A DNA stretch of 64,000 nt from an uncultured Neglectibacter sp. Lineage in GTDB: Bacteria; Bacillota; Clostridia; Oscillospirales; Acutalibacteraceae. Both the position numbers and the translations under genes were made by a program. How positions within the stretch are numbered: the stretch's first letter is position 1; the number at the start of each line of letters is the position of its first letter. Positions 1 to 64,000 of this stretch are shown piece by piece. The notes under the pieces were generated by a model. That model did not search any database, was not told the origin of the DNA, and saw only the letters and a list, made by a program, of their open reading frames with translations. The DNA is taken from the NCBI GenBank assembly GCA_946554335.1, contig CAMNSA010000008.1, positions 1-64,000 on the forward strand. The letters are read 5' to 3'.

Positions 1-1248
1 GCACTTGTACTGGGGTACCCCGGCGGGTTTGGGTTTGCCGCATTCGGCGCAGAACTTTCCTTTGTTCACTGCTCCGCAGGAGCACTTCCAGCTCCCCTCC
101 GGGGCCGGTTGAGGCTTTCCACAGCCTGCACAGAATTTTCCGGTATTTCCGGTCTGGCCGCAGGAACAGGTCCACCCGGCGGGGGCCGCCGGTGCAGGCG
201 CTGCCTGCTGCTGGGCCTGTTGCTGCTGGCCCATGGCGTAGAGGTTCTGGGCGGCCTCGAAGCCTCCGCCGCCGCCCATCATGCCGCCGGCCATGCCCAT
301 GCCCATGAACCCGGTCATGGCCCCGGCGGAGTTCCCCGCCGCAGTATTCATGACGTCGATGGTGCCGGTGGTGACCCGGCCCGCCATCATCTGGGGGCTG
401 GAGCCGTAGGACGCCGACTCCTCCATCTCCTGGACCTTCTTCATGTCCTCCGGCGACAGGGTAATGGGATTCATGGAGATGGTGGCGATGGTGATGCCCC
501 GATCGCCCCAGCTCTCCTGGAGCTCGGCGTTCATGGCCTTTTTCAACTCTTTCACCTTGGCCGGGATCTGGTCGGGCCGCAGCTCCTGCTCCGCCAGCGC
601 CCCCACGGCAGGCTGGAGGGCGTCCATGAAGTCTGCCTTCAGCTGGCCGTCGATGAGCTCTCGAGTGCACTCATCCGCCACATTGCCGCACAGCCGGGTG
701 TAGAACTGCATGGGGTTGGAGATCTGGTAAGTATAGACGCCGTTGAAGCGCAGGCTCACCGTCCGGCTCATGTTGATCTCCCGGTTGACCACCCGGAAGA
801 TAATGGGGGTGGGAGTGCCGAACTTGTTGTTCAGGATCTCCTTGGTGTTGAAGTAGTACACCCGCTGATCCATGGGGGCCTCGCCGCCGAAGGTAAACCG
901 CTTACCCATGTTGGCGAAGACCTCCATCAGGTTCTCCTTGTTGAGCCCACCCGCAAAAATGGAGGGTTCCGTGGAGGAATCAAAGGTATACTCTCCGGGC
1001 TCGGCGCACAGATCTACGATCTTCCCCTGCTCCACGATCATCATACACTGGCCGTCCGCCACGGCAATGACCGAGCCGCTGGAGATGATGTTGTCGCTGC
1101 CGCGGGTGTTGCTGCTGCGGCCGGAGGTTCGTTTCCGGCCCTTGCGCATCAGCACGTCGGCGGGAAGTGCGTCGCAATAAAAGTACTCCTTCCACTGGTC
1201 GGCCATCACGCCGCCTGCGGCACCTAATGCCGCTTTGATAAGACCCAT
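1..1248 (-). CDS. SPFH-domain / virion-core-like protein with C-terminal zinc ribbons (3' end cut by window)
   Basis: The frame is open from ATG at 1248 to the window edge (416 codons, no stop), so the C-terminus is missing. An AAAGGAG ribosome site lies just upstream. Residues ~30-270 form an SPFH/band-7-like region typical of the YdjL 'virion core' family. A Gly/Met-rich then Gln/Ala-rich linker follows at ~285-350. Two zinc ribbons come next, each with CxC and CxxC pairs (around residues 358-378 and 386-404), and a third appears to begin at the edge. Family members are cytosolic or membrane-associated scaffolds of unknown exact role. The gene is divergent from the kinase-like gene at 1517. 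The family call is secure; the function is not. Confidence 0.85.
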   Translation of the reverse strand, partial: MGLIKAALGAAGGVMADQWKEYFYCDALPADVLMRKGRKRTSGRSSNTRGSDNIISSGSVIAVADGQCMMIVEQGKIVDLCAEPGEYTFDSSTEPSIFAGGLNKENLMEVFANMGKRFTFGGEAPMDQRVYYFNTKEILNNKFGTPTPIIFRVVNREINMSRTVSLRFNGVYTYQISNPMQFYTRLCGNVADECTRELIDGQLKADFMDALQPAVGALAEQELRPDQIPAKVKELKKAMNAELQESWGDRGITIATISMNPITLSPEDMKKVQEMEESASYGSSPQMMAGRVTTGTIDVMNTAAGNSAGAMTGFMGMGMAGGMMGGGGGFEAAQNLYAMGQQQQAQQQAAPAPAAPAGWTCSCGQTGNTGKFCAGCGKPQPAPEGSWKCSCGAVNKGKFCAECGKPKPAGVPQYKC

Positions 1249-1516
1249 AGTTCTTTCTCCTTTCACTCTCGATTTTGTCAGAACTTTGTGCTACAATGTA
1301 AAGTGCATTTTGGCACTGCCGTTTTCCTGCACTTTGCCTTGCCTGCCCTTATGGTAAGCAAAACGGCGGTTATTGTCCCCACCCCAAACCCTCAAAAGGG
1401 TAGGTTTTGAAAAAATTTTCTGCCTTTTTTCTCTCTCCGTGTATGGAGCGGCAGGAATATTCAGAAAAACGGACAAGCAAATAAGATCTGCCGAAGTTGG
1501 AAAGGAGGCGCCCTGT

Positions 1517-3151
1517 TTGGCAAAGCTGAATCGGAAGGCGGGTCTGCTGATCCCCGGAATGATTGTCTGTGCTGTTCTTGCCCGCATTTTGGGAAAATTT
1601 GACGTTTTTCCGTTCTTCTTTGGGCTGCTCCGTTCCCTGATTTACATCAGCCTGTATATCGGCTGGGGTTTTTCTGTCAAGCGGCGGATTTTGCAAACAC
1701 AGGTGCGCCGCTATATGCTGGGCATTTCCTTTCTGATGGTTTTCTGGTTTACGGTCCGGTCCATAAAATATCATTTTGCGATCGATCCCGGCGTGATCCG
1801 GATTTTGTGGTACTGGTACTATTTCCCCATGCTGTTTATCCCGCTGCTTTCCGTCTTTGTGGCCCTTTCGCTGGGGAAACCGGAAGCCTGGCGCTTGCCC
1901 AAGCGGGCGGCCCTGCTGTATCTTCCCACCCTGCTTTTTCTGCTGTTGGTGGTGACAAATGACTTTCACCAGCTGGTTTTTTCCTTTCCCCCGGGAAAGG
2001 TTTGGAGCGATTTGGACTACGGCTACGGGCCGGGATGCTATTTTGTGATGGGTTGGGAAATCCTCTGCGCACTGACTGCTTTCCTTCTCATGCTGCTCAA
2101 ATGCCGCAGGGCCCAGTGGAAAAAGTATTTGCCGGCGCTTCTTTTGTCCTGCTCGGTGGTGTACGGCCTGATCTACATCAGCGGGGCCAAATGGATGCAG
2201 CTGATCGGCGGGGATATTACGGCGGTGCAGTGCCTGCTGTTTTCCGGAATTTTGGAAAGCTGTATCCAGTGCGGGCTGATCCAGACCAACACCGGCTATG
2301 ACGAGCTGTTTCGGGCAGGCACCTTCGGCGCTCAGATCGCCGATGACCACTGTCGGGTCTGTTACGCCTCTGCCAATTCCCCGGTGCTTTCCGAAGACGA
2401 TATGCGGGCAGCCCAGGAACACGCCTTTCCTTCGAATAAACATACCCTTCTGAAAAGCCACCCCATCGACGGGGGCCGGGTGTATTGGCAGGAGGACATC
2501 GAGAGTATCACCGCCCTGCTGGAAAAGTTGGAGGAAAACCGGGAAGCCCTGGCAGAGAAAAACCATTTGGAACAGGAAAACTACCGCATCAAACGGGAAA
2601 TTTTGGCGTTCCGGGAAAAGAATCGCCTGTACGACAGCTTGCAGGAGGAGACCTCCCGGCAAATCGACCTGCTGCATGCCCTGTTTTCCCGATACGAGCA
2701 GGAAAAGGAGCCGAACAAGCAGCGCCGTCTCCTGGCCCAGATGACCGTGGTGGGGGCCTATATCAAGCGCCGGGGAAACCTGATTTTTATCTCTGAAACA
2801 GCGAAAACGATCGATACCGGCGAGCTCTCCTTCTGTGTGGAGGAATCCATGGCGAATTTGCGGCTTCTGGGCGCTGCCTGTGCCGCAGATGTACCGCAAG
2901 GCGTAAAGCTTTACACCCGGGACGGCATTGCCGCCTATGATTTTTTTGAGGACGTGCTGGAGGCCTCTTTAGAGGACCTGCGTTCCGTCTGGCTGAAGCT
3001 GCGTCTTTTGGTCGGTTCTGTCCTGCTCTGCCTGGAAGTGGAATGCGAAAGCTCTCTTTCGGGCTTTCAGAAGCGCTGTGAGAGCTGCACCTTGGAAGAC
3101 GGGGTATGGCGCTTTGTTCTGCCCATCGGAAAGGCAGGTGAAGCATCATGA
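1517..3151 (+). CDS. 7TM sensor protein resembling a histidine kinase, kinase domain degenerate
   Basis: I chose the TTG start at 1517 because GGAGG sits 8 bases upstream; the frame is open further 5' to 1373 without a comparable ribosome site. The N-terminal half (~residues 15-260) has about seven hydrophobic segments like the 7TM N-terminal region of histidine kinases. A coiled coil with many Glu/Lys follows (~330-400), then a C-terminal region (~410-540) shaped like a HisKA/HATPase module. I see no phospho-His motif, N-box or glycine boxes in it, so it may be a pseudokinase or a signalling partner. The stop overlaps the next kinase gene by 4 bp (ATGA), implying translational coupling. Its role is probably to sense a signal and act with the kinase at 3148. 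Confidence 0.65.
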   Translation: MAKLNRKAGLLIPGMIVCAVLARILGKFDVFPFFFGLLRSLIYISLYIGWGFSVKRRILQTQVRRYMLGISFLMVFWFTVRSIKYHFAIDPGVIRILWYWYYFPMLFIPLLSVFVALSLGKPEAWRLPKRAALLYLPTLLFLLLVVTNDFHQLVFSFPPGKVWSDLDYGYGPGCYFVMGWEILCALTAFLLMLLKCRRAQWKKYLPALLLSCSVVYGLIYISGAKWMQLIGGDITAVQCLLFSGILESCIQCGLIQTNTGYDELFRAGTFGAQIADDHCRVCYASANSPVLSEDDMRAAQEHAFPSNKHTLLKSHPIDGGRVYWQEDIESITALLEKLEENREALAEKNHLEQENYRIKREILAFREKNRLYDSLQEETSRQIDLLHALFSRYEQEKEPNKQRRLLAQMTVVGAYIKRRGNLIFISETAKTIDTGELSFCVEESMANLRLLGAACAADVPQGVKLYTRDGIAAYDFFEDVLEASLEDLRSVWLKLRLLVGSVLLCLEVECESSLSGFQKRCESCTLEDGVWRFVLPIGKAGEAS

Positions 3152-4446
3152 TGGCTTTCTATCTGGCTCCGGCAGCGGAACAGTCCGCACTGATGGCCTT
3201 CTTGTTCCTGGCTTTGATCCTGAGTGTTTTTTCCGTCTTTGCGTTTCTTGACAAGGGCGCAGGCAAAGGGAAACTGATGGTGAATGCGGGAGTTTCTGCC
3301 CTTTTGCTCCTCCTGATCCTATGCTTGCACGAAGGTGTTTTGGGGAAAGAAACAGTAAAGGTAAATGCCTTTATACTTGTTTCGGCAGTGCCGGTGTGGG
3401 TGCTGTGGTGTGTCGGGGTCCTGTCCACCGCCGGGCTGCTCTGCCAGGATATCCTTCTGCCTTTTGGAAAAAAGCAGAGCCTCGGCCTCGGTTCTATCAA
3501 GCAGGCCATGGACACCCTGCCCAGCGGGATCTGCTATTTTACTTCTTCCGGTTCGCTGAAGCTGTGCAACCTGCAAATGTACCGGCTGTTCCAGGCCCTG
3601 GCCCAAAGAGATCTGCAGCATTTTGACGAGCTGCGGCAGGCATTGGCTTCCTGTGACGGGGAAAGCCCTGTGCAACGGCTTCCGGAAGAAAATCAAACCT
3701 ATTTGTTTCCCGACGGAACAGCCTGGCGGTACTCCCAAACGGAAGTGACCCTGCCGGACGGGACCGCTTTTACCCAAGCGGTTTTTTCGGATGTGACCGA
3801 GCTGTACGAAAAGGGCCAGAAGCTCAAGGAACAGACCAGGCAGCTGGAAGCATTTTCTCGTGATCTGAAAGCCCTTTCCGACAACGCCTTGACCCTTGCC
3901 AGGGAAACGGAAGTCCTGTCCGCAAAGACAAAGCTCCACGACCAGATGGGCGCCGGGATCACCGCCATGCGGCAGATCCTGCTCCAAGAGCAGGCGCCTC
4001 CGGACGCCGGGGAGAGCCTCCGCCTGTTTCAGAAGGCTGTCCACGCACTGAAAAGCGACAGCAAATTCCCCCTGGAGCACGAAGAGCTTGGGGAGTTCCT
4101 GCAAGACGCCGATACCATCGGCGTAAAAGTGACCTTAACAGGTGAATTGCCCATGCAGGAAGATGCTTCCCGGCTGTTCCTGCTTGCCCTGCGGGAAAGT
4201 CTGACGAACAGCGTCCGCCATGCCGGAGCCACGGAGCTCACCGCTGCAATCACATGCCAAAAGGGTGGAGCTTCTCTGCGGATCACCAACAACGGAGCTT
4301 CCCCTCGCCGGGAAATAACGCCCAAAGGCGGGCTCCTCAACCTTCGCCGCCAAGTGGTAAACTTGGGAGGCAGCATGGAGATCGGGTGGTCCCCGAAATT
4401 TACCCTGACTGTTACCATTCCCGCAGAAAAGGAGGAAACGCCATGA
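3148..4446 (+). CDS. Sensor histidine kinase, HPK7/NarX-DesK type
   Basis: This is a membrane sensor kinase expected to phosphorylate the response regulator encoded immediately downstream. Three hydrophobic segments lie at ~residues 16-97. A PAS-like region (~113-210) and a coiled coil (~215-260) lead to the dimerization/phospho-acceptor motif LHDQMG, with His near residue 263. The HATPase follows with an N-box reading RESLTNSVRHAG (Asn near 354) and a Gly box GGLLNLRR (~394). It is compact (432 aa) but carries all key motifs. It overlaps both neighbours by 4 bp, so the three genes form one translationally coupled operon. The signal is unknown. Confidence 0.85.
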   Translation: MMAFYLAPAAEQSALMAFLFLALILSVFSVFAFLDKGAGKGKLMVNAGVSALLLLLILCLHEGVLGKETVKVNAFILVSAVPVWVLWCVGVLSTAGLLCQDILLPFGKKQSLGLGSIKQAMDTLPSGICYFTSSGSLKLCNLQMYRLFQALAQRDLQHFDELRQALASCDGESPVQRLPEENQTYLFPDGTAWRYSQTEVTLPDGTAFTQAVFSDVTELYEKGQKLKEQTRQLEAFSRDLKALSDNALTLARETEVLSAKTKLHDQMGAGITAMRQILLQEQAPPDAGESLRLFQKAVHALKSDSKFPLEHEELGEFLQDADTIGVKVTLTGELPMQEDASRLFLLALRESLTNSVRHAGATELTAAITCQKGGASLRITNNGASPRREITPKGGLLNLRRQVVNLGGSMEIGWSPKFTLTVTIPAEKEETP

Positions 4447-5078
4447 ACCAGGTTTTGATCGTGGAAGACCAGCGAATGCCCCGACAATATATGGAGGAAA
4501 TGATTTCCAGAAATCCCGGGTATGTCCTGGCGGCCAGTATCAGCGGCGCAGATATTGCCCTTACTGCCTGCAAGCGGCAGCCCATCGACCTGATTTTGAT
4601 GGACGTGTGCACTGCGGGAAGCAAGGACGGCATTGAGGCCGCCGCCGAGATCAAGGCAGAATTCCCGGAAATCAAGATCATTGTCGTCACCTCTATGGTG
4701 GAAGTCAGCTTTCTGGAACGGGCCAAAGCGGCGAAGGTGGACAGCTTCTGGTACAAGGATCTCAGCCCCCAGGAACTGACGGAGGTCATGGACCGCACCA
4801 TGGCGGGAGAACATCTTTTTCCGGAGGAGACGCCGAAAGTCAAAATCGGCCTTGCCGACAGCACGGGACTGACCGCCAAAGAGATTCAGGTGCTGCGCCT
4901 GGTATGCGAGGGCATGGAATACAGCGAGATCGCCCGGGAAATGGGGATCTCGGAGCGGACTGTAAAGTACCATGTTTCCAATATTCTGCAAAAAACAGGC
5001 TATGCTAACAAGACCCGGCTGGCCATAGCGGTCACCGGAAAGAACTTTATCATTCCGGCCCTGCCGGAAGAACGATGA
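4443..5078 (+). CDS. NarL/LuxR-family response regulator
   Basis: This 211-aa protein pairs with the kinase at 3148. It starts at the ATG that overlaps the kinase stop (ATGA); the same frame runs further upstream inside the kinase gene but that part is not coding. The receiver domain spans ~1-125, with acidic residues near the N-terminus (VEDQ), phospho-acceptor Asp54 (LMDV) and the conserved Lys105 (WYKD). The LuxR-type helix-turn-helix is at ~145-205 (TAKEIQVLRLV ... ERTVKYHVSNI). A strong terminator follows at 5111. The 24-bp palindrome at 5145 is a plausible target, but the membrane LuxR protein at 6646 is an equal candidate. Confidence 0.92.
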   Translation: MNQVLIVEDQRMPRQYMEEMISRNPGYVLAASISGADIALTACKRQPIDLILMDVCTAGSKDGIEAAAEIKAEFPEIKIIVVTSMVEVSFLERAKAAKVDSFWYKDLSPQELTEVMDRTMAGEHLFPEETPKVKIGLADSTGLTAKEIQVLRLVCEGMEYSEIAREMGISERTVKYHVSNILQKTGYANKTRLAIAVTGKNFIIPALPEER

Positions 5079-5110
5079 CTGGATCCGTTTCTATTCTGAA
5101 AAATAAGGCT

Positions 5111-5143
5111 GCCCCGGTTTCTCAGAAACCGGGGCATTTTTTT
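5111..5143 (+). terminator. Rho-independent terminator after the response regulator
   Basis: A 10-bp perfect stem (GCCCCGGTTT with its complement) around a 5-base loop is followed by seven T. It ends the kinase/regulator operon and separates it from the binding-protein gene. Confidence 0.92.
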
Positions 5144-5144
5144 A

Positions 5145-5168
5145 TACCCTGTCCTTAGGGACAGGGTA
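5145..5168. promoter_or_regulatory. Perfect 24-bp palindrome, probable LuxR-type activator site
   Basis: The arms TACCCTGTCC and GGACAGGGTA flank a TTAG centre. A TATAGT -10 element is present at 5187-5192 but there is no recognisable -35. The palindrome centre (5156.5) would lie about 43 bp upstream of the predicted transcription start (~5199). That is where LuxR/NarL-type activators sit when they replace the -35 contact. There are only a few bases between this site and the preceding terminator, so it belongs to the gene at 5272. Which of the two nearby LuxR-type proteins binds it is inference. Confidence 0.6.
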
Positions 5169-5271
5169 CAGGAAGGCTCTTTCTGCTATAGTAGATGATA
5201 TATATCCACCGCTATCGGTGTAGTTTAGAGGCGGGTGCAAATCGGGTTGGGTCATGTGAGGAGGAGTTCAA

Positions 5272-6627
5272 ATGAAAAAGCTGTTTGCCCTATTCTTGGT
5301 TAGTGCGGTCATGCTTCCTGCGATCCTTGGGGGCTGCGGGAGGGGCGCCTCATCGGAGCCTGTCACCCTGACCATCTGGCATGTCTACGGAAGCCAAACG
5401 GAATCCCCCTTAAACGACAGGATTAATGAGTTTAACCAGACAGAAGGCAAAGAAAATGGCATCGTGGTTTCTGTTGCCTCCGTCACAAACTCCTCCGCCA
5501 TCGATGAAATGTTGACGGCATCGGCGCATAACGAGCCGGGGGCAGGCCCCCTGCCGGATCTGTTCACCGCCTATCCCCGGGTAGCGGAAGAGATCGGCCC
5601 GGAAAATCTCCTGGATTGGGAAGAAGTCCTTTCAGAGCAGGAGCTGGACACTTATGTAGAGGAATTTTTAGAGGAAGGCAGGATCGGCGGCCGGCTGCTC
5701 ATGCTCCCCATCGCCAAGTCAACGGAACTGCTGTTCCTGAACAAAACCATCTTTGACCGTTTCGCCGCAGATACGGGAGCTTCGGAGGGATCTCTCCTTC
5801 AGTTTGAGTCTCTTTTTGACCTGTGCTGCCAGTATTACGATTGGTCAGAGGGCAGCGAGATGTTCCAGATCAACGATTTCTACCACTATTTTCTGACCAA
5901 TATCACCGGGCTGGGAGGGCAGTTTATCCGGGACAGGAAGCCGGACTGCTCCAGTGCGGAATTTGAACAGGTTTATCTGCCCATGGCCCGGGCGGCCATC
6001 CACGGCGGTCTCTGCACCGGGGAGGGCTATGCCTCTGACCGCTGGAAAACCGCCGAGGTGATTAGCAATATCGGCTCCACGGCCGGAATGCTCTACCTGC
6101 GGGATTATGTGACCTATGAGGATAACACCACGGAAGATATTGAGACGAGGGTATACCCCTACCCCACCTTTTCCGGCGCTTCCCCCGTGGCCATGCAGCG
6201 AGGCACCGGTCTGTTTGCCGTGAAAAGCCAGGACGAACGGAAAAACAAGGCCGCCGCCATTTTTGCAAAATGGATCACCGAAAAGCAGCACAATCTGGAC
6301 TTTGTCTGTGCGTCCGGGTATCTTCCGGTCACCGATGACGCCTCTTCCACGTTGTTTTCCGATCTGAGTGCGGTTGACAATGAAAAGTACCAGATGCTCT
6401 ATGGTGCGGTAGATCAGATGTACGGTTCCTACTCTTTTTGCCCTCTGCCACTGTATAATGACTCCGGCTCGATACAGGAACAGTTTGAGGCAACTGTTAA
6501 GGAAGTCCTTTCCGCTGCCCATGAAAGCTATGTAGCACGTGTAGAGCAGGGGGAAGATCCAGAAACGGTTTTGTCCGAATTCCTGGCCTCCTCACTTGCG
6601 GAAATTCGCAATGCCACAGAGCAATAA
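5272..6627 (+). CDS. Extracellular solute-binding lipoprotein (family 1), no permease nearby
   Basis: The signal peptide ends in a lipobox ILGGC with the lipidated Cys at residue 22. The mature part has the family-1 sugar/oligosaccharide-binding layout: a lobe beginning TLTIWHVYG and internal segments such as LLMLPIAKSTELLFLNK. The length (451 aa) fits the family. GAGGAGG precedes the ATG. No ABC permease or ATPase gene is adjacent; instead the next gene, 18 bp away, encodes a membrane-anchored LuxR-type regulator. The protein may therefore act as a ligand-binding partner for a sensor, or may use permeases encoded elsewhere. Ligand unknown. Confidence 0.85.
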   Translation: MKKLFALFLVSAVMLPAILGGCGRGASSEPVTLTIWHVYGSQTESPLNDRINEFNQTEGKENGIVVSVASVTNSSAIDEMLTASAHNEPGAGPLPDLFTAYPRVAEEIGPENLLDWEEVLSEQELDTYVEEFLEEGRIGGRLLMLPIAKSTELLFLNKTIFDRFAADTGASEGSLLQFESLFDLCCQYYDWSEGSEMFQINDFYHYFLTNITGLGGQFIRDRKPDCSSAEFEQVYLPMARAAIHGGLCTGEGYASDRWKTAEVISNIGSTAGMLYLRDYVTYEDNTTEDIETRVYPYPTFSGASPVAMQRGTGLFAVKSQDERKNKAAAIFAKWITEKQHNLDFVCASGYLPVTDDASSTLFSDLSAVDNEKYQMLYGAVDQMYGSYSFCPLPLYNDSGSIQEQFEATVKEVLSAAHESYVARVEQGEDPETVLSEFLASSLAEIRNATEQ

Positions 6628-6645
6628 CGGGCAAGGGAGACTGTT

Positions 6646-8322
6646 ATGAAGCTGCGTCTAAAGGACATTCGATCGGCACTGGGTGCGGCTCGGACGGGAA
6701 GCGTTTCCATGCGCCGCCGTCTCATGCTCTACTTCTTTGCCGTTTTGCTGCTTTTTTCTCTTTTGATCGCCATGCTGCTGTTCCTTTTTGGCGCCATCGA
6801 TCCCCTGGATTCTGAACTGGAATGGGCTCTGGAAAACCAACTTGAAAGTACTGCGAATTTTGTGGAGTGGCAGTGCAACAACCAGGCGGCCTACGCCATC
6901 TCCCTTTCCCAGCAGCTGACGTCTGAGATCAAAGAGGAGCTTTCCGATTCTAAGCTCACTTTTGACCGGCTGCGCAATGATCCCGATGCTCTGGAATCCG
7001 TTCAAAACAGGCTTTTTTCTATCATTCACAGCAATATGCAGCTTGTTCCCTGCAGCGGGGCCTTCTGCTTTTTGAACACCACCGTCAACGATACACTGCC
7101 GGATAAGAGCTATCAGGGGCTTTACTTAAAATACGCCAATTTGTATGCAGAAAACACGATCCACAACGACATCTGCATGTTCCGCGGCTTTTCTTCGGTG
7201 GCAAGGGAAAACGATATCAATCTCTACAGCACCTGGCAGCTGGAAACAAAAGAGGGACTGTTTCCGGAAGCGGAAGCTCTGATGGCATCGAAACACGAAA
7301 GCATCTCCAAAGCCGGCTTTCTTTCCTCCGTCTATAAACTGCCGGACAGCTGGGAAAATGTACGCCTTTTCTGCGTGCCGGTTTTGGATCCCGACGGCAA
7401 CACCATCGGCGCCTGCGGCTTTGAGATCAGCAACCTCTATTTCATGCTTTCCCACAAGGCACTGGGAGCAGATCAATCCCAAATTTTCTGCGCCCTTTTC
7501 GACCGCTGCTCCGATGGGTACACCGGCCAGATCTCCGGGAACCAGTCCGGTTACTTCCCTCTGGTGGACAGCGTATTTACTGCGGAGAATGACGGAAATC
7601 GAACGGTATTTCACAGTGGGGGCATCGAATACATCGGAAAAATCAGGGAAGTGCGCTTAGGGGCCACAGGCCATGTGGTGGCAGTCATGGTCCCGGCCGA
7701 AGAGTATCATGCCCTGGTTAGGACCGTACAGCTGAAAATTTCTGTCATTTTGTTCATCACTGCCATCGCCATTTTGATTTTCGCCCTATGGGGCAGCAAA
7801 AGATATGTGGCGCCGATCCTGAAAGACTTGGAGCGGGTCAAGGAGGGCGTCGGCCCGGAGCAGGAAGGCTCCCGCATTTTGGAGATCGTAGACCTTTTTG
7901 CCTTTCTCGAGCAGCAGGACCTGGAGCACGAAGCCGCCGTGTCCGCTCTGCATCAGGAAGCCCAGGAAGCAGAACACCGGCTGGAGCACCTCCAGAGCGA
8001 GCTGAGCCAGGCCAACCGGGATTACGAGCTGGCCCAGGTGGAAATTTCCCGGCTTGCCTATTCCAGAAAGCAGGAGGTCGACCCCGACGAATTCCGGTTT
8101 TTCCTTGGCGGGATCAGCAAGTTCACCCCTACGGAACGGAAGGTTTTTGATCTATATTTAGACGGAAAAAGTGCAAAGGAGATCATCGAAATTCTCGGCA
8201 TTTCAGAAAACACCCTGAAATTCCACAACAAAAACCTCTACAACAAACTTGGCGTATCTTCCCGGAAGCAGCTGCCCCGCTACGCCGCACTGATGAAGCA
8301 GCAGGAAACGGGCACTGACTGA
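6646..8322 (+). CDS. Membrane-anchored LuxR-type regulator with extracellular cache-like sensor domain
   Basis: One transmembrane helix near residues 27-48, an extracytoplasmic region of ~310 residues, a second helix near 365-386, a coiled coil (~415-475) and a C-terminal LuxR helix-turn-helix (~490-550, with TPTERKVFDLYL and SENTLKFHNKNLYNKL). The layout resembles a dCache chemoreceptor or kinase, but the output is DNA binding rather than a kinase domain, making it a one-component membrane regulator. It follows the orphan binding lipoprotein by 18 bp, so the two probably function together. The extracellular region is called cache-like from topology and size only. Confidence 0.75.
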   Translation: MKLRLKDIRSALGAARTGSVSMRRRLMLYFFAVLLLFSLLIAMLLFLFGAIDPLDSELEWALENQLESTANFVEWQCNNQAAYAISLSQQLTSEIKEELSDSKLTFDRLRNDPDALESVQNRLFSIIHSNMQLVPCSGAFCFLNTTVNDTLPDKSYQGLYLKYANLYAENTIHNDICMFRGFSSVARENDINLYSTWQLETKEGLFPEAEALMASKHESISKAGFLSSVYKLPDSWENVRLFCVPVLDPDGNTIGACGFEISNLYFMLSHKALGADQSQIFCALFDRCSDGYTGQISGNQSGYFPLVDSVFTAENDGNRTVFHSGGIEYIGKIREVRLGATGHVVAVMVPAEEYHALVRTVQLKISVILFITAIAILIFALWGSKRYVAPILKDLERVKEGVGPEQEGSRILEIVDLFAFLEQQDLEHEAAVSALHQEAQEAEHRLEHLQSELSQANRDYELAQVEISRLAYSRKQEVDPDEFRFFLGGISKFTPTERKVFDLYLDGKSAKEIIEILGISENTLKFHNKNLYNKLGVSSRKQLPRYAALMKQQETGTD

Positions 8323-8362
8323 GGGAATAGACACCATTTGCATGATAATGCTGAGTTTAACC

Positions 8363-8641
8363 GGCGGCTTACTGAGTTCTAGAAGTCAGCTGGACGTTGA
8401 AGACTATCCCCGCATTTTGAAAGCTGCTGGAATTAAGCAAAAAGGACTGCACAGCCTGCGGCATACCTTCGCCACCAGACTGGTCAACGGAGCAAAGCAA
8501 ACCGATGGCAGTATCAGGAGCCTAACCCCTCGGCAGGTGGCGGACTTGCTGGGACACAGCACCAGCCAGATCACCGAAATGTACTACGTCAAGAAGGATA
8601 CCCAGCGGCTGAACGGGATCACAGCCGGATTCAACCTGTGA
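8363..8641 (+). pseudogene. Tyrosine recombinase (integrase) C-terminal fragment, left copy
   Basis: Only the C-terminal catalytic part remains: the HxxR box (GLHSLRHTFATRLV), then LLGHSTSQITEMYY ending in the nucleophile region. The N-terminal and core-binding domains, and the first catalytic Arg, are absent. An in-frame ATG at 8342 is probably accidental. A homologous fragment lies at 21793-21985, and the two share a 3' flank. This one marks the left edge of the island. Confidence 0.8.
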
Positions 8642-8750
8642 GAAGCCAGATACAAAATTGATGATTTTTTGATGATAAAACAAACGGAAAGGGTACAAAC
8701 AGAACCCACCGGATACGAAAAATGGAGCAGTTTTGGAGCTTCAATCGGGG
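8436..8750 (+). repeat. Island-flanking repeat, copy A (integrase 3' end plus conserved flank)
   Basis: This stretch aligns with 21793-22109. The shared part covers the integrase C-terminus and ~100 bp beyond its stop, including a nearly identical run around TTGATGATTTTTTGATGA and the end TGGAGCTTCAATCGGGG. I judge identity at roughly three quarters by eye, so the two are related elements rather than a recent duplication. Confidence 0.7.
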
Positions 8751-9095
8751 AAAAGGGTCAAGAAGGACTCGTCTCGCCTGTCGGCTTGGGTGCAAAGCGC
8801 CTGTGGCGCTTGTCCTGCGCCGACCGAAGCGACAGCTGAGAACGGCGCTGAACGGTCGCCACAGGCGACCAGCGGTCTCGCCTAGCGGCTCGGTCGGTTC
8901 GTGGCAACGCCCCACCGGGGCGTACTCACCCCACGACACGCACCGCACAAAGCGCAGCTGTACCGCATTTTTGGGACTTTTACCCGCCGACAAAAGAAGC
9001 CAGGTATCGCAACTGCGATACCTGGCTTCTTTGGCAGTGGGCGCAAGAGAAACTGCGTGCAGTTTCTCTACGGACTCGAACCCGAAGACTTGACC
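8751..9095. repeat. Hairpin mosaic A with tRNA T-loop-like fragment
   Basis: No gene is supported here. The stretch holds short hairpins with variable stems: AAGCGCC-TGT-GGCGCTT, GGTCGCC-ACA-GGCGACC and ACGCCCC-ACC-GGGGCGT. The spacer GGCTCGGTCGGTTCG occurs near 8886. A 40-bp near-perfect palindrome lies at 8993-9032 (19-bp arms, 2-base loop), and another pair of 9-bp arms (AGAAACTGC / GCAGTTTCT) at about 9048-9067. Around 9032-9085 the minus strand shows a T-loop-like string GGGTTCGAGTCC and a terminal CCA context, as if a tRNA 3' end had been interrupted. The same motif classes recur at 22.1-22.5 and 36.8-37.3 kb. Confidence 0.6.
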
Positions 9096-9299
9096 GCTAG
9101 ATCAATGTCTTGCATGCAGGTTTTGGAGTGACTGTTGAAATTGTATGAAGCCGCATTGCACTGGGATTTTTCCGCAACATAGAGCGGTTCTAAATCTCAA
9201 AGCGCACGGCCCAAAAGCTTCTGATGCTTTATTGATGATATGCAGATTTCTAAGCCAAAGAACTATTCAAAATTTGGGACGCAGTAAATAAAGAAAAGC

Positions 9300-9680
9300 C
9301 TATTCCTTTTGGTGTGCTTTCACCCAGTCCAGGAATTCCTCAAAATCGATTTTGCCAGCGGCGACTGAAAGGATCACATCAATCAATTCCTGCTGGCTGT
9401 ATTCCAGTTCCACACCATTTAAGGCAAGGAAAATCAGCATTGCATGGGCACCAATCCGTTTGTTCCCGTCTACAAACGGGTGATTTTCCACCAGCCCATA
9501 TCCCAGACGGGCAGCTTGAGCCTGCAGGGTGGGATATAGCATTTCACCTTCGAAGGTTTGAAAGGGTGCTCCCAGTGCCGATTCCAGCAGGGAACTGTCT
9601 CGCAACCCAGACTCACCGCCAAAGGCGTCGATCAAGTCCTGGTGCAGCAGAAGGATCTGTTCTTTTGTCAGCATCTTCAT
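9300..9680 (-). CDS. doc: Death-on-curing (Doc/Fic-fold) toxin
   Basis: This 126-aa Doc-family toxin carries the Fic-type motif HPFVDGNKRIG, the active site that in Doc phosphorylates elongation factor Tu. The length matches the family. Its start overlaps the stop of the antitoxin gene by 4 bp. The pair sits at the left end of the island and could stabilise it. The catalytic His, Asp, Asn and Arg are all visible, so it is probably active. Confidence 0.92.
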   Translation of the reverse strand: MKMLTKEQILLLHQDLIDAFGGESGLRDSSLLESALGAPFQTFEGEMLYPTLQAQAARLGYGLVENHPFVDGNKRIGAHAMLIFLALNGVELEYSQQELIDVILSVAAGKIDFEEFLDWVKAHQKE

Positions 9681-9919
9681 TTTGACAATGCCTCGTATGC
9701 CTCACGGTTTTTTGCCATCAGTTTCCGGGACACAGTTAGTACATCTGCATTTTCCGCTTCAGCGTCCTGCTCCAGCCGACTGAATTCCAGAATCACATAG
9801 CGTGGGACATTGTTTTTCATGATGATCGCCGAGCCGTTTTCATCTACCAATCGGGCCACCCGAGAAAAGTTCTGGTTTGCTTCTGTGATCGGCACCATGT
9901 TCTTTGTGTTGATGGTCAT
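9677..9919 (-). CDS. phd: Phd/YefM-type antitoxin
   Basis: This 80-aa protein has the Phd/YefM N-terminal DNA-binding fold (ITEANQNFSRVARLVDENG) and a charged C-terminal tail likely to cover the toxin active site. AGGAGG precedes the ATG. It is the first gene of the pair, as in most Phd/Doc operons. A sigma-70 promoter with an overlapping inverted repeat lies directly upstream (9940-9968), consistent with autorepression. Confidence 0.92.
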   Translation of the reverse strand: MTINTKNMVPITEANQNFSRVARLVDENGSAIIMKNNVPRYVILEFSRLEQDAEAENADVLTVSRKLMAKNREAYEALSK

Positions 9920-9939
9920 AAAAATCGCCTCCTGTACTA

Positions 9940-9968
9940 TTATATCCGAATTCTAGGATAAAATCAAC
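9940..9968 (-). promoter_or_regulatory. Promoter and operator of the Phd/Doc operon
   Basis: On the minus strand, TTGATT (9968-9963), a 17-bp spacer and TATAAT (9945-9940). The inverted repeat TATCC-N8-GGATA (9944-9961) fills the spacer and touches the -10, as expected for an antitoxin operator. Confidence 0.8.
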
Positions 9969-10313
9969 CTAAAATTTGACTTTGGAGTAGCGATTGTGAC
10001 GAATGACATATTTTAAGGCACACTCAATCAATGTTATCCTCATCGCAATAAGGCAGCGTCATCTCAGTATGCTGGTCTTGCAGGCAGGTCTTACTTAGGG
10101 CGCAGCCCTAACGAGGTGTTTGCGACAGCCGGAGTAAAAACAAACTGCTCGTTAGTTAAGATAGCGCAGGCGCATACCCTCTAATCCACAACAGCACGAA
10201 AAAGCCGAAAAATGAAACCTCCATTTTAAAAAAACTATATCCTCCACTTCCTTACAGAACATTTCCGCTTCAAAACGAAACCCTGATTTTGAGGAATCAG
10301 GGTGAAAATGCAG
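9969..10313. other. Non-coding stretch upstream of the AAA+ gene
   Basis: I see no supportable gene here. There is a hairpin at about 10280-10303 (ACCCTGATT / AATCAGGGT) followed by another terminator-like hairpin at 10314. The rest is featureless to my eye. Confidence 0.4.
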
Positions 10314-10352
10314 AAACCGCCTTCTATTCGACCGGATGGAAGGCGGTTTTTA
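10314..10352 (+). terminator. Terminator-like hairpin upstream of the AAA+ gene
   Basis: AAACCGCCTTC and GAAGGCGGTTT form an 11-bp stem around a 14-base loop, followed by a T run. There is no clear gene upstream on this strand, so it may be a relic of a lost gene or may insulate the next operon. Confidence 0.65.
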
Positions 10353-10438
10353 AAATAATTAAAAAAAGAATAAGGTTTTATTATAACACGTGCTATGATA
10401 TCGCCGTAAAAAGAAATTTGCGAAGCGGAGGATGAAAT

Positions 10439-12445
10439 ATGCTGTTTTATAAAATCATTGTTACTGTCGATGGAAATGAGGCTTTACCTCATAACAGAAG
10501 TGATGCCGGATACGAATCGCTTATCAATATTCTTAACATGAAAAGCGAAGATGACTATCAGCGATGCGGTCATGCGCACTGCTTTTTTGCAACGAACATT
10601 TCTGATAAGGCAATCAGCTTTGTTGCGATATTCAAAACAAAAGTGGATACAGTATCCGAATTTGAGAATTTTATCAGACAAACAGACCTGAAAATAAAGG
10701 ACATATCGCTGGAGGAAACGCTATTAAGACAAACAAGAATTACCGCAAAATTAGCCCAGCATCGAAATCTTTTTACTGACAGCGATGCCATATTCAAAGG
10801 CTTTGGGATTAATGACTTGTATTCAGATTACAGTGAAACGTTGTTAGATGGAAACATCGCAAAAGATGACCTGATAACTAAATCAAAAGCAATGCTTCTG
10901 GAAGAAACTCTGCTTCCTGAAATCGAACGCATTTACACGGAAAGTCCGGTAAGCCGTGTAAAAGGTCATCCCGTTCATTATCTTGTCTGCTGTGATGATC
11001 GCAACAAACAAAAGGAAATTTGCCGAATTTTATTGGAAGCCCTATATGCCAATGAGAGGATTCAAAGCAAACGCATTTCCTATGTTGACTTTGATTCAAA
11101 TGACAGTTTGCCGAATCGTTCTTATGATGCGTTTTATAAAAGCTGTGAAAGCGGAACTGTAATTGTTCATTACACCCCGCTTGAAGACAGAAAAAGCAAT
11201 CGGGTAAGACCGGGTGAAAGCCTGATTGCAGACCTTTGTGACACAGCGAAGAAATACAGGAACAGCGTTTTAACGGTGTTTTGTATTCCGTCAGAATGCA
11301 GTAAAACTAAAGATTACTTTTTAGAGCAACTGATTTCACTCCCGCTGGTAGAATTATCAGAGGACAAAGCCTGCGGTGAGCGTGCAAAGGAGTACCTGAG
11401 AAATCTGGCGGAGAAATGCGATATCCGCCCGGATAAGCAGCTGTATCGTCCCCTTGAGGACGACAAAAAGCTGTATTGCGCATCTCAGTTAAGACAGATT
11501 TTTGATGAATGGTACAATCATCAGCTCCTTCATCGTGTCTATCCTCAATATGAAGCTGCGAGAATCTCAACGAGTGAGGTCATCAAGTCCAAGCCGAAAG
11601 GCAGTGCCATCGATGAACTGAATAAAATGATCGGTCTGGCAGAAGCCAAGGCCGTCATTTCCAGGGCTTTGGATTTTTACAAGGTTCAAAAACTTTATAA
11701 AGATAAGGGCCTATCGGCTGATAAGCCGGCTATGCACATGGTCTTTACCGGAAATCCCGGTACGGCAAAAACCACAGTTGCCCGCCTTTTTGCAGAAATC
11801 ATGCGTGATAACGGTCTGCTTACCAAAGGTGATTTATATGAGGTCGGAAGAGCTGATCTTGTAGGAAAGTATGTGGGATGGACAGCGCAAATCGTAAAAG
11901 ACAAGTTCAAAGAGGCGAAGGGCAGTGTGCTGTTCATAGACGAAGCCTATTCTCTTCTCGATGACAAGGATGGTTTATACGGCGACGAGGCAATTAACAC
12001 AATCGTGCAGGAAATGGAAAATAACCGAGAGAACATGATTGTAATATTTGCCGGATATCCCGACAAAATGGAGCTGTTTCTCAATCGAAATCCCGGCCTT
12101 CGGTCACGCATTGCATTCCATGTGCCGTTTCACGATTATGATACGGACGAGCTTGCGGCCATTGCGGAATTGACCGCACAGGAAATGAATCTGCATTTCA
12201 CGCCGGAATCTCATTCCAGGCTTTGCGAGATTCTTGAAGCGGCAAGAAATTCAGAAGATTTCGGCAACGGCAGATATGTCCGTAATTTGATCGAACAGGC
12301 CAGAATGGAGCAGGCAAGTCGCATTGCGCAAATGGATTACGAAGAAGTAACGAAGGAAACGCTGAACACCTTAACGGCGGAGGATATTCCCTCTTTCGGC
12401 GTGCCGCATACAGAAGAAAAGCACCGTATCGGTTTTTCCGCATAA
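10439..12445 (+). CDS. CbxX/SpoVK-type AAA+ ATPase with a large uncharacterised N-terminal region
   Basis: GGAGG precedes the ATG. Residues ~1-380 match nothing I recognise. From ~395 the protein is a CbxX/CfxQ (SpoVK-like) AAA+ module: Walker A GNPGTAKTT (~438-446), Walker B VLFIDEAY (~497-504), a sensor-1 region IVIFAGYP, and an arginine-finger region NPGLRSRIAF. These ATPases remodel protein complexes. The codon and base composition is visibly more AT-rich than the backbone, suggesting transfer. It lies 30 bp before a MoxR-type ATPase and a VWA protein, so the three likely form one operon. Exact function unknown. Confidence 0.85.
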   Translation: MLFYKIIVTVDGNEALPHNRSDAGYESLINILNMKSEDDYQRCGHAHCFFATNISDKAISFVAIFKTKVDTVSEFENFIRQTDLKIKDISLEETLLRQTRITAKLAQHRNLFTDSDAIFKGFGINDLYSDYSETLLDGNIAKDDLITKSKAMLLEETLLPEIERIYTESPVSRVKGHPVHYLVCCDDRNKQKEICRILLEALYANERIQSKRISYVDFDSNDSLPNRSYDAFYKSCESGTVIVHYTPLEDRKSNRVRPGESLIADLCDTAKKYRNSVLTVFCIPSECSKTKDYFLEQLISLPLVELSEDKACGERAKEYLRNLAEKCDIRPDKQLYRPLEDDKKLYCASQLRQIFDEWYNHQLLHRVYPQYEAARISTSEVIKSKPKGSAIDELNKMIGLAEAKAVISRALDFYKVQKLYKDKGLSADKPAMHMVFTGNPGTAKTTVARLFAEIMRDNGLLTKGDLYEVGRADLVGKYVGWTAQIVKDKFKEAKGSVLFIDEAYSLLDDKDGLYGDEAINTIVQEMENNRENMIVIFAGYPDKMELFLNRNPGLRSRIAFHVPFHDYDTDELAAIAELTAQEMNLHFTPESHSRLCEILEAARNSEDFGNGRYVRNLIEQARMEQASRIAQMDYEEVTKETLNTLTAEDIPSFGVPHTEEKHRIGFSA

Positions 12446-12474
12446 TCACCATAAAGAGAAAGGATCGCAAAAGA

Positions 12475-13476
12475 ATGGATACTAAAATTTTTGAACTGGC
12501 TGCCAAAATCCCTGTGATGCTGCTTGGGGCGCCGGGGATCGGCAAAACAGCGGCAATTACAGAATTCGCACAGAGCATCGAAGCCGATCTGATCGACATT
12601 CGCCTGACGGCGGAAACACCCAGCAGCTTTGAGGGCAAGGATTTTATCAGCCCGGAAACCGGAGACCTAAAAAAGGCCCGTGCCTGGTGGCTGCAGCGGA
12701 TCGACACGAACAGGCAGAACGATATCCCTACCGTCTTATTCTTTGACGAATACACCAATGCACCGGACGCTTTGCAGCAGCTTGCCTATTCCCCGTTCAA
12801 TGAGCGAAAGCTGCACGGCATTTCCTTTGACTATCAGCTTTCGGATCATCGGCCAGGGCTGTATGTGTTTGGCGCCGGCAACCGTGTAGAGGACGAAACT
12901 GGAGCCCGGGAAATGGTGTACGCCTCAAAAACCCGTGTATTTACCGTGGATTTTGAAATTTCAGTTAAGGAATGGATCGCCTGGGCGGGAAATAACAATA
13001 TTGATCCGAAAATTCAGGCCTTTCTCTATGCCAACCCGGACGCCCTGCTTGAAAAGCCTTCTACCGGCACGGCTTGCCCCAGAGAATGGGCGAACCTGTC
13101 TGCCGCCATAGAGCAGGGGATCCCCTATCGGGAGGCGGCTCACGGAACAATACGAGGCGCACATGAAGCAAAATTCTGCGTGTTTTATAACGACAGTACT
13201 TTGTGCCCCACCATTGAAGAGATCGTCTGCGGGCGGGCGAAGAAACCATCGGCGGTGCATTTGGCGGCTTTTACCGTAGTGCTGGCAACGGCGCTGAAGG
13301 AGCACCCGAGAATTACGCAATATTTCCCCATCGTTTATCGTTGGATTGCGAAGCAAAGCCCGGAATGTGAGATCATCTTTGCAAAATATGCTCTCGAACT
13401 GTTAGCGGAGAAGCTGGCTTATAACGGGGAATGTATGACGGTGCTCAATTCCGTTGCAAAAAAGATTGGGAGGTGA
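12475..13476 (+). CDS. MoxR-like AAA+ ATPase
   Basis: A 333-aa ATPase of the MoxR/AAA_5 type. Walker A is GAPGIGKT (~residues 17-24), Walker B with the acidic pair reads VLFFDEYTNAP (~86-96), and a sensor-1 stretch LYVFGAGN follows. MoxR proteins act as chaperones with a VWA-domain partner, and such a partner is encoded directly downstream. The stop lies just upstream of the next start, and the ribosome site of the next gene is within the end of this one. Confidence 0.88.
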   Translation: MDTKIFELAAKIPVMLLGAPGIGKTAAITEFAQSIEADLIDIRLTAETPSSFEGKDFISPETGDLKKARAWWLQRIDTNRQNDIPTVLFFDEYTNAPDALQQLAYSPFNERKLHGISFDYQLSDHRPGLYVFGAGNRVEDETGAREMVYASKTRVFTVDFEISVKEWIAWAGNNNIDPKIQAFLYANPDALLEKPSTGTACPREWANLSAAIEQGIPYREAAHGTIRGAHEAKFCVFYNDSTLCPTIEEIVCGRAKKPSAVHLAAFTVVLATALKEHPRITQYFPIVYRWIAKQSPECEIIFAKYALELLAEKLAYNGECMTVLNSVAKKIGR

Positions 13477-13483
13477 ATTCGCT

Positions 13484-14491
13484 GTGGATTTTACAAAACT
13501 CATTTGGAATGAACCCTGGCTGGCGCCGATCGTATTGAATTTTCGAAGCGTCATTGCGACAGAAAGCATTGGAACCGCAGGCGTTACCCCTGACGGAAAA
13601 AACCTGTATTACAATCCGCGTTTTTGGGCGGGCCTGAAGAAAGAGGAGCAACTGGGTGTGCAGCTCCATGAGGTTTTACATATTGCGAACCGCCACGCCG
13701 TCCGCAAAGATTACAGGACCCATTTGATTTGGAACATGGCCTGCGATATGGCTATCAATAATCAAATCACAGCCTCCGGGTACAAATTGCCTGCCGGTGT
13801 TCTGCCCGGGGTGCGGGATACAGCGGAAAACATCTATGAAGCGTTACAGAAAGAGGTGGTCGTGTACGAGGAAAAAATCCCTCTGAAGGGTGATTTGCTG
13901 GAACGCAACGCAGCCGGCAGCAAAAACTGCTGCGACAGCTCCACCATAGAAGCAGTAGAAAGTGCGGCGCAGCTTGCCGGGCAGGGCAGCAGTCCGCTTT
14001 CAAGGCAGTTTTGCCCGCAGCCGGCCAAGGCGGACTGGCGCACGATTTTACAAAACTATGTAAAAAGTTCGGTCAACGGCGAAATGGATTATCTGGGCTA
14101 TGAATTTGATGAATTCGGTATTTGCGAAGATATTCTCCTGCCAAAGCCCTATCCGAGGATCTGTGCGCTGGTAGACGAAAGCGGCAGTATTGAAGATGAA
14201 CTGTTTGCGCAGTTCTTGGGGGAACTTTCCAAAATGTCCCGCTTTGCCATGGTTTATGTTTCGGGGTTTACCAATAATACAGAGCTAAACGCTGTTCCGC
14301 TGAAAAAGTACCGCCGTACCATGACCGGCGGCACCGATGTGACACTTCCCTATCAACAGGCGTGCAAGGAAGAGTTTGACTGCATTATCATTCTGACCGA
14401 CGGATATTTGGACTTTCCCGCCGTAGAACCCAGGTCCACCATCTGGGTTATGCCGAAAAGCTTTGGAAGAAACAGGGAGGTGATTTTGTGA
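13484..14491 (+). CDS. DUF2201-type protein: HEXXH metallopeptidase-like domain plus VWA-like domain
   Basis: I chose GTG at 13484 because GGGAGGTG lies just upstream; the frame is open further 5' from a TTG at 13454 but that lies inside the preceding gene. The N-terminal domain carries the HEXXH zinc motif HEVLH (~residues 61-65) in the setting QLHEVLHIANRH. The C-terminal domain (~225-335) is VWA-like with a MIDAS-type string DESGSI (~230) and a later conserved Asp (LTDGYLDF). DUF2201 proteins pair with MoxR ATPases, as here. Whether the zinc site is a working protease is not known for the family. Confidence 0.85.
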   Translation: MDFTKLIWNEPWLAPIVLNFRSVIATESIGTAGVTPDGKNLYYNPRFWAGLKKEEQLGVQLHEVLHIANRHAVRKDYRTHLIWNMACDMAINNQITASGYKLPAGVLPGVRDTAENIYEALQKEVVVYEEKIPLKGDLLERNAAGSKNCCDSSTIEAVESAAQLAGQGSSPLSRQFCPQPAKADWRTILQNYVKSSVNGEMDYLGYEFDEFGICEDILLPKPYPRICALVDESGSIEDELFAQFLGELSKMSRFAMVYVSGFTNNTELNAVPLKKYRRTMTGGTDVTLPYQQACKEEFDCIIILTDGYLDFPAVEPRSTIWVMPKSFGRNREVIL

Positions 14492-14603
14492 GAAAACCGG
14501 GAAGCACGAAACCACAGATGATTATGCTTTTCCTCAGTCAGTAGGCTGATCTTACGGACCCGTGTCCTATAAAAAGGACATTATAATAACAAAAGTACAA
14601 AAC
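14492..14603 (+). promoter_or_regulatory. Promoter region of retron ncRNA 1
   Basis: TATAAT at 14582-14587 lies about 16 bases before the first retron repeat. No good -35 is visible. The inverted repeat TGTCCT-N6-AGGACA (14563-14580) overlaps the position of a -35/-10 spacer and could be an operator or the end of the upstream operon. Confidence 0.5.
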
Positions 14604-14744
14604 CTTGCTCTTTGCGGCAGTGTGCAGCTTAAGGCTTTCGCTTTAAGTGCGGACGGCGAGTCGCTGTCTGGAACCTGAAAATTGGCAGGTCGATCCCCTG
14701 TCGAAATTTACAACGGATTTGGAATTTGTGCCGCAAAGGGCAGG
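14604..14744 (+). ncRNA. Retron msr-msd RNA, copy 1 (upstream of the reverse transcriptase)
   Basis: The outer a1/a2 helix is 16 bp with some G-U pairs: 14604-14619 with 14729-14744, with the core CTTTGCGGCA pairing TGCCGCAAAG. Inside are two msr hairpins. One is 8 bp at 14628-14647 (CTTAAGGC with GCTTTAAG). The other carries the GCG-AGT-CGC tip at about 14652-14668. An msd-like hairpin follows (GGCAGG with CCTGTC). The layout and its position just before a retron RT fit a retron template/primer RNA. A candidate branching G lies in the CAGCTTAA string shared with copy 2; that assignment is inference. Confidence 0.85.
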
Positions 14745-14765
14745 CTTTGTGTGAAGGAGAATCGT

Positions 14766-15854
14766 ATGCGTATTACACAGGACGAGATAAAATTTGAATC
14801 CAGCGATATGGAGTTTGTGAGGAAATTCGGCTTTACAAAGGCTGCCGATATGGTGCGGGAATATACAGCGGACAATGCCACGCCTTTCCTTTACGATGCA
14901 CATCAATTGGCGCATTTTTTAGGGCTCAGTGTTCCGGATCTGTTTGCTCTGATAAAAGGCTGTTACGATTCATACAGTGCCATTTTGCTCAGAAAACCAA
15001 ACGGGAAATACCGGCAGGTCCATGCGCCTCATAAAAGATTGAAAAAATGCCAGAGAAAGATTCTGGACAAAATTCTATCCATGCTGCCTGTATCACAGTA
15101 CGCAACCGCTTATGTGGGAGGGAGCACGCTTGTGAAGAACGCTGCTCCGCATATAGGTAAGCGCTATTTGCTGAAGCTGGATATCAGCAATTTCTTTGAC
15201 AGCATTACCTTTGAACGGGTTTTCGATTCTGTATTCAGCCGCTGTTATTACAGGCAGATTGCTGTGTTCCTCACCAGGCTCTGTACCAGATACGGAGTAT
15301 TAGCACAGGGGGCGCCTACCTCTCCTGCTCTGGTGAATATTGTCATGCGGGAGTTTGACCGTGCTATGGGCCAGTGGTGTAAAAATCAGGGGATTTCTTA
15401 TACCCGCTACTGCGACGACATGACTTTTTCTTCTGATGAGCCTCTTTCCCACGTTTATCAAAAAGCGAAAACCGAGCTGGGAAAAATCGGATTTCAGCTC
15501 AATGAGAGAAAGACCCGCTTTGTAAACAGCGCATATCGGCAGAGCGTAACAGGGCTTACGGTCAATGAAAAGGTGACCGTGCAAAAGGATTATAAAAAGG
15601 CTCTCCGGCAGGAGGTGTACTATGTTTTGAAATTTGGCTTAGTGGAAAATATCCTGCGCAGGGACAAAAAAGAGTTTCTCTCGGCTGGTTTGCCTCAGGT
15701 CAAAAAGTACTATCAGAATTTGGCCGGCAAAGTTGCCTTCGTGCTGCAAATAGAGCCGGAAAACACATGGTTCAAAAATGCGTTGACCGACCTGAAAAAG
15801 AGCAGACTTTTACGGGGGGAACTGATGCTGTGGAAAGGCGCAGAAAGAACCTGA
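14766..15854 (+). CDS. Retron-type reverse transcriptase
   Basis: I chose ATG at 14766 with AAGGAGA 5 bases upstream; the frame is open earlier, but that part overlaps the msr-msd RNA. The 362-aa protein has the RT fingers/palm series: LKLDISNFFDSI (motif A Asp), AQGAPTSP (motif B), and YCDD at ~215-218 (catalytic pair). It also has two retron hallmarks, NAxxH (NAAPH, ~124-128) and VTG (~260). There is no maturase or endonuclease domain, so it is not a group II intron RT. It should prime cDNA from a guanosine 2'-OH on the adjacent ncRNA. Structured RNAs lie on both sides. Confidence 0.95.
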   Translation: MRITQDEIKFESSDMEFVRKFGFTKAADMVREYTADNATPFLYDAHQLAHFLGLSVPDLFALIKGCYDSYSAILLRKPNGKYRQVHAPHKRLKKCQRKILDKILSMLPVSQYATAYVGGSTLVKNAAPHIGKRYLLKLDISNFFDSITFERVFDSVFSRCYYRQIAVFLTRLCTRYGVLAQGAPTSPALVNIVMREFDRAMGQWCKNQGISYTRYCDDMTFSSDEPLSHVYQKAKTELGKIGFQLNERKTRFVNSAYRQSVTGLTVNEKVTVQKDYKKALRQEVYYVLKFGLVENILRRDKKEFLSAGLPQVKKYYQNLAGKVAFVLQIEPENTWFKNALTDLKKSRLLRGELMLWKGAERT

Positions 15855-15885
15855 AATACGGATCGAAGACGGGGAAGCTCTGTCC

Positions 15886-15914
15886 TTGAAAAATCCTCCC
15901 TGGTCTCGTATAAT
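15886..15914 (+). promoter_or_regulatory. Sigma-70 promoter of retron ncRNA 2
   Basis: TTGAAA (15886-15891), an exact 17-bp spacer and TATAAT (15909-15914). The predicted start (~15921) lies ~25 bases before the first repeat of ncRNA 2, so the second RNA can be made independently of the RT transcript. Confidence 0.8.
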
Positions 15915-15947
15915 CGACATAGAGCGATCATGGAAAGATAAAACTTG

Positions 15948-16097
15948 GCTCTTGCGGCAGCGTACAGCTTAAAGAATTTCTTTAAGGGGGCAGCGAGTCG
16001 CTGCTTTTATCACGAAAGTCCAGGGCGCACTTTTCTTGCGAAAAGTGCACAGCCTGCTATCGCTTCGCTTCTATCAGGAGCTTTGTGCCGCAGAGTG
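15948..16097 (+). ncRNA. Second retron msr-msd RNA (downstream of the reverse transcriptase)
   Basis: This is homologous to the RNA at 14604-14744. The a1/a2 helix pairs CTC-TTGCGGCA near 15949-15959 with TGCCGCA-GAG near 16086-16095 (one bulge). The first msr hairpin is CTTAAAG-AATTT-CTTTAAG and the second is GCAGCG-AGT-CGCTGC. Both sit at the same positions as in copy 1, with stem bases changed in pairs. The msd part differs entirely: a 9-bp hairpin GCACTTTTC / GAAAAGTGC at ~16027-16048 and a second palindromic stretch after it. It has its own promoter and precedes the PolC-like gene. Confidence 0.8.
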
Positions 16098-16159
16098 CCG
16101 GTTGGTTTTATTGGGGGGAGTAATACTGTCTTGCAAATTTTGAAAAAGGAGAATGGAAA

Positions 16160-17314
16160 ATGTTTCTCAGTGTAGAAAGACCTTTGGATAGTTCGAAAGG
16201 TGGGTATGTTTATTACAGCATCCCCACCAAGGCGGAAAATGATAAGGCCTATGATCTTGTTTCAGAGTTTTGTCAAGAGCGACTTGCACTGAAATATGGC
16301 GGTTGGAAGCACGCAGAAGACCGCCTGGCGGTTGCTCTCGATTTGATGAGGAAAACGGGCAGCGCTTTTCAGTACTTTGTTCTCAAGGAAATCTCGGAAC
16401 TGTCCAGGGAAGAAAACGGTTGGGTCTTTTGTTATGCTTCTGTATCTATTCTTGACTACCTGCTCGGCTTGACACAGGTCAACCCACTGATCCCACATTA
16501 TCACTGTCCAGCCTGTCATCACATAGAGGAAGTGGATACGGTCAATGACGGCTTTGACCTGCCGCCGAAGGCCTGCCCTGAATGCGGGGCGGATATGGAA
16601 CGGGATGGGCATAACTGCTCGGAGCACATCTGCTGGGTGAATTCCCGGGGCGATGTAAGAAGTCATTCACAGGACCTGGGTGTGACCCAGGCCGTTTTGC
16701 AAAAACTGCAAGGCCGACTGGACCGCAGGTTTCATGAGGCCTTTTCATCGAGGAGAACAGGGGAAGAAGAAATGCGTTCTATTATAGCGGGGAGATGGGA
16801 AACCAGTGAGCGGTTAAACAGACTTTTCCAAACCACTAAAATAGCGCCCCAGGACATTCCAGTGTTTGAAAAGGGCCTTTGGAACCTGATCGCCAGGGAA
16901 ACTCTCGGGGAAGTACCGGCTTTTAATGGGAAAGAACACTTTTTTGACGAAATCGAATTTCATCAGTTGAGCCGACTTTTCGGTTATCGCCACGGGGCCT
17001 TCGAAGAGAAGAAAAGACTAGAAAATTTGGAGGAAGCCCATTTTTATGCGCTACGTGATGAAATATACGATGCGCTTCTTGCAAGTGGCTTTTCCTGGGA
17101 AGAGGCCGCTTGGGCCGCACGAAGCATTTCCAATGGGAAAATGAGAGATTTTCGTATTCCTGATAGTGTGAAAGGGAATATGGAATCAATCAGGCATCTA
17201 TGGCCCAAAGGGGCATGCCTTACACGGATTTGGGATAAATATCTCTTGCTCTGGTATGAGCGCCGTTATCCCACTCAGTATGCACAAGTCTGTATCAGCT
17301 TTGATGACGAATAG
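16160..17314 (+). CDS. Small PolC-derived protein lacking the polymerase active site
   Basis: A 384-aa protein; AAGGAG lies 9 bases before the ATG. Residues ~45-70 (RLAVALDLMRKTGSAFQY) align with the start of the PolC palm. Residues ~103-150 match PolC's conserved VNPL-PHY string and its four-Cys zinc ribbon (HCPACHH ... CPECG). Residues ~310-380 match the PolC segment around the PKA...YxxxxYP motif. In PolC, the ribbon is followed by a segment ending in the catalytic PDIDLNFSG motif. Here that motif is absent, and the exonuclease and PHP parts are missing. I infer a catalytically dead polymerase relative. It follows retron ncRNA 2 by ~60 bp, so it may be the retron's effector or accessory protein; I do not know a retron class with this partner. 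Confidence 0.7.
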   Translation: MFLSVERPLDSSKGGYVYYSIPTKAENDKAYDLVSEFCQERLALKYGGWKHAEDRLAVALDLMRKTGSAFQYFVLKEISELSREENGWVFCYASVSILDYLLGLTQVNPLIPHYHCPACHHIEEVDTVNDGFDLPPKACPECGADMERDGHNCSEHICWVNSRGDVRSHSQDLGVTQAVLQKLQGRLDRRFHEAFSSRRTGEEEMRSIIAGRWETSERLNRLFQTTKIAPQDIPVFEKGLWNLIARETLGEVPAFNGKEHFFDEIEFHQLSRLFGYRHGAFEEKKRLENLEEAHFYALRDEIYDALLASGFSWEEAAWAARSISNGKMRDFRIPDSVKGNMESIRHLWPKGACLTRIWDKYLLLWYERRYPTQYAQVCISFDDE

Positions 17315-17389
17315 CACCAAATCAGGTACAGATAAGTAGTAAAATAGAATAGCATAAACCTCAAACAAATGAAAAGGAGAGTAAGAAAG

Positions 17390-18142
17390 ATGGATGAACT
17401 AAAAGCAAAAGTTGAGGAATTGGAAGCAGCAAAAGATGATGAGGAACGGATTCAAGTTTTACAGAAAATTGGTGCAAAATTGATCAATGAATATGAGATT
17501 AAGATTGGGCGTTTGACTATTAAGCCAATGCTTGTAGAAGCGTACTATTTTAGCAAAAATTTTCAAGATGATGCGGCGCATGCCGCAAATAGCAGTAAGG
17601 CGAACACTTACGAGCTCGCTCGACAGAGGCAAAAAAATCATTTTGGTGAGCTGTATATACATTATGGCACAAAAGATGGACTTGACATCGTGTTATCAGA
17701 TGGGGAAAATTATTTTTTGTCCTTCTTGATAAAAAATTCACTTGTTGAAGAAGATGGCAAATGGGAATGGAAAACGCAATGTACAGTCTCCGAAAAGCTG
17801 TGTGAAAAGTGCGATGCATATGATACGTGCGAAAAAGGGAAAAGGTGTAAATATTATGGTGTGAAAGTTTTACATAGGTTACCCGACACGAGCAAACAAG
17901 AGATTGTTTTTATACCTCGAAGGGGGATCCCTGCTGACAAAAAATATGTAAGAACGCCTCTTGCTGCTCTGCCAATTGCAGAAATCAGAAAGTATAAATT
18001 CACGCCAGGCGTAAGTTGCACAGATATTATAAGGTGCTACATAACCCAGCAGTTGAAAAACGGTGTTGATGATCAAAAATTGGAGAAACTACAAGCTCTT
18101 GCGAAAGGGTTAATTGCTTGGAAAACGTTTAAGGAGAATTAA
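17390..18142 (+). CDS. Uncharacterised protein resembling methylpurine-DNA glycosylase (AAG/Mpg), with Cys cluster
   Basis: I chose ATG at 17390, 9 bases after AAAGGAGA, over the ATG at 17369. The 250-aa product resembles AAG/Mpg glycosylases in its central motifs. VEAYYF matches the catalytic Glu and Tyr string. DDAAHA matches the base-pocket His string. GELYIHYGTKDGLDIV matches the family's 'LYVYxxYG...NI' segment. A five-Cys cluster (CEKCDAYDTCEKGKRC, ~residues 137-155) is not a feature of that family and could bind metal. The resemblance was judged by eye and could be coincidental. The gene is AT-rich and sits in the retron island, 4 bp from the next gene. Confidence 0.4.
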   Translation: MDELKAKVEELEAAKDDEERIQVLQKIGAKLINEYEIKIGRLTIKPMLVEAYYFSKNFQDDAAHAANSSKANTYELARQRQKNHFGELYIHYGTKDGLDIVLSDGENYFLSFLIKNSLVEEDGKWEWKTQCTVSEKLCEKCDAYDTCEKGKRCKYYGVKVLHRLPDTSKQEIVFIPRRGIPADKKYVRTPLAALPIAEIRKYKFTPGVSCTDIIRCYITQQLKNGVDDQKLEKLQALAKGLIAWKTFKEN

Positions 18143-18145
18143 ACT

Positions 18146-18970
18146 ATGCTCTACTTTTCCTCTCTTCTCCGCTCCCCCGAATACCAGTCCGCAGCGGAAA
18201 ACCTGTTTTCTGTCCTAAAGGCCAACGGAGTCAAATATGACCTTCTGCCCAACACTCGGGACATCTGGTTGCGGGATTTTATGCCGGTGCAGTGCCGAGA
18301 TGACAGCTTTGTTTCCTTCCGCTATGAGCCCAGCTATCTGGAAAACGACCTGCAGCTGCGGACAGATTTCCGGAATGATATGAGCGAGCGGTTTCCCTTC
18401 CCTGTTACATATTCCAATATTGTTCTCGACGGCGGGAATGTGGTGTTTTCGCCGTCAAAGGAACGGGCTATCATCAGCGACCGGGTGTTTTGGGAAAATG
18501 GCGACCGGGAAAAAGCAGCGCTTATTCGACAGTTGGAACGGGAATTGAAAGCACAGATCATCATCATTCCGTCCCTTCTCAGTGACATGACCGGTCACGC
18601 TGACGGCATGGTGCGCTTTGCCGATGATTGTACTGCGCTTGTGAACCGTACCAGTTATAAAAACGGCTTGGAACAGCGGATTCGGAAAGTGTTAGAGCAA
18701 CACGGCATCACCATTTTGGAGTTCCCCTATTTTTTCTCTGCCAGGGGCAGCGCTGTTGGCTGCTATCTGAACTTTCTGGAAACGGAGCGGCATATCTTTT
18801 TGCCGGTGTTTGATTCCCCTGCGGATGACGAAGCAGTCAAAATGGCCGAAAGGATTTTTGCCAAAACAACTGTGCCCGTCAATATCGGTGAAATCGCCCA
18901 AGCTGGCGGCTGCCTCAACTGTATCAGCTGGAAGATCGAACCCCGGGATACGGTAGAGTACCGATTGTGA
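18146..18970 (+). CDS. Agmatine deiminase / PAD-family enzyme
   Basis: This 274-aa protein is short for the family. It shows the pentein-fold catalytic series: RDIWLRDFMP (substrate Asp/Trp region, ~40-50), LDGGNVV, MTGHADGMVRF (catalytic His ~151 and Asp) and GGCLNCISW with the nucleophilic Cys ~259. It should hydrolyse the guanidino group of agmatine or a peptidyl/free arginine. The usual GGGNIHCIT string is changed to GGCLNCISW. It starts 4 bp after the previous stop, with GGAG upstream, so the two are co-transcribed. Its role in an island with a retron is unclear. Confidence 0.8.
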   Translation: MLYFSSLLRSPEYQSAAENLFSVLKANGVKYDLLPNTRDIWLRDFMPVQCRDDSFVSFRYEPSYLENDLQLRTDFRNDMSERFPFPVTYSNIVLDGGNVVFSPSKERAIISDRVFWENGDREKAALIRQLERELKAQIIIIPSLLSDMTGHADGMVRFADDCTALVNRTSYKNGLEQRIRKVLEQHGITILEFPYFFSARGSAVGCYLNFLETERHIFLPVFDSPADDEAVKMAERIFAKTTVPVNIGEIAQAGGCLNCISWKIEPRDTVEYRL

Positions 18971-19045
18971 AAGAAGAAATCTCTCATGAGGATCCGGTGG
19001 TTATTCTGCGAGTCTGGGATCAATGTCACGAAAAGGAGCAGCTCC

Positions 19046-19645
19046 ATGGAAAAGAATTTCAATTTGTATACACGTGATCGTAAAGAAATTCTCGTCACAA
19101 AAAAAGAATTGAAAGCACATCTGATGTTGCAGGAGTTTGACCTCCCAAAAGCGCTGCTTCGGCTATTAACATTGGGTAGGGACGACCCCCTCTTTCCGCA
19201 ATACCTGATAAGAGCAGCTGTCAGAATGCAATTCATTACCTCCCTTGTATATCCCGTTCGAGGGGCAGGCTGTAATTCTTGGGGAGAGCCGTATGTCACG
19301 AAACCATCCATCAAAACATACGAAATTTTGTTTGACGGATACTGCGGGAATTTGGACGAATGCGCTGACCGATTGAAAGAAATTTTTACGGGAAATAATC
19401 TCGACCAGCAGAGCTTGACGCCGGAATATATAAAAAAGGTATTTGAGAAATACAGTGCCATAAAGCGTTACACACTTCCCATGCTGGGATATCATTCCGA
19501 TGATTTCTGCCATGCCTCCTTTTTTGAATATGTCATGCTATATGTCGTAGAACATGACAGCTATCCGGATTTTCCGATCCATCATGGTTATCGCTATCCC
19601 GAAATGCCGGGCGCTTCCAATTGGGATATCGAAGATTATTTTTAA
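19046..19645 (+). CDS. Hypothetical protein
   Basis: I chose ATG at 19046 with AAAAGGAG upstream; the frame is open from 18986 but that part lacks a ribosome site. The 199-aa protein has no signal peptide or membrane segment. It is rich in aromatic residues and charged N-terminally, with a C-terminal HHGYRYPEMPG string. I recognise no family. It follows the deiminase gene by ~75 bp and is the last gene before a terminator. Confidence 0.65.
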   Translation: MEKNFNLYTRDRKEILVTKKELKAHLMLQEFDLPKALLRLLTLGRDDPLFPQYLIRAAVRMQFITSLVYPVRGAGCNSWGEPYVTKPSIKTYEILFDGYCGNLDECADRLKEIFTGNNLDQQSLTPEYIKKVFEKYSAIKRYTLPMLGYHSDDFCHASFFEYVMLYVVEHDSYPDFPIHHGYRYPEMPGASNWDIEDYF

Positions 19646-19753
19646 CACAATTTAACCAAGCGAATTTCTTCGGCAAGAAGGGTTTGTCGAAAAGCATGTG
19701 TTAATCTTTTAGTAGGTGATAACCTGTGTTCAATCAAAATCAAATGCCGATGT

Positions 19754-19791
19754 AAAAATCCGTCCATTGCAGAAGCTGGACGGATTTTTCT
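19754..19791 (+). terminator. Rho-independent terminator ending the island cargo
   Basis: AAAAATCCGTCCA and TGGACGGATTTTT form a 13-bp stem around a 10-base loop with a T run. It separates the cargo genes from the mobilization module. Confidence 0.88.
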
Positions 19792-19806
19792 TTTGAGCCA
19801 TTATGA

Positions 19807-19863
19807 TGTCATGCATGACAATTACAGTTTTCCTATTATTAACTTTCCCCTGTCACCATGACA
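19807..19863. promoter_or_regulatory. Two tandem TGTCA/TGACA operator-like palindromes
   Basis: TGTCATGCATGACA (19807-19820) and TGTCACCATGACA (19851-19863) share half-sites and are 44 bp apart. They lie ~210-265 bp upstream of the excisionase-like gene in the stretch 19792-20071, which otherwise has no gene I can support. A repressor controlling the element's excision or transfer genes is a plausible ligand. Confidence 0.5.
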
Positions 19864-20071
19864 CCCCAGTTGACAAGGGCGTTACAATGGAGTTCCAGCT
19901 AAAATTTAATGACCGTCTGAACTGAAATATCCCGCCACGACTCCTCCGAGCGGAGGGTGAGCGTTTGATGGATTGACCACCCATCGGAACAGGAATGCAC
20001 CGGCTGGAACCGGAAGCTCCCAGGAAGCAGTTTCAGGTAGAACGGCGCAAAAAATCGAAAGGAGAGAAAGA

Positions 20072-20284
20072 TTGGCCGAAGGTAAGTACAAGAATTATGA
20101 GGAACTACCTCTCTTCCTCAATGCCAAAATGATTGGTGCTGTGCTGGGAATTTCTCCGGCAAGCAGCTACGAACTGTTCCATCAAGAGGGCTTTCCCACT
20201 CTGAAAATCGGGAACCGACTGGTTGTTCCCAAGGAGAAATTCATTCAGTGGGTGGAGCAGAACACGCAGGGAGGCACCCGATAG
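20072..20284 (+). CDS. Excisionase-like helix-turn-helix protein
   Basis: A 70-residue protein starting at TTG 20072 after GAAAGGAGAG. The frame is open upstream from 19973 but without a ribosome site. The winged-helix layout reads LFLNAKMIGAVLGISPASSYELFHQEGFP (~12-40), then LKIGNRLVVPKEKFIQWV, the standard MerR/Xis-like 'excisionase family' of conjugative elements. It overlaps the next frame by ~35 bp, as is usual in such modules. It probably aids excision or regulates the element. Confidence 0.8.
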   Translation: MAEGKYKNYEELPLFLNAKMIGAVLGISPASSYELFHQEGFPTLKIGNRLVVPKEKFIQWVEQNTQGGTR

Positions 20285-20658
20285 CTTTCCAGAAATATCC
20301 AACGCTCAACCCTGACCGGGACTATTTCAAAATGCCAAATTGCCTGTTCTCGCTGGGACTTGACCCAGGAGAGATCGCTGTGTATTCCTATCTCCTCCGC
20401 TGTGAGGATCGGAAAAGTTTTACCTGCTACCCCAGCTATAGAACCATCGGCAAGGCGGTTGGGCTGAGCCGGAACACCGTTCAGAAGTATGTTTCCTGCT
20501 TGGAACATAAGGGCTTGATTGAAACTGAAAAGACTTCCGTGTTCCGCAAGGACGGCTCTAAATGGAACGGGAATCTCAAATTCATGATCCGCCCAATCCA
20601 GTCCGCGCTGGAGCTTTACAACGAACAACAGCTATTGGGCACAGGAAGGCCCACGTAA
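20248..20658 (+). CDS. Helix-turn-helix replication-type protein (HTH_36)
   Basis: The core runs from YPTLNPDRDYFKMPN through LGLDPGEIAVYSYLL to the helix-turn-helix IGKAVGLSRNTVQKYVSCLEH and a GLI wing. It is the RepA-N-like/HTH_36 type protein usually next to the excisionase gene in Clostridia mobile elements. The start is uncertain: GTG at 20248 is used here, but the family start would lie near 20281, where a GGGAGG site precedes an ATA codon. It is 136 aa from GTG. It probably acts in element replication or copy control. Confidence 0.72.
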   Translation: MGGAEHAGRHPIAFQKYPTLNPDRDYFKMPNCLFSLGLDPGEIAVYSYLLRCEDRKSFTCYPSYRTIGKAVGLSRNTVQKYVSCLEHKGLIETEKTSVFRKDGSKWNGNLKFMIRPIQSALELYNEQQLLGTGRPT

Positions 20659-20764
20659 GCAGTTTTGTTTTGCCGGTAGGGCTGGGACACCACTCAGCAG
20701 GTCAAACGGCAAATTTGAGCCGCTGTGAGAAATGGAAAAGGGAGTTAACACTGCAAGCGCAAAT

Positions 20765-20890
20765 CCCGTTTTGCAAAACCGCTATACACGGGATTCCTGC
20801 CCTAGGGCAGGGCAAGCATAGCAGACGGCTATACGCCGTCCGCCAGCCGAGTAAACTCGGCTGCCCCCCTGCCCCCCTGAAGGGGGAGTA
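20765..20890. other. Hairpin-rich stretch, candidate oriT/nic region
   Basis: The 274 bases between the HTH gene and mobC hold no gene I can support but several perfect hairpins. These are CCTGCCCTAGGGCAGG (20796-20811), GACGGC-N5-GCCGTC (20824-20840), AGCCGAG-TAAA-CTCGGCT (20845-20862) and CCCCCTGAAGGGGG at the end. A hairpin cluster directly upstream of mobC is where an oriT is expected. No nic site can be named. Confidence 0.45.
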
Positions 20891-20932
20891 GAACCTCCAT
20901 CACCAAACCAAAGAGAAAGAAGGATTGCTTAT

Positions 20933-21280
20933 TTGAAGAAAGAAAAAACAGAGATCATTACCATGCGGATCAAGCCGCAGTACAAACAGGAAATCCAACG
21001 AAAAGCAAAGCAGGCACAGCTTACGGTCACGAATTATCTCACACTGTGCGGAATGAGAAAGAAGCTCGTTCAGATCCAAGGTCTAGACGAGCTTCTGACT
21101 GAACTGAAAGCGCAGGTGCGAAATCTGAATCGGCTAACCACCCTTGCCAACAGGGCTTCAACTAGTAGTGGCGTCTTCTTCTCGTCCAATACTTGCTTTT
21201 CTTTGTTCCAAATAGGAGTTTCAGTGGCAACAATACTGGAAAAAAGCAGATTTTCAGCGCCAAATTTAGAGTGCGTTTAA
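20933..21280 (+). pseudogene. mobC: Truncated MobC-type relaxosome protein
   Basis: It starts at TTG 20933 after AAGGA. Residues 1-74 follow MobC closely (EIITMRIKPQYKQEIQRKA ... LKAQVRNLNRLTTLAN), the ribbon-helix-helix accessory protein of mobilization relaxases. From ~21155 the frame runs into unrelated sequence, and the normal C-terminal part is lost. No relaxase gene follows. The element has therefore lost the ability to mobilize itself through a deletion or replacement whose junction is near 21155-21165. Confidence 0.75.
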
Positions 21281-21308
21281 ACTCCGCACTGTCTGTATAA
21301 CTACGCAT
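21162..21308 (-). CDS. Small basic hydrophobic protein (48 aa)
   Basis: The ATG at 21308 follows AAAGGAG on the minus strand with good spacing, and the frame is open for 48 codons. The product begins MRSYTDSAEFKRTLNL, has a hydrophobic middle (CFFPVLLPLKLLF) and ends in a basic stretch (WTRRRRHY). Its stop codon falls exactly where MobC similarity ends. The gene could therefore have been cut short by the same rearrangement. No family recognised. Confidence 0.45.
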   Translation of the reverse strand: MRSYTDSAEFKRTLNLALKICFFPVLLPLKLLFGTKKSKYWTRRRRHY

Positions 21309-21342
21309 ACAAAAAACTCCTTTAGTTAAATGTTAAAGGTTT

Positions 21343-21714
21343 TTATGAGAGATGATATCTTATTTCTATGGTGGATGATTGGCCGCTTGGCGTATCGTGC
21401 AGGACCTCGTCTTCTTCTTCCATACACTGACGCATAGCATTGCAAACCATAGACATCCGACTTTTCATTTTCAAAGCCTTGTGAATGTCATTTGCCTTGA
21501 TGGTAAGGAATTCTTGACCACGTTCTCTTGCCTCACATTTCAATCTGTCAATATACTCACGTATGGCTGCTGTCGAGATTCTTTCTTTTGCTTCCTTGTT
21601 ATCGGCCTTCCCATCCGGCACACCAGTATGAACACCCTCAGATAGCACTTTAACCTGTTCTTCCAACGCTTGGATACGAGCCAGCATTTCAATAATAATG
21701 GAATCATAATTCAT
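21343..21714 (-). CDS. Hypothetical coiled-coil protein, probably an autoregulated DNA-binding protein
   Basis: A 123-aa protein with GGAGAG before its ATG. The N-terminal ~25 residues form a coiled coil (IIEMLARIQALEEQVKVL). The middle is helical and charged (ISTAAIREYIDRLKCEARERG) and the C-terminal part resembles a winged-helix tail (LKMKSRMSMVCNAMRQCMEE). A 33-bp perfect inverted repeat lies immediately upstream and would overlap its promoter. I do not recognise a named family. DNA binding is inferred from the operator and is not shown. Confidence 0.6.
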   Translation of the reverse strand: MNYDSIIIEMLARIQALEEQVKVLSEGVHTGVPDGKADNKEAKERISTAAIREYIDRLKCEARERGQEFLTIKANDIHKALKMKSRMSMVCNAMRQCMEEEDEVLHDTPSGQSSTIEIRYHLS

Positions 21715-21730
21715 TCGATTCTCTCTCCTT

Positions 21731-21763
21731 TCTAATTAGAATTCTATCAGAATTCTAATTAGA
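21731..21763. promoter_or_regulatory. 33-bp perfect inverted repeat, probable operator
   Basis: 15-bp arms (TCTAATTAGAATTCT and its complement) around ATC. Each arm contains two nested palindromes, TCTAATTAGA and AGAATTCT. It lies 17-49 bp before the ATG of the minus-strand gene at 21714. Confidence 0.7.
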
Positions 21764-21792
21764 AGTCAAGATTTTTTCAAAGCAATTTCTTT

Positions 21793-21985
21793 TCATGACT
21801 CAAGGCATACGGTTGCCACAAATCTAGTGAACGGCGTGAAGCAGGAAAATGGCAGCATTAGAAGTCTAACTCCTCGGCAGGTGGCAGACCTTTTGGGACA
21901 TTCAACTTCCCAGATCACAGAGATGTACTACGTCAAAAAAGACACCACCCGACTGAACGGAATCACAGACGGATTCAACTTATGA
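21793..21985 (+). pseudogene. Tyrosine recombinase C-terminal fragment, right copy
   Basis: Frame from ~21793 to TGA at 21985. It carries the DSRHTVATNLV box and LLGHSTSQITEMYYVKKD, homologous to the left copy. No start or N-terminal domain is present. Here the Arg-His box reads DSRHT where the left copy has LRHT. It lies between the operator-bearing gene and tRNA-Trp. Confidence 0.8.
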
Positions 21986-22109
21986 AGCCAAAAGCACGCA
22001 GGACAGCGCTCCCGGATTGATGATTTTTTGATGATAAAACAAATGGAAACAGTGCGAACAGAACCCACCGAATACGAAAAAAGGCGCAGGTTTGGAGCTT
22101 CAATCGGGG
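21793..22109 (+). repeat. Island-flanking repeat, copy B
   Basis: Counterpart of 8436-8750: the integrase 3' end plus ~100 bp of conserved non-coding flank ending TTTGGAGCTTCAATCGGGG. An insertion of ~20 bp just after the stop distinguishes it from copy A. Confidence 0.7.
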
Positions 22110-22494
22110 TGAAACAGAGCGTGGAAGAAGCGGATTCGAAGTTGCTCCGCAACCCCTCTTGCGGTGCCCGAAATTTGTGAACTGCCGTTCCAAATTTCGA
22201 CCGCTGCGCCATTCCCGCCTCGCTGTATCCGCCACTGGCGGCGCTTCGGCGGCAATGCCCGGCACGCGCGTGCCTCGGTCTCTACCCACTATCACTACAA
22301 AAAAAGACTGGAACTACAAAAGCAGTTCCAGTCTTTTTTGGCAGGGGCAGAAGGATTCCTCTCGCCTGTCGGCTCGGTCGGTTCGCACCAGAGCGCCACT
22401 GGCGCTCGCTCACCCCTCGACACGCTCCGCGTGCCGAGACCAAGCCTTTTTACCGTAAAAAATGGGAGAGAAGCAAACGCTTCTCTCCCATTTT
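22110..22494. repeat. Hairpin mosaic B beside tRNA-Trp
   Basis: No gene is supported. It includes GTTGC-TCC-GCAAC, CCGCC-ACT-GGCGG, GAGCGCC-ACT-GGCGCTC, CACGC-TCC-GCGTG and the spacer GGCTCGGTCGGTTCG at ~22374. It also has two long terminator-like hairpins: one with GACTGGAACT arms at 22302-22338, and one of 17 bp at 22458-22495. The motif types match mosaics A and C. Confidence 0.6.
22339..22358 (-). repeat. Copy of the tRNA-Trp 3' end, probable attachment-site repeat
   Basis: 20 bases identical to the last 20 bases of tRNA-Trp (22495-22514), including the CCA, 156 bp away. Both copies are preceded on the plus strand by a T run from a long hairpin. A duplicated tRNA 3' end beside integrase remnants is the usual mark of integration at a tRNA gene. 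Confidence 0.7.
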
Positions 22495-22495
22495 T
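22458..22495 (-). terminator. Terminator of tRNA-Trp
   Basis: A 17-bp perfect stem (arm GGGAGAGAAGC plus an A/T end) with AAAC loop directly abuts the CCA end of tRNA-Trp. It ends in a T run on the minus strand. Confidence 0.8.
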
Positions 22496-22570
22496 GGCAG
22501 GGGCAGAAGGATTCGAACCCTCGGCACGCGGTTTTGGAGACCGCTGCTCTACCAGCTGAGCTATACCCCT
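22495..22570 (-). tRNA. trnW: tRNA-Trp (anticodon CCA)
   Basis: A full 76-nt cloverleaf on the minus strand with encoded CCA. The acceptor is AGGGGTA, the anticodon stem GCGGT/ACCGC holds loop CTCCAAA, and the T-loop string is GGGTTCGAATCC. It is the likely integration site of the island. Confidence 0.95.
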
Positions 22571-22646
22571 ATCTGAAATTTATCGCCTGATTATCTTAGC
22601 ATTTTCTGATAGGGATGTCAAGTTTTGAAATGAAAAAACAATTTGC

Positions 22647-24800
22647 CTAATCCTTCATGGAAAGAGAAATGCGTTTTTTCCCCTCGTCCACCTCTAAAAC
22701 GGTCACCTCCACCACATCTCCCACTGTGAGCACCTCAGAGGGGTGACGGATAAACCGGTCGCAGATCCGGGAAATATGCACCAAGCCGTCCTGGTGGACG
22801 CCGATATCCACAAAGGCGCCGAAATCCACCACATTGCGCACGGTGCCCTTGAGCTTCATTCCCGGCTTCAGGTCTTTGAGCTCCAGCACATCGGTACGAA
22901 GCAGCGGCGGAGGCAGCTCTTCTCTGGGATCTCTGCCCGGCTTTTGCAGCTCGGAGGCGATATCCCGGAGGGTGGGAAGACCCACGCCACATTCTTCTGC
23001 CGCTTTCTCTTCCCCATACTCCTTCAGCTTTCGTTCCAGATCCCGGATCTGCCCGATCTGCGACAGGGCAAAGCCGCACAGAGCCAGCAGCTTTTCCGCC
23101 GCCGGGTAAGATTCCGGATGCACCGCCGTATGGTCCAGTATGTTTTTGCTTTCTGGCACCCGCAGAAAACCCGCGCACTGCTCAAAGGCCTTGGGCCCTA
23201 GCTTGGAGACCTTCAAAAGCTCCCTGCGGGAGGAAAAAGCGCCCTGTGCTTCCCGATAGGCCGCCACATTCCGGGCCACCGCGGGGGTGATCCCGGCCAC
23301 CCTGGCAAGCAGTGAGGGCGACGCGGTATTCAGGTCCACACCCACCGCGTTGACGCAGTCTTCCACTACTCCGTCCAGGGCCTCTGAAAGCTTCGTTTGG
23401 GGCATATCGTGCTGATACTGCCCCACGCCGATGGAGCGGGGATCGATCTTCACAAGCTCCGCCAAAGGGTCCTGCAAGCGTCTCGCGATGGACACAGCCG
23501 AACGCAGGGACACATCGTAATCGGGGAATTCCTGGGCTCCCAGCTGGGAGGCGGAATACACGGAAGCCCCCGCTTCGCTCACCACCATATAGGAAAGGGA
23601 ACTGCCGTATTCCCTGATAAAATCCGCCACAAAGATTTCCGACTCCCGGGAGGCCGTCCCGTTCCCGATGGCGATACAGGTCACCTTGTGCCTGCCGCAA
23701 AGCTCTCTGAGCTTCTTTTTCCCCTCCTCCACCTTATTGTGAGGCTTTGTGGGATAGATGACCGCCGTTTCCAGCACCCGGCCGGTGCCGTCCACCACCG
23801 CCAGCTTACAGCCGGTGCGGTAGGCAGGGTCGAAGCCCAGGATCACCTGGTTTTTTACGGGAGGCTGCATCAGCAAGGGCCTGAGATTCAAGGCGAAGGT
23901 GCGGATGGCCTGTTCGTTGGCCTTTTCCGTCAACTCATTCCGCAGTTCCCGCTCTAAAGAGGGAAAAATCAATCTCTCCCAAGCATCCCCGGCCACCTCC
24001 CCGATCAACTCCTGGTAAGGATGATCGGGGCCCTTGGCACGCTCAAAGATTGTTTGAACCGCCCGATCCTCCTCCCCGCAGAGGGCAACCTTCAGGGCCC
24101 CCTCCTTTTCCCCGCGGTTGATAGCCAGAATCTGGTGGCTTTGCAGTCTTCTCACCGGACCTTCAAATTCATAATAGCTCCGGTACACCGTGTCCTCCTC
24201 CGTTCCCGCCCCGCAGCGAAGAGCGGCGGTACGCTTCAGCTGCTCCCTGAGCTGATCCCGAAGCCCGGCGTCGTCGGAGAAGGTCTCCGCCATAATATCC
24301 TTTGCCCCCTGCAGCGCTTCTTCTTTTGTCTCAACTCCCTTTTCCGGGTCCACATAGTCCCGGGCGAGAGCAAGGGGATCCCTTCCCTCTCCTTTGCCGG
24401 AGAGCAGACACATTGCCAGAGGCTCCAATCCCTTCTCTCTCGCCACGCTGGCCCGGGTGCGGCGCTTGGGCCGGTAGGGCCGGTAAAGGTCCTCCACCTG
24501 GGCGAGAGTCTCCGCGGCAGAGATAGCCAGAGAAAGCTTCTCATTGAGCTTTCCCTGCTCCTCGATAATAAGCCTTACCTCTTCCTTCCTCGTGTTGAGA
24601 TTTCTCAGATAGGTAAGGCGCTCAGAGAGCCCGCGGATGGTCTGGTCGTCCATCGTACCGTGGCGTTCCTTGCGGTAACGGGCAATAAAGGGCACCGTGT
24701 TTCCCTCGTCAAGAAGTTCCACCACCGCCGCGGCGTGTTCTTCCTTTACCCCGAACTCCTGGGACAGGCGGCGGATCAGCTGCTGTTCATGTTCTGCCAT
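22647..24800 (-). CDS. tex: Tex-family transcription accessory / S1 RNA-binding protein
   Basis: The 717-aa protein has the whole Tex layout: an N-terminal helical region, a YqgF/RNase H-like domain (~320-440, ILGFDPAYRTGCKLAVVD), helix-hairpin-helix repeats (~490-560, VGVDLNTASPSLLARVAGI) and a C-terminal S1 domain (~645-715, GTVRNVVDFGAFVDIGVHQDG). Tex acts in transcription elongation and tolerance to toxic transcription. I chose ATG at 24800 (MAEHEQQ) because AAAGG sits ~10 bases upstream; the ATG at 24812 has its purine run directly adjacent. Confidence 0.95.
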   Translation of the reverse strand: MAEHEQQLIRRLSQEFGVKEEHAAAVVELLDEGNTVPFIARYRKERHGTMDDQTIRGLSERLTYLRNLNTRKEEVRLIIEEQGKLNEKLSLAISAAETLAQVEDLYRPYRPKRRTRASVAREKGLEPLAMCLLSGKGEGRDPLALARDYVDPEKGVETKEEALQGAKDIMAETFSDDAGLRDQLREQLKRTAALRCGAGTEEDTVYRSYYEFEGPVRRLQSHQILAINRGEKEGALKVALCGEEDRAVQTIFERAKGPDHPYQELIGEVAGDAWERLIFPSLERELRNELTEKANEQAIRTFALNLRPLLMQPPVKNQVILGFDPAYRTGCKLAVVDGTGRVLETAVIYPTKPHNKVEEGKKKLRELCGRHKVTCIAIGNGTASRESEIFVADFIREYGSSLSYMVVSEAGASVYSASQLGAQEFPDYDVSLRSAVSIARRLQDPLAELVKIDPRSIGVGQYQHDMPQTKLSEALDGVVEDCVNAVGVDLNTASPSLLARVAGITPAVARNVAAYREAQGAFSSRRELLKVSKLGPKAFEQCAGFLRVPESKNILDHTAVHPESYPAAEKLLALCGFALSQIGQIRDLERKLKEYGEEKAAEECGVGLPTLRDIASELQKPGRDPREELPPPLLRTDVLELKDLKPGMKLKGTVRNVVDFGAFVDIGVHQDGLVHISRICDRFIRHPSEVLTVGDVVEVTVLEVDEGKKRISLSMKD

Positions 24801-24845
24801 GGTTTTTTTCATCCTTTTCTGGTTTCTTTTCTTCCCGCTTTGGTC

Positions 24846-26069
24846 CTATGCCTTCAGATCCTCAAAATAAGAACGGTACCGGACGCGATACCGGCTTTTG
24901 GGGAAGAAGAACTTGTGCAGCGAGATAAAATAGTCATCCGTCATGCTGGCGATATAGTCCACTGCGATCTGATTATGATCTTCGCTGAGATAGTCGTAAT
25001 CCTTATAATATCTCAACTGATTGCGCACATCGCTGACATGGTGACGGTAGATGGGAGAAGCCGTGTTTTCCCGGGCAAGATCCTGCAAAAGCCGTTCATA
25101 CATTTCCCGGAACATGGGGCGGATATCGTCCTCATAGGTCTGCTTCACCTTCGGGTCCCCGTAAATGATCTCATAATTTTCCCGCTTGGCCGTTTTCAGA
25201 TCCTGATAGATCTTCGGGCTTAGAGAGATATGGTCCTTTCCATAGCTGTTTTCCAGAACGTCCACCGTTATATTGTTGATGATCGCCGCGTTTTCCACGC
25301 CGATCTCCCGGGTGGAAAACCGGGCGTCGGAGTCGATGATATGCGCCCGGACGGCATCCTGCCGGTCCTTTCCCAGGTAGGCGATCATATCGCACAGGCG
25401 CACGACGCATCCCTCTAAGGTGGAGGGGATCAGCCGCTCCACCGCCTTCTCTCCCTCCAGGCAGCAGGCCTCCACTCTGCTGTCGAACTCCTCAAACCCG
25501 GAAAGGGGCGCGGGCCGGTACTCCTGCTGTTCAAACTCGCCGTTATGACACAGGATCCCGTCCAGGGCCTGCAAGCTCAAATTCCGACGGAACAGTCCAT
25601 CCAGCACCCGCACGCTGTGTACATTGTGAAAAAAGCGCCGCCCCGTATGCTCTGAGAGCTGTTCGTCCAGAAACCGCTCTCCCGCGTGGCCAAAGGGTGT
25701 ATGCCCCATATCATGCCCTAACGCAATAGCCTCGATCAGGTCCAGATTCAGTCCCAGGACCGCGCCGATATTTCTCGCGATCCGGGAAACCAACTGCACA
25801 TGCAGCGCTCTGCGGGTGATGTCGTCGTTTTCATAAAAGGAAAACACCTGAGTCTTATCCGCGTACCGGTTATAAAGGGGCAGGTGCATGATCTTCTCGA
25901 TATCCCGCACAAAGGCGGGACGCCAGAGGGTGGCTGCGTCCCGAGGGCGGTCCTCCCGTCTTTTTACCTGCTCGTCCCGAAAACTCCAGGGATTTTCCCA
26001 ATGGGACGCCCGGTCCTCCCGGATCCTCTTCTGCAGATCCTCGCTCAATCCATAAAGGGCTAAAGCCAT
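24846..26069 (-). CDS. dGTPase-like HD-domain phosphohydrolase
   Basis: I chose ATG at 26069 behind AGGAGGAG; the open frame extends to 26135 without a ribosome site. The 407-aa protein carries the metal-binding HD series: RRALHVQLVSRIAR, then LGHDMGHTPFGHAGE, and a later Asp in VRLCDMIAYLGKD. This places it in the dGTP triphosphohydrolase family, which converts dNTPs to nucleosides and triphosphate. Substrate range is not predictable. It lies between pfkA and tex, all on the minus strand; a terminator follows pfkA. Confidence 0.9.
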   Translation of the reverse strand: MALALYGLSEDLQKRIREDRASHWENPWSFRDEQVKRREDRPRDAATLWRPAFVRDIEKIMHLPLYNRYADKTQVFSFYENDDITRRALHVQLVSRIARNIGAVLGLNLDLIEAIALGHDMGHTPFGHAGERFLDEQLSEHTGRRFFHNVHSVRVLDGLFRRNLSLQALDGILCHNGEFEQQEYRPAPLSGFEEFDSRVEACCLEGEKAVERLIPSTLEGCVVRLCDMIAYLGKDRQDAVRAHIIDSDARFSTREIGVENAAIINNITVDVLENSYGKDHISLSPKIYQDLKTAKRENYEIIYGDPKVKQTYEDDIRPMFREMYERLLQDLARENTASPIYRHHVSDVRNQLRYYKDYDYLSEDHNQIAVDYIASMTDDYFISLHKFFFPKSRYRVRYRSYFEDLKA

Positions 26070-26084
26070 TTCTCTCCTCCTGTG

Positions 26085-26120
26085 CAAAACAAGCCTCCGC
26101 AAGAAACGGAGGCTTGTTTC
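26085..26120 (-). terminator. Terminator after pfkA
   Basis: ACAAGCCTCCG and CGGAGGCTTGT form an 11-bp stem (26089-26117) followed by TTTT on the minus strand. Confidence 0.8.
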
Positions 26121-26143
26121 TGAAATAGAATTCAAAACAACAA

Positions 26144-27112
26144 TCAGATGGAAAGCCGCGCGGAGATCCGATACAGCTCCTCGTCAAAGGTGCGAGGCAT
26201 ATTCAAAGCCTCGGTAATATCAAAATCAACGATATTCTCACCCTTCAAGGCAACTACTCGGTTCCCCTTTCCCTCATCGAGCAGCTGGACGGCACGATAT
26301 CCCATGCGGCTGGCAACGACCCGGTCCCGCAGGGTGGGAGAACCGCCCCGCTGCACATGACCCAGAATGGTGGCACGGCTCTCAATGCCGGTCTCCTTCT
26401 GGATGCGCTCGGTCAGCTCCTGAGTATGTCCAACGCCCTCGGCCACCACCACGATGAAGTGCTTTTTCCCGGTGGCCTGAGCGGCCTTCATTCTGTCTAC
26501 AATATCCGTTTGAAAATCATAGGATACCTCAGGCACCAGCGTGGCGATGGCGCCGGTGGCGATCCCGGTGTGCAAAGCAATGTCGCCGCACCGGCGGCCC
26601 ATGACCTCCACCACGCTGCAGCGGTCGTGAGACTCGGTGGTGTCCCGGATCCGGTCGATCATCTCCATGGCGGTGTTCAGCGCCGTATCGTAGCCGATGG
26701 TGTAATCCGTGCAGGCGATATCATTGTCGATCGTGCCCGGCACACCAATGCACTTCACCCCGGCGTCCGTAAGGTCTCTCGCTCCACGGAAGGAGCCGTC
26801 CCCTCCGATCACCACTACGCCGTCAATGCCCTTAGACCTGCACATCTCGGCGGCCTTCTGAACGCCCTCGGGCGTATTGAACTCCGGGCTGCGGGCGGTA
26901 AACAGCGCGGTGCCGCCGTGCTGCATGATGTCGGAAACGCTGCGCATATTCATTTCCTCAATATCGCCGTGAAGCAGGCCGTTATAGCCGCGCTTCACGC
27001 CGTACACCCTCATTCCGAAAGACAGCGCGGAACGCACCACTGCCCGAACCGCCGCATTCATGCCGGGGGCATCCCCCCCGCTGGTCAATACTGCAATACA
27101 CTTTGTACTCAT
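26144..27112 (-). CDS. pfkA: ATP-dependent 6-phosphofructokinase
   Basis: The 322-aa length is typical. Motifs include the N-terminal GGDAPGMNAA phosphate-binding loop, GGDGSFRGA, and the catalytic string GTIDNDIACTDYTIG with the transition-state Asp. MGRRCGDIALHTG and GHVQRGGSPT complete the set. It phosphorylates fructose-6-phosphate in glycolysis. GGAGG precedes the ATG. It has its own promoter between it and dnaE; the dnaE-pfkA order is common in Firmicutes. Confidence 0.97.
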   Translation of the reverse strand: MSTKCIAVLTSGGDAPGMNAAVRAVVRSALSFGMRVYGVKRGYNGLLHGDIEEMNMRSVSDIMQHGGTALFTARSPEFNTPEGVQKAAEMCRSKGIDGVVVIGGDGSFRGARDLTDAGVKCIGVPGTIDNDIACTDYTIGYDTALNTAMEMIDRIRDTTESHDRCSVVEVMGRRCGDIALHTGIATGAIATLVPEVSYDFQTDIVDRMKAAQATGKKHFIVVVAEGVGHTQELTERIQKETGIESRATILGHVQRGGSPTLRDRVVASRMGYRAVQLLDEGKGNRVVALKGENIVDFDITEALNMPRTFDEELYRISARLSI

Positions 27113-27171
27113 AATTTTTCCTCCAGCTATATTCTAGCAATACTTTTTTCCATCAACGAGACACTGGAAAT

Positions 27172-27199
27172 ATTATAGCAAAAGTTAAAAAATTATCAA
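27172..27199 (-). promoter_or_regulatory. Sigma-70 promoter of pfkA
   Basis: Minus strand TTGATA (27199-27194), a 16-bp spacer and TATAAT (27177-27172). Transcription would start ~50 bases upstream of the pfkA ATG. Confidence 0.78.
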
Positions 27200-27230
27200 G
27201 GGGTTTCCCACGATTTGAAGGCAGATTTTC

Positions 27231-30200
27231 TCACGGTTTCCCCCATTCTCCCCGGAATGCCACATTTTCCTCTCCCAAAAGCTTTTCCAGTGCCGAAAGC
27301 AGGGGGCGGTTCATGGACACCCGGTATTTCGCAGGGGCCTTTACTGTCTTTTTGGTATCCTCCAGCACCAGATAGACATCGCTGGGGCCGTCAAAGATCT
27401 CCAGATACTGCAAAGCCTTTGCGCAGCGGGGATCCTCCTTCCCCGGCACACGCAGGTATAACCCTTCCCGGACCGGCTTTTTAGGTGTGTTCTGAGAGCC
27501 CTCTTCCTGATCCAAGGCGGGAGCCGAACCCAGAAAATCACACAACAGCTTGGGCTCCTTATCCTCAGTAAAGCTCAGTCTTCCCTCCGCCATGATCACC
27601 GCGCCCTCAAAGGCCAGATTTCCATATTGCTCCAGGGTTTTGGGGAATACCAGAGCCTCTATGGAGCCGTACATATCTTCCAGCGTAAGGAAAGCCATAT
27701 CCGCGCCGGTCTTGGTAGTTTTGCGCTTTAAGCCGGTGACCATAGCCAAAAGGCTCACCTTCTGTCCGTCCTGATAGACGGGGGAGTCCCCGGCCGCGCT
27801 CTGAAAAATCTCGTCCGTTCTCCCATAAGCGCCGCTGGCATAAAACGAGGAATAAGTCCCCATGGGATGCCCGGAAAGGTACATGCCCGTCACCTCTTTT
27901 TCCATGGCGAGCTTGTCCGCCTCGGAGAAATCAGGCACGCTTTCCAGCGCGATCCCCTGACTGTCTCCCATTTCCTCAGCGTCAAAAAATCCCAGCTGGC
28001 CCTCCAGATTCTTCCGCTTTTCCTCCTCCAGGCTGTCTAAAACCGGCCCCACCGCCAAAAGCATTTCCCGGCGGTTATTGCCCAGCCCATCCAGCGCTCC
28101 GCACTTGACAAGGCTCTCCACCGCGCGGCGGTTCAGATCCTTTCCGGACATTCTCCGGCAGAAGTCCACAAAGGAGGTAAAGGGGCCCCTCTCCTCCCGC
28201 TCGCCCAGCATCCGGAGGATCACGCCCTTGCCCAGGTTCTTGACGGCAAGCAGCCCGAAACGGATGCTTTTTCCCACGACCACGAACCCGTTTTCGCTGA
28301 AATTCACATGAGGCGGCAAAACGGAGATCCCCAGGCGGGAGCACTCCTCAATATATTCCGCCACCTTTCCCGCCCAGCCCAGCACACTGGAAAGCAGGGC
28401 GGCCATATACTCACAGGGATAGTGGGCTTTCAGATAGGCAGTCTGATAGGCTACCACCGCGTAGGCGGCGGCGTGAGACTTGTTGAAGGCGTAAGAGGCG
28501 AAGCTTTGGATCTCCCCGAACAGCTGTGTCGCCGTCTTTTCGTCCACGCCCCTGTTGACGCAGCCCTCTACCTCAAAGCTGCCGTCCTCCCACTTCTGGC
28601 CGTAAATAAAAACCTCTTTTTCCTTCTCCAGCACATCGTGTTTTTTCTTGCTCATCGCCCTGCGGACGATGTCCGCTCTGCCCAGGGAATACCCGGCAAG
28701 CTCCCGAAAGATCTCCATCACCTGCTCCTGATAGATGATGCAGCCGAAGGTCACCTCCAGGATCTTTTTCAGCCGCTCATGGCGGTAGGTGATCGCCCCG
28801 GGATGTTTCCTGTTTTCCAGATAGGTGGGAATAAACTGCATGGGCCCCGGGCGATACAGGGAGATGATGGCCGTCAGATCCTCGATGCTTTGGGGCAGGG
28901 CTTGGGTCAAAAGGCGCTTCATGCCGGGGGATTCAAATTGAAACACGCCCTGAGAGGCTCCGGCAGAAAGCATCCGGAACACCCTGGGATCATCCTCCGG
29001 AATAGTCTCCATGGAAAATCCCGGATCTCTGCGCTGGATCATCTTTTCCGCGTGATCGATGACGGAAAGGTTGCGAAGACCCAGAAAATCCATTTTCAAA
29101 AGCCCCAGCTCTTCAATGGTCGTCATGGTAAACTGGGTCACGGTGCAGTCGTCGTTGCGGGCCAAAGGCACATATTCCATCACCGGCTTGTCGGTGATCA
29201 CCACCCCCGCCGCATGGGTAGAGGTGTGCCGGGGCATCCCCTCGATCTTCCGGGCCATGTCCACCACTTCCCGGATCTGGCTGTCGCTTCCATATTTCTC
29301 CCGGAACTCCCCGGAGGACTGCAGAGCCTTGTCCAGCGTCATGCCCAGCTCCATAGGCACCAGCTTCGCGATCTGATCCGCTTTGTGATAGGGCACCGCC
29401 AAAGCCCTGGCCACATCCCGGATCGCTCCCCTGGCCGCCATGGTGCCGAAGGTGACGATCTGCGCCACATGGTCGCTTCCGTACTTCTCCATCACATATT
29501 CGATCATTTCATCCCGGCGCTCGTCGCTGAAATCAATATCGAAATCCGGCATACTCACCCGTTCCGGGTTTAAAAAGCGCTCAAAGATCAGGCCGTACCG
29601 GATGGGATCCACATTGGTGATGCCAATGCAGTAGGCAGCCAGGCTCCCCACGCCGGAGCCACGGCCGGGCCCCACCGGGATCCCCACGCTTCGGGCGTAG
29701 CGCACAAAGTCCCAAACGATCAGGTAGTAGTTTACATAACCCATCTTATTGATGACGCTGATCTCATAGTCAAGGCGCTGTTTTAACCTTTCGTCCGCCT
29801 TACCCGGGTAGCGGTTGTGAAGCCCCTCCTCGCACAGCTGCGCAAAGAAATCTCTGTTTTTGATCCCGCCGGGGATATCGAACCGGGGAAGCTTGGTTTT
29901 TCCAAATTCAAATTCCACCTGGCACCTTTCGGCGATCTTCACGGTGTTGTCCGCCGCCTCCGGAAAATCGGGAAACAGGGCGCGCATCTCCTCCTCGGAT
30001 TTCACATAGAACTCCTCAGAGCCGAACTCCAAAGCGCTGTCGTCCTCCACCGTCTTTCCCGTCTGGATGCAGATGAGCACCCGGTGCATTTTGCTGTCCT
30101 CGGGCAAAATGTAGTGGCAGTCGTTGGTGAGCACCAGCGGGATCCCGGTGTCCCGGGAGAGTCGCAGAATATTCTGGTTTACATAAGTTTGTGCCTCCAG

Positions 30201-30734
30201 GCCGTGATCCTGCAGCTCCAAAAAGAAATTCTCCCTGCCGAAGATGTCCTGATAGCGAAGGGCGGCCTCCCTGGCTAAAGCGTAGTTATTCTGGGCAAGG
30301 GCTCTGGGGATCTCCCCGGCGAGACAGGCGGACAGAGCGATCAACCCCTCATGTCGCTCCCTTAAAAGCTCCAGATCCACCCGAGGACGGTTGTAAAACC
30401 CTTCGGTAAACCCCTGAGACACCATGGCGATCAGATTCTTATAGCCGGTTTCATTTTCACACAGCAGCACCAGATGGCGGTTCTCCCCGTCCAGCTCATG
30501 GACCTTATCGAACCGGGAACGCTTCGCCACATAGACCTCGCAGCCAATGATGGGCTTGATGCCTCGCTTTTTGGCGGCCTTGTAAAAATCCACCACGCCG
30601 TACATATTGCCGTGGTCAGTAATAGCCATGGCAGTCTGCCCCAGCTCCTTTGCCCGGTCCAGCAGCCGTTCGATCCGGCAGGCCCCGTCCAAAAGGCTAT
30701 ATTCCGTATGCAGATGAAGATGTACAAAGCCCAT
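27231..30734 (-). CDS. dnaE: DNA polymerase III subunit alpha (DnaE)
   Basis: The 1167-aa protein begins with a PHP domain (HLHTEYSLLDGACRI). The palm follows with GPGRGSGVGSLAAYC and the catalytic PDFDIDFSDERRDE (~398-411). Then come fingers, a helix-hairpin-helix (~840-900) and an OB domain near 985-1060 (SLLAMVTGLKRKTTKTG). It replicates DNA, usually as the partner of PolC in Firmicutes. AGGGG precedes the ATG. It is complete and unremarkable, and useful as a contrast to the PolC-like relic at 16160. Confidence 0.97.
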   Translation of the reverse strand: MGFVHLHLHTEYSLLDGACRIERLLDRAKELGQTAMAITDHGNMYGVVDFYKAAKKRGIKPIIGCEVYVAKRSRFDKVHELDGENRHLVLLCENETGYKNLIAMVSQGFTEGFYNRPRVDLELLRERHEGLIALSACLAGEIPRALAQNNYALAREAALRYQDIFGRENFFLELQDHGLEAQTYVNQNILRLSRDTGIPLVLTNDCHYILPEDSKMHRVLICIQTGKTVEDDSALEFGSEEFYVKSEEEMRALFPDFPEAADNTVKIAERCQVEFEFGKTKLPRFDIPGGIKNRDFFAQLCEEGLHNRYPGKADERLKQRLDYEISVINKMGYVNYYLIVWDFVRYARSVGIPVGPGRGSGVGSLAAYCIGITNVDPIRYGLIFERFLNPERVSMPDFDIDFSDERRDEMIEYVMEKYGSDHVAQIVTFGTMAARGAIRDVARALAVPYHKADQIAKLVPMELGMTLDKALQSSGEFREKYGSDSQIREVVDMARKIEGMPRHTSTHAAGVVITDKPVMEYVPLARNDDCTVTQFTMTTIEELGLLKMDFLGLRNLSVIDHAEKMIQRRDPGFSMETIPEDDPRVFRMLSAGASQGVFQFESPGMKRLLTQALPQSIEDLTAIISLYRPGPMQFIPTYLENRKHPGAITYRHERLKKILEVTFGCIIYQEQVMEIFRELAGYSLGRADIVRRAMSKKKHDVLEKEKEVFIYGQKWEDGSFEVEGCVNRGVDEKTATQLFGEIQSFASYAFNKSHAAAYAVVAYQTAYLKAHYPCEYMAALLSSVLGWAGKVAEYIEECSRLGISVLPPHVNFSENGFVVVGKSIRFGLLAVKNLGKGVILRMLGEREERGPFTSFVDFCRRMSGKDLNRRAVESLVKCGALDGLGNNRREMLLAVGPVLDSLEEEKRKNLEGQLGFFDAEEMGDSQGIALESVPDFSEADKLAMEKEVTGMYLSGHPMGTYSSFYASGAYGRTDEIFQSAAGDSPVYQDGQKVSLLAMVTGLKRKTTKTGADMAFLTLEDMYGSIEALVFPKTLEQYGNLAFEGAVIMAEGRLSFTEDKEPKLLCDFLGSAPALDQEEGSQNTPKKPVREGLYLRVPGKEDPRCAKALQYLEIFDGPSDVYLVLEDTKKTVKAPAKYRVSMNRPLLSALEKLLGEENVAFRGEWGKP

Positions 30735-30749
30735 AGGAATCCCCTTCTT

Positions 30750-31214
30750 CTACTCTATCTGAAACCAAAAATAGTACTCCATGCCGATGTTTTCCTTCTC
30801 TTTCCCCCAATAACATTCCAGACAGATGAGGTAATCCCCCGGCTCTGTCAACTCGGGAAACCAGGTCCTTCGCTCTTGGGCGATCTCAAAGCTTTCATCG
30901 TATACCGTAAAGTAAAATCCCCCGTTTTCGGAGCCTCCCTCATAACGCACGGAAAAGTCCCGGTCATATTGGAGCTTCGGCGCCGCTTCTCCCGCCTCCT
31001 GGGGCAGCAGCCGCTTTTTCTCCTTCCGGCTGCCGTCTTCTGTGGTAAAACACTCATTGGCAAGGGGTTCTATAGAGGTCCCCGCACTGTTGACAAAGGT
31101 TTTTCCCACCTGGGGCGGACCGTTTCCGATCCATCCCAGAGAAAAATATAAGATAGAGAGGATCACAAGCAGCGTACCCGCCGCCAGGACGAGATCCAGA
31201 AGCTTTTGTTTCAT
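30750..31214 (-). CDS. Hypothetical membrane-anchored protein
   Basis: A 154-aa protein with one N-terminal transmembrane helix (LLDLVLAAGTLLVILSILYFSLGWIG, ~6-30). The rest lies outside and includes a beta-rich stretch (YDRDFSVRYEGGSENGGFYFTVYD, ~82-105). TGGAGGG precedes the ATG. It starts 22 bp after the whiA stop and ends 16 bp before dnaE, so it is probably in one transcript with both. No family recognised. Confidence 0.75.
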   Translation of the reverse strand: MKQKLLDLVLAAGTLLVILSILYFSLGWIGNGPPQVGKTFVNSAGTSIEPLANECFTTEDGSRKEKKRLLPQEAGEAAPKLQYDRDFSVRYEGGSENGGFYFTVYDESFEIAQERRTWFPELTEPGDYLICLECYWGKEKENIGMEYYFWFQIE

Positions 31215-31236
31215 GTTTTTCCCTCCAGAAAGGGGC

Positions 31237-32178
31237 TCAGCCCTTCAAAAGCGTATCCATTTCCTTTTCCCTGCTGAGTCTCTCTCCCAGCTCTAACAGC
31301 TTCTGTATCCGGTGGTTCACACCGCTTCGGCTGATCCCCAAGGCCTCCCCCAGCTGTCTTAAAGTCATCTCGGAGTTTTCCAGACGCAGCTTGGCAAGCT
31401 CTTTCAGCTCGTTAGGCAGGGAGTCCAGCCCCACGGTATCGCTGATCAGGGCGATGGCTGCCGTCTGCCGGGCGGAGGCCGAATAGGTTTTATCCATATT
31501 CGCCGTTTCAAAGTTTGTGCGGCGATTGATGTCGTTCTTCGCTTCCTTGTACATTTTCACCTGCATCAGCTCCATGGAGGCGGCGGAAGCCCCCAGATAA
31601 GTCAGCAGGTTTTCGATCTGTCCGCTGTCCTTGAGATAGACGATGCAGCTTCCCTTGCGCCGGGAGAGCGCGGGGGTCAGGTAACAGGCCCCCGTCTCCT
31701 CCAGAAGCCGCAAAAGGCTGGCGGCCAGGTTCTGATAGGGCACGGCGAACTCCAGGTGATACTCCTTATTGGGGTCGGTGGCCGTGCCGCAGGCGAGAAA
31801 CGCGCCCCTTAAAAAGGCACTCTGACAACAGTCGTGCTCCAGCACCGCGCGGTTAATGAGCAGGCTCACCTCCCGGCCGGTATGGCCAAAGACGGAAAGC
31901 AGGGCCTGACGGGCGCCCTCGTCCGGCAAGCTGACCCGATAAGCCGGGTTTCTTCGCCTGCTCACGCCATAGGTAAGCTCACCGCTTACACCGGCGGCCG
32001 CAGCGGCCAGCTCCAACATTCTTCTGGCCGCCTGTCCGTTTTCCGTCACATAGGTCGTTTCCCGCAGAGAAAAGCACTTGGAAAAAAGCCAGATCCCGTA
32101 ACATTCCGCTCTCAGGCAGCAGGGACGCTTATTTTCAAGTTTACATAATTCAGATTTGATCTCCTGTGAAAAAGACAT
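31237..32178 (-). CDS. whiA: WhiA-family DNA-binding protein
   Basis: I chose the start at MSFSQEIKSEL (32178), the conserved WhiA N-terminus, rather than ATG at 32190. The N-terminal two LAGLIDADG-like lobes (~20-210, RCxGIWLFSKCF ... FLRGAFLACGTATDPNKEYH) are followed by a C-terminal helix-turn-helix (ELAKLRLENSEMTLRQLGEALGISRSGVNHR). WhiA affects cell division and chromosome segregation in Firmicutes. It usually follows rapZ and yvcK; here an unrelated P-loop protein sits in the yvcK position. Confidence 0.95.
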   Translation of the reverse strand: MSFSQEIKSELCKLENKRPCCLRAECYGIWLFSKCFSLRETTYVTENGQAARRMLELAAAAAGVSGELTYGVSRRRNPAYRVSLPDEGARQALLSVFGHTGREVSLLINRAVLEHDCCQSAFLRGAFLACGTATDPNKEYHLEFAVPYQNLAASLLRLLEETGACYLTPALSRRKGSCIVYLKDSGQIENLLTYLGASAASMELMQVKMYKEAKNDINRRTNFETANMDKTYSASARQTAAIALISDTVGLDSLPNELKELAKLRLENSEMTLRQLGEALGISRSGVNHRIQKLLELGERLSREKEMDTLLKG

Positions 32179-32209
32179 TGTATTTCCCATTCCCGGTCAT
32201 TTTTCCGCA

Positions 32210-32812
32210 TTAGAGGTCAGATTCCATCAGCGCCTTCACCTGCCGGGCAATCCCATCTCTATCCACTTTGGAAAAATCCGTTGTATCGATGATGATCCGG
32301 TCCTCTCCCACATCAAAATTTTCCATGCCTCTGCTCTCAATTCCGGAAACAAATTGCTCAAAGCTGAGAGACGGCTCCGCCGTTTTTGCCCCCTCCGGCT
32401 CCGGATAGCAGGTATTCACCACATGTCCTCTATGCCTGTCAGGCGAATATTCACGCTCCAGAAAACGCCGGTAGATCACCTGTTTGTCCCCAGTCAAAAG
32501 CAGTGTGACAGGACGGCAGTGATAGCGCTCCAGCAGCGCTTTTATCATCGGCTTTGAAGAATTCTCAAAATTATTCTCCAGCAAAAAGGGAATTCCCCGC
32601 TTCATCAGCTGCTCTGCAAAATAATAGCACAGCTGCATGGCTCCCTCTCCGAGAGCCACCTTTTCTTTTCGGGAGGAAAATCCGATCGTATCAAATAGAA
32701 TCTCCTTGACCTGGTCTTTCCCGATCATAGGAAGCCGCAGACTTTCGGAAAGATATTTCCCCAGGCCGGTTTTTCCGGAAGCCGGGATCCCGGAGATCAG
32801 CACGCAGCGCAT
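32210..32812 (-). CDS. P-loop kinase-like protein (AAA_33/zeta-like)
   Basis: I chose ATG at 32812 with AGGGGG 8 bases upstream. The 200-aa protein has Walker A GIPASGKTGLGK (~9-20), a lid-like region with REYSPDRHRGH (~123-133) and a C-terminal DTTDFSKVD string seen in small P-loop kinases. The substrate is unknown. It lies between rapZ and whiA, where most Firmicutes have yvcK, and is tightly packed (12 bp to rapZ). Confidence 0.78.
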   Translation of the reverse strand: MRCVLISGIPASGKTGLGKYLSESLRLPMIGKDQVKEILFDTIGFSSRKEKVALGEGAMQLCYYFAEQLMKRGIPFLLENNFENSSKPMIKALLERYHCRPVTLLLTGDKQVIYRRFLEREYSPDRHRGHVVNTCYPEPEGAKTAEPSLSFEQFVSGIESRGMENFDVGEDRIIIDTTDFSKVDRDGIARQVKALMESDL

Positions 32813-32824
32813 CACATAATCCCC

Positions 32825-33685
32825 CTAAAACTTTTGAATATCCCGATGGGTGACGCTGGTGCGCACACCCTTGGCCCCCAGGTAGTCACACATATACTGA
32901 GCCAACGCCACCGAGCGGTGGTGTCCGCCTGTGCAGCCCACGGCGATCACCAGCTGGCTCTTTCCCTCCTTGCTGTAAAGCGGCAGCAGATAGTCTACCA
33001 GGTCCGTAAATCGGGAGACAAAGCCTTTAGTCTCTTCCTTTTCCATCACATAATCACGCACGGCGGCGTCCAGGCCGGTCTGCGGGCGCAGCTCGTCCAC
33101 ATAGAAAGGATTGGGCAGACAGCGCACATCAAACACCAGATCTGATTCCAGAGGCACGCCAAATTTAAATCCGAAGCTGATACAATGCACGGAAAGGGAA
33201 TCCCCCGCGCTGTTCAAAAAAAGCTCGGAGATCCTGGATTTCAGCTGAGCGGGAGAGACGCCGGTGGTGTCGATCACATAGTCCGAACACTCTCTGACAG
33301 GCTTGAGCATTTCCCGTTCCAGCTTCACGGCCTGCTCTAAGGAGCCGTTCAGGTCGTCAGATAAGGGGTGCTTGCGCCTGGTCTCCTTGAACCGCGTTAC
33401 CAGCACCGAGTCTGAGGCGTCCAGAAACAGGATATGATAACTGCGCTTATCCCGCTTCAAGGTCTCCATCGCTGTGAAAAAAGACTTGAACAGCTCGCCG
33501 CCGCGGGTATCTGTGACCACCGCCACTCTTCCCATCAGCCCTTCCGATTTGACGCACAGGTCATAAAACACCGGGATCAGCGCCGGGGGAAGATTGTCCA
33601 CGCAAAAGAAACCGATATCCTCCATCGCGTGCATCGCCCTAGTTTTTCCCGCTCCCGAAAGACCGGTCACCACCACAAATTCCAT
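32825..33685 (-). CDS. rapZ: RNase adapter / nucleotide-binding protein RapZ
   Basis: I chose ATG at 33685 after AGGAAGGG; the frame is open to 33742 without such a site. Walker A is GLSGAGKTRA (~8-17). FCVDNLPP, VTDTRGG and DASDSVLVTRFKETRRKHPL are diagnostic. The C-terminal GCTGGHHRSV string is the RapZ hallmark. In Gram-negatives it controls GlmS; in Firmicutes the role is less clear. Length 286 aa, as usual. Confidence 0.95.
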   Translation of the reverse strand: MEFVVVTGLSGAGKTRAMHAMEDIGFFCVDNLPPALIPVFYDLCVKSEGLMGRVAVVTDTRGGELFKSFFTAMETLKRDKRSYHILFLDASDSVLVTRFKETRRKHPLSDDLNGSLEQAVKLEREMLKPVRECSDYVIDTTGVSPAQLKSRISELFLNSAGDSLSVHCISFGFKFGVPLESDLVFDVRCLPNPFYVDELRPQTGLDAAVRDYVMEKEETKGFVSRFTDLVDYLLPLYSKEGKSQLVIAVGCTGGHHRSVALAQYMCDYLGAKGVRTSVTHRDIQKF

Positions 33686-33746
33686 CTTTTTCCCTTCCTC
33701 TATTCCAGACTTCTGAACATCCCCCAAACGGAAGCGCTTCACCCGG

Positions 33747-34658
33747 CTACCGGATCACACGCACCTCGCACTCCAACTCGATCCCCTTTTCCCGCAGGAC
33801 CGTTTCCCGGATCCGCTCAATGAGTCCCAGCACATCAGAGCAGCTGGCGCCCCCGGTATTCACAATAAAGCCCGCATGCTTGGGACTCACCTGGGCTCCG
33901 CCCAGAGAGGCGCCCTTTAATCCGCACTCCTCAATGAGCGCCGCGGCGAATCCGCCCTGGGGACGCTTGAACACGCTTCCGGCGCTGGGCATATCATAGG
34001 GCTGTTTTTCCTTCCTGCGGCGCATCAGCTCTTCCATTTTAGATGAGATCTCAGCCCCGCTTCCCGGGGTCAGCTGAACCTGTGCGAAGAGGACGATCTC
34101 TCCTGTTCCGGTATAGCGGCTTTTCCGGTAAGAAAAGGAAAGCGCCTCTCCTTCAGCCTCCTCCACCGCGCCCTGCGGCGTCATGTGAAGTACCCGGTAA
34201 ACCACATCCTTCATCTCTCCCCCATAGGCGCCTGCGTTCATATACACCGCTCCGCCTACAGAGCCGGGAATCCCCCAGGCAAATTCCAGGCCGGAAAGGC
34301 CCTGCTCTCTGGCAAGAGCGCAAAGGCGCGCGAGGGGTACGCCCGCGCCAGAGCGCAGGCGGTTCCCAGGAAGGAGCTCCGCCTTCCCAAACTCTCCGGA
34401 AAGCGCCACCGCCGCCCCGCGGAATCCTTCGTCAGCCACCAACAGGTCAGAGCCGTTTCCCAGCAGGAAAAAGGGGATCTCCCCCTCCCGCAGGGCAGAA
34501 AGCAGCCCGGAAAGCTGGCGCTGGTTCCCGGCTGTGTACAGGCGGTCCGCAGGGCCGCCAATCTGAAAGGTGGTATGCTTTTTCATCGGCTCGTCAATCA
34601 GAGTTTGACAGCCCGTCTGGGCCGCCGCCTCATCCGGCAAAGTATAATCCAGCTTCAA
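33747..34658 (-). CDS. murB: UDP-N-acetylenolpyruvoylglucosamine reductase
   Basis: 303 aa with a TTG start behind GGGAGG. FAD-binding strings TTFQIGGPADRL and LLGNGSDLLV are present. The catalytic set includes IPGSVGGAVYMNAGAYGGE with the active Tyr, SAGSVFKRPQG with the proton-donor Ser, and a C-terminal Glu region (ECEVRVIR). Peptidoglycan precursor synthesis, cytosolic. It lies 61 bp before rapZ. Confidence 0.95.
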   Translation of the reverse strand: MKLDYTLPDEAAAQTGCQTLIDEPMKKHTTFQIGGPADRLYTAGNQRQLSGLLSALREGEIPFFLLGNGSDLLVADEGFRGAAVALSGEFGKAELLPGNRLRSGAGVPLARLCALAREQGLSGLEFAWGIPGSVGGAVYMNAGAYGGEMKDVVYRVLHMTPQGAVEEAEGEALSFSYRKSRYTGTGEIVLFAQVQLTPGSGAEISSKMEELMRRRKEKQPYDMPSAGSVFKRPQGGFAAALIEECGLKGASLGGAQVSPKHAGFIVNTGGASCSDVLGLIERIRETVLREKGIELECEVRVIR

Positions 34659-34688
34659 AAAGGAGCCCTCCCGCTATTGTTCGTCTGT

Positions 34689-35435
34689 TTAGTTCGGTCT
34701 GTTTTCAAATATATTCGTATAGCGCTCCAGATAATCCCGCAGCCGCTTTTCCGAGGCGTTGAGGATCAATTCCTCCGGAAAGCCGATCTCCTCCAGCATC
34801 TTCAGCGCATAGGGAAACACCCCTACCTGCGTCTCAAAATGGGCGTCGGAATCCACCACGATGGGTACGCCGTACTTTTTGCAGGCCAGTGCAATCTTTT
34901 TACAGTTTTCCACATTCTTCTTTCGCACCTCGAAGGTGTGGTTATTGATCTCCACCAGCTTGTGGTTAGCCCCGAATTCCGGAATGACCTTATCGTAATC
35001 ATAGGTAAAATCAGGATCTCCGCTGTGGGCGATGATGTTCACCTTGGGGTTCTTCGCCACCTGAAGCCAGAGGTGGGTGCATTTCTCCACATCGGGATCC
35101 TTCAGGCCCTCCAGCCCCAGGTTGTGGATGGAAGCCACGATCCAGTCCAGCTTGGAAAGCTCGTCCTCGTCCAGATCGATCTCTCCGTCAAAATTCAAAA
35201 TATTTCCTTCCGCGCCCACGATGAGCATAATGCCCCGGTAGTAGAGGGGCAGCTCTCTGAGGCTGGTAAAGTACCAGGTGCGGGGAGAGCCGGGCATAGT
35301 CTTCGCGTGGTCCGTGATGGCGAGAGCCGAAAGTCCCTTTTCCGCCGCCGCACAAGCCATCTCCGTAATGGTGCTGTGCGCGTGAGTGGAAGAGATCGTG
35401 TGTGTGTGCAGGTCTGCAATAATAGGATACCCCAT
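34689..35435 (-). CDS. PHP-domain phosphatase (YcdX-like)
   Basis: 248 aa with metal-binding strings DLHTHTISSTHAHST, ITDHAKTMPG, GAEGNI, ASIHN, IIAHSGDPDF and DSDAHFE. The pattern fits the YcdX family of PHP phosphatases using three metals. The substrate is unknown. AAGGAAA precedes the ATG. It lies between hprK and murB. Confidence 0.9.
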   Translation of the reverse strand: MGYPIIADLHTHTISSTHAHSTITEMACAAAEKGLSALAITDHAKTMPGSPRTWYFTSLRELPLYYRGIMLIVGAEGNILNFDGEIDLDEDELSKLDWIVASIHNLGLEGLKDPDVEKCTHLWLQVAKNPKVNIIAHSGDPDFTYDYDKVIPEFGANHKLVEINNHTFEVRKKNVENCKKIALACKKYGVPIVVDSDAHFETQVGVFPYALKMLEEIGFPEELILNASEKRLRDYLERYTNIFENRPN

Positions 35436-35467
35436 AAAGCCGTTTCCTTTCTAATATTTCATTTCCG

Positions 35468-36433
35468 TCAAATATCCAGGTCACGCTTGACATCCCCGCC
35501 CTGCAGGTCCGCAATGTCCATGCCCAGACTGGAAAGCAGTTCCTGGGCGGCGTTATAGCCCATTTTCTTCTGACGGTTATTCATAGCCGCCACCTCGATA
35601 ATGACCGCCAGGTTTCTGCCCGGCTTTACCGGGATGGTCATCACCGGGATCCGGATCCCCAGGATCTCCGTAAACTCGCTGTCGATCCCCATTCGGTCAT
35701 AGACCTTGGTGGCGTCCCAAATTTCCATGTTGATGCACATATCGATCTTCTCGGAAAGCTTGACTGCGCCCATACCGAAAATGCGTCTGGCGTTGATGAT
35801 ACCGATGCCCCGAAGCTCAATAAAGTGCCGGATATTTTCCGGGGCCTGCCCCACCAGCGATTTGCTGGACACCCGGCGGATCTCCACCGCGTCGTCCGCG
35901 ATCAGCCGGTGTCCCCGCTTGATCAGCTCAATAGCCGTCTCGCTTTTGCCCACTCCGCTGTCGCCCACCAGTAAAATACCTTCGCCGTAAACCTCCACCA
36001 ACACGCCGTGGCGGGTGATCCGGGGCGCCAGCTCCACATTGAGGAAGGCTACCAGGCTGGCCACCAGGTTGGAGGTGGAATCCTTGGATGAGAGCAGGGG
36101 GATCCCGTGCTTCTTGGCTGTCTCCAGCATCATCTCGCCCGGGTCGATATTTCTGGCTACAATGACTGTGGGCGGATGCAAAGCAAAAAACTGATCGATG
36201 GCCGCGGCCATTTTTTCGGGGCCGAAGCTTTTGAGCATCTCGATCTCTGAGCGGCCCAGAATGGTAATGCGGTTCGGGTCAAAATAGTCGCTGTAGCCGT
36301 TGAGCTCCACGCCGGGCCTGTTTACATCCCGGGACTTGATCATGATTTCCTCCGGCCTTCCAGGCAGATAAAGCTCCGCGAGGCCCAGCTCTTCCATCAC
36401 CTTTGAAAGGGAGATATAATATTCTTCCGCCAT
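35468..36433 (-). CDS. hprK: HPr kinase/phosphorylase
   Basis: 321 aa. The N-terminal domain is followed by Walker A GDSGVGKSETA (~153-163), the capping-helix region with AVEIRRVS and RGIGIINARRIFG. The C-terminal signature MTIPVKPGRNLAVIIEVAA completes it. It phosphorylates HPr on Ser46 for carbon catabolite control. AAAGGATG precedes the ATG. It is the first gene of the minus-strand cluster. Confidence 0.97.
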   Translation of the reverse strand: MAEEYYISLSKVMEELGLAELYLPGRPEEIMIKSRDVNRPGVELNGYSDYFDPNRITILGRSEIEMLKSFGPEKMAAAIDQFFALHPPTVIVARNIDPGEMMLETAKKHGIPLLSSKDSTSNLVASLVAFLNVELAPRITRHGVLVEVYGEGILLVGDSGVGKSETAIELIKRGHRLIADDAVEIRRVSSKSLVGQAPENIRHFIELRGIGIINARRIFGMGAVKLSEKIDMCINMEIWDATKVYDRMGIDSEFTEILGIRIPVMTIPVKPGRNLAVIIEVAAMNNRQKKMGYNAAQELLSSLGMDIADLQGGDVKRDLDI

Positions 36434-36602
36434 ATTCTCATCATCCTTTTCCGCTGAATTGACGCCGGAGCGCGCCCTGTGCGTCCCACGGCTTTTGCCG
36501 AAGAAACTGTTTCTTCCATTATTATAGACGAAATGGAAAGAAAAAGAAAGCGCTGATCTTTCTCATTTGAAAAAATAGCTTAAACTTTTTTGGCTTTTCC
36601 TC

Positions 36603-36631
36603 TTGATTTTTCTATTATTCCATATTATACT
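36603..36631 (+). promoter_or_regulatory. Sigma-70 promoter of initiator tRNA
   Basis: TTGATT (36603-36608), a 17-bp spacer and TATACT (36626-36631). The same hexamer pair and spacing recur in front of the GH172 gene. Confidence 0.82.
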
Positions 36632-36673
36632 TATGGTACAGTAAATTCCGATTCAGGGAATAACGCTAAATAT

Positions 36674-36750
<77 letters not shown>

Positions 36751-36790
36751 AAGAAACCGGTTTGACCTTTTGGTCGAACCGGTTTCTTCT
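36751..36790 (+). terminator. Terminator of initiator tRNA
   Basis: A long stem with arms AAGAAACCGGTT and AACCGGTTTCTT and an inner GACC/GGTC extension, one base after the CCA. The following T run is broken by C and G. Confidence 0.8.
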
Positions 36791-37285
36791 GTTCTGGGAA
36801 CTGATCTTGGGCCTATGGTCTTCCATTGTTTGAGCCTGCCCGGGCTCATTACCCGAAGGGCGCTGGTCGCCAGTGGCGACCGTTCAGCGCTGACCGAACC
36901 GGCAGGTGAGAAAGTGCGTCCCGGTGGGACGCGTCCAGGCTCGACCGAGGCGGCAGCCGAGACCATAGGTTCAAATCCGTCTCGCCTTTCTCGCCTCCCG
37001 GCTCGGGCGGGTCAAAACGATTGCCACCGGCAATCTTCCCCGGCTCGGGCGGTCCGCTTATGCGTGCCACTGGCACGCATAAGCCCCCCCACCGCAACCA
37101 AAATTTCCCGGAAACACTAGTGTTTCCGGGGTTTCTCTTTTGTGTTTCCCAAAATTGACCCATTTCATAACCCATACCAGAACCCATTCGGATGTTTTGG
37201 GGTCCTGCGACAGCAGAAGCACAAAACTCCGGGAGAAACCGCTAGCGGTTTCTCCTACCCATCACGATTAGCTACGAGTTTCCGT
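36791..37285. repeat. Hairpin mosaic C carrying a broken copy of initiator tRNA
   Basis: No gene is supported. Three pieces of an initiator-tRNA copy appear in order. The anticodon arm is at ~36838-36859 (GGGCTCATTACCCGAAGG), the T-arm at ~36961-36977 (CATAGGTTCAAATCC) and the 3' end at ~37087-37099 (CCACCGCAACCA). Between them lie hairpins GGTCGCC-AGT-GGCGACC, GCGTCCC-GGT-GGGACGC, GATTGCC-ACC-GGCAATC and GCGTGCC-ACT-GGCACGC. The spacer GGCTCGGGCGG occurs twice. A terminator-like stem (GGAAACACTAGTGTTTCC) follows the fragment, and another palindrome (GAAACCGCTAGCGGTTTC) lies near 37233-37252. Confidence 0.7.
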
Positions 37286-37292
37286 TTTCTTC

Positions 37293-37321
37293 TTGATTAC
37301 CAAAAAGGTGTATGTTATACT
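37293..37321 (+). promoter_or_regulatory. Sigma-70 promoter of the GH172-type gene
   Basis: TTGATT (37293-37298), a 17-bp spacer and TATACT (37316-37321), the same elements as the initiator tRNA promoter. Predicted start ~37328, ~32 bases before the ATG. Confidence 0.78.
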
Positions 37322-37359
37322 TCTTAAAATGTTTCATGTTTCTGAGAGGGATGAATACA

Positions 37360-38385
37360 ATGTCAGTATTTGAAATGAAAAACCGCAGAACCTTCGGCTT
37401 CTCCGCGGAGAACCCCACCGGCTCCAAGAACGGGGGCACCCGCGGCAGGGACTGCGAAAAGCTGAGGCCGTGCATCGACATCCAGCCGGGGGAGGCCGTC
37501 ACGCTGTGCGACGCCAACGGCCCCGGGATGATAACCCACATCTGGTTCACCGGCTATATCGGTCACTCGTTTATCCTGCGGATATATTGGGACGATATGG
37601 ATAAGCCGTCGGTGGAGGCGCCCATCTCTGCGTTCTTCGGCTGTGCCTATGACGAGAATTTTGCCGACCGGGACGGAAATTACCCGGTGCTGAACTCGGC
37701 GAAGGTGCTGGTGGCACCCGGCAGAGGGTATAACTGCTACTGGGAGATGCCGTTTAAGAAGCGGTGCCGGATCACGATAGAAAACCGGGGCGTCGAGAAG
37801 CAGACGCTTTACTACATGATATCCGGCTGGTACGGCGAGATATCCGATGAAAGCGGCTATTTTCACGCCGCCTACCGCCAGGAGCACCCTGTGCAAAAGA
37901 GAAGAAGTTATACCGTTATTGACGGAATTCGGGGAAAGGGATGCTTTGTGGGCATGAGCCTTGCCGCCGGTATGAACGGCAATAACACCTGCTGGGTCGA
38001 GGGCGAGGCAAAGATGTACATTGACGGGGACCAGTATCCCAGTTTGAACTACACCGGCACAGAGGACTACTTCTGCGGCGCGTATGCCTTCGGGAACGAT
38101 GTCTACCAGCACAGGTACCAGACCTTCTCGGGACTCTACACGGGTATGTACGCCATTTTGGGGAGCAACGACGGCCTGTATGAACAGCAGCAGAGGTTTC
38201 TCCTGTACCGCTGGCATGTAAAGGACCCGGTATATTTTGAGCGGGACTTTAGGATGACCATAGACAACCTGGGCTGGACAGGCCCCCGGTACGACGACTA
38301 TACCTCCGTGGCCTACTGGTATCTGAAAAGGCCCGCCGCTGTGCCGGTAGAGTTGCCTGAAGACAGCGAAATGGTGATGAAGTAG
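37360..38385 (+). CDS. DUF2961 / GH172-family protein
   Basis: I chose ATG at 37360, 9 bases after GAGAGGG. The 341-aa protein is the beta-sandwich family DUF2961, which includes GH172 enzymes acting on difructose anhydrides and related furanosides. Visible family strings are NGPGMITHIWFTG (~48-60), PISAFFG, LNYTGTEDYFCGAY and QQQRFLLYRWHVKDPVYF. Catalysis in GH172 uses Glu residues; the GTEDYF Glu is a candidate. Substrate is not predictable. It is monocistronic and downstream of mosaic C. Confidence 0.85.
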   Translation: MSVFEMKNRRTFGFSAENPTGSKNGGTRGRDCEKLRPCIDIQPGEAVTLCDANGPGMITHIWFTGYIGHSFILRIYWDDMDKPSVEAPISAFFGCAYDENFADRDGNYPVLNSAKVLVAPGRGYNCYWEMPFKKRCRITIENRGVEKQTLYYMISGWYGEISDESGYFHAAYRQEHPVQKRRSYTVIDGIRGKGCFVGMSLAAGMNGNNTCWVEGEAKMYIDGDQYPSLNYTGTEDYFCGAYAFGNDVYQHRYQTFSGLYTGMYAILGSNDGLYEQQQRFLLYRWHVKDPVYFERDFRMTIDNLGWTGPRYDDYTSVAYWYLKRPAAVPVELPEDSEMVMK

Positions 38386-38530
38386 GATTAAGAGGCGAGC
38401 ATCCGCTCCACTGGGACGAGACGCAAGGCCGAGATTGGGGCCACACCGACATCAGTACCACGACGAACATATAACCGGCGAGGAGCCTTGATATATCAGG
38501 GCTTTAAGAGAACTTAACAGATAAATAGGA
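38386..38530. other. Non-coding stretch after the GH172-type gene
   Basis: I see no gene or clear terminator. The stretch leads into a decayed ATPase fragment at 38531. Confidence 0.4.
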
Positions 38531-38668
38531 GTCAAAAAGTGCTTCCAGTCCATCCCCAAGCAGCTCAGTAAGGAAAACAAGAAGTTCCAGTACTCAGTCG
38601 TCAAGAAGGGCTCCACCGCTTCCAGGTATGCCGGTAGTTTGCAGTGGATCGAGGATGCGGCGATCTGA
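38531..38668 (+). pseudogene. Remnant of a DUF4143-type ATP-binding protein
   Basis: Frame ending TGA at 38668 encodes CFQSIPKQLSKENKKFQYS followed by RYAGSLQWIEDAAI. This matches the linker between ATPase and DUF4143 parts of a widespread AAA_14 protein. Both flanks are missing, so it is a short relic. The bases up to 39021 hold no other gene I can support. Confidence 0.65.
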
Positions 38669-38968
38669 CAGGCCCCATCTCCTGGCAGCCTGCTTTGCGG
38701 TTATATACATGTCCATCTCTCCTGTCCGAGGATATTGCGTTCCATAGCGCTGGCGTGCGAAGCATGTGGGGACGCCGATCCTATAAGCTTGTGCGACAAG
38801 CTACGCTGCGCACATCATACCACTTTTCGGAACAATGTCAACGCCACCGGAATAATGCTTTGCGGTTTATAGGAGCAATGCAGCTATAAAGCTGAAAGAC
38901 CGGTGTGATTTTTTGATGTCATGCCAAAAAAGGTTGAAGAACCCAAACGGAAATGCAAATGGATACAA

Positions 38969-38997
38969 TTGTAAGATCTGCAATTTTATGCTATAGT
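38969..38997 (+). promoter_or_regulatory. Sigma-70 promoter of the YcxB-like gene
   Basis: TTGTAA (38969-38974), a 17-bp spacer and TATAGT (38992-38997), about 25 bases before the ATG. Confidence 0.7.
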
Positions 38998-39021
38998 AGC
39001 ATTCAAAAGGGTGGCGCAAAT

Positions 39022-39531
39022 ATGGAAATCACAGCCAGCGGAACAATAACTAAAAAAACGATGAGGGCTCTTCACAGAAGTGGGCGCCGAAAAAAGCAAG
39101 CCGCAATCTATATTTTGCTTTTTTGCATTTTGCTTGGTGTAGGTATATTGGAAGGCGTTCTTTGGGGATTTACGAACTTAGTCTTCATTATGATCGCCTG
39201 CTGTCTGATCGGCATCGCTTTTCAGCTTTATCTATACCTGGTGGTTCCTGCCATACGAATGAACGCACGGAAAAAATTGATCGGCGTCACAAACCATTTT
39301 GAGTTTCATGAAAATGATTTTTCGGTAAGTGCTGCGGAAGCGGAGTTTACGGAAAATTCTACCATAAAGTACAGCTTCATAAAAAAGGTCGTTGAAACAA
39401 AAGAATATCTTTTCTTATACCTGCAAACCAACGGCGTTTATGTGCTGGAAAAGCAAACGATATGCGGCAACACCGATGACGCGCTTCAAAAAAGACTTAT
39501 GGACAGTGTTCCAAAGTATACAAAGATGTGA
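39022..39531 (+). CDS. YcxB-like membrane protein
   Basis: I chose ATG at 39022 behind AAAGGGTGG; the frame is open from 38953. The 169-aa protein has two transmembrane helices (~30-75) flanked by basic residues. A soluble C-terminal YcxB-type domain follows (FEFHENDFSV ... YSFIKKVVETKEYLFLYLQTNG). Function of the family is unknown. A bidirectional terminator follows. Confidence 0.8.
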   Translation: MEITASGTITKKTMRALHRSGRRKKQAAIYILLFCILLGVGILEGVLWGFTNLVFIMIACCLIGIAFQLYLYLVVPAIRMNARKKLIGVTNHFEFHENDFSVSAAEAEFTENSTIKYSFIKKVVETKEYLFLYLQTNGVYVLEKQTICGNTDDALQKRLMDSVPKYTKM

Positions 39532-39545
39532 TCATTAAAACTCAG

Positions 39546-39582
39546 AGTGCCCTGTATGACTTTCGTCATACAGGGCACTTTT
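39546..39582. terminator. Bidirectional terminator between convergent genes
   Basis: 15-bp perfect stem (AGTGCCCTGTATGAC and complement) with a TTTC loop, T run on the plus strand and A's on the other side. It serves the YcxB-like gene and the fucosidase gene. Confidence 0.88.
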
Positions 39583-39603
39583 ACATTTCTCTCTATTCAA
39601 ATC

Positions 39604-40959
39604 CTATTTCAGACCATCCGCCAGGCCGTACACATCGTTTTCCTTTCCGGCTACGCCGGCCCATTGGATGGGCTTTTCAAACTCCAGACACAGGATGGTG
39701 TCATAGGGATCCCGGTCTTCTATGGGCACCCGCACATGGATCTCTGTATCCTGCTGGGTCACGCTGAAATTTTGGGTGTTAAGGCCGCTCGCGCAAACCA
39801 GCTTCCCGGGGGCGGGAAAGACGATCTCGTTCTCCTCCCACTCGGTGATATGCAGATAGACCCGGTTTTCCCGATAGGTGGAGCCGCCCCATTTGCCCGG
39901 CAGGACCGGGCCGCCCCGGGTGTGATAAATGCTCTCTTCGTATTTCCCTAACCAGGCCCCCAGCTCTTTTAAGCGGGTGACCTGAGTCTCTTCCATTTTT
40001 CCCGTGCCCGTGGGGCCGATATTCAGAAGATAATTCCCGTCGCGCACCACAATATCCGTGAGGTTTTTGATCAGCTGACGCAGGGAAAGCACCGGGCGGC
40101 CGGGAATATATCCCCAGGAATCCGCGATGCAGTCATTGGAATCCCAGGGCTTATCCGTGCGCATCCCGTCGATCCGCCGCTCGCGCACATGGAAGTCGCC
40201 TTCCCAGCCTCCGCGATTGTTGATCATAATGCCCGGCTGCCATTTGCGGATCTGGTTCATCAGCCTCTCAGACTCCCAGAAATAGTTGACCCGCATATAC
40301 TTTCCCGTCTCCCAGTTGAGCGGGCGGCGCCAGCCGTTGTCCCCGCCGAAATCGATCCCGCCATGGGCGAGCCACTCTCCGTCAAACCAGAGCAGATCGA
40401 TCTTGCCATAGCCGGTCATCAGCTCCTCCAGCTGCGCCCAGCACTGCTTTTTCATCTCCTGGGCGCTTTCCCAGTAAAGCTCCGGCATAAAATAGCCGGG
40501 GAACCGCCAATCCATGGGAGAGTAATAGAACCCCACCTTCAGTCCTTCCGCCCTGCAGGCGTCAACATACTCCCGCACCAGGTCCCTGTGAGCGGCGGAA
40601 TTTACCGCGTTGAAGGCACTTATCTTACTGTCGAACAGACAGAACCCGTCGTGGTGGCGGGTGGTCAGCACCATATACTTCATCCCGGCGGCCTTCGCCG
40701 TTTTTGCCCAGGCCTTCGGGTCATACTCGGGAACGGAAAAATCTTCTGTTAAAGCGGCGTATTCCCTGGTGTTCAGGCGCTCGTTGAACATGACCCACTC
40801 GCCCTTGCCCAGCAGAGAATAGAGGCCCCAATGGATAAACATGCCGAATTTGGCGTCCCGGAACCACTGCATATCCCTTTCTTCCAGAGGAGTTACCTTC
40901 TCCGGAACATAATTTTTCTGAGCTTCTTCCATGGATTTCATTTCTTCTGCGGTTTTCAT
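39604..40959 (-). CDS. Alpha-L-fucosidase (GH29)
   Basis: I chose ATG at 40959; the codon before it is TTG. The 451-aa protein shows GH29 strings: KFGMFIHWGLYS (~37-48), TTRHHDGFCLFDS, GFYYSPMDWRFPGY, and DLLWFDGEW with the nucleophile Asp near 192. MRTDKPWDSND follows. There is no signal peptide, so it acts in the cytosol on imported fucosyl oligosaccharides. The minus-strand promoter TTGCGC-17-TACACT is at 41050-41022. Confidence 0.93.
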   Translation of the reverse strand: MKTAEEMKSMEEAQKNYVPEKVTPLEERDMQWFRDAKFGMFIHWGLYSLLGKGEWVMFNERLNTREYAALTEDFSVPEYDPKAWAKTAKAAGMKYMVLTTRHHDGFCLFDSKISAFNAVNSAAHRDLVREYVDACRAEGLKVGFYYSPMDWRFPGYFMPELYWESAQEMKKQCWAQLEELMTGYGKIDLLWFDGEWLAHGGIDFGGDNGWRRPLNWETGKYMRVNYFWESERLMNQIRKWQPGIMINNRGGWEGDFHVRERRIDGMRTDKPWDSNDCIADSWGYIPGRPVLSLRQLIKNLTDIVVRDGNYLLNIGPTGTGKMEETQVTRLKELGAWLGKYEESIYHTRGGPVLPGKWGGSTYRENRVYLHITEWEENEIVFPAPGKLVCASGLNTQNFSVTQQDTEIHVRVPIEDRDPYDTILCLEFEKPIQWAGVAGKENDVYGLADGLK

Positions 40960-41021
40960 CAAAGCTCTCCCCTCTCTTTGCCGCGCTGATATTTCACAAG
41001 CCTTTTGGCCTTCTACCGCTC

Positions 41022-41050
41022 AGTGTAGCATATCTTCTCCCCCCGCGCAA
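41022..41050 (-). promoter_or_regulatory. Promoter of the fucosidase gene
   Basis: On the minus strand TTGCGC (41050-41045), a 17-bp spacer and TACACT (41027-41022). The remaining bases to 41359 contain no gene I can support and serve as the divergent control region. Confidence 0.6.
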
Positions 41051-41359
41051 TGAGCATTTGGAAGCAGGGCACGGAATATTTGAAGCGGCCGCAGATTTCC
41101 GCGAAAGACAAGCTCCAGAGCACGCCGTAAACTGAACTATAAAAAAGAAATGGACAAAATACCCCTTGATATCGGATAATAACTGCGGGGGAGAGTATTT
41201 TTACGGGACAGAAAAAGAGGGACAGCCAAAGCCTGCTCAAAACCGTCAGGGAATCCTCCTGTGACAAAACTGTCCGGCCCGTTTTCAGCGTTTTCTCGTT
41301 TTGTGTCGTGTTTCTTCTGTGAGAAATCAGCTACCATATTGCGGAAAGGAGGAGCCAAT

Positions 41360-41938
41360 GTGGATCAAAAGAAAATCGGAGCATTTCTAAAGGAGCTTCG
41401 AAGGGAAAAAGGACTGACCCAGGAGCAATTCGCAGAGAAATTGAATGTTTCAGGCAGAACCGTGTCCAGATGGGAAACCGGAAGCAATATGCCGGATATC
41501 AGTCTGCTGCTTCTGATCGCCGATTTCTTTGGCGTCAGTATTCCCGAGATCATAGGCGGAGAAAGGAAATGTGACACAATGGAGAAAGAGACAAAAGAAG
41601 TAGTGGAAAAGCTGTCAGATTACGCGGAGGCCGAAAAAGCGCTGCTGCTGAAAAGAGCAAGGGTCATCAGCATTATCGGCCTGATCTCTTTGCTGGTTGG
41701 CCTTACGATGGAAATGCTTTCCCCGGATTCCGAAAACCCGATCTATGAAGTCATAAAAGGATCGTGTTTAGGGATGTCAGTGGGCGCGCTGATCACAATG
41801 GTCCTTTACACCACCGGAATACTTGCAAAAATCAAGGAAAAAAGATCGAAACAAATGCAAAGGGTCGCTGTGGCCGTCGCTTTGATTTGGGGAGTCATTC
41901 TGATTGTCGCGCTCCTGATTTCCTTCCTGCGTCATTGA
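41360..41938 (+). CDS. XRE-family regulator with membrane tail
   Basis: I chose GTG at 41360 just after GGAGG. An overlapping ATG one base pair upstream (41358) is out of frame. Residues ~5-60 are an XRE helix-turn-helix (GLTQEQFAEKLNVSGRTVSRWETG). Three hydrophobic helices follow at ~102-120, ~137-155 and ~170-190. The membrane tail suggests a regulator tethered to or sensing the envelope. It is 192 aa. The target is unknown. Confidence 0.85.
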   Translation: MDQKKIGAFLKELRREKGLTQEQFAEKLNVSGRTVSRWETGSNMPDISLLLLIADFFGVSIPEIIGGERKCDTMEKETKEVVEKLSDYAEAEKALLLKRARVISIIGLISLLVGLTMEMLSPDSENPIYEVIKGSCLGMSVGALITMVLYTTGILAKIKEKRSKQMQRVAVAVALIWGVILIVALLISFLRH

Positions 41939-41965
41939 CAAAGACGCAGGCTTAAATGGGGACAA

Positions 41966-42000
41966 AAAAAGTCCGCCGGTCAAACCGGCGGACTTTTTGT
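41966..42000. terminator. Bidirectional terminator
   Basis: 15-bp perfect stem (AAAAAGTCCGCCGGT and complement) around CAA with T/A runs on both sides; shared by convergent genes at 41360 and 42026. Confidence 0.9.
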
Positions 42001-42025
42001 TAGTTCTTGATCGACTGCCGGAAGA

Positions 42026-42997
42026 TCACACCCAGCGCAGGTCTGTCATCTTGTCCTCAAAGGTGATGGAGCGCTTCAGCACATCACAGGCCTTTACCAG
42101 GCCTTCGTTCTTGCTCATCAGGCTGTCCTCATGCTCGATGGACAGAACATAGTCATAGCCCACCAGACGCAGCTGGCTGACGAAGTCCTTCCAGAACAGC
42201 TCGTCGTGGCCATAGCCGATGCTGCGGAAGATCCAGGACCGGTGCAGCTCGTCGGAGTAAGGCTGAGTATCCAGCGTGCCGTTGACGGGCGCATTGATGG
42301 GGTCGATCTTCGTATCCTTCGCGTGGACGTGGAAAATTGCCTCGCCGCCCAGCTCGCGGATGACCTTCAGCGGGTCCATTCCCTGCCAGATCAGATGGCT
42401 GGGATCCAGGTTGGCGCCGATCTCCGGGCCTACCGCCGCCCGCAGCTTTTTCAGGGTATAGGTGTTATAGACGCAGAAGCCCTGGTGCATTTCAAGGGCG
42501 ATCTTATTGACGCCGTGGCTCTTTGAGAAGGCCACGAACTCCTTCCAGTAAGGAATCAGCACATCGTTCCACTGATACTCCAAAACCTCCAGGTAATCGT
42601 TGGGCCAAGCGCACACCACCCAGTTGGGATTTTTGGATTCCGGGCAGTCTCCGGGGCAGCCGGAGAAGCAGTTGATCTGATGGATCCCCAGCTTTTCCGC
42701 CATCAGCACCGCGTCGTGCATATCGCTGTCAAACTGCCGGGCAATCTCCTTGTTGGGATGAATGGGGTTTCCGTGGCAGCTCAAAGCGCTGATCTCCAGG
42801 CCGGATTCCTTTACCGTGTTCACAAACTCCTGAAATTTCGCCTCATCGTGAAGCAGAATACCGGGATCGCAGTGATCCTTTCCGGGATATCCGCCGCAGC
42901 CGATCTCCACCATCTGAGCCCCAAGGGATTTGAAATAGGCAAGGGCCTCCTTCAAAGGGGTTTCGCCAATGACATTTGTCAGCACGCCGAGTTTCAT
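42026..42997 (-). CDS. Sugar phosphate isomerase/epimerase-type TIM barrel protein
   Basis: 323 aa, AP-endonuclease-2-like TIM barrel. Metal-ligand strings are visible: EIGCGGYPG, LSCHGNPIHP, ALEMHQGF, ANLDPSHLIW (Asp/His), FHVHAKDTK and SIEHEDSL. Proteins of this family isomerise or epimerise sugars or act in inositol/keto-sugar pathways; the substrate is not clear. AAAAGGAG precedes the ATG. It stands alone, near fucosidase and MFS genes. Confidence 0.88.
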   Translation of the reverse strand: MKLGVLTNVIGETPLKEALAYFKSLGAQMVEIGCGGYPGKDHCDPGILLHDEAKFQEFVNTVKESGLEISALSCHGNPIHPNKEIARQFDSDMHDAVLMAEKLGIHQINCFSGCPGDCPESKNPNWVVCAWPNDYLEVLEYQWNDVLIPYWKEFVAFSKSHGVNKIALEMHQGFCVYNTYTLKKLRAAVGPEIGANLDPSHLIWQGMDPLKVIRELGGEAIFHVHAKDTKIDPINAPVNGTLDTQPYSDELHRSWIFRSIGYGHDELFWKDFVSQLRLVGYDYVLSIEHEDSLMSKNEGLVKACDVLKRSITFEDKMTDLRWV

Positions 42998-43193
42998 CGT
43001 TCAGCACACTCCTTTTTATTCTACCGGAAGGTCAAAAGAAACGGACATCCGGCTTTCCTTTTAACATCAGTATACAAAACTCCTGGCTTAATTGCAATGG
43101 TAAAATGGAAAACTTCTCCTTTTTCCCGGTTGCAAAACAGCGCGGCAGCCTGTAGAATAAGGAAGAGTTTTCAAAGAAAGAAGGAGTGCTTCC

Positions 43194-44429
43194 ATGGCTT
43201 CTCAGCAAAGCTTTCAAAAAACCCGTCTCGCCTGTTATCGGGGATATATCGTGCAGGGGATCGTCAACAATCTGAGCCCCCTTTTCTTTGTGATCTTCCA
43301 GCGGGATTTCGGGATCTCCTATGGGATGATCTCCTCCCTGATCCTCTTTAACTTTGTCACTCAGATTCTGGTGGACGTGGTATGCGTAGGCTGGGTAGAC
43401 CGGGTAGGGTACCGCGCCGCCGCCCTGCTTGCCCATGTGTTCAGCGCCGTGGGTCTTCTCGCCTTCGGAACCCTCCCGCGGGTACTGCCCATCCCCTTTT
43501 TGGGACTCGCTGTTTCCACTGTGATCACCGCCATTGGCGGCGGCATGATCGAGGTGATCATCAGCCCTATCATCGACTCTCTTCCCAGCGATGCAAAGGA
43601 AGCGAAAATGAGCCTTCTGCACTCCTTTTACTGTTGGGGGCAGGTGGGCGTGGTGCTGCTGACCACCTTGGCGGTCCGGCTCATCGGCGAAGAGCTTTGG
43701 TGGGTTTTGCCCCTGATCTGGGCGCTGGTGCCCGCCTTTAATGCCCTGAGCTTTTCCAAGGTCCCGCTGCAGCCCACTGTTCCCAAAGAGGAAAAGATCT
43801 CTCTGTTTGCCCTCTGCAGGTCAAAGCTCTTTCTGCTTGCCATGCTTCTCATGCTGTGCGCGGGAGCCTCGGAGCTGTCCATGAGCCAGTGGAGCTCTCT
43901 CTTCGCGGAAAAGGCTTTGGGCGTTCCCAAGGTGATCGGAGATCTTTTAGGGCCCTGCCTTTTCGCCGTATTCATGGGGATTGGGAGGACCATTTACGGA
44001 GTGTGGGGAACAAAGCTTCCTCTGATTCCGGCCCTTCTGTTCACCTCTGCCCTCTGTGTGCTGTGCTATCTGGGAGCCGCACTGTTTACCCTTCCCATTC
44101 TCTCCCTGCTGTGCTGCTCTCTGTGCGGCTTTTCCATCAGCCTGATGTGGCCCGGCGTGCTCAGCAGTACATCTCAAAGCTATCCCAAGGGAGGCACCGC
44201 CATGTTCGGCGTGCTGGCCGTATGCGGAGACATCGGCTGCTCTGTAGGCCCCGCTTTGACCGGAGCTGTCAGCGACCTGATGACCGGCGCGCAGGTCTCC
44301 GAGGAGATAGGGCTCAAAATGGGGATGCTTTGCGCCGCCGTCTTCCCCGTTGTGATGATTGCAGGGCTTTTGCTGTTTTCCCGCCTGAAAAAAAGAGAAC
44401 AGGACAAAGAAGAAGGGCTCTCCTCCTGA
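43194..44429 (+). CDS. MFS transporter
   Basis: 411 aa with about twelve hydrophobic segments and an MFS loop-2/3-like string VGWVDRVGYRAAALLAH (~68-84). It resembles fucose/sugar-type permeases in spacing but no substrate can be assigned. AAGGAG precedes the ATG. It ends at a terminator at 44411. Confidence 0.88.
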   Translation: MASQQSFQKTRLACYRGYIVQGIVNNLSPLFFVIFQRDFGISYGMISSLILFNFVTQILVDVVCVGWVDRVGYRAAALLAHVFSAVGLLAFGTLPRVLPIPFLGLAVSTVITAIGGGMIEVIISPIIDSLPSDAKEAKMSLLHSFYCWGQVGVVLLTTLAVRLIGEELWWVLPLIWALVPAFNALSFSKVPLQPTVPKEEKISLFALCRSKLFLLAMLLMLCAGASELSMSQWSSLFAEKALGVPKVIGDLLGPCLFAVFMGIGRTIYGVWGTKLPLIPALLFTSALCVLCYLGAALFTLPILSLLCCSLCGFSISLMWPGVLSSTSQSYPKGGTAMFGVLAVCGDIGCSVGPALTGAVSDLMTGAQVSEEIGLKMGMLCAAVFPVVMIAGLLLFSRLKKREQDKEEGLSS

Positions 44430-44447
44430 GAGCCCTTCTTTCTTTTT
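44411..44447 (+). terminator. Terminator after the MFS gene
   Basis: 12-bp stem AGAAGGGCTCTC with its complement, followed by a T-rich run. Confidence 0.88.
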
Positions 44448-44465
44448 GTTTCGGATGAAATCCGT

Positions 44466-46301
44466 TTAATCTTCCGGGGAACAGTCATCCGGCACCGCCA
44501 CATAGGGGAATCCGGGACCGCTGATTCTGCCTACATGGCAGCCCTCCGGGAGAGGAAAATCCTCCGGCAGACGCATTGTCACCGTCTCTTCGTGAAGCAC
44601 CTCCTGTGTCTCTTTGTCCAAGATGGTGACCTTCACTGTGTCTCCCTCCTGGAACCCGAAGCGCTGTCTTTTCAGCATAGAATGGCCAAAAGAAAAGAAC
44701 ATAATATTCAGGTCGTCCCGGTCAAGCGTCCGTTCCTCCACGCCCATATAAACATTTTTCTGATAATATTTTGCCATAATTTCGTTTTCGGCACTATTCT
44801 CCCTCAAGTAACGCTGAGGAGAAAATTCGGAAAGCGGGCAGAACCCATAAGTCCAATCCCCTGTACCCGTTGGGTAAGGCGGGTTAATGCTGAGTCTTTT
44901 TTCCGGGAAGTTTTCCACCTTCACCTGAAAATCCAGTTCCCGGTATTCACGGTCAGTCACCACCGTGATGACCGAACTGTTTCCCAATTCGCCGCCTACT
45001 CCATGACCAGCGGAGACATACTCCACCTTGTAGCCGTCATACAGCTCCTCCAGCTCCCAGTCCTCCGCCCGGTAATAGGGATAGGCCCAGTCCTCCTGCT
45101 CCCAAAGCTCCCGGTCCCAGAACAGCGGGCTTTCCGGGTCTCGATAGTCCTGGGTGGCAGAAATCTCCCCCGTCTCCAGGTCTACCGTAAACTCTGCCAG
45201 CACTTTTCCCAGCTGATAATCCGGCAGACTTTCATAGGCCATGACGGCGATGGTTTTGCTCTCGGTGTCAATTTCAAAATAATTCCCGCTGAACCAATAT
45301 GTGCTGCCATCAAACTTACAACGAACTTCCCTGACATAATTTTTTTCACCATTTCCCCGTTCATCCACCAGATCGATTACTGCACTTAACGCGGGATAAA
45401 TATTTCCCTCCCGCTCCCAGCTGAGAATAGGATTCAGCACAAACCCGTTGGCGCGGGCGCTTTGGGTCCATTTCGTTCTCCAGGAAGCCTCCCCCTTCAC
45501 GAGGTACGGTTCTCCCTCTTCTGTGTAATACGACAAAGAATAGGTAAGTCTGGGACACACCTCCCGGCTTTCAAAGACGCTGTTCTCCGGCAGAGGACAG
45601 GTTGCCCGCACGCAAAATTCCTCCCGTACAGAAGGGTTATCTCCGCCCCAACCATTTGCAATTATTTTTTCCAACCGGCCCCCCTCTTCCTCACGATCCT
45701 GAACGACCTGCGGCTCTGTCAGGCGTTTGCCCTCCAGATCCTCCAGCCAGAAGGTCAACTCCTCCTCATAAGGTTTGGAAAGGTCAATGGGCTTTGAAAG
45801 TGTCATCGTTCCGGATAGGTACAGCGTCTGATTCTCCACATCGGGTTCATCGTCCGCTTCAAAGTCGCCCTGAATTTCTTCAAAAACCACCGATACCTCC
45901 GAGCTCTCCACCATCTCGGAGCTTTCCGGCGCCTTGGAGGTCTCCGGAGGGGGAAGCACCTCGTTCTCACCCCTTTGGTGGTTGATCATCCGGAAAAAGT
46001 TTCCCAGCACCGGGATCTGTTCCGCAAGCTCCGGCGCCGCCGCGTTAAAGAGCATGAGCAGCAGCACAAGACACGCCGTCACTACCGCGGCCATTCCGAA
46101 AAAGCGTCCCCGCTTTGCCTCGACTGCCCTGATCACTTCCACCTCGCCGGTCTCGGCAAAGCTTTCCCCGGCCGCTTCTTTGGAAGCGGACAGCTGACGA
46201 ATACAATTTTCCAGGACGGCGCTTTTGTTGATGGGTTCCGGCTTTAAAGCCTGCCACTCATCCAGATAGAGCTTCTGAAGCTTCCTTTCTTCCCGTTTCA
46301 T
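44466..46301 (-). CDS. DUF4179-type anti-sigma factor with large extracellular domain
   Basis: I chose ATG at 46301 with GGAAAGGAGG upstream; the open frame runs to 46670 but that part overlaps the sigma gene out of frame. A cytosolic N-terminal part (~1-65) carries KLQKLYLDEWQALKPEP. One transmembrane helix (~70-88) follows, then an extracellular region of about 510 residues in DUF4179 arrangement, Glu/Trp rich. It overlaps the sigma gene stop by 4 bp (ATGA). It likely holds the sigma factor until an envelope signal arrives. Confidence 0.8.
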   Translation of the reverse strand: MKREERKLQKLYLDEWQALKPEPINKSAVLENCIRQLSASKEAAGESFAETGEVEVIRAVEAKRGRFFGMAAVVTACLVLLLMLFNAAAPELAEQIPVLGNFFRMINHQRGENEVLPPPETSKAPESSEMVESSEVSVVFEEIQGDFEADDEPDVENQTLYLSGTMTLSKPIDLSKPYEEELTFWLEDLEGKRLTEPQVVQDREEEGGRLEKIIANGWGGDNPSVREEFCVRATCPLPENSVFESREVCPRLTYSLSYYTEEGEPYLVKGEASWRTKWTQSARANGFVLNPILSWEREGNIYPALSAVIDLVDERGNGEKNYVREVRCKFDGSTYWFSGNYFEIDTESKTIAVMAYESLPDYQLGKVLAEFTVDLETGEISATQDYRDPESPLFWDRELWEQEDWAYPYYRAEDWELEELYDGYKVEYVSAGHGVGGELGNSSVITVVTDREYRELDFQVKVENFPEKRLSINPPYPTGTGDWTYGFCPLSEFSPQRYLRENSAENEIMAKYYQKNVYMGVEERTLDRDDLNIMFFSFGHSMLKRQRFGFQEGDTVKVTILDKETQEVLHEETVTMRLPEDFPLPEGCHVGRISGPGFPYVAVPDDCSPED

Positions 46302-46843
46302 GAGCGGTCGCCTCCTTTCCCCAAGGTCTTTCGCAGCTTTGCTCTTCCCCTGCGCAGCCGGCTTTTCACGGTGGAGGAGGGAAGCCCCGTCTCCCGGGAG
46401 ATCTTGTCGATCTGTTCCTGCCAGAAGTAAAAGCGCAGGAAGATTTCCCGGTCCACAGCCTCCATGCCCGCCACCAAGTCCCGGACCTGAAGCTGCTCTT
46501 CCCTTCTCTCCAGATCCTCCGCGAGATTTTCCCCGGAAAACAGGTTCATTTCTTCCAGAGGCTCTGTGAGCATCTGCTTTCCCAGCCGCTTGAAGGCAAG
46601 GTTTCTCGCCACCACGGCCAGCCAGAACTTCAAATTGCTGTCCTCCCGCAGGCCTTCCGCTTTTTGCCACAGGGTCAGGAAAGCGTCTGAAACCAGCTCT
46701 TCCACATCCCCCTCGTTCCCGGCGCTCCCCAGAGCCCTGCGGATCACCGCGCTCAGATAGCCCGCGTACCGGTTCACGGCCTCTTCCAGGCCGCGCTGAT
46801 CTTTCCGGCAGATCTTTCTCAGCAGATCACGATCCTGATACAC
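46298..46843 (-). CDS. ECF-type RNA polymerase sigma factor
   Basis: I chose GTG at 46843, 8 bases after AAGGAGG; ATG at 46864 has its purine run directly adjacent. The 181-aa protein has region 2 (ELVSDAFLTLWQKAEG, ~51-66) and region 4 helix-turn-helix (QEQIDKISRETGLPSSTVKSRLRRG, ~143-167). It is partner to the DUF4179 protein encoded next. The regulon is unknown. Confidence 0.9.
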   Translation of the reverse strand: MYQDRDLLRKICRKDQRGLEEAVNRYAGYLSAVIRRALGSAGNEGDVEELVSDAFLTLWQKAEGLREDSNLKFWLAVVARNLAFKRLGKQMLTEPLEEMNLFSGENLAEDLERREEQLQVRDLVAGMEAVDREIFLRFYFWQEQIDKISRETGLPSSTVKSRLRRGRAKLRKTLGKGGDRS

Positions 46844-46899
46844 CCAGCTTCCCTCCTTTTTCATCCTCTACCCATAAGAATCCCGGATCCGGAAAAAAA

Positions 46900-46968
46900 G
46901 TTGCAAAAAATGAAAAAACACTCCGATTGTGCTTTCGGCCGCCGCCGGAAACCAAACGGGGTGTTTTT
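46900..46968 (-). terminator. Terminator of cimA
   Basis: Minus strand AAAAACACCCCG and CGGAGTGTTTTTT form a stem with one mismatch across a ~31-base loop, followed by TTTTTT. Confidence 0.65.
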
Positions 46969-46979
46969 CAATGGCTCTT

Positions 46980-48542
46980 TTACTTCTGATTGATCAGCAA
47001 ATATTCCATGGAATCCTCCAGGGCCTTCCAGCTGGCGGCCACCACATCGTTGGAGACGCCTACCGTGGTATAGCTTTTCTCTCCGTCCGAGGTGGTGATC
47101 AGCACCCGCACTGCCGATCCGGTGGCGTTTTTCCCGTCCAGCACCCGCACCTTATAGTCCGTCAGCTTTGCCTTGGAAAGAACAGGATAGAAGATCTCCA
47201 GGGCCTTGCGAAGGGCTTTGTCCAAGGCGTTGACAGGGCCGTTCCCCTCCGCCGCCATCAGCTGCATCTCCCCCTTGACCCGCACCTTCACGGTGGCGCT
47301 GGCAAGGCTCTGATCCGAGGGGGAAAAATCGGTGTAGATATGGTAATAGATAAGCTCAAAGAAGGGCGTGAACACGGAAAGCCGCTTTCTCACCAGCAGC
47401 TCGAAGGAGGCGTCCGCCCCCTCAAACTGATAGCCCTTGCTTTCCAGCTCTTTCATCTCCTGCAATACGGCCTTGACCTCCCGGGAATCTACGCGGGCGC
47501 TGGGGAAGATCTCCCGGATCTTGGAGAGCACCACCGCCCTCCCGCTGATCTCCGAGGCGGGAAACCGCCTGGTATTTCCCACCAAAAAGGGATCGATCTG
47601 CTCAAAGGACCGGGGCGTTTTCAAAACGCCGTCGGCGTGCATTCCCGCCTTGTGAGAGAAGGCGCTTTCCCCCACGAAGGGAAGCGTCTCCGGCAGGTCA
47701 AAATTGGCGATGGCAGCCAGTTCCTTCGCACAGTGGGTCAGATTTCCAAGAGATCCCTGAGGGATACAGGGGATCCCCAGCTTCAGCTGCAAGACGGGAA
47801 TGATGGTGGAAAGATTGGCGTTTCCGCAGCGCTCTCCGATGCCCAAAAAGGTGCCCTGCACCTGGGAAGCCCCCTCCTGCACAGCCAGAAGGCTGTTGGC
47901 CTGGGCCATGCCGCAGTCGTTGTGAAAATGGACGCCCAAGGGCGTCTTGATCCAGGAAAGCACCTCTCTTACGATCCGCGCCGCATCCTTTGGGAAAACT
48001 CCGCCGTTGGTGTCGCACAGGCAGATCCAGTCCGCTCCTCCCTCTGCCGCCGCCTCCACGGCCCGTTTGGCAAATTCTTTGTTTTCCAGATACCCGTCAA
48101 AGAAATGCTCGGCGTCAAAGACGACCTCCTTGCCGTGGTCCTTCAAAAACCGGCAGCTTTCCCGAATCATCCGAAGGTTTTCTTCCTCGGTGGTCTCCAG
48201 CACCGCGTCCACATGGAATTTCCAACACTTGCCGAAAACCGCGCAGCAGGAGGTTCCCGCCTCCAAAAGGGAAAGGAGATTTTCATCCTCCTCCGGCTTT
48301 ACCCCCTTCCGGCAGGTGCTTCCAAAAGCCACCAGCTTTCCATGGGTGAGAGAAAGGCTTCGCGCCCTGTGGAAAAATTCCAGCTCCTTCGGGTTGGAGC
48401 CGGGGTTTCCGGCCTCGATATACTGTACGCCCAGCTGATCCAGCAGACGCACGGTCGTCAGCTTATCCTCCACGGAAAAGGCAATGTCGCTTCCCTGGGC
48501 TCCGTCGCGCAGGGTGGAATCAAAAATCGTGACCTGTTCCAT
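46980..48542 (-). CDS. cimA: Citramalate synthase
   Basis: 520 aa. The N-terminal alpha-isopropylmalate-synthase-like TIM barrel carries IFDSTLRDGAQGSDI (~5-19), GNPGSNPKELEF, and the metal site CDTNGGVFP and GVHFHNDCGMAQANS. A regulatory LeuA-dimer domain follows at the C-terminus (~390-510). It condenses pyruvate and acetyl-CoA, the first step of the threonine-independent isoleucine pathway. GAGGGG precedes the ATG. A pseudoknot-capable leader precedes it. Confidence 0.92.
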   Translation of the reverse strand: MEQVTIFDSTLRDGAQGSDIAFSVEDKLTTVRLLDQLGVQYIEAGNPGSNPKELEFFHRARSLSLTHGKLVAFGSTCRKGVKPEEDENLLSLLEAGTSCCAVFGKCWKFHVDAVLETTEEENLRMIRESCRFLKDHGKEVVFDAEHFFDGYLENKEFAKRAVEAAAEGGADWICLCDTNGGVFPKDAARIVREVLSWIKTPLGVHFHNDCGMAQANSLLAVQEGASQVQGTFLGIGERCGNANLSTIIPVLQLKLGIPCIPQGSLGNLTHCAKELAAIANFDLPETLPFVGESAFSHKAGMHADGVLKTPRSFEQIDPFLVGNTRRFPASEISGRAVVLSKIREIFPSARVDSREVKAVLQEMKELESKGYQFEGADASFELLVRKRLSVFTPFFELIYYHIYTDFSPSDQSLASATVKVRVKGEMQLMAAEGNGPVNALDKALRKALEIFYPVLSKAKLTDYKVRVLDGKNATGSAVRVLITTSDGEKSYTTVGVSNDVVAASWKALEDSMEYLLINQK

Positions 48543-48561
48543 CTTGTCCCCTCGTTTTCTC

Positions 48562-48625
48562 CTTACGCCGAAAGCCCCATTGGGCGGACTCTCCTCAAAG
48601 GCGTATCACGGCATAAGGGCTTTCG
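48562..48625 (-). ncRNA. Pseudoknot-capable leader upstream of cimA
   Basis: On the minus strand the order of strands is X-Y-X'-Y'. X is CGAAAGCCC (48625-48617), Y is CTTATGCCG (48617-48609), X' is GGGCTTTCG (48577-48569) and Y' is CGGCGTAAG (48570-48562). Each pair is 9 bp (one U-G in Y). This order is the H-type pseudoknot topology. X begins directly after the stop of the upstream gene, and Y' ends just before the GGAG region in front of cimA. A role in regulating cimA translation is inference. Confidence 0.6.
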
Positions 48626-49381
48626 TTAGTTCTCAGTAGGCTCGTCCTTTTTCAGCCTCTCCAAAAGCTCCAGACAATCCTGATAATACTCCTGATACTT
48701 CTCTTTTTCCGCAAAGGAGGCCCCCTCCACATTTCTGACAGAGACCCGAAGGTCCTTTAACAGGCTCTGCAGCGCCTCGGAAGAGGCCACACTGCTCTCC
48801 AAGCCCGTTACCTGGAATTTGCTAAGGCCAGGGATCTCCTCCCAGGAGATCATGGCGTTTTCATAATCTTCGGCGTCCTCCGGCATAGGGGAGCCGTCGT
48901 TATACAGGAAAAATCCGCCCAGGCTGTCCTTCAGCGCGTCGAAGCTATCCTCCTCATGGAGATAGATCACGCTGTCTCCCAAAGAGGCGTCTCCGGAAAA
49001 CCTCGCGAAGGATGCCTGCTGCATATTTGGGTCCGCCGTGTCAAGATCAGATTGGAGCACATAGTTCGCGATGTGGACCTCCACCTTTCCGTCTTGATTG
49101 AGATCCTCTCCATAGGAAGCAAGATGTTTCTTCAGGGAGGAGAGAATCTCCTCCGGCATGGAGTAGGAGGTCATCAAAGCAATGGTGTAATCCGGCTTTG
49201 TCTGGGAAAATATGCCATAAAGCAAAGAGCCCACCAGGGCGAGACAGATGATCCCCACAATGAGCTTTACCTTGTAATAAAACCACCAGTTCTGCCGCTT
49301 TTCCTTTGCCGTAGTGGGCACGATCTCGTTTGCGTGGATCGTGTCCTCCCCGGCGTCTATCAAATACCGTTCCCGTGCCAT
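48626..49381 (-). CDS. Hypothetical membrane-anchored protein
   Basis: 251 aa. A cytosolic N-terminus (~1-38) is followed by one transmembrane helix (VKLIVGIICLALVGSLLYGIF, ~38-58). An extracellular domain comes next with an EF-hand-like LNQDGKVEVHI string (~93-103) and many acidic residues. TGGAGGAG precedes the ATG. No family recognised. It is 83 bp upstream of cimA on the same strand. Confidence 0.75.
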   Translation of the reverse strand: MARERYLIDAGEDTIHANEIVPTTAKEKRQNWWFYYKVKLIVGIICLALVGSLLYGIFSQTKPDYTIALMTSYSMPEEILSSLKKHLASYGEDLNQDGKVEVHIANYVLQSDLDTADPNMQQASFARFSGDASLGDSVIYLHEEDSFDALKDSLGGFFLYNDGSPMPEDAEDYENAMISWEEIPGLSKFQVTGLESSVASSEALQSLLKDLRVSVRNVEGASFAEKEKYQEYYQDCLELLERLKKDEPTEN

Positions 49382-49591
49382 TCAAAACTCCTCCATTTTT
49401 ATAAAGGGCAGGCCGCAGCCCCGCCGCAATCTTCCTTCATGTATTTTTTATTTTTGAGATAAGCGGTAAAAGCGCCGTCTGCAATAACAATGACAAGGTC
49501 ATTATTATTCTATCATATTTTCTTTCTCTTTTCCATGGCTTTTCTGTGAACGGCATAAAAACCATTTTTAAACGCTTATCTTCCTTTTCGA

Positions 49592-49620
49592 TTGTAATTT
49601 CTTCCAAAAGGCGATATAAT
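49592..49620 (+). promoter_or_regulatory. Sigma-70 promoter of the dienelactone hydrolase operon
   Basis: TTGTAA (49592-49597), a 17-bp spacer and TATAAT (49615-49620). An 8-bp hairpin CCGTCAAG-AAGC-CTTGACGG (49641-49660) lies in the predicted 5' UTR and may be an operator. The upstream bases 49382-49591 hold no gene I can see. Confidence 0.75.
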
Positions 49621-49687
49621 TAATTCAGAAAACGGGCTTCCCGTCAAGAAGCCTTGACGGAAGGAGCAAAAAGGAGGTCAACAGAAA

Positions 49688-50452
49688 ATGTGGAACAGCT
49701 TTAAAACCGATGCTTATGAAGGCTTGATTGCCGAGACCATCAGCATTACCGGGCACGAGGGCAAGCCCATTCACGCCTATTATTCCCGCCCCATCGGGGA
49801 GGGACCCTTCCCGGGGATCCTGCTCATCCACCATATGCCCGGCTGGGATGAATTCACCAGAGAGATGGCCCGGCGCTTTACCTCTCATGGCTACAGCGTC
49901 ATCAGCCCCAACCTCTATGAGGACTTTGGACACGGCGCCCCCGCGCAGGTGGTGGAACGGGCAAAAGAACTCGGCGGCATGTCCGACAAAAATGTGATGG
50001 AGGACTGCGACGGCGCTTTGAATTTCCTGCGCAATCAGGTAAACGCCAGCGGCAAGGTGGGCGTGATCGGCATGTGCTCCGGCGGAAGGCACACCTTCCT
50101 GGCCGCCTGCACCCTGAAAAACATCGACGCGGCTGTGGACTGCTGGGGCGGCGGAGTGGTGTGCCCCAAAGAGCAGCTGACCCCCCAGAGGCCGGTACAG
50201 CCCCTGGACTACGCGGAGAACCTCAGCTGCCCCTTGCTGGGCATCTTCGGCAACGATGATTTCAGCCCCACGCAGGAGGATGTGAACATTCTGGAGGCAA
50301 GGCTCAAGGAGCTTCACAAAGACTACGAGTTCCACCGGTATGATGGAGCCGGGCACGGCTTCTGGTATTACGACAGACCCCTTTACCGGCAGGAGCAGGC
50401 CATGGATTCTCTCAATAAGGTCCTCGCCTTCTTTGAGCGAAACCTCAAATGA
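49688..50452 (+). CDS. Dienelactone hydrolase family protein
   Basis: 254 aa, alpha/beta hydrolase with the dienelactone hydrolase nucleophile elbow GMCSGG (Cys ~130), a catalytic Asp in FGNDDFSP and His in GAGHGFW. AAGGAGGTC precedes the ATG. It overlaps the radical SAM gene by 4 bp (ATGA), so the three genes to 52148 form an operon. The natural substrate is unknown; the family cleaves dienelactones and other esters. Confidence 0.9.
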   Translation: MWNSFKTDAYEGLIAETISITGHEGKPIHAYYSRPIGEGPFPGILLIHHMPGWDEFTREMARRFTSHGYSVISPNLYEDFGHGAPAQVVERAKELGGMSDKNVMEDCDGALNFLRNQVNASGKVGVIGMCSGGRHTFLAACTLKNIDAAVDCWGGGVVCPKEQLTPQRPVQPLDYAENLSCPLLGIFGNDDFSPTQEDVNILEARLKELHKDYEFHRYDGAGHGFWYYDRPLYRQEQAMDSLNKVLAFFERNLK

Positions 50453-51621
50453 CAGGCGCCTACGAAACAGAAAAACAGCCCTTTGTGGTCATGGCCAAGC
50501 CCGTAGGCTCCCGGTGCAATATGCGCTGCTCTTACTGCTACTATCTGGACAAGGGGAAATACTCCTCCCACGAGAAGCAGACCTGCATGAGCTATCACCT
50601 GTTGGAGCGGCTGATCCGCCAAACCATCGAGGGCTCTCCCGGCCCGGTGGCGTCCTTTGTCTGGCACGGCGGCGAGCCCACCCTTGCCGGACTGGATTTC
50701 TTTCAAAAGGCCGTGGCCCTGGAAAAGAAATATCTGCCCAAGGGCTGGCAGGCTTGGAACAACTTGCAGACCAACGGCCTGCTGCTGAACAAAAGCTGGT
50801 GCCGCTTTTTAAAGGAAAATCATTTTGACGTGGGGCTGAGCGTGGACGGCAGCGAAGCGGTCCACGACAGGCACCGCAGAGACCTGGGCGGAAGCCCCAC
50901 CTATCAAAGGGTGAAGAAGGCGGCTCTTGAAATGAAGGCCGCGGGAGTGGAGCCGGATCTTTTATGTACGGTGAACTCCGCCACAGTAAAGGCCCCTGAA
51001 GAGGTTTTTGAGGCGCTCAAGGAGCTTCCCAGCACCTGGATCCAGTTTATTCCCATCGTGGTGAGGCTCCCTGATGGCTCCTTTGCCCCGGAATCCGTCA
51101 CTCCGGAGGAATACGGGGAGTTCCTCTGCCGAATCTTTGACCTGTGGGTGAAAAACGACCTGGGCAGGGTAGATGTGCAGCTTTTCGCGGAGACCGCCCG
51201 GATCCTTGCCGGTGGGGAGGCAAGCCTGTGCTGGATGTCCCCCACCTGCGGCCGGGCGCTTATCGTGGAGGAGGATGGGGGCGTTTACTCCTGCGACCAC
51301 TTTGTGGATGAAGAACACCGTCTGGGGAACTTATCGGGCGCCAAGCTGCGGGAACTAGCTGACTCCCCCTTTCAAACTGCCTTTGGGCAGCAGAAGGCCT
51401 CCGGCCTTACCGCTCAGTGCAAAAAGTGCCCTTGGTATCGGTTCTGCGGCGGAGGCTGTCCGAAGGACCGCTTCTCCCTCTCCCGGGAGGGAGAAGAAGG
51501 ACAGTATTACCTGTGCGAGGGCTTGGAAAAATTCTTCTCCCACAGCGTTCCTGTCCTTGAGCGGATCATGGAGCTGAGCCGCAGCGGCATGACGCCGGAA
51601 AAGATCATGAAAGCACTTTAA
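50449..51621 (+). CDS. Anaerobic sulfatase maturase-type radical SAM/SPASM enzyme
   Basis: 390 aa. The radical SAM motif CNMRCSYC (Cys ~23, 27, 30) is preceded by MAKPVGSR. The anSME strings WHGGEPTLAG and LSVDG are present. SPASM Cys clusters occur near 265-275 (CWMSPTCGR), 285 (YSCDHF) and 325-345 (CKKCPWYRFCGGGCP). Such enzymes convert Cys or Ser of sulfatases to formylglycine. No sulfatase gene is in the window, so the substrate is elsewhere or of another kind. It starts inside the stop of the hydrolase gene. Confidence 0.92.
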   Translation: MTGAYETEKQPFVVMAKPVGSRCNMRCSYCYYLDKGKYSSHEKQTCMSYHLLERLIRQTIEGSPGPVASFVWHGGEPTLAGLDFFQKAVALEKKYLPKGWQAWNNLQTNGLLLNKSWCRFLKENHFDVGLSVDGSEAVHDRHRRDLGGSPTYQRVKKAALEMKAAGVEPDLLCTVNSATVKAPEEVFEALKELPSTWIQFIPIVVRLPDGSFAPESVTPEEYGEFLCRIFDLWVKNDLGRVDVQLFAETARILAGGEASLCWMSPTCGRALIVEEDGGVYSCDHFVDEEHRLGNLSGAKLRELADSPFQTAFGQQKASGLTAQCKKCPWYRFCGGGCPKDRFSLSREGEEGQYYLCEGLEKFFSHSVPVLERIMELSRSGMTPEKIMKAL

Positions 51622-51638
51622 GAATGGAGGCAGAGCTC

Positions 51639-52148
51639 ATGGAAATTATGGAAGCCATCAAAGAACGGTACTCTCTTCGGAGCTTTTCCCAAAAGGAGAT
51701 CGAGCCGGAGAAGCTTCAAAAGATTCTGGAGGCCGGACGGCTGGCCCCCACAGCCGCCAATCAGCAGCGCACCCGGGCGATCGTGGTCACAGATCCGAAG
51801 CTCAGGAAGGGCATGGCGGAAGCCTGCAGCAATCAGAAATTTGTAGGCGAGGCCCCAGCCATCCTGGTGTTGTGCGCGGATGATGAACGGATCATGCGCT
51901 GCGGGCAGTCCGCCCGGGGAATCGACTGCGCCATCGCCCTGTCCTTCATGTGTCTGGAAGCGGCAGCCTTAGGCATCGAGGGCTGCTGGATCGGCTCCTT
52001 CGACCCGGAACAGGTGCGAAAGCTTCTCTCAATCCCGGAGGGCTATGTGATCCCCGCCGTCTATCCCCTGGGATACCCGAAAGAGGACGACGGTGTGCGC
52101 AGAGAAAAGAAACCCATGGAAGAGTTTTTCGTATCCAATCGGTTTTAG
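51639..52148 (+). CDS. Nitroreductase-family protein
   Basis: I chose ATG at 51639, 8 bases after GGAGG. The 169-aa protein shows the FMN-binding RYSLRSF string (~9-15), LAPTAANQQRTRAI (~35-48) and GIEGCWIGSF (~112-121). It is on the short side for the family. It probably reduces a quinone or nitro compound with NAD(P)H. It is the last gene of the operon. Confidence 0.88.
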   Translation: MEIMEAIKERYSLRSFSQKEIEPEKLQKILEAGRLAPTAANQQRTRAIVVTDPKLRKGMAEACSNQKFVGEAPAILVLCADDERIMRCGQSARGIDCAIALSFMCLEAAALGIEGCWIGSFDPEQVRKLLSIPEGYVIPAVYPLGYPKEDDGVRREKKPMEEFFVSNRF

Positions 52149-52162
52149 CTTCTCTTTTTGAT

Positions 52163-52203
52163 AAAAAACTCCTGCCGCAGGCACTTGCGGCAGGAGTTTT
52201 TTT
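52163..52203. terminator. Bidirectional terminator
   Basis: 17-bp perfect stem (ACTCCTGCCGCA core) around a 6-base loop with T and A runs on the two sides. It is shared by the nitroreductase and Na/Pi genes. Confidence 0.9.
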
Positions 52204-52206
52204 ATC

Positions 52207-53826
52207 TCATGATCCGGCATAGGCGATATAGGTCAAATGGTCTCCCAGACGCTCCAGGTTGGAAACCAGATTGATGAAGATCCCGCTGGAATCCGCCTTA
52301 CATTCGCCTCGGTTGAGCCGCTGGATGTGTCGGTCGATCAACTGCTTTCTCATGGCGTCGATCTCATTTTCCGCCTCATCCACCTGGGGCAGAAGATCCG
52401 TGGCCTTTTGGAGGATCACCTGCTTGGTCAAGCTATAGAGTGTTTCGATCTGCTGGGCCATTTTCTCCACCTCAGAAAGCACGCTTTCGGAGAAGGTGAG
52501 GTCGTTCGACAAAGCCCTCTGGGTGTATTTTGTGAAGTTATCCGCAATCTCCGCGATCCTCATAACGTCCCCCACATTGCTGTGGAGATTGGAAATGCTG
52601 CGCTCGTCGGACAGCTTGCTTTGCGCGGAAAGGCGGATCAGATAATTGGTGATGGATCGGCTGATCTCACCGGCCCGCTCGATCAGCTGCTGAGTGGGTT
52701 CGATCAGGTCCCGGTCCCGCTCAACGAAAGAGGAAAAGCCTGTCCGAAAGGCCTGCATGGCGGTATCTGACAGACGCACCAGCTCCTTTTCCAGCTGAGA
52801 GATGGCAAGGGAGGCGGACGCAAGCATTCTGTCGTCCAGATAGGTCTTCTCCTCCTCTTTTTTCTTCTCCGGAATCAGGAATTGGGAGATCCTTACAAAT
52901 TCTCTGGAGAACGGCAGAAACAGAACGGTACAGGTCACATTGAAAAAGGTATGGAACATGGCGATCTGCATGGCGGGGGCAGAAAACCATCTGCGGAAGG
53001 TGTATTCCATAAAATCCGGAAAACCCAGCAGGACAAAGAAGAACAGAAGCGAACCCAAAGAGTTAAACAGCAGATGGATGAGACTTGCCCGCTTTGCGTT
53101 GACTCCGGCGGTAAAGGAGGACATCACCGCCGTCACGCAGGAGCCGATATTGGTGCCTAAAATGATAAACAGCACTTCATTCTGACCGTTTCCGATAGTG
53201 AGCCCGGCCACGGACATGGCGATGATCACCGAGGTAGTGGCAGAGCTGGACTGCACCAGAGCAGTGAGAAATATTCCCAACAGGAATAGAAGGAAGGGAT
53301 TTGTTACTGTCTGGAAGATTCCCTGTATGGCGTCCCGGCTGCTCTTCATGGAATCTGACATCAGGGAAAGGCCGATGAAGATGAGCCCCAGCCCCGCCGT
53401 GATCAGCCCCAGCTTCTGTGTGCTGTCTTTTTTTCCGATAATTGCGAGCATGATACCTGCAAAAGAGAGGATCTGAATATAGGTCGTGATGGGAAAAGCG
53501 CTTAAAGCGGCGATCTGCGCGGTGATCGTGGTACCGATATTGGCGCCCATGATCATTGCTGTAGCCTGATACAGATTCATGATCCCCACATTGACGAAGC
53601 CCACGATCAACACTGTGGTGACGCCGGAGCTTTGGATCAGCGCCGTGGCTGCCGTTCCAACTCCTACATTGACAAGCTTCCGGTCGGCCGTCTTTTCAAA
53701 CAGCGCCCGGATCTTTCCGGTGGCAAGCTGCTCCACATTGGCAGTCAACAAATGTACGCCTACCAGAAACACGCCTGTCCCGGCTAAGAGCTTTACGAGA
53801 AATAAGGTAAGTTCTGATAAAGTCAT
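52207..53826 (-). CDS. Na/Pi-cotransporter family protein with PhoU-like tail
   Basis: 539 aa. The N-terminal half has two Na_Pi_cotrans repeats with QSSGVTTVLIVGFVN and QSSSATTSVIIAMSV (~65-80 and ~190-205). The C-terminal ~200 residues form a PhoU-like helical domain (YLDDRMLASASLAISQLEKEL onward). The product should be a membrane phosphate exporter/importer linked to Na+. GAGGGGG precedes the ATG. Upstream are a strong promoter and a yybP-ykoY-type riboswitch with a terminator. Confidence 0.92.
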   Translation of the reverse strand: MTLSELTLFLVKLLAGTGVFLVGVHLLTANVEQLATGKIRALFEKTADRKLVNVGVGTAATALIQSSGVTTVLIVGFVNVGIMNLYQATAMIMGANIGTTITAQIAALSAFPITTYIQILSFAGIMLAIIGKKDSTQKLGLITAGLGLIFIGLSLMSDSMKSSRDAIQGIFQTVTNPFLLFLLGIFLTALVQSSSATTSVIIAMSVAGLTIGNGQNEVLFIILGTNIGSCVTAVMSSFTAGVNAKRASLIHLLFNSLGSLLFFFVLLGFPDFMEYTFRRWFSAPAMQIAMFHTFFNVTCTVLFLPFSREFVRISQFLIPEKKKEEEKTYLDDRMLASASLAISQLEKELVRLSDTAMQAFRTGFSSFVERDRDLIEPTQQLIERAGEISRSITNYLIRLSAQSKLSDERSISNLHSNVGDVMRIAEIADNFTKYTQRALSNDLTFSESVLSEVEKMAQQIETLYSLTKQVILQKATDLLPQVDEAENEIDAMRKQLIDRHIQRLNRGECKADSSGIFINLVSNLERLGDHLTYIAYAGS

Positions 53827-53890
53827 AGGATCCCCCTCGTTTACTCATTCATCGTGAAAGAGCTGACATGGCCGAAAAGCTCGCACATAC

Positions 53891-53934
53891 AAAAAGCGAG
53901 GCAATGCCGTTACGAAGAACAGCAAAGTCTCGCC
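53891..53934 (-). terminator. Riboswitch expression-platform terminator
   Basis: Minus strand GCGAGACTTTGC pairs with GCATTGCCTCGC (with internal mismatches) and is followed by TTTTTG. The left arm is also the 3' strand of the riboswitch aptamer, so aptamer folding should prevent the terminator. Confidence 0.6.
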
Positions 53935-54020
53935 ATTTCATTGCAAAGCCGGGCCCAAAGGCCGTACTGACGGCTGAGCAAGCACGGGAAAGTTTTTCCG
54001 TGCCGGCTACTCCCTTTACC
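53921..54020 (-). promoter_or_regulatory. yybP-ykoY-type (manganese) riboswitch
   Basis: The minus-strand leader begins GGTAAAGGGAGTAGCC, contains CAGCCGTCAGTACGGC and ends GGCGAGACTTTGC. These correspond to the conserved opening AAAGGGGAGUAGC, the CGUCA loop and the closing GCRAGACYUU of the yybP-ykoY RNA. It is followed by a terminator and the Na/Pi-type gene. yybP-ykoY RNAs sense Mn2+ and usually turn on expression. The family call is by eye. Confidence 0.75.
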
Positions 54021-54025
54021 ACTTA

Positions 54026-54054
54026 TATATACCTTATTTTTTCCCTCTTGTCAA
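54026..54054 (-). promoter_or_regulatory. Strong sigma-70 promoter upstream of the riboswitch
   Basis: Minus strand consensus TTGACA (54054-54049), a 17-bp spacer and TATATA (54031-54026), directly before the riboswitch start. Confidence 0.85.
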
Positions 54055-54150
54055 TGGGTTTCGCCTTTCCCCCTGCCGGGGATTCTTGAAAGGCGCCCGG
54101 CACAGTGTTATACTGTAGCAAAAAAACGAGGACCGCTTTCAGGAGGCAGT

Positions 54151-54903
54151 ATGTATTTAAACGCCATCGAAAAGGGCAGAGCGCCGTCACAGGAGGAAAC
54201 TTATTTAAACGAGATCCCCGCCATCCGACAGCTTTCCACCCTGACATTTTCCAAGCCCGTCACTTTTTTCATCGGGGAAAACGGCAGCGGAAAATCCACC
54301 TTGCTGGAGGCCATCGCCGCGGCCTTCGGCTTCAATCCGGAGGGAGGCTCCAGAAACTTCCGGTTTTCCACCGCGGACACCCATTCCGGGCTCTACCGGC
54401 TTTTTAGCCTGCACAAGGGTCCCTACCGGCCCCGGGACGGCTTCTTTCTGCGGGCGGAAAGCTTTTACAACACGGCGACAGAGGTGGACCGTCTCTCCCG
54501 GCTGCTTCCGGACGACAGCCCGGATCCGAAATATTTTGAACTGTATGGGGGAAAAAGCCTACACAAGCAATCCCATGGGGAAAGTTTTCTCTCCCTTGTT
54601 CTCCACCGTTTTTTCGGGCATGGGATCTATCTGCTGGACGAGCCGGAAGCCGCTCTCTCCCCCTCCCGACAGCTTACCCTGCTCACTCAGATCCACTGCC
54701 TGGTAAAGGAGGATTCTCAGTTCCTGATCGCCACCCACTCTCCCATTCTCATGGCCTATCCGGAAAGCGAGCTTCTGCTCCTGGATGAAAAGGGGATCCA
54801 CTCGGTTTCCTACCGGGAAACCGAGCACTATCAAATCACCAAAAGCTTTCTGGACAATCCGGGCCGAATGCTTCGGATCCTGCTGGAAGAAGAAAAGGAA
54901 TAA
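54151..54903 (+). CDS. AAA/ABC-type ATPase (AAA_21-like)
   Basis: 250 aa. Walker A GENGSGKSTLLEA (~44-56), an ABC signature-like HGESFLSLV (~142-150), Walker B IYLLDEPEAALSPSRQ (~160-175) and ATHSPILMA with the switch His. Stand-alone ATPases of this kind occur in many roles, including defence; nothing here indicates a particular one. AGGAGG precedes the ATG. It is flanked by convergent GAPDH and a terminator. Confidence 0.85.
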   Translation: MYLNAIEKGRAPSQEETYLNEIPAIRQLSTLTFSKPVTFFIGENGSGKSTLLEAIAAAFGFNPEGGSRNFRFSTADTHSGLYRLFSLHKGPYRPRDGFFLRAESFYNTATEVDRLSRLLPDDSPDPKYFELYGGKSLHKQSHGESFLSLVLHRFFGHGIYLLDEPEAALSPSRQLTLLTQIHCLVKEDSQFLIATHSPILMAYPESELLLLDEKGIHSVSYRETEHYQITKSFLDNPGRMLRILLEEEKE

Positions 54904-54935
54904 AAAAACGATTTTTTGATCCCTGACAGAATAAA

Positions 54936-54985
54936 AAAGCGCCCGCGGAAGAAGAGTTGTCCCTTCGTTCCGCGGGCGTGTTTTC
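54936..54985. terminator. Terminator between ATPase and GAPDH genes
   Basis: 12-bp stem GCGCCCGCGGAA / TTCCGCGGGCGT around an ~17-base loop, followed by T residues; serves the convergent genes. Confidence 0.8.
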
Positions 54986-54999
54986 CTGCTTAGGAAAAT

Positions 55000-56013
55000 T
55001 TAGATCTCAGCAAAATACTTGATAGTGCGAACCATCTGGCTGGTGTAGCTGTTCTCGTTATCGTACCAGGAAACTACCTGAACCTGATACAGGCCGTCGC
55101 CGATCTCAGCAACCATGGTCTGAGTGGCGTCGAAGAGAGAGCCATAGGTGATGCCGATGATATCGGAGGAAACCAGCTCTTCCTCGGTGTAGCCGAAGGA
55201 ATCAGAGGAGGCAGCCTTCATGGCGGCGTTGATGCCTTCCTTGGTGATGTTGTTGCCCTTCACCACAGCTACCAAAATGGTGGTAGAGCCGGTGGGAACG
55301 GGAACACGCTGAGCGGAGCCGATCAGCTTGCCGTTGAGCTCGGGAATTACCAGGCCGATGGCCTTGGCAGCGCCGGTGGAGTTGGGAACGATGTTCACAG
55401 CGGCGGCGCGGGCACGACGGAGGTCACCCTTTCTGTGGGGGCCGTCCAGCACCATCTGATCGCCGGTAAAGGCATGAACGGTAGTCATGATGCCGCTCTG
55501 AATGGGAGCATACTTGTTCAGGGTGTCGGCCATGGGCGCCAGGCAGTTGGTGGTGCAGGAAGCGGCGGAGATGATCTGATCATCCTTGGTCAGAGTCTTC
55601 TCGTTTACGCTGTATACGATGGTCTTCAGGTCGTTTCCGGCAGGAGCGGAGATAACGACCTTCTTGGCGCCGGCGTCGATATGAGCCTGGCTCTTAGCCT
55701 TGGAGGTGTAGAAGCCGGTACATTCCAGCACAACATCTACGCCGATCTGGCCCCAGGGCAGATCCTTCGCGTCCTTCTCGGCATAGATCTTGATAGTCTT
55801 GCCGTCTACGGTGATGGAATCCTCTCCGGCTTCCACCTTATCGCACAGAGCATAGCGGCCCTGAGCGGAATCGTACTTCAGCAGGTGAGCCAGCATTTTG
55901 GGGCTGGTCAGATCGTTGATGGCCACGATCTCGTAGCCCGCGGCGCCGAACATCTGGCGAAAAGCCAGGCGGCCGATGCGGCCGAAACCGTTAATCGCAA
56001 CTTTGACAGACAT
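55000..56013 (-). CDS. gap: Glyceraldehyde-3-phosphate dehydrogenase, type I
   Basis: 337 aa. The Rossmann GFGRIGRL string (~9-16), catalytic [12 protein letters not shown] with the active Cys ~153, the His-containing [10 protein letters not shown] (~178-187) and the C-terminal [13 protein letters not shown]. Converts glyceraldehyde-3-phosphate to 1,3-bisphosphoglycerate. AGGAGG precedes the ATG. The gene is alone, not with pgk-tpi in this window. Confidence 0.98.
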
Positions 56014-56134
56014 TGGTATGACCTCCTAAGAAAGTATAATAGGACTTTTCCTTTTTCTATTCTAATCCAACTTGAGAAAATTTACAAGTCCCCCAAAAGA
56101 AAATTCTGGCATTTTTCTTCCCGCCGCAGAATCC

Positions 56135-57031
56135 TCAGTCCGCGCGAAACCGCTTATTGGGACGCGCAGGGACGGGTTCTTCCTGCTCTTCCCCCACCGG
56201 GCGGCTGATGCTGTACCTGCGGAAGGTGACCAGGAACACCAGCAAAAAGGCGGCGACTCCCAGGCTGGAAAGCTGCATCATGGCGGGGATCTCCCCGGAA
56301 TAGCTTTTCCCAAGCGCCAACAGCGCCAGATTGGAAAGAGCGTAGGTAACTGTAAGGATCACCGCCGTAAGCCCTGTGACAAAAAGGCGCTTCGCCGCCC
56401 CCTCTTCGTCCACCCCGGCTAAAAGCTTGCACAGGTAGAACAGGGCCAGCAGCATGGAGGCGCCCCCCATCACAGCGAAGAAATTTTCCACGAAGGAGGA
56501 GGAACGGGCATAGAACACATAGACCAACACCAGGTAAGCGATCCCCCACAGCACCGCCGCAAGATACAAAAGCGGCGCCCTTTCCAGATTGTTCTTACCC
56601 ATAAAGAAGCCAATGGAGGCGTAAAGCTGCACAAACCCAAACAGCAGGCAGGCCGCGGAAAACAGCAGATGGAGAACGCCCCTCTCGCTGGACTCAAAGG
56701 AGGCGAACCCCGTCTTTTTATAATTGATGTAATCCACCAGCTGCAAAACACTGCTGAGGATCAGGATCAGGCCCGAGATGGCGGCCACCGCCCCTAACCC
56801 CGCGTTTTTTCTGGGCACATAGGGGCCGAAATACCGGCGGGACCGAAAGCACATCACACAGGCCAAAGCGCAGGCAGCCACCGTAAAGCCCAGGCAGAGC
56901 CAGGCAGTAAGACCGCCGTCAGTGGCAAAGCCCGTATCGTAATCGTAAAAATACAGCATATGCACCACGCGTAGAAGGACGCCTCCCGCAAAGCCCACGC
57001 AGGTCACTTTCAGCGCATTGAGAACATTCAT
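56135..57031 (-). CDS. Hypothetical polytopic membrane protein
   Basis: 298 aa with about eight hydrophobic segments and a basic/acidic C-tail. GAGGAAG precedes the ATG. No conserved motif is recognised. It lies between gap and citrate synthase on the same strand, with ~120 bp on the gap side. Confidence 0.75.
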   Translation of the reverse strand: MNVLNALKVTCVGFAGGVLLRVVHMLYFYDYDTGFATDGGLTAWLCLGFTVAACALACVMCFRSRRYFGPYVPRKNAGLGAVAAISGLILILSSVLQLVDYINYKKTGFASFESSERGVLHLLFSAACLLFGFVQLYASIGFFMGKNNLERAPLLYLAAVLWGIAYLVLVYVFYARSSSFVENFFAVMGGASMLLALFYLCKLLAGVDEEGAAKRLFVTGLTAVILTVTYALSNLALLALGKSYSGEIPAMMQLSSLGVAAFLLVFLVTFRRYSISRPVGEEQEEPVPARPNKRFRAD

Positions 57032-57209
57032 CGCTTTTCTTCCTCGCTAAGAGTTCCCGAAGCCGCAGCTTCGGGAACAAAATTGTTTTCGCGGCAGAAG
57101 CGCCTTCGGAAAGCGGAATTTCTCCCACTTTCCGGAAAGACACTCCTGCGGCGCAATCATTCTACCACAAAATGGTAAACTTTCCAAGGGATTTCCCGGA
57201 AAAAGAGTC

Positions 57210-58577
57210 TCAGCGCCGATCTAACGGCACATATTCCTGTCTGGTTTCCAGCGCCCGGTAGGCCGGACGCATGATCCTGCCTCCGGTGGTCAGCTCCTCG
57301 ATGCGGTGGGCGCACCAGCCGGAAATACGAGACACTGCGAACATGGGCGTATAAAGCTCCTCCGGGATCCCCAGCATTTCATAAATCAGGCCGGAATAGA
57401 AATCCACATTGGCGCTGATAACCTTGTTGTTCCCTGTGACCTTCCGAAACGCCCTGGGAGACAGCTTTTCCACCAGCTCGTAAAAGGCCAGTTTCTCTTC
57501 AAAGCCCTTTTGCTTGGCAAGGTTTCTCGCTTTGGATTTGAGGATCACCGCCCTTGGATCTGACAGGGTGTAAATGGCGTGTCCCATGCCGTAGATCAGG
57601 CCGCTGTGATCCGCCGCCTCCTTTTTGAGGATCTTTTCCAGATAGGCGGAGACCTCGTCCTCGTCTGCGAGGTCCTTCACATGCTCCATGATATCGGCCA
57701 TCATCATGTGCACCTGATGGTTCGCGCCGCCGTGGCGAAAGCCCTTCAAAGAACCGATGGCCGCTCCGATAGCGGAATAAATATCAGTCCCTGCCGAGGT
57801 CAGCACACGGGTGGTGAAGGTGGAGTTATTTCCCCCGCCGTGCTCCGCGTGAAGCACCATGCACAGATCCAGAAGCCTTGCCTCTTCCTCCGTGAATTTC
57901 CGGTCGGGACGAAGGCCGTTCAGAATGGCCTGGGCCGTGCAATGAGTCGGCTCGTAGGGATGGAAGAACATACTCTCCCGGTCAAAGTGCCTGCGCTTTA
58001 CCTGATAGGCATAAAGCATAATAGAGGGCATCCGGGCGATTAAAGAGATGCTCTGCCGCATATTATTTTCCAGGGAGAGATCGTCCGGGTCGTCGTCATA
58101 GGAATAGAGCGCCAACACGGAACGGGCCAGCTTGTTCATCACATTTTTGGAGGGAGCCTTGATGATCATATCCTCTACAAAGTACTCAGGCAGCTCCCGG
58201 TTGTCGTAAAGCAGGTCGCAGATCCGCTTGAACTGCCGTTTGTCCGGCAGCTTTCCAAAAATCAACAGCCACACGATCTCCTCAAAGGCAAAGCGGCCCT
58301 CCGCCTCGCAGCCCTTGACGATGTCCTCGATATCCAACCCGCGGTAGGTAAGCCTGCCCACATCCGGCACCTTGTCGCCGTCGTCGATCAGATAGCCGTG
58401 AACATTGCAGACATGGGTAAGCCCCGCCATCACGCCGGTGCCGTCAGGGTTACGAAGCCCCCGCTTGACCAGATTCTGTTCATACTCCTGCTGGGTAAAG
58501 AAATTGTGGGCCCGGTATTCCGCGCACAGCTCCTGGATGGTAGTGCTGGTCGCGCTCTCGTTGTTCAGTCTCTGCAT
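57210..58577 (-). CDS. gltA: Citrate synthase
   Basis: 455 aa. The large-domain strings GLDIEDIVKGCEAEG and GFRHGGANHQVHMM, and the catalytic HAEHGGGNNSTFTTR (His) and YGMGHAIYTLSDPRA (His/Arg) are present. Condenses oxaloacetate with acetyl-CoA. The exact substrate (citrate or methylcitrate) cannot be fixed by eye. GAGGCGGAG precedes the ATG. It diverges from the SpoIID gene across an AT-rich region. Confidence 0.93.
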   Translation of the reverse strand: MQRLNNESATSTTIQELCAEYRAHNFFTQQEYEQNLVKRGLRNPDGTGVMAGLTHVCNVHGYLIDDGDKVPDVGRLTYRGLDIEDIVKGCEAEGRFAFEEIVWLLIFGKLPDKRQFKRICDLLYDNRELPEYFVEDMIIKAPSKNVMNKLARSVLALYSYDDDPDDLSLENNMRQSISLIARMPSIMLYAYQVKRRHFDRESMFFHPYEPTHCTAQAILNGLRPDRKFTEEEARLLDLCMVLHAEHGGGNNSTFTTRVLTSAGTDIYSAIGAAIGSLKGFRHGGANHQVHMMMADIMEHVKDLADEDEVSAYLEKILKKEAADHSGLIYGMGHAIYTLSDPRAVILKSKARNLAKQKGFEEKLAFYELVEKLSPRAFRKVTGNNKVISANVDFYSGLIYEMLGIPEELYTPMFAVSRISGWCAHRIEELTTGGRIMRPAYRALETRQEYVPLDRR

Positions 58578-58771
58578 GGAAACTCCGCCTCTCTTTCAGA
58601 TTATCCCTGGCTTCTCTCACTCTTTTTGAATAATTACCCCTGATTGTAGCCCATCTGACCGCTAAAGTCAATCAATTTTGCAATTTTATGTTTTAAAAAA
58701 TTCATTTTTTCAAAAATTGCCCAAGATTTCCGAAAAAATGAGAAAAAATTTAAATGAGGAAGGTTAAAAAA

Positions 58772-59848
58772 ATGCAAAAACATGAAATTAAAGGTTCTCT
58801 CAAGCATCTCCTGCTGCTCTTTTTGGCCTTTTACGGGATCATCACTTTGATCCCCCTGGGGGCCTGGGGCATTTCCCACCTCAAAGGTTCGGAGGAAGCG
58901 GGGTCTTCTCCCTCCTCTTCGGCTCCTGAAAGTGCAGAGAAAGAGGAAACGCTCCCCTCCATTCCGGGATTTCTGGACACGGAAAGTCCCACATTCAGCT
59001 CAAAGGATTCCTTCGTACTCTATGACGCGGCCCGGGGAGAGCTTTTCGAGGTGCCTGCTGACGAGTTTCTTCCGGCGGCATTAGCCTGTGAAATGGACCT
59101 CTCCGCTCCAAGAGAAGCGTTGAAAGCCCAGGCGGTAGCCATCTCCACCCTCTACCGGTGGAAGCGGGAAAACGAGGAGAAGGTGCAGGGGGCCGATTTT
59201 GCCTGCGACAGCGAAAACTGGCTGGTCTATGTGACTGAGGAGCAGATGCGTGAGCGTTGGGGGGAGGACTTCGCAGAATACTACGGCCTTTTGCGGCAGG
59301 TGTGCGAAGAGACGAAGGACGAGCTGCTCACATGGGAGAAGAAACCCATCTGCGCCTGCTATTTCGCCATCGGCGCCGGGAGCACGGAAACCGCCGGAAA
59401 CATCTGGGAGGAAGACCTGCCCTATTTAAAGGCGGTGGCAAGCCCCGGAGATCTGCTTTGCGACGGGTTTCTCACTACTGTGGATATTCCCTTTGAGGAG
59501 CTTATTTCAAAGCTCACCGGGGCCTTTCCGGAGCGCGCTTTGGACAGCACCCTTTCAAAGGAGGACTGGTTCCAGAGGGAAAAGCGCACTCCCCGGGGGT
59601 ATCTGCAAAGCCTGTCGGTCATGGGGGCTGATTTTACCGGGGCAGAGCTTCGGGACGCCCTTTCCCTGCGCAGCACCAATTTTCAGGTGGCCCTCACGGA
59701 AGAAGGCTTCCATTTCACCGTAAAGGGATGGGGGCATGGCGTGGGGATGAGCCAGGCAGGCGCCATCTTTCTCGCGAAGCAGGGCGCGGACTATCGGGAG
59801 ATCCTCGCCCACTATTATCCCGGCTCAACGCTTTTGTCCGCCGTCTGA
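58772..59848 (+). CDS. spoIID: SpoIID/LytB-domain protein
   Basis: I chose ATG at 58772, 8 bases after GAGGAAGG. One N-terminal transmembrane helix (~15-36), then a Ser/Glu-rich linker. The SpoIID/LytB domain follows with FLPAALACEMDLSAPREALKAQAVAI (~103-128) and a C-terminal GWGHGVGMSQAGA. SpoIID is a lytic transglycosylase needed for engulfment in sporulation. The 3' end overlaps the convergent MscS gene by 34 bp. Confidence 0.9.
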   Translation: MQKHEIKGSLKHLLLLFLAFYGIITLIPLGAWGISHLKGSEEAGSSPSSSAPESAEKEETLPSIPGFLDTESPTFSSKDSFVLYDAARGELFEVPADEFLPAALACEMDLSAPREALKAQAVAISTLYRWKRENEEKVQGADFACDSENWLVYVTEEQMRERWGEDFAEYYGLLRQVCEETKDELLTWEKKPICACYFAIGAGSTETAGNIWEEDLPYLKAVASPGDLLCDGFLTTVDIPFEELISKLTGAFPERALDSTLSKEDWFQREKRTPRGYLQSLSVMGADFTGAELRDALSLRSTNFQVALTEEGFHFTVKGWGHGVGMSQAGAIFLAKQGADYREILAHYYPGSTLLSAV

Positions 59849-60657
59849 TCCAGATGCACATCCAGCTGCGGAAAAGGAAAGGCTATGTTCTCCCGGTCAA
59901 AGGTGAGCTTCACCCGCTCCTGCATATCGTGGTACAGACTCCAGTACTGTTCTCCCTCGCACCAGAGCTTGAGCACTATCGTCACGCCGCTTTCCCCCAG
60001 CTCTCCCACCGCCACAACGGGCTGAGGCGCATCTAAAATTCTGGGCTCTTCCCGAACGAGACCTTCCAGGACGGATTTCACTTTTTGGAGTTCCGCCCGA
60101 TAAGACACGGTATAACGCAGGTCAAGCCGCCTGGTTTTCCCGGAGGTGAAGTTCACCACCACATCGCTTGTGACCTTGGAATTGGGCACAATGATCTCCT
60201 TGTTGTCAAAGGTTGCAAGCGTGGTATAGAGGATCTCGATCCGCTTCACTGTCCCTTCGTACTCCTGAAGCGCCAGATAATCTCCCATCTTAAAAGGCTT
60301 GGTAAAGATGATCTGCATTCCGCTTACCAGATTGGAAAGGCTGCCCTGTAAAGCAAAACTGGCGGTCAGGCCCGCCGCTCCCAGAGCGGCCACCAGGGAG
60401 GTGATGTTGATCCCCATTCTGGCCACCGCACTGATGAGCGCCACCAAAAGCACAACAGCGCGCACCGTCGAGCCCAGAAAGCTCTGCACCAGCGGATCTG
60501 TTTTCGCCCTTTGCAGGGCCTTTCTGGTAAGCTTGGCACAAAGCCGGGAGCAGTACCACCCCCCCACAAAGATGGCGGCCGCGGCCAAAAGGTCTAACCC
60601 AAAGCCAGCCGCCCATTTTCCGAAGCTTTCCATGATCTTTTCCCACGAAACCTGCAC
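59815..60657 (-). CDS. MscS-family mechanosensitive channel
   Basis: 280 aa with GTG start after AAAGGAG. Three transmembrane segments, with the pore-lining helix ITSLVAALGAAGLTASFALQ (~85-105) of MscS type (A/G-rich). It is followed by the beta domain with MGDYLALQEYEGTVKRIEIL and a C-terminal alpha/beta part. Opens under membrane tension. It converges on spoIID. Confidence 0.92.
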   Translation of the reverse strand: MQVSWEKIMESFGKWAAGFGLDLLAAAAIFVGGWYCSRLCAKLTRKALQRAKTDPLVQSFLGSTVRAVVLLVALISAVARMGINITSLVAALGAAGLTASFALQGSLSNLVSGMQIIFTKPFKMGDYLALQEYEGTVKRIEILYTTLATFDNKEIIVPNSKVTSDVVVNFTSGKTRRLDLRYTVSYRAELQKVKSVLEGLVREEPRILDAPQPVVAVGELGESGVTIVLKLWCEGEQYWSLYHDMQERVKLTFDRENIAFPFPQLDVHLDQTADKSVEPG

Positions 60658-60774
60658 GCTCTCGTCACTCCTTTGATCTGTTTTGAAGAAGACGGCCTTC
60701 TTATAGCAAAAAGAATATGTAGATTTTCCGCAAAAAAGCCGGTTTCATTTTCGTTCAACATCTTTTATTATAGC

Positions 60775-60795
60775 ACAAATTATGTTATAATTTGT
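60775..60795 (+). promoter_or_regulatory. Inverted repeat over the -10 of the MORN gene promoter
   Basis: ACAAATTAT-GTT-ATAATTTGT, perfect 9-bp arms, and it includes a TTATAATTT string (TATAAT at 60786-60791). A repressor bound here would block the promoter. The predicted start is about 100 bases before the ATG, with a GCAGGG/CCCTGC hairpin (60861-60880) in between. Confidence 0.55.
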
Positions 60796-60897
60796 CGTAA
60801 GAGTCGGATCCGAAAAAGAAAAATCGGGATTTGGCGCTTGAAACCAAAAGAAAGGACCCGGCAGGGCCTTTTTTCGCCCTGCAAGCAAAACGGCCTT

Positions 60898-62790
60898 ATG
60901 GAAAGTATTTTAACACCCAACGCTGTCAGTAAAAGCCTGTTGGCCCGGGAGGTATACGGCGTCTGTTTTACCCGTCGGGATAGCCCCGAGCTTTTCTGCG
61001 GAGAATTTTCAACTGCCAGAAAAAAGTTTTTCACCGGCGGAAAAAAGACGGTAAAGGTAGGCCAGAAGGAAGCGATCAAAGGCTTTGAGGGGAAGCTTCA
61101 GGGGAAGCTTGCCCGCCGCTGCCTCTACTGGAAAAAAACCGCCAACAAGGTGAATCTGGAAGAGGCCTTCGGCCAGCGGGGCGGCTTTCTTTTGGTGCTG
61201 CGGGATTTCCGGAATATCATCACTGCGCGGCTGTTTTTCGACAAAGACCAGATGTGGCTCAAATCGGAATACTATGACCCATGGGACAGCCGGGTGGCCA
61301 GCGTTATCTTCAAGCCCTGCGGCGCCTTTGACGGCGTAGAGCGCTTTGACTATATGAGAGAGCAAAAGCAGTACCGCTCCACCATCCTCTACCCGGTGGA
61401 TTACCGGCCCGGCACCGCGGAGCAAAGCCTCGTCAACAGCCGGTTCGGTGAGCCGGAGCTGATCCTCTCCACCGAGCAGGGCAGCTTCTGCTACTGCCCC
61501 AAGGGGGAGGCGTCAGACCGGGAAGAGGCCCTGAAGGAGATCCAGAGCGGGTCTATCCTGCTCACCTCCGCCTGGGAGGTCAAGGATGGCGCGCTGCACA
61601 GCGAGGCGGAAGAGGCAGGGCCGATCTTCTCCACCCTGGAGGAGGTCGCCGTGCTTCCGGAAAGCGGAGCGGAGCAAAAGGCTCCTGAACCGTCAGAAAC
61701 ACCGGTGGAAGAGGGCGAAAAAGAGGCCCCTGAAACGCAGGATGCCACAGAGGAAGAAGCGTCCACGAAGCCTCTGATTTCCGAGGATGAGCCGGAAGCT
61801 CCTGCCGCTTCCCTTGAAGAGGAAGCGGCTGAGCCCATAGAGGAAAGCGCCTCTGTCCAAGAGGAAACAGCGCCGGACAATACGGCAATCGGCGACCCGG
61901 AGATCGAGGCCCTTCTGGAAGCCGCCCGGTTGATCGAACGCCAGCCGGAACAGCCCTCTGCGCCCAGGGGTATCCTTGACGCCCAGGCAATCTTGCAGGC
62001 CGCCCAGCGGCTGGCTCAGACAGAAAAGCCTCTTTCCTCTGTCCCGGAGGAAGCCGTCCTTGAAGAGGAAGAGACGCCTGAGAAGGAAAGCGAGAAGGAG
62101 GCTGCGTCCATAGAAGAGACGAGCTCTCCGGAAGAGCCCGCCTCTTTGGAAGGATCCCCCCTCACGGAAGAGACTGCCGAAGAGGCTTCCCCCGCTGTGG
62201 AAGCAGAGCTTTCCCGGCAGACGGAGCCTGCCATCACCGGCAGGAAGCGGACCCAGCAGTCCAACGGCCTCACTGCCTATGACGGCGAGTATAAAGACGG
62301 CAAGCGGGACGGGTTTGGCTCTTACTACTATCAAAATGGAAATCTGTGCTACGCCGGATTCTGGAAGGACGGCCAAAAAGACGGGCTGGGCGTCTCCTTC
62401 CGAAATTCTGACCAGGCGCTGCACATTGCCCGCTGGAAGGAAGGAAAATCTGACGGATTTACCGCGCTGTTCGACCGGGAAGGCGACCTGCGCTATGCGG
62501 GGCGTATGGAAGGCGGAAAGAAGCAGGGCGCGGGCGTGACCTATCACCGGGAGGACGGCACCCTGTTCGTGGGAAGCTGGGAGAATGACCTTCCCACCGG
62601 GCTGGGCTCTCTCTTTGACCCGGAGGGGCGGCTGCTGTACACCGGCATGTGGCAGGACGGCAAGCAGAACGGCCACGGCACGGAATTTGATGAAAACGGC
62701 GATGTGGTCTTTTCCGGAGAATGGAAGGATGGGAAATACCACAACGGCATCCTCTATAAAAAGCAGGATCCGCCCACTGACGGAGACTGA
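60898..62790 (+). CDS. MORN-repeat protein with Glu-rich linker
   Basis: I chose ATG at 60898; the frame is open to 60673 but with no ribosome site, and none is clear at 60898 either. An N-terminal folded part of ~200 residues of unknown family (CRRCLYWKKTANKVNLEEAF region) is followed by a long Glu/Ala/Pro-rich segment (~220-455). C-terminal MORN repeats follow (~460-620, e.g. YDGEYKDGKRDGFG, YAGFWKDGQKDGLG, FVGSWENDLPTGLG, YTGMWQDGKQNGHG). MORN repeats bind lipids or serve as scaffolds. It is cytosolic by its lack of a signal peptide. Its neighbour is a metallo-beta-lactamase-fold gene 26 bp away. Confidence 0.8.
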   Translation: MESILTPNAVSKSLLAREVYGVCFTRRDSPELFCGEFSTARKKFFTGGKKTVKVGQKEAIKGFEGKLQGKLARRCLYWKKTANKVNLEEAFGQRGGFLLVLRDFRNIITARLFFDKDQMWLKSEYYDPWDSRVASVIFKPCGAFDGVERFDYMREQKQYRSTILYPVDYRPGTAEQSLVNSRFGEPELILSTEQGSFCYCPKGEASDREEALKEIQSGSILLTSAWEVKDGALHSEAEEAGPIFSTLEEVAVLPESGAEQKAPEPSETPVEEGEKEAPETQDATEEEASTKPLISEDEPEAPAASLEEEAAEPIEESASVQEETAPDNTAIGDPEIEALLEAARLIERQPEQPSAPRGILDAQAILQAAQRLAQTEKPLSSVPEEAVLEEEETPEKESEKEAASIEETSSPEEPASLEGSPLTEETAEEASPAVEAELSRQTEPAITGRKRTQQSNGLTAYDGEYKDGKRDGFGSYYYQNGNLCYAGFWKDGQKDGLGVSFRNSDQALHIARWKEGKSDGFTALFDREGDLRYAGRMEGGKKQGAGVTYHREDGTLFVGSWENDLPTGLGSLFDPEGRLLYTGMWQDGKQNGHGTEFDENGDVVFSGEWKDGKYHNGILYKKQDPPTDGD

Positions 62791-62816
62791 GCTTTTTCTT
62801 CCGCGGGAGGCTTTTT

Positions 62817-64000
62817 ATGCAGCGCATTGAACTCAACGATGTGGAGTACGGAGATTGCACGGTACTGATCGGGAAAAAGCAGGAGATCCTCATGGTGGAC
62901 TGCGGCAGCATGAACCAGAAGCTTCGGGACGGGGAGCTTCCCATGGATCAGCGCTTTGAGCAGATCGCCCAGCGCTACGCGCCCTTTTTGGAGCGGCATT
63001 TTCTGTTGACCCACTATCACCGGGACCACCTGTGCGGCTTTAAAAAGATTTTGGAAACCCATCCAGGGTACTTTACCCGCGTTTTGATCCCCGCCTCTCC
63101 TTTAGATCAAAACGGAGCCCCCCTGCTTCTGGATTTTGCCCTGTTCGCCCATCTGTTTCTTCCCAGCCAAAGCGACTGCTCTCAGGTGAACACCTCCTGT
63201 CTGCGCATCTTCCCCTATCTGGAAAAGACGCTGGGAAGCGAGAGGATCTTTACCCTGCGCGCGGGAGATGTGTTCTCCTTTGACGGGACGGAGTACGAGG
63301 TGCTTTGGCCCGAAACGGAGCATTTCCCCTTCCCTGCGGAGCTTTCCTCCGCCGTGGAGGAAATGAACATTCTGTTCTCCTCCCCCTTTTTACCCTCCTG
63401 CGCGGAGCAGTTTTTAAGGCGCAAGGAAAACTTTTTCCGGCTTTCCCTGCAATGCGCGGACGCTTTTTGTGTTTCCGGAAGAGCTCTTCCGGAAACACGG
63501 AGGGAAGTGCTTTTCCAACTGACAGAGGAATTAAAGGCCATGGAGGAGCTGCGGGAGGAGCTCCATCTTACTCCCAACGCCCACAAGGTCCGGGAGATCC
63601 TTGAGTCTCCCCTGCTTTTGGCCGCTTTTTCAGACGCTCTCAACGCGTCCAGCGTAGTTTTCCACAACCGGCGCAAGGGAACGGCCTCTTGGGAGGACCT
63701 GCTGATGACAGGAGATGTCACCCCGGAGATCCTGGAAAGCTTAGAGGACAAGCTTTACGATGGGTACAATCTCATCAAGGCGCCCCATCACGGCACTGCC
63801 TCCGGCTGGTGCCGCCTGTTTTCCCAGCTGGGCAGCGCCCATATTTTGATCAGCAACGGAGATTATCATGCGGGCGGGAGCATCGCCCAGGAGTATGTGG
63901 ATCTGGAAAACGCTGTCCGTCATTGCACAAATCCCCATGCCTGCAAGTGGTTTGGGGCCTCCGGAGGCTGCTGCAACCGGCTTTCCTATTGTTTTGACCA
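62817..64000 (+). CDS. Metallo-beta-lactamase-fold hydrolase (3' end cut by window)
   Basis: ATG at 62817 after GGGAGG; the frame is open to the window edge (~394 codons), so the C-terminus is missing. The metal motif THYHRDHLCG (HxHxDH, ~65-74) and the later MTGDVTPEIL (Asp, ~301) and KAPHHGTASG (His, ~324) fit the ComEC/Rec2-like branch. Between them is an insertion of about 190 residues with no recognised motif. The gene likely forms an operon with the MORN-repeat gene. Confidence 0.85.
   Translation, partial: MQRIELNDVEYGDCTVLIGKKQEILMVDCGSMNQKLRDGELPMDQRFEQIAQRYAPFLERHFLLTHYHRDHLCGFKKILETHPGYFTRVLIPASPLDQNGAPLLLDFALFAHLFLPSQSDCSQVNTSCLRIFPYLEKTLGSERIFTLRAGDVFSFDGTEYEVLWPETEHFPFPAELSSAVEEMNILFSSPFLPSCAEQFLRRKENFFRLSLQCADAFCVSGRALPETRREVLFQLTEELKAMEELREELHLTPNAHKVREILESPLLLAAFSDALNASSVVFHNRRKGTASWEDLLMTGDVTPEILESLEDKLYDGYNLIKAPHHGTASGWCRLFSQLGSAHILISNGDYHAGGSIAQEYVDLENAVRHCTNPHACKWFGASGGCCNRLSYCFD

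Follow-up and report, generated by a model that had tools for sequence, protein, structure and literature searches.

Retrons are usually described as one reverse transcriptase (RT), one RNA and one effector; the RT, among whose motifs is VTG, binds the msr scaffold of the RNA, starts DNA synthesis at the 2'-OH of the G after a1 and proceeds through the msd in the direction of the msr. Among the closest described systems to the one considered here is Retron-Eco5 (Ec107), which we take to have one msr-msd RNA. In PMC6868368, NAxxH (region X) is given as a retron RT motif and YCDD as the active site of RT-Eco5. More than one msr-msd is not unheard of, since the same review reports for Retron-Nex1 (Ne160) duplicated msr-msd repeats with no RT within a kilobase (PMC6868368). 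Type III-A retrons, as characterised in PMC12548924, combine a phosphoribosyltransferase with a DNA-binding partner.

The locus described here, located on contig C8 in a genome of 37 contigs (2.53 Mb) and analysed within a stretch of 64,000 nucleotides referred to below as the window, differs from Ec107 in having two msr-msd RNAs. It also differs from Retron-Nex1, whose repeats lie without a nearby RT, whereas here two divergent copies stand around one intact RT. Literature searches for two-RNA retrons, made mostly outside the subscription papers, returned only the Retron-Nex1 statement, and two divergent msr-msd copies flanking one RT were not found in the literature so covered. We think it fairly probable that the locus is an Ec107-like retron whose single RT would serve two template RNAs and so give two different msDNAs.

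The reverse transcriptase and its neighbours

The RT gene is an intact ORF with AGGAG ahead of its ATG. Its coordinates in the preliminary description, made from the letters of the window, were right (362 amino acids plus the stop), and the NAxxH, YCDD and VTG motifs claimed there were all found in an alignment of 20 RTs, the first of them as NAAPH. The best PADLOC profile is RT_Ec107-like (362 bits, E 6.4e-109), followed by the type III-A retron RTs (301 bits, E 2.8e-90); the Pfam domain is RVT_1, and the score against NCBIfam NF038233 (Retron St85 family), 228.4 bits, is just under the cut-off of 235. With the best profile match as the criterion, the RT is placed in the Ec107-like clade, and it shares YCDD with Retron-Eco5 (PMC6868368) along with the NAxxH and VTG motifs, a likeness at the level of the RT. 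In an RT tree of 23 rows it sits at an open fork. As one of the defence-associated RTs Drt2 and Drt3a, or as AbiA, it was rejected, with scores of 58.9, 43.6 and 16.3 against curated cut-offs of 390, 200 and 250, respectively. By the features tested the locus is a retron, one that departs from the usual single RNA.

Table 1. Features of the locus, in coordinates of the window
Feature	Position	Strand	Evidence
Upstream retron RNA (msr-msd copy 1)	14603-14745	+	R2 61.4 bits, E 9.1e-14; fold z -4.65
Retron reverse transcriptase, 362 aa + stop	14766-15854	+	PADLOC, Pfam RVT_1, motifs
Promoter-like TTGAAA-17-TATAAT before downstream RNA	15886-15914	+	11/12 matches
Downstream retron RNA (msr-msd copy 2)	15944-16102	+	R2 76.5 bits, E 1.2e-17; fold z -3.51
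384-aa ORF, PolC-like zinc-finger stretch	16160-17314	+	NCBIfam PolC E 4.9e-19
PAD-like protein (agmatine/peptidyl-arginine deiminase family)	18146-18970	+	Pfam PAD_porph E 1.5e-20

The locus lies inside an island of about 13.3 kb between direct repeats at 8460-8750 and 21804-22109, and the ORF at the left end of the island has weak local matches to the C-termini of tyrosine recombinases (E about 1e-5). Upstream of the locus are an AAA ATPase, a MoxR-like ATPase and a VWA/DUF2201 protein, and downstream are the 384-aa ORF, a 257-aa protein and the PAD-like protein. In 24 neighbourhoods compared by blastp clusters, no gene cluster but the RT recurs in most, and an obligate effector is therefore not visible; PAD, WYL, MoxR, VWA and the 257-aa protein recur in some, and parts of the neighbourhood recur around related RTs at loci L044, L045, L047, L048, L060, L063 and L085. 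A 15.6-kb contig of another genome (G157, L162) carries similar AAA, MoxR-like, 257-aa and PAD genes, and on it neither RT nor RNA was seen. Unlike type III-A retrons, the locus has no phosphoribosyltransferase by Pfam match among the RT and its seven neighbours (eight proteins, 10439-19642).

The PAD-like gene, which recurs near some related RTs, is a possible partner of the retron. It occurs in 4 of 30 RT-bearing genomes searched (of 38 known, eight being left out), always at a distance of 0.6-6.4 kb from the RT, and it is rare in the family at large (5 of 200 genomes, including the window's own and the RT-bearing G145). The 384-aa ORF was considered as the effector and is unsupported as such; none of the 23 other neighbourhoods in the comparison contains a relative. 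Its PolC match is local, covering residues 51-152 at 67.4 bits against a cut-off of 873, and the ORF comes after the downstream RNA in the place that an RT would take.

An RNA on each side of one reverse transcriptase

The two RNAs flank the RT, one per side and on its strand, the upstream one ending 20 bases before it. Each folds as a long closed helix with several hairpins, and the copies can be aligned with each other. The upstream copy has a 16-bp outer helix (a1/a2), probably with the priming G following a1, then hairpin 1, a GCGAGTCGC hairpin 2 and a short, atypical msd, and it is without a GC-rich third hairpin; the downstream copy has the same core together with a GC-rich third hairpin and CCTG...CAGG arms (folds compared by eye), and is without the distal hairpin of the family. 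Two structured RNAs had thus been placed correctly by the preliminary description, the matches found here being a few bases longer, and the TTGCGGCA/TGCCGCA outer helix and GCG-AGT-CGC tip that it ascribed to both are present in both.

Folding energy alone is modest evidence for these RNAs: none of 200 shuffles folded as well as the upstream copy and one of 200 as well as the downstream copy, and among 600 random 150-base stretches of the window 2% and 4.8%, respectively, fold as well per base. Unlike folding energy, homology exceeds chance for both RNAs by the sequence comparisons made here, since a covariance model (R2) built from 13 relatives, from which the window copies were excluded to avoid circularity, finds both of them across its full length in a search of 24 sources (382 kb), and since covariation in the family is well above that of shuffled alignments. 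The E-values of these RNA models (Table 1) are rough by the tool's own account. The energy per base of the second structure, in the top 5% of the window and not extreme, would be in keeping with a chance hairpin or a terminator, an explanation made extremely improbable by the 76.5 bits it scores under a model that never saw it. The downstream copy in fact outscores the upstream one, so that the proposed covariance test, which asked whether the downstream copy lacks retron structure, came out in favour of two homologous msr-msd RNAs flanking a single RT; the motifs and best profile match of the RT speak for a retron.

Covariation was scored on an alignment (A5) of 23 RNAs from 22 sources, comprising the matches with E up to 1e-6 and leaving out loci with weaker ones, such as L001, L003 and L060-L063; in L001, from Leminorella, with an RT 41% identical, the RNA match is weak (24.3 bits, E 0.0024). 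On this alignment 96.2% of the cells of the family structure are paired and 28 of 34 pairs show changes on both sides. The covariation score of 0.597, for an alignment that was fitted to the model and hence leans towards the structure, compares with 0.215 in shuffles (none of 500 reached it) and with no more than 0.185 in slid versions. Rfam, at gathering scores over 8000-24000 of the window, gave no match to either RNA.

The preliminary description had also given the downstream RNA its own promoter. The TTGAAA-17-TATAAT motif is present as described, with 11 of 12 matches (Table 1); as a promoter it is suggestive at the sequence level, because the scan found 2 such sites against 2.5 expected by chance. 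That the promoter matches are not above chance in number weighs against a reading with two templates.

Number of RNA copies in related genomes

RT searches with E up to 1e-40 gave matches in 18 of 394 genomes of the order and 22 of 300 of the family, and a search of the class with E up to 1e-75 gave 4 of 391; these sets overlap, and each contains the window's own genome. When a first RNA model (R1), which included the window copies, was run against 34 other RT-bearing genomes (E 0.01), 30 matched with a single copy each. The RT loci of the four without a match were searched directly, giving 41.7 bits in G022 (L021) and 20.9-21.8 bits in the other three. Of 29 genomes searched in the genus, 2 match: the genome of the window has two copies, G1036 a single one. 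In the family 20 of 398 match, all with one copy save the window's own with two; G1067, G1086 and G1136 are new matches from the family search. One RNA copy was thus found in each of the 34 other matching genomes, and two solely in the genome of the window. This bears out the claim that the two-RNA arrangement is unusual.

Absence of the second RNA from relatives had been named as one half of an outcome counting against the original proposal, and no relative showed a second copy; the two-copy state is therefore without conservation across species. Its occurrence in one genome only weighs against a two-template reading, and selection on having both copies cannot be shown from it. These genome searches scored a subset of the candidates from the first look (at most 74 per genome in the 34-genome search, 6 in the family and 150 in the window's own genome), so that a weak second copy could have escaped. 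A search with filters off, covering 17 relative loci and the window's, most of them with flanks no longer than 1.5 kb, found no second copy above 22 bits besides the known copies; its best extra match, at 21.9 bits in L009, falls within the known copy in antisense orientation, and L026 has a 17-bit match located elsewhere. An inverted-repeat scan missed the downstream copy of the window, which has a bulged outer helix, and so does not rule out further second copies; the model searches took its place.

In relatives the RNA shares the strand of the RT at all 22 loci and, like the upstream copy of the window, ends 6-36 bases before the RT start at 20 of them, the exceptions being L058, where an extrapolated RT start gives -38, and L060, where the best RT match is a second RT further on and the one next to the RNA is interrupted by internal stops. 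Loci L046, L044 and L085 (in G132, G122 and G1036) resemble the window in RT (52-58% identical), in RNA scaffold and in the placing of an RNA 20-27 bases before the RT; they differ in that each has a single RNA, whose long msd hairpin is absent from both window copies.

An RT scan of named genomes yielded 4 relatives. Plasmids gave no DNA match, and the 140 plasmid records that match the RT are all under 60% identity. The top one of 33 phage records matching the RT, a faecal scaffold of 4.7 kb (50.6%), has one RNA at the usual place. In viral contigs, scanning with the RT confirmed no relative and scanning with an msr pattern found nothing; scanning with an RT alignment gave 68 distant loci, whose best segments are 21-53% identical.

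Predicted recognition and copied parts of the RNAs

With conserved positions defined as those at 90% or more over 21 relatives, there are 28 in a1, msr and a2, and each window copy keeps 26 of them, in line with the 22-28 of 28-29 kept by left-out relatives. Variable columns match the majority in 56 of 104 cases in the upstream copy and 71 of 124 in the downstream one. Over the 105 msr and a2 columns used, identity between the two copies is 69%; the recognition part is thus held in both though they are not recent duplicates. The G after a1, which is probably the 2'-5' priming base by analogy with known retrons, is invariant in the family and present in both window copies, and the conserved TTTGT beside a2 is kept in the downstream one. 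The copied part has diverged: of six conserved msd positions the upstream copy keeps none and the downstream copy two, and the conserved inner msd hairpin of the family is absent from both. The two msDNAs predicted would therefore be unlike one another and unlike the family type. The missing hairpin weighs against two templates in that it could mean reduced function.

For 22 of the 34 family pairs both copies have letters, and the other 12 meet a gap in one copy or both. Twenty-one of the 22 form in both copies: 16 are the same, three differ on both sides (compensated) and two on one side (tolerated). Like the conserved positions kept, these pairs speak for two templates. The last, in the outer helix, forms in the upstream copy only and is broken in the downstream one, where one base is also missing. 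The broken pair, the missing base and the count of just three compensated differences weigh against two templates.

The main rival, and a serious one since the two-copy state comes from one genome only, is that one copy is a remnant and one RNA alone makes msDNA. On this view the downstream RNA may stem from a neighbouring second retron that has lost its RT or had it replaced by the 384-aa ORF, or it may be an old duplicate out of use. Where relatives have an RT, a non-RT ORF begins 57 bases after the downstream RNA, and in G145 two related RTs lie near each other, one of them with internal stops. The msr identities give no clear pairing for the origin of the copies, the downstream msr being slightly nearer to those of L045, L044, L051 and L054 (0.74, 0.73, 0.72 and 0.70) than to the upstream copy (0.69). 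A remnant nevertheless seems unlikely to us, as the recognition part is no less well kept in either copy than in most relatives, the outer helix still forms in both, the genome holds a single match to the RT (E up to 0.001), and the next ORF has no Pfam RT domain.

If both RNAs are in use, the RT would bind either of them through the msr scaffold that they share, namely the a1/a2 helix, the G after a1, the A/T-rich hairpin and the hairpin with the invariant GCGAGTCGC tip. It would prime from the 2'-OH of the invariant G and copy the 3' part up to the msr, and two msDNAs unlike in sequence and shape would result. One template RNA would be transcribed ahead of the RT, and the other may use its own promoter. 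We infer binding, priming and cDNA synthesis on both RNAs by analogy with the retrons described. The same combination of a conserved recognition part and a diverged copied part, along with the promoter-like site, could also be read as a downstream RNA that is no template and binds the RT as a decoy or regulator, tuning free RT or the upstream msDNA; this is improbable, as the downstream RNA keeps the G after a1 and the TTTGT next to a2, both of which a template would probably need.

To return to one RT with two templates, the two may serve separate triggers, or dosage under separate control. A fuller version, that the RNAs are separately transcribed and with the same recognition parts and diverged copied parts give two msDNAs with different jobs, we advance tentatively, being somewhat inclined to doubt it; such jobs might, for example, be the sensing of two phage triggers, or those of a sensor and a regulator. 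A role in phage defence may be supposed.

If the two-template reading is true, this natural retron would be proof that two templates can be kept in use by a single RT. It would set apart the portion of the RNA needed by the RT, which both copies conserve, from the portion at liberty to diverge. It would offer a built-in test of the purpose of the msDNA sequence, and the absence of the msd hairpin from both copies would make the role of that hairpin testable. It would also be a natural design, of use in genome editing, for obtaining two DNA products from one RT.

Immediate surroundings of the retron

To judge by the direct repeats on either side of it, the retron looks to sit inside an integrated element: at the left repeat is an ORF resembling the C-terminus of a tyrosine recombinase, and a tRNA-Trp lies near the right one. 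A short palindrome stands shortly before the upstream msr-msd RNA and is followed by a TATAAT; it was spotted by eye and is absent from the output of both scans run. It could be the terminator of the VWA/DUF2201 protein gene upstream of the retron, or an operator.

Features around the retron (window coordinates)
Feature	Position	Remarks
Left direct repeat	8460-8750	75-90% identity to right repeat, 13.3 kb apart
Palindrome	14564-14579	GTCCT-ATAAAA-AGGAC
PolC-like ORF	16160-17314	384 aa; PolC zinc-finger-region match, residues about 30-154
PAD-like protein gene	18146-18970	2.3 kb from the RT
Right direct repeat	21804-22109

Neighbouring genes

The 384-aa ORF has a local match to NCBIfam PolC (E 4.9e-19), in the part of this replicative polymerase that carries the zinc finger. 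Matches to it occur in 169 of the 200 family genomes (E 1e-8), and among the matches listed, the PolC-like zinc-finger stretch mostly lies within open frames of more than 1,000 residues, as would be expected of PolC itself. It is odd to find, as the neighbour of a retron, a free-standing protein bearing a piece of PolC.

The PAD-like protein is rare, with a background of 5 in 200 genomes, the window's own counted among them, and its gene was found near an Ec107-like RT in four (G145, G013, G082 and G343, from three families) of the 30 RT-bearing genomes searched, at distances of 0.6-6.4 kb. Three further genomes bearing it have no Ec107-like RT within the stretch examined around the gene. This protein may be a partner, or its gene and the RT may share an island.

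Paired RTs and short RNAs in relatives

One further locus, L060 (G145:C26:158000-177000), holds a pair of related RTs separated by about 4 kb. The RT adjoining a family-type RNA has internal stops; upstream of the other, the RNA model matches only very weakly (13.7 bits, L016). Short RNAs also occur in two single-RNA relatives, L048 (G013) and L002 (Flintibacter muris), at 149 and 157 bases respectively, versus 179-214 across the other 20 loci listed; the shortened msd is thus not limited to the window.
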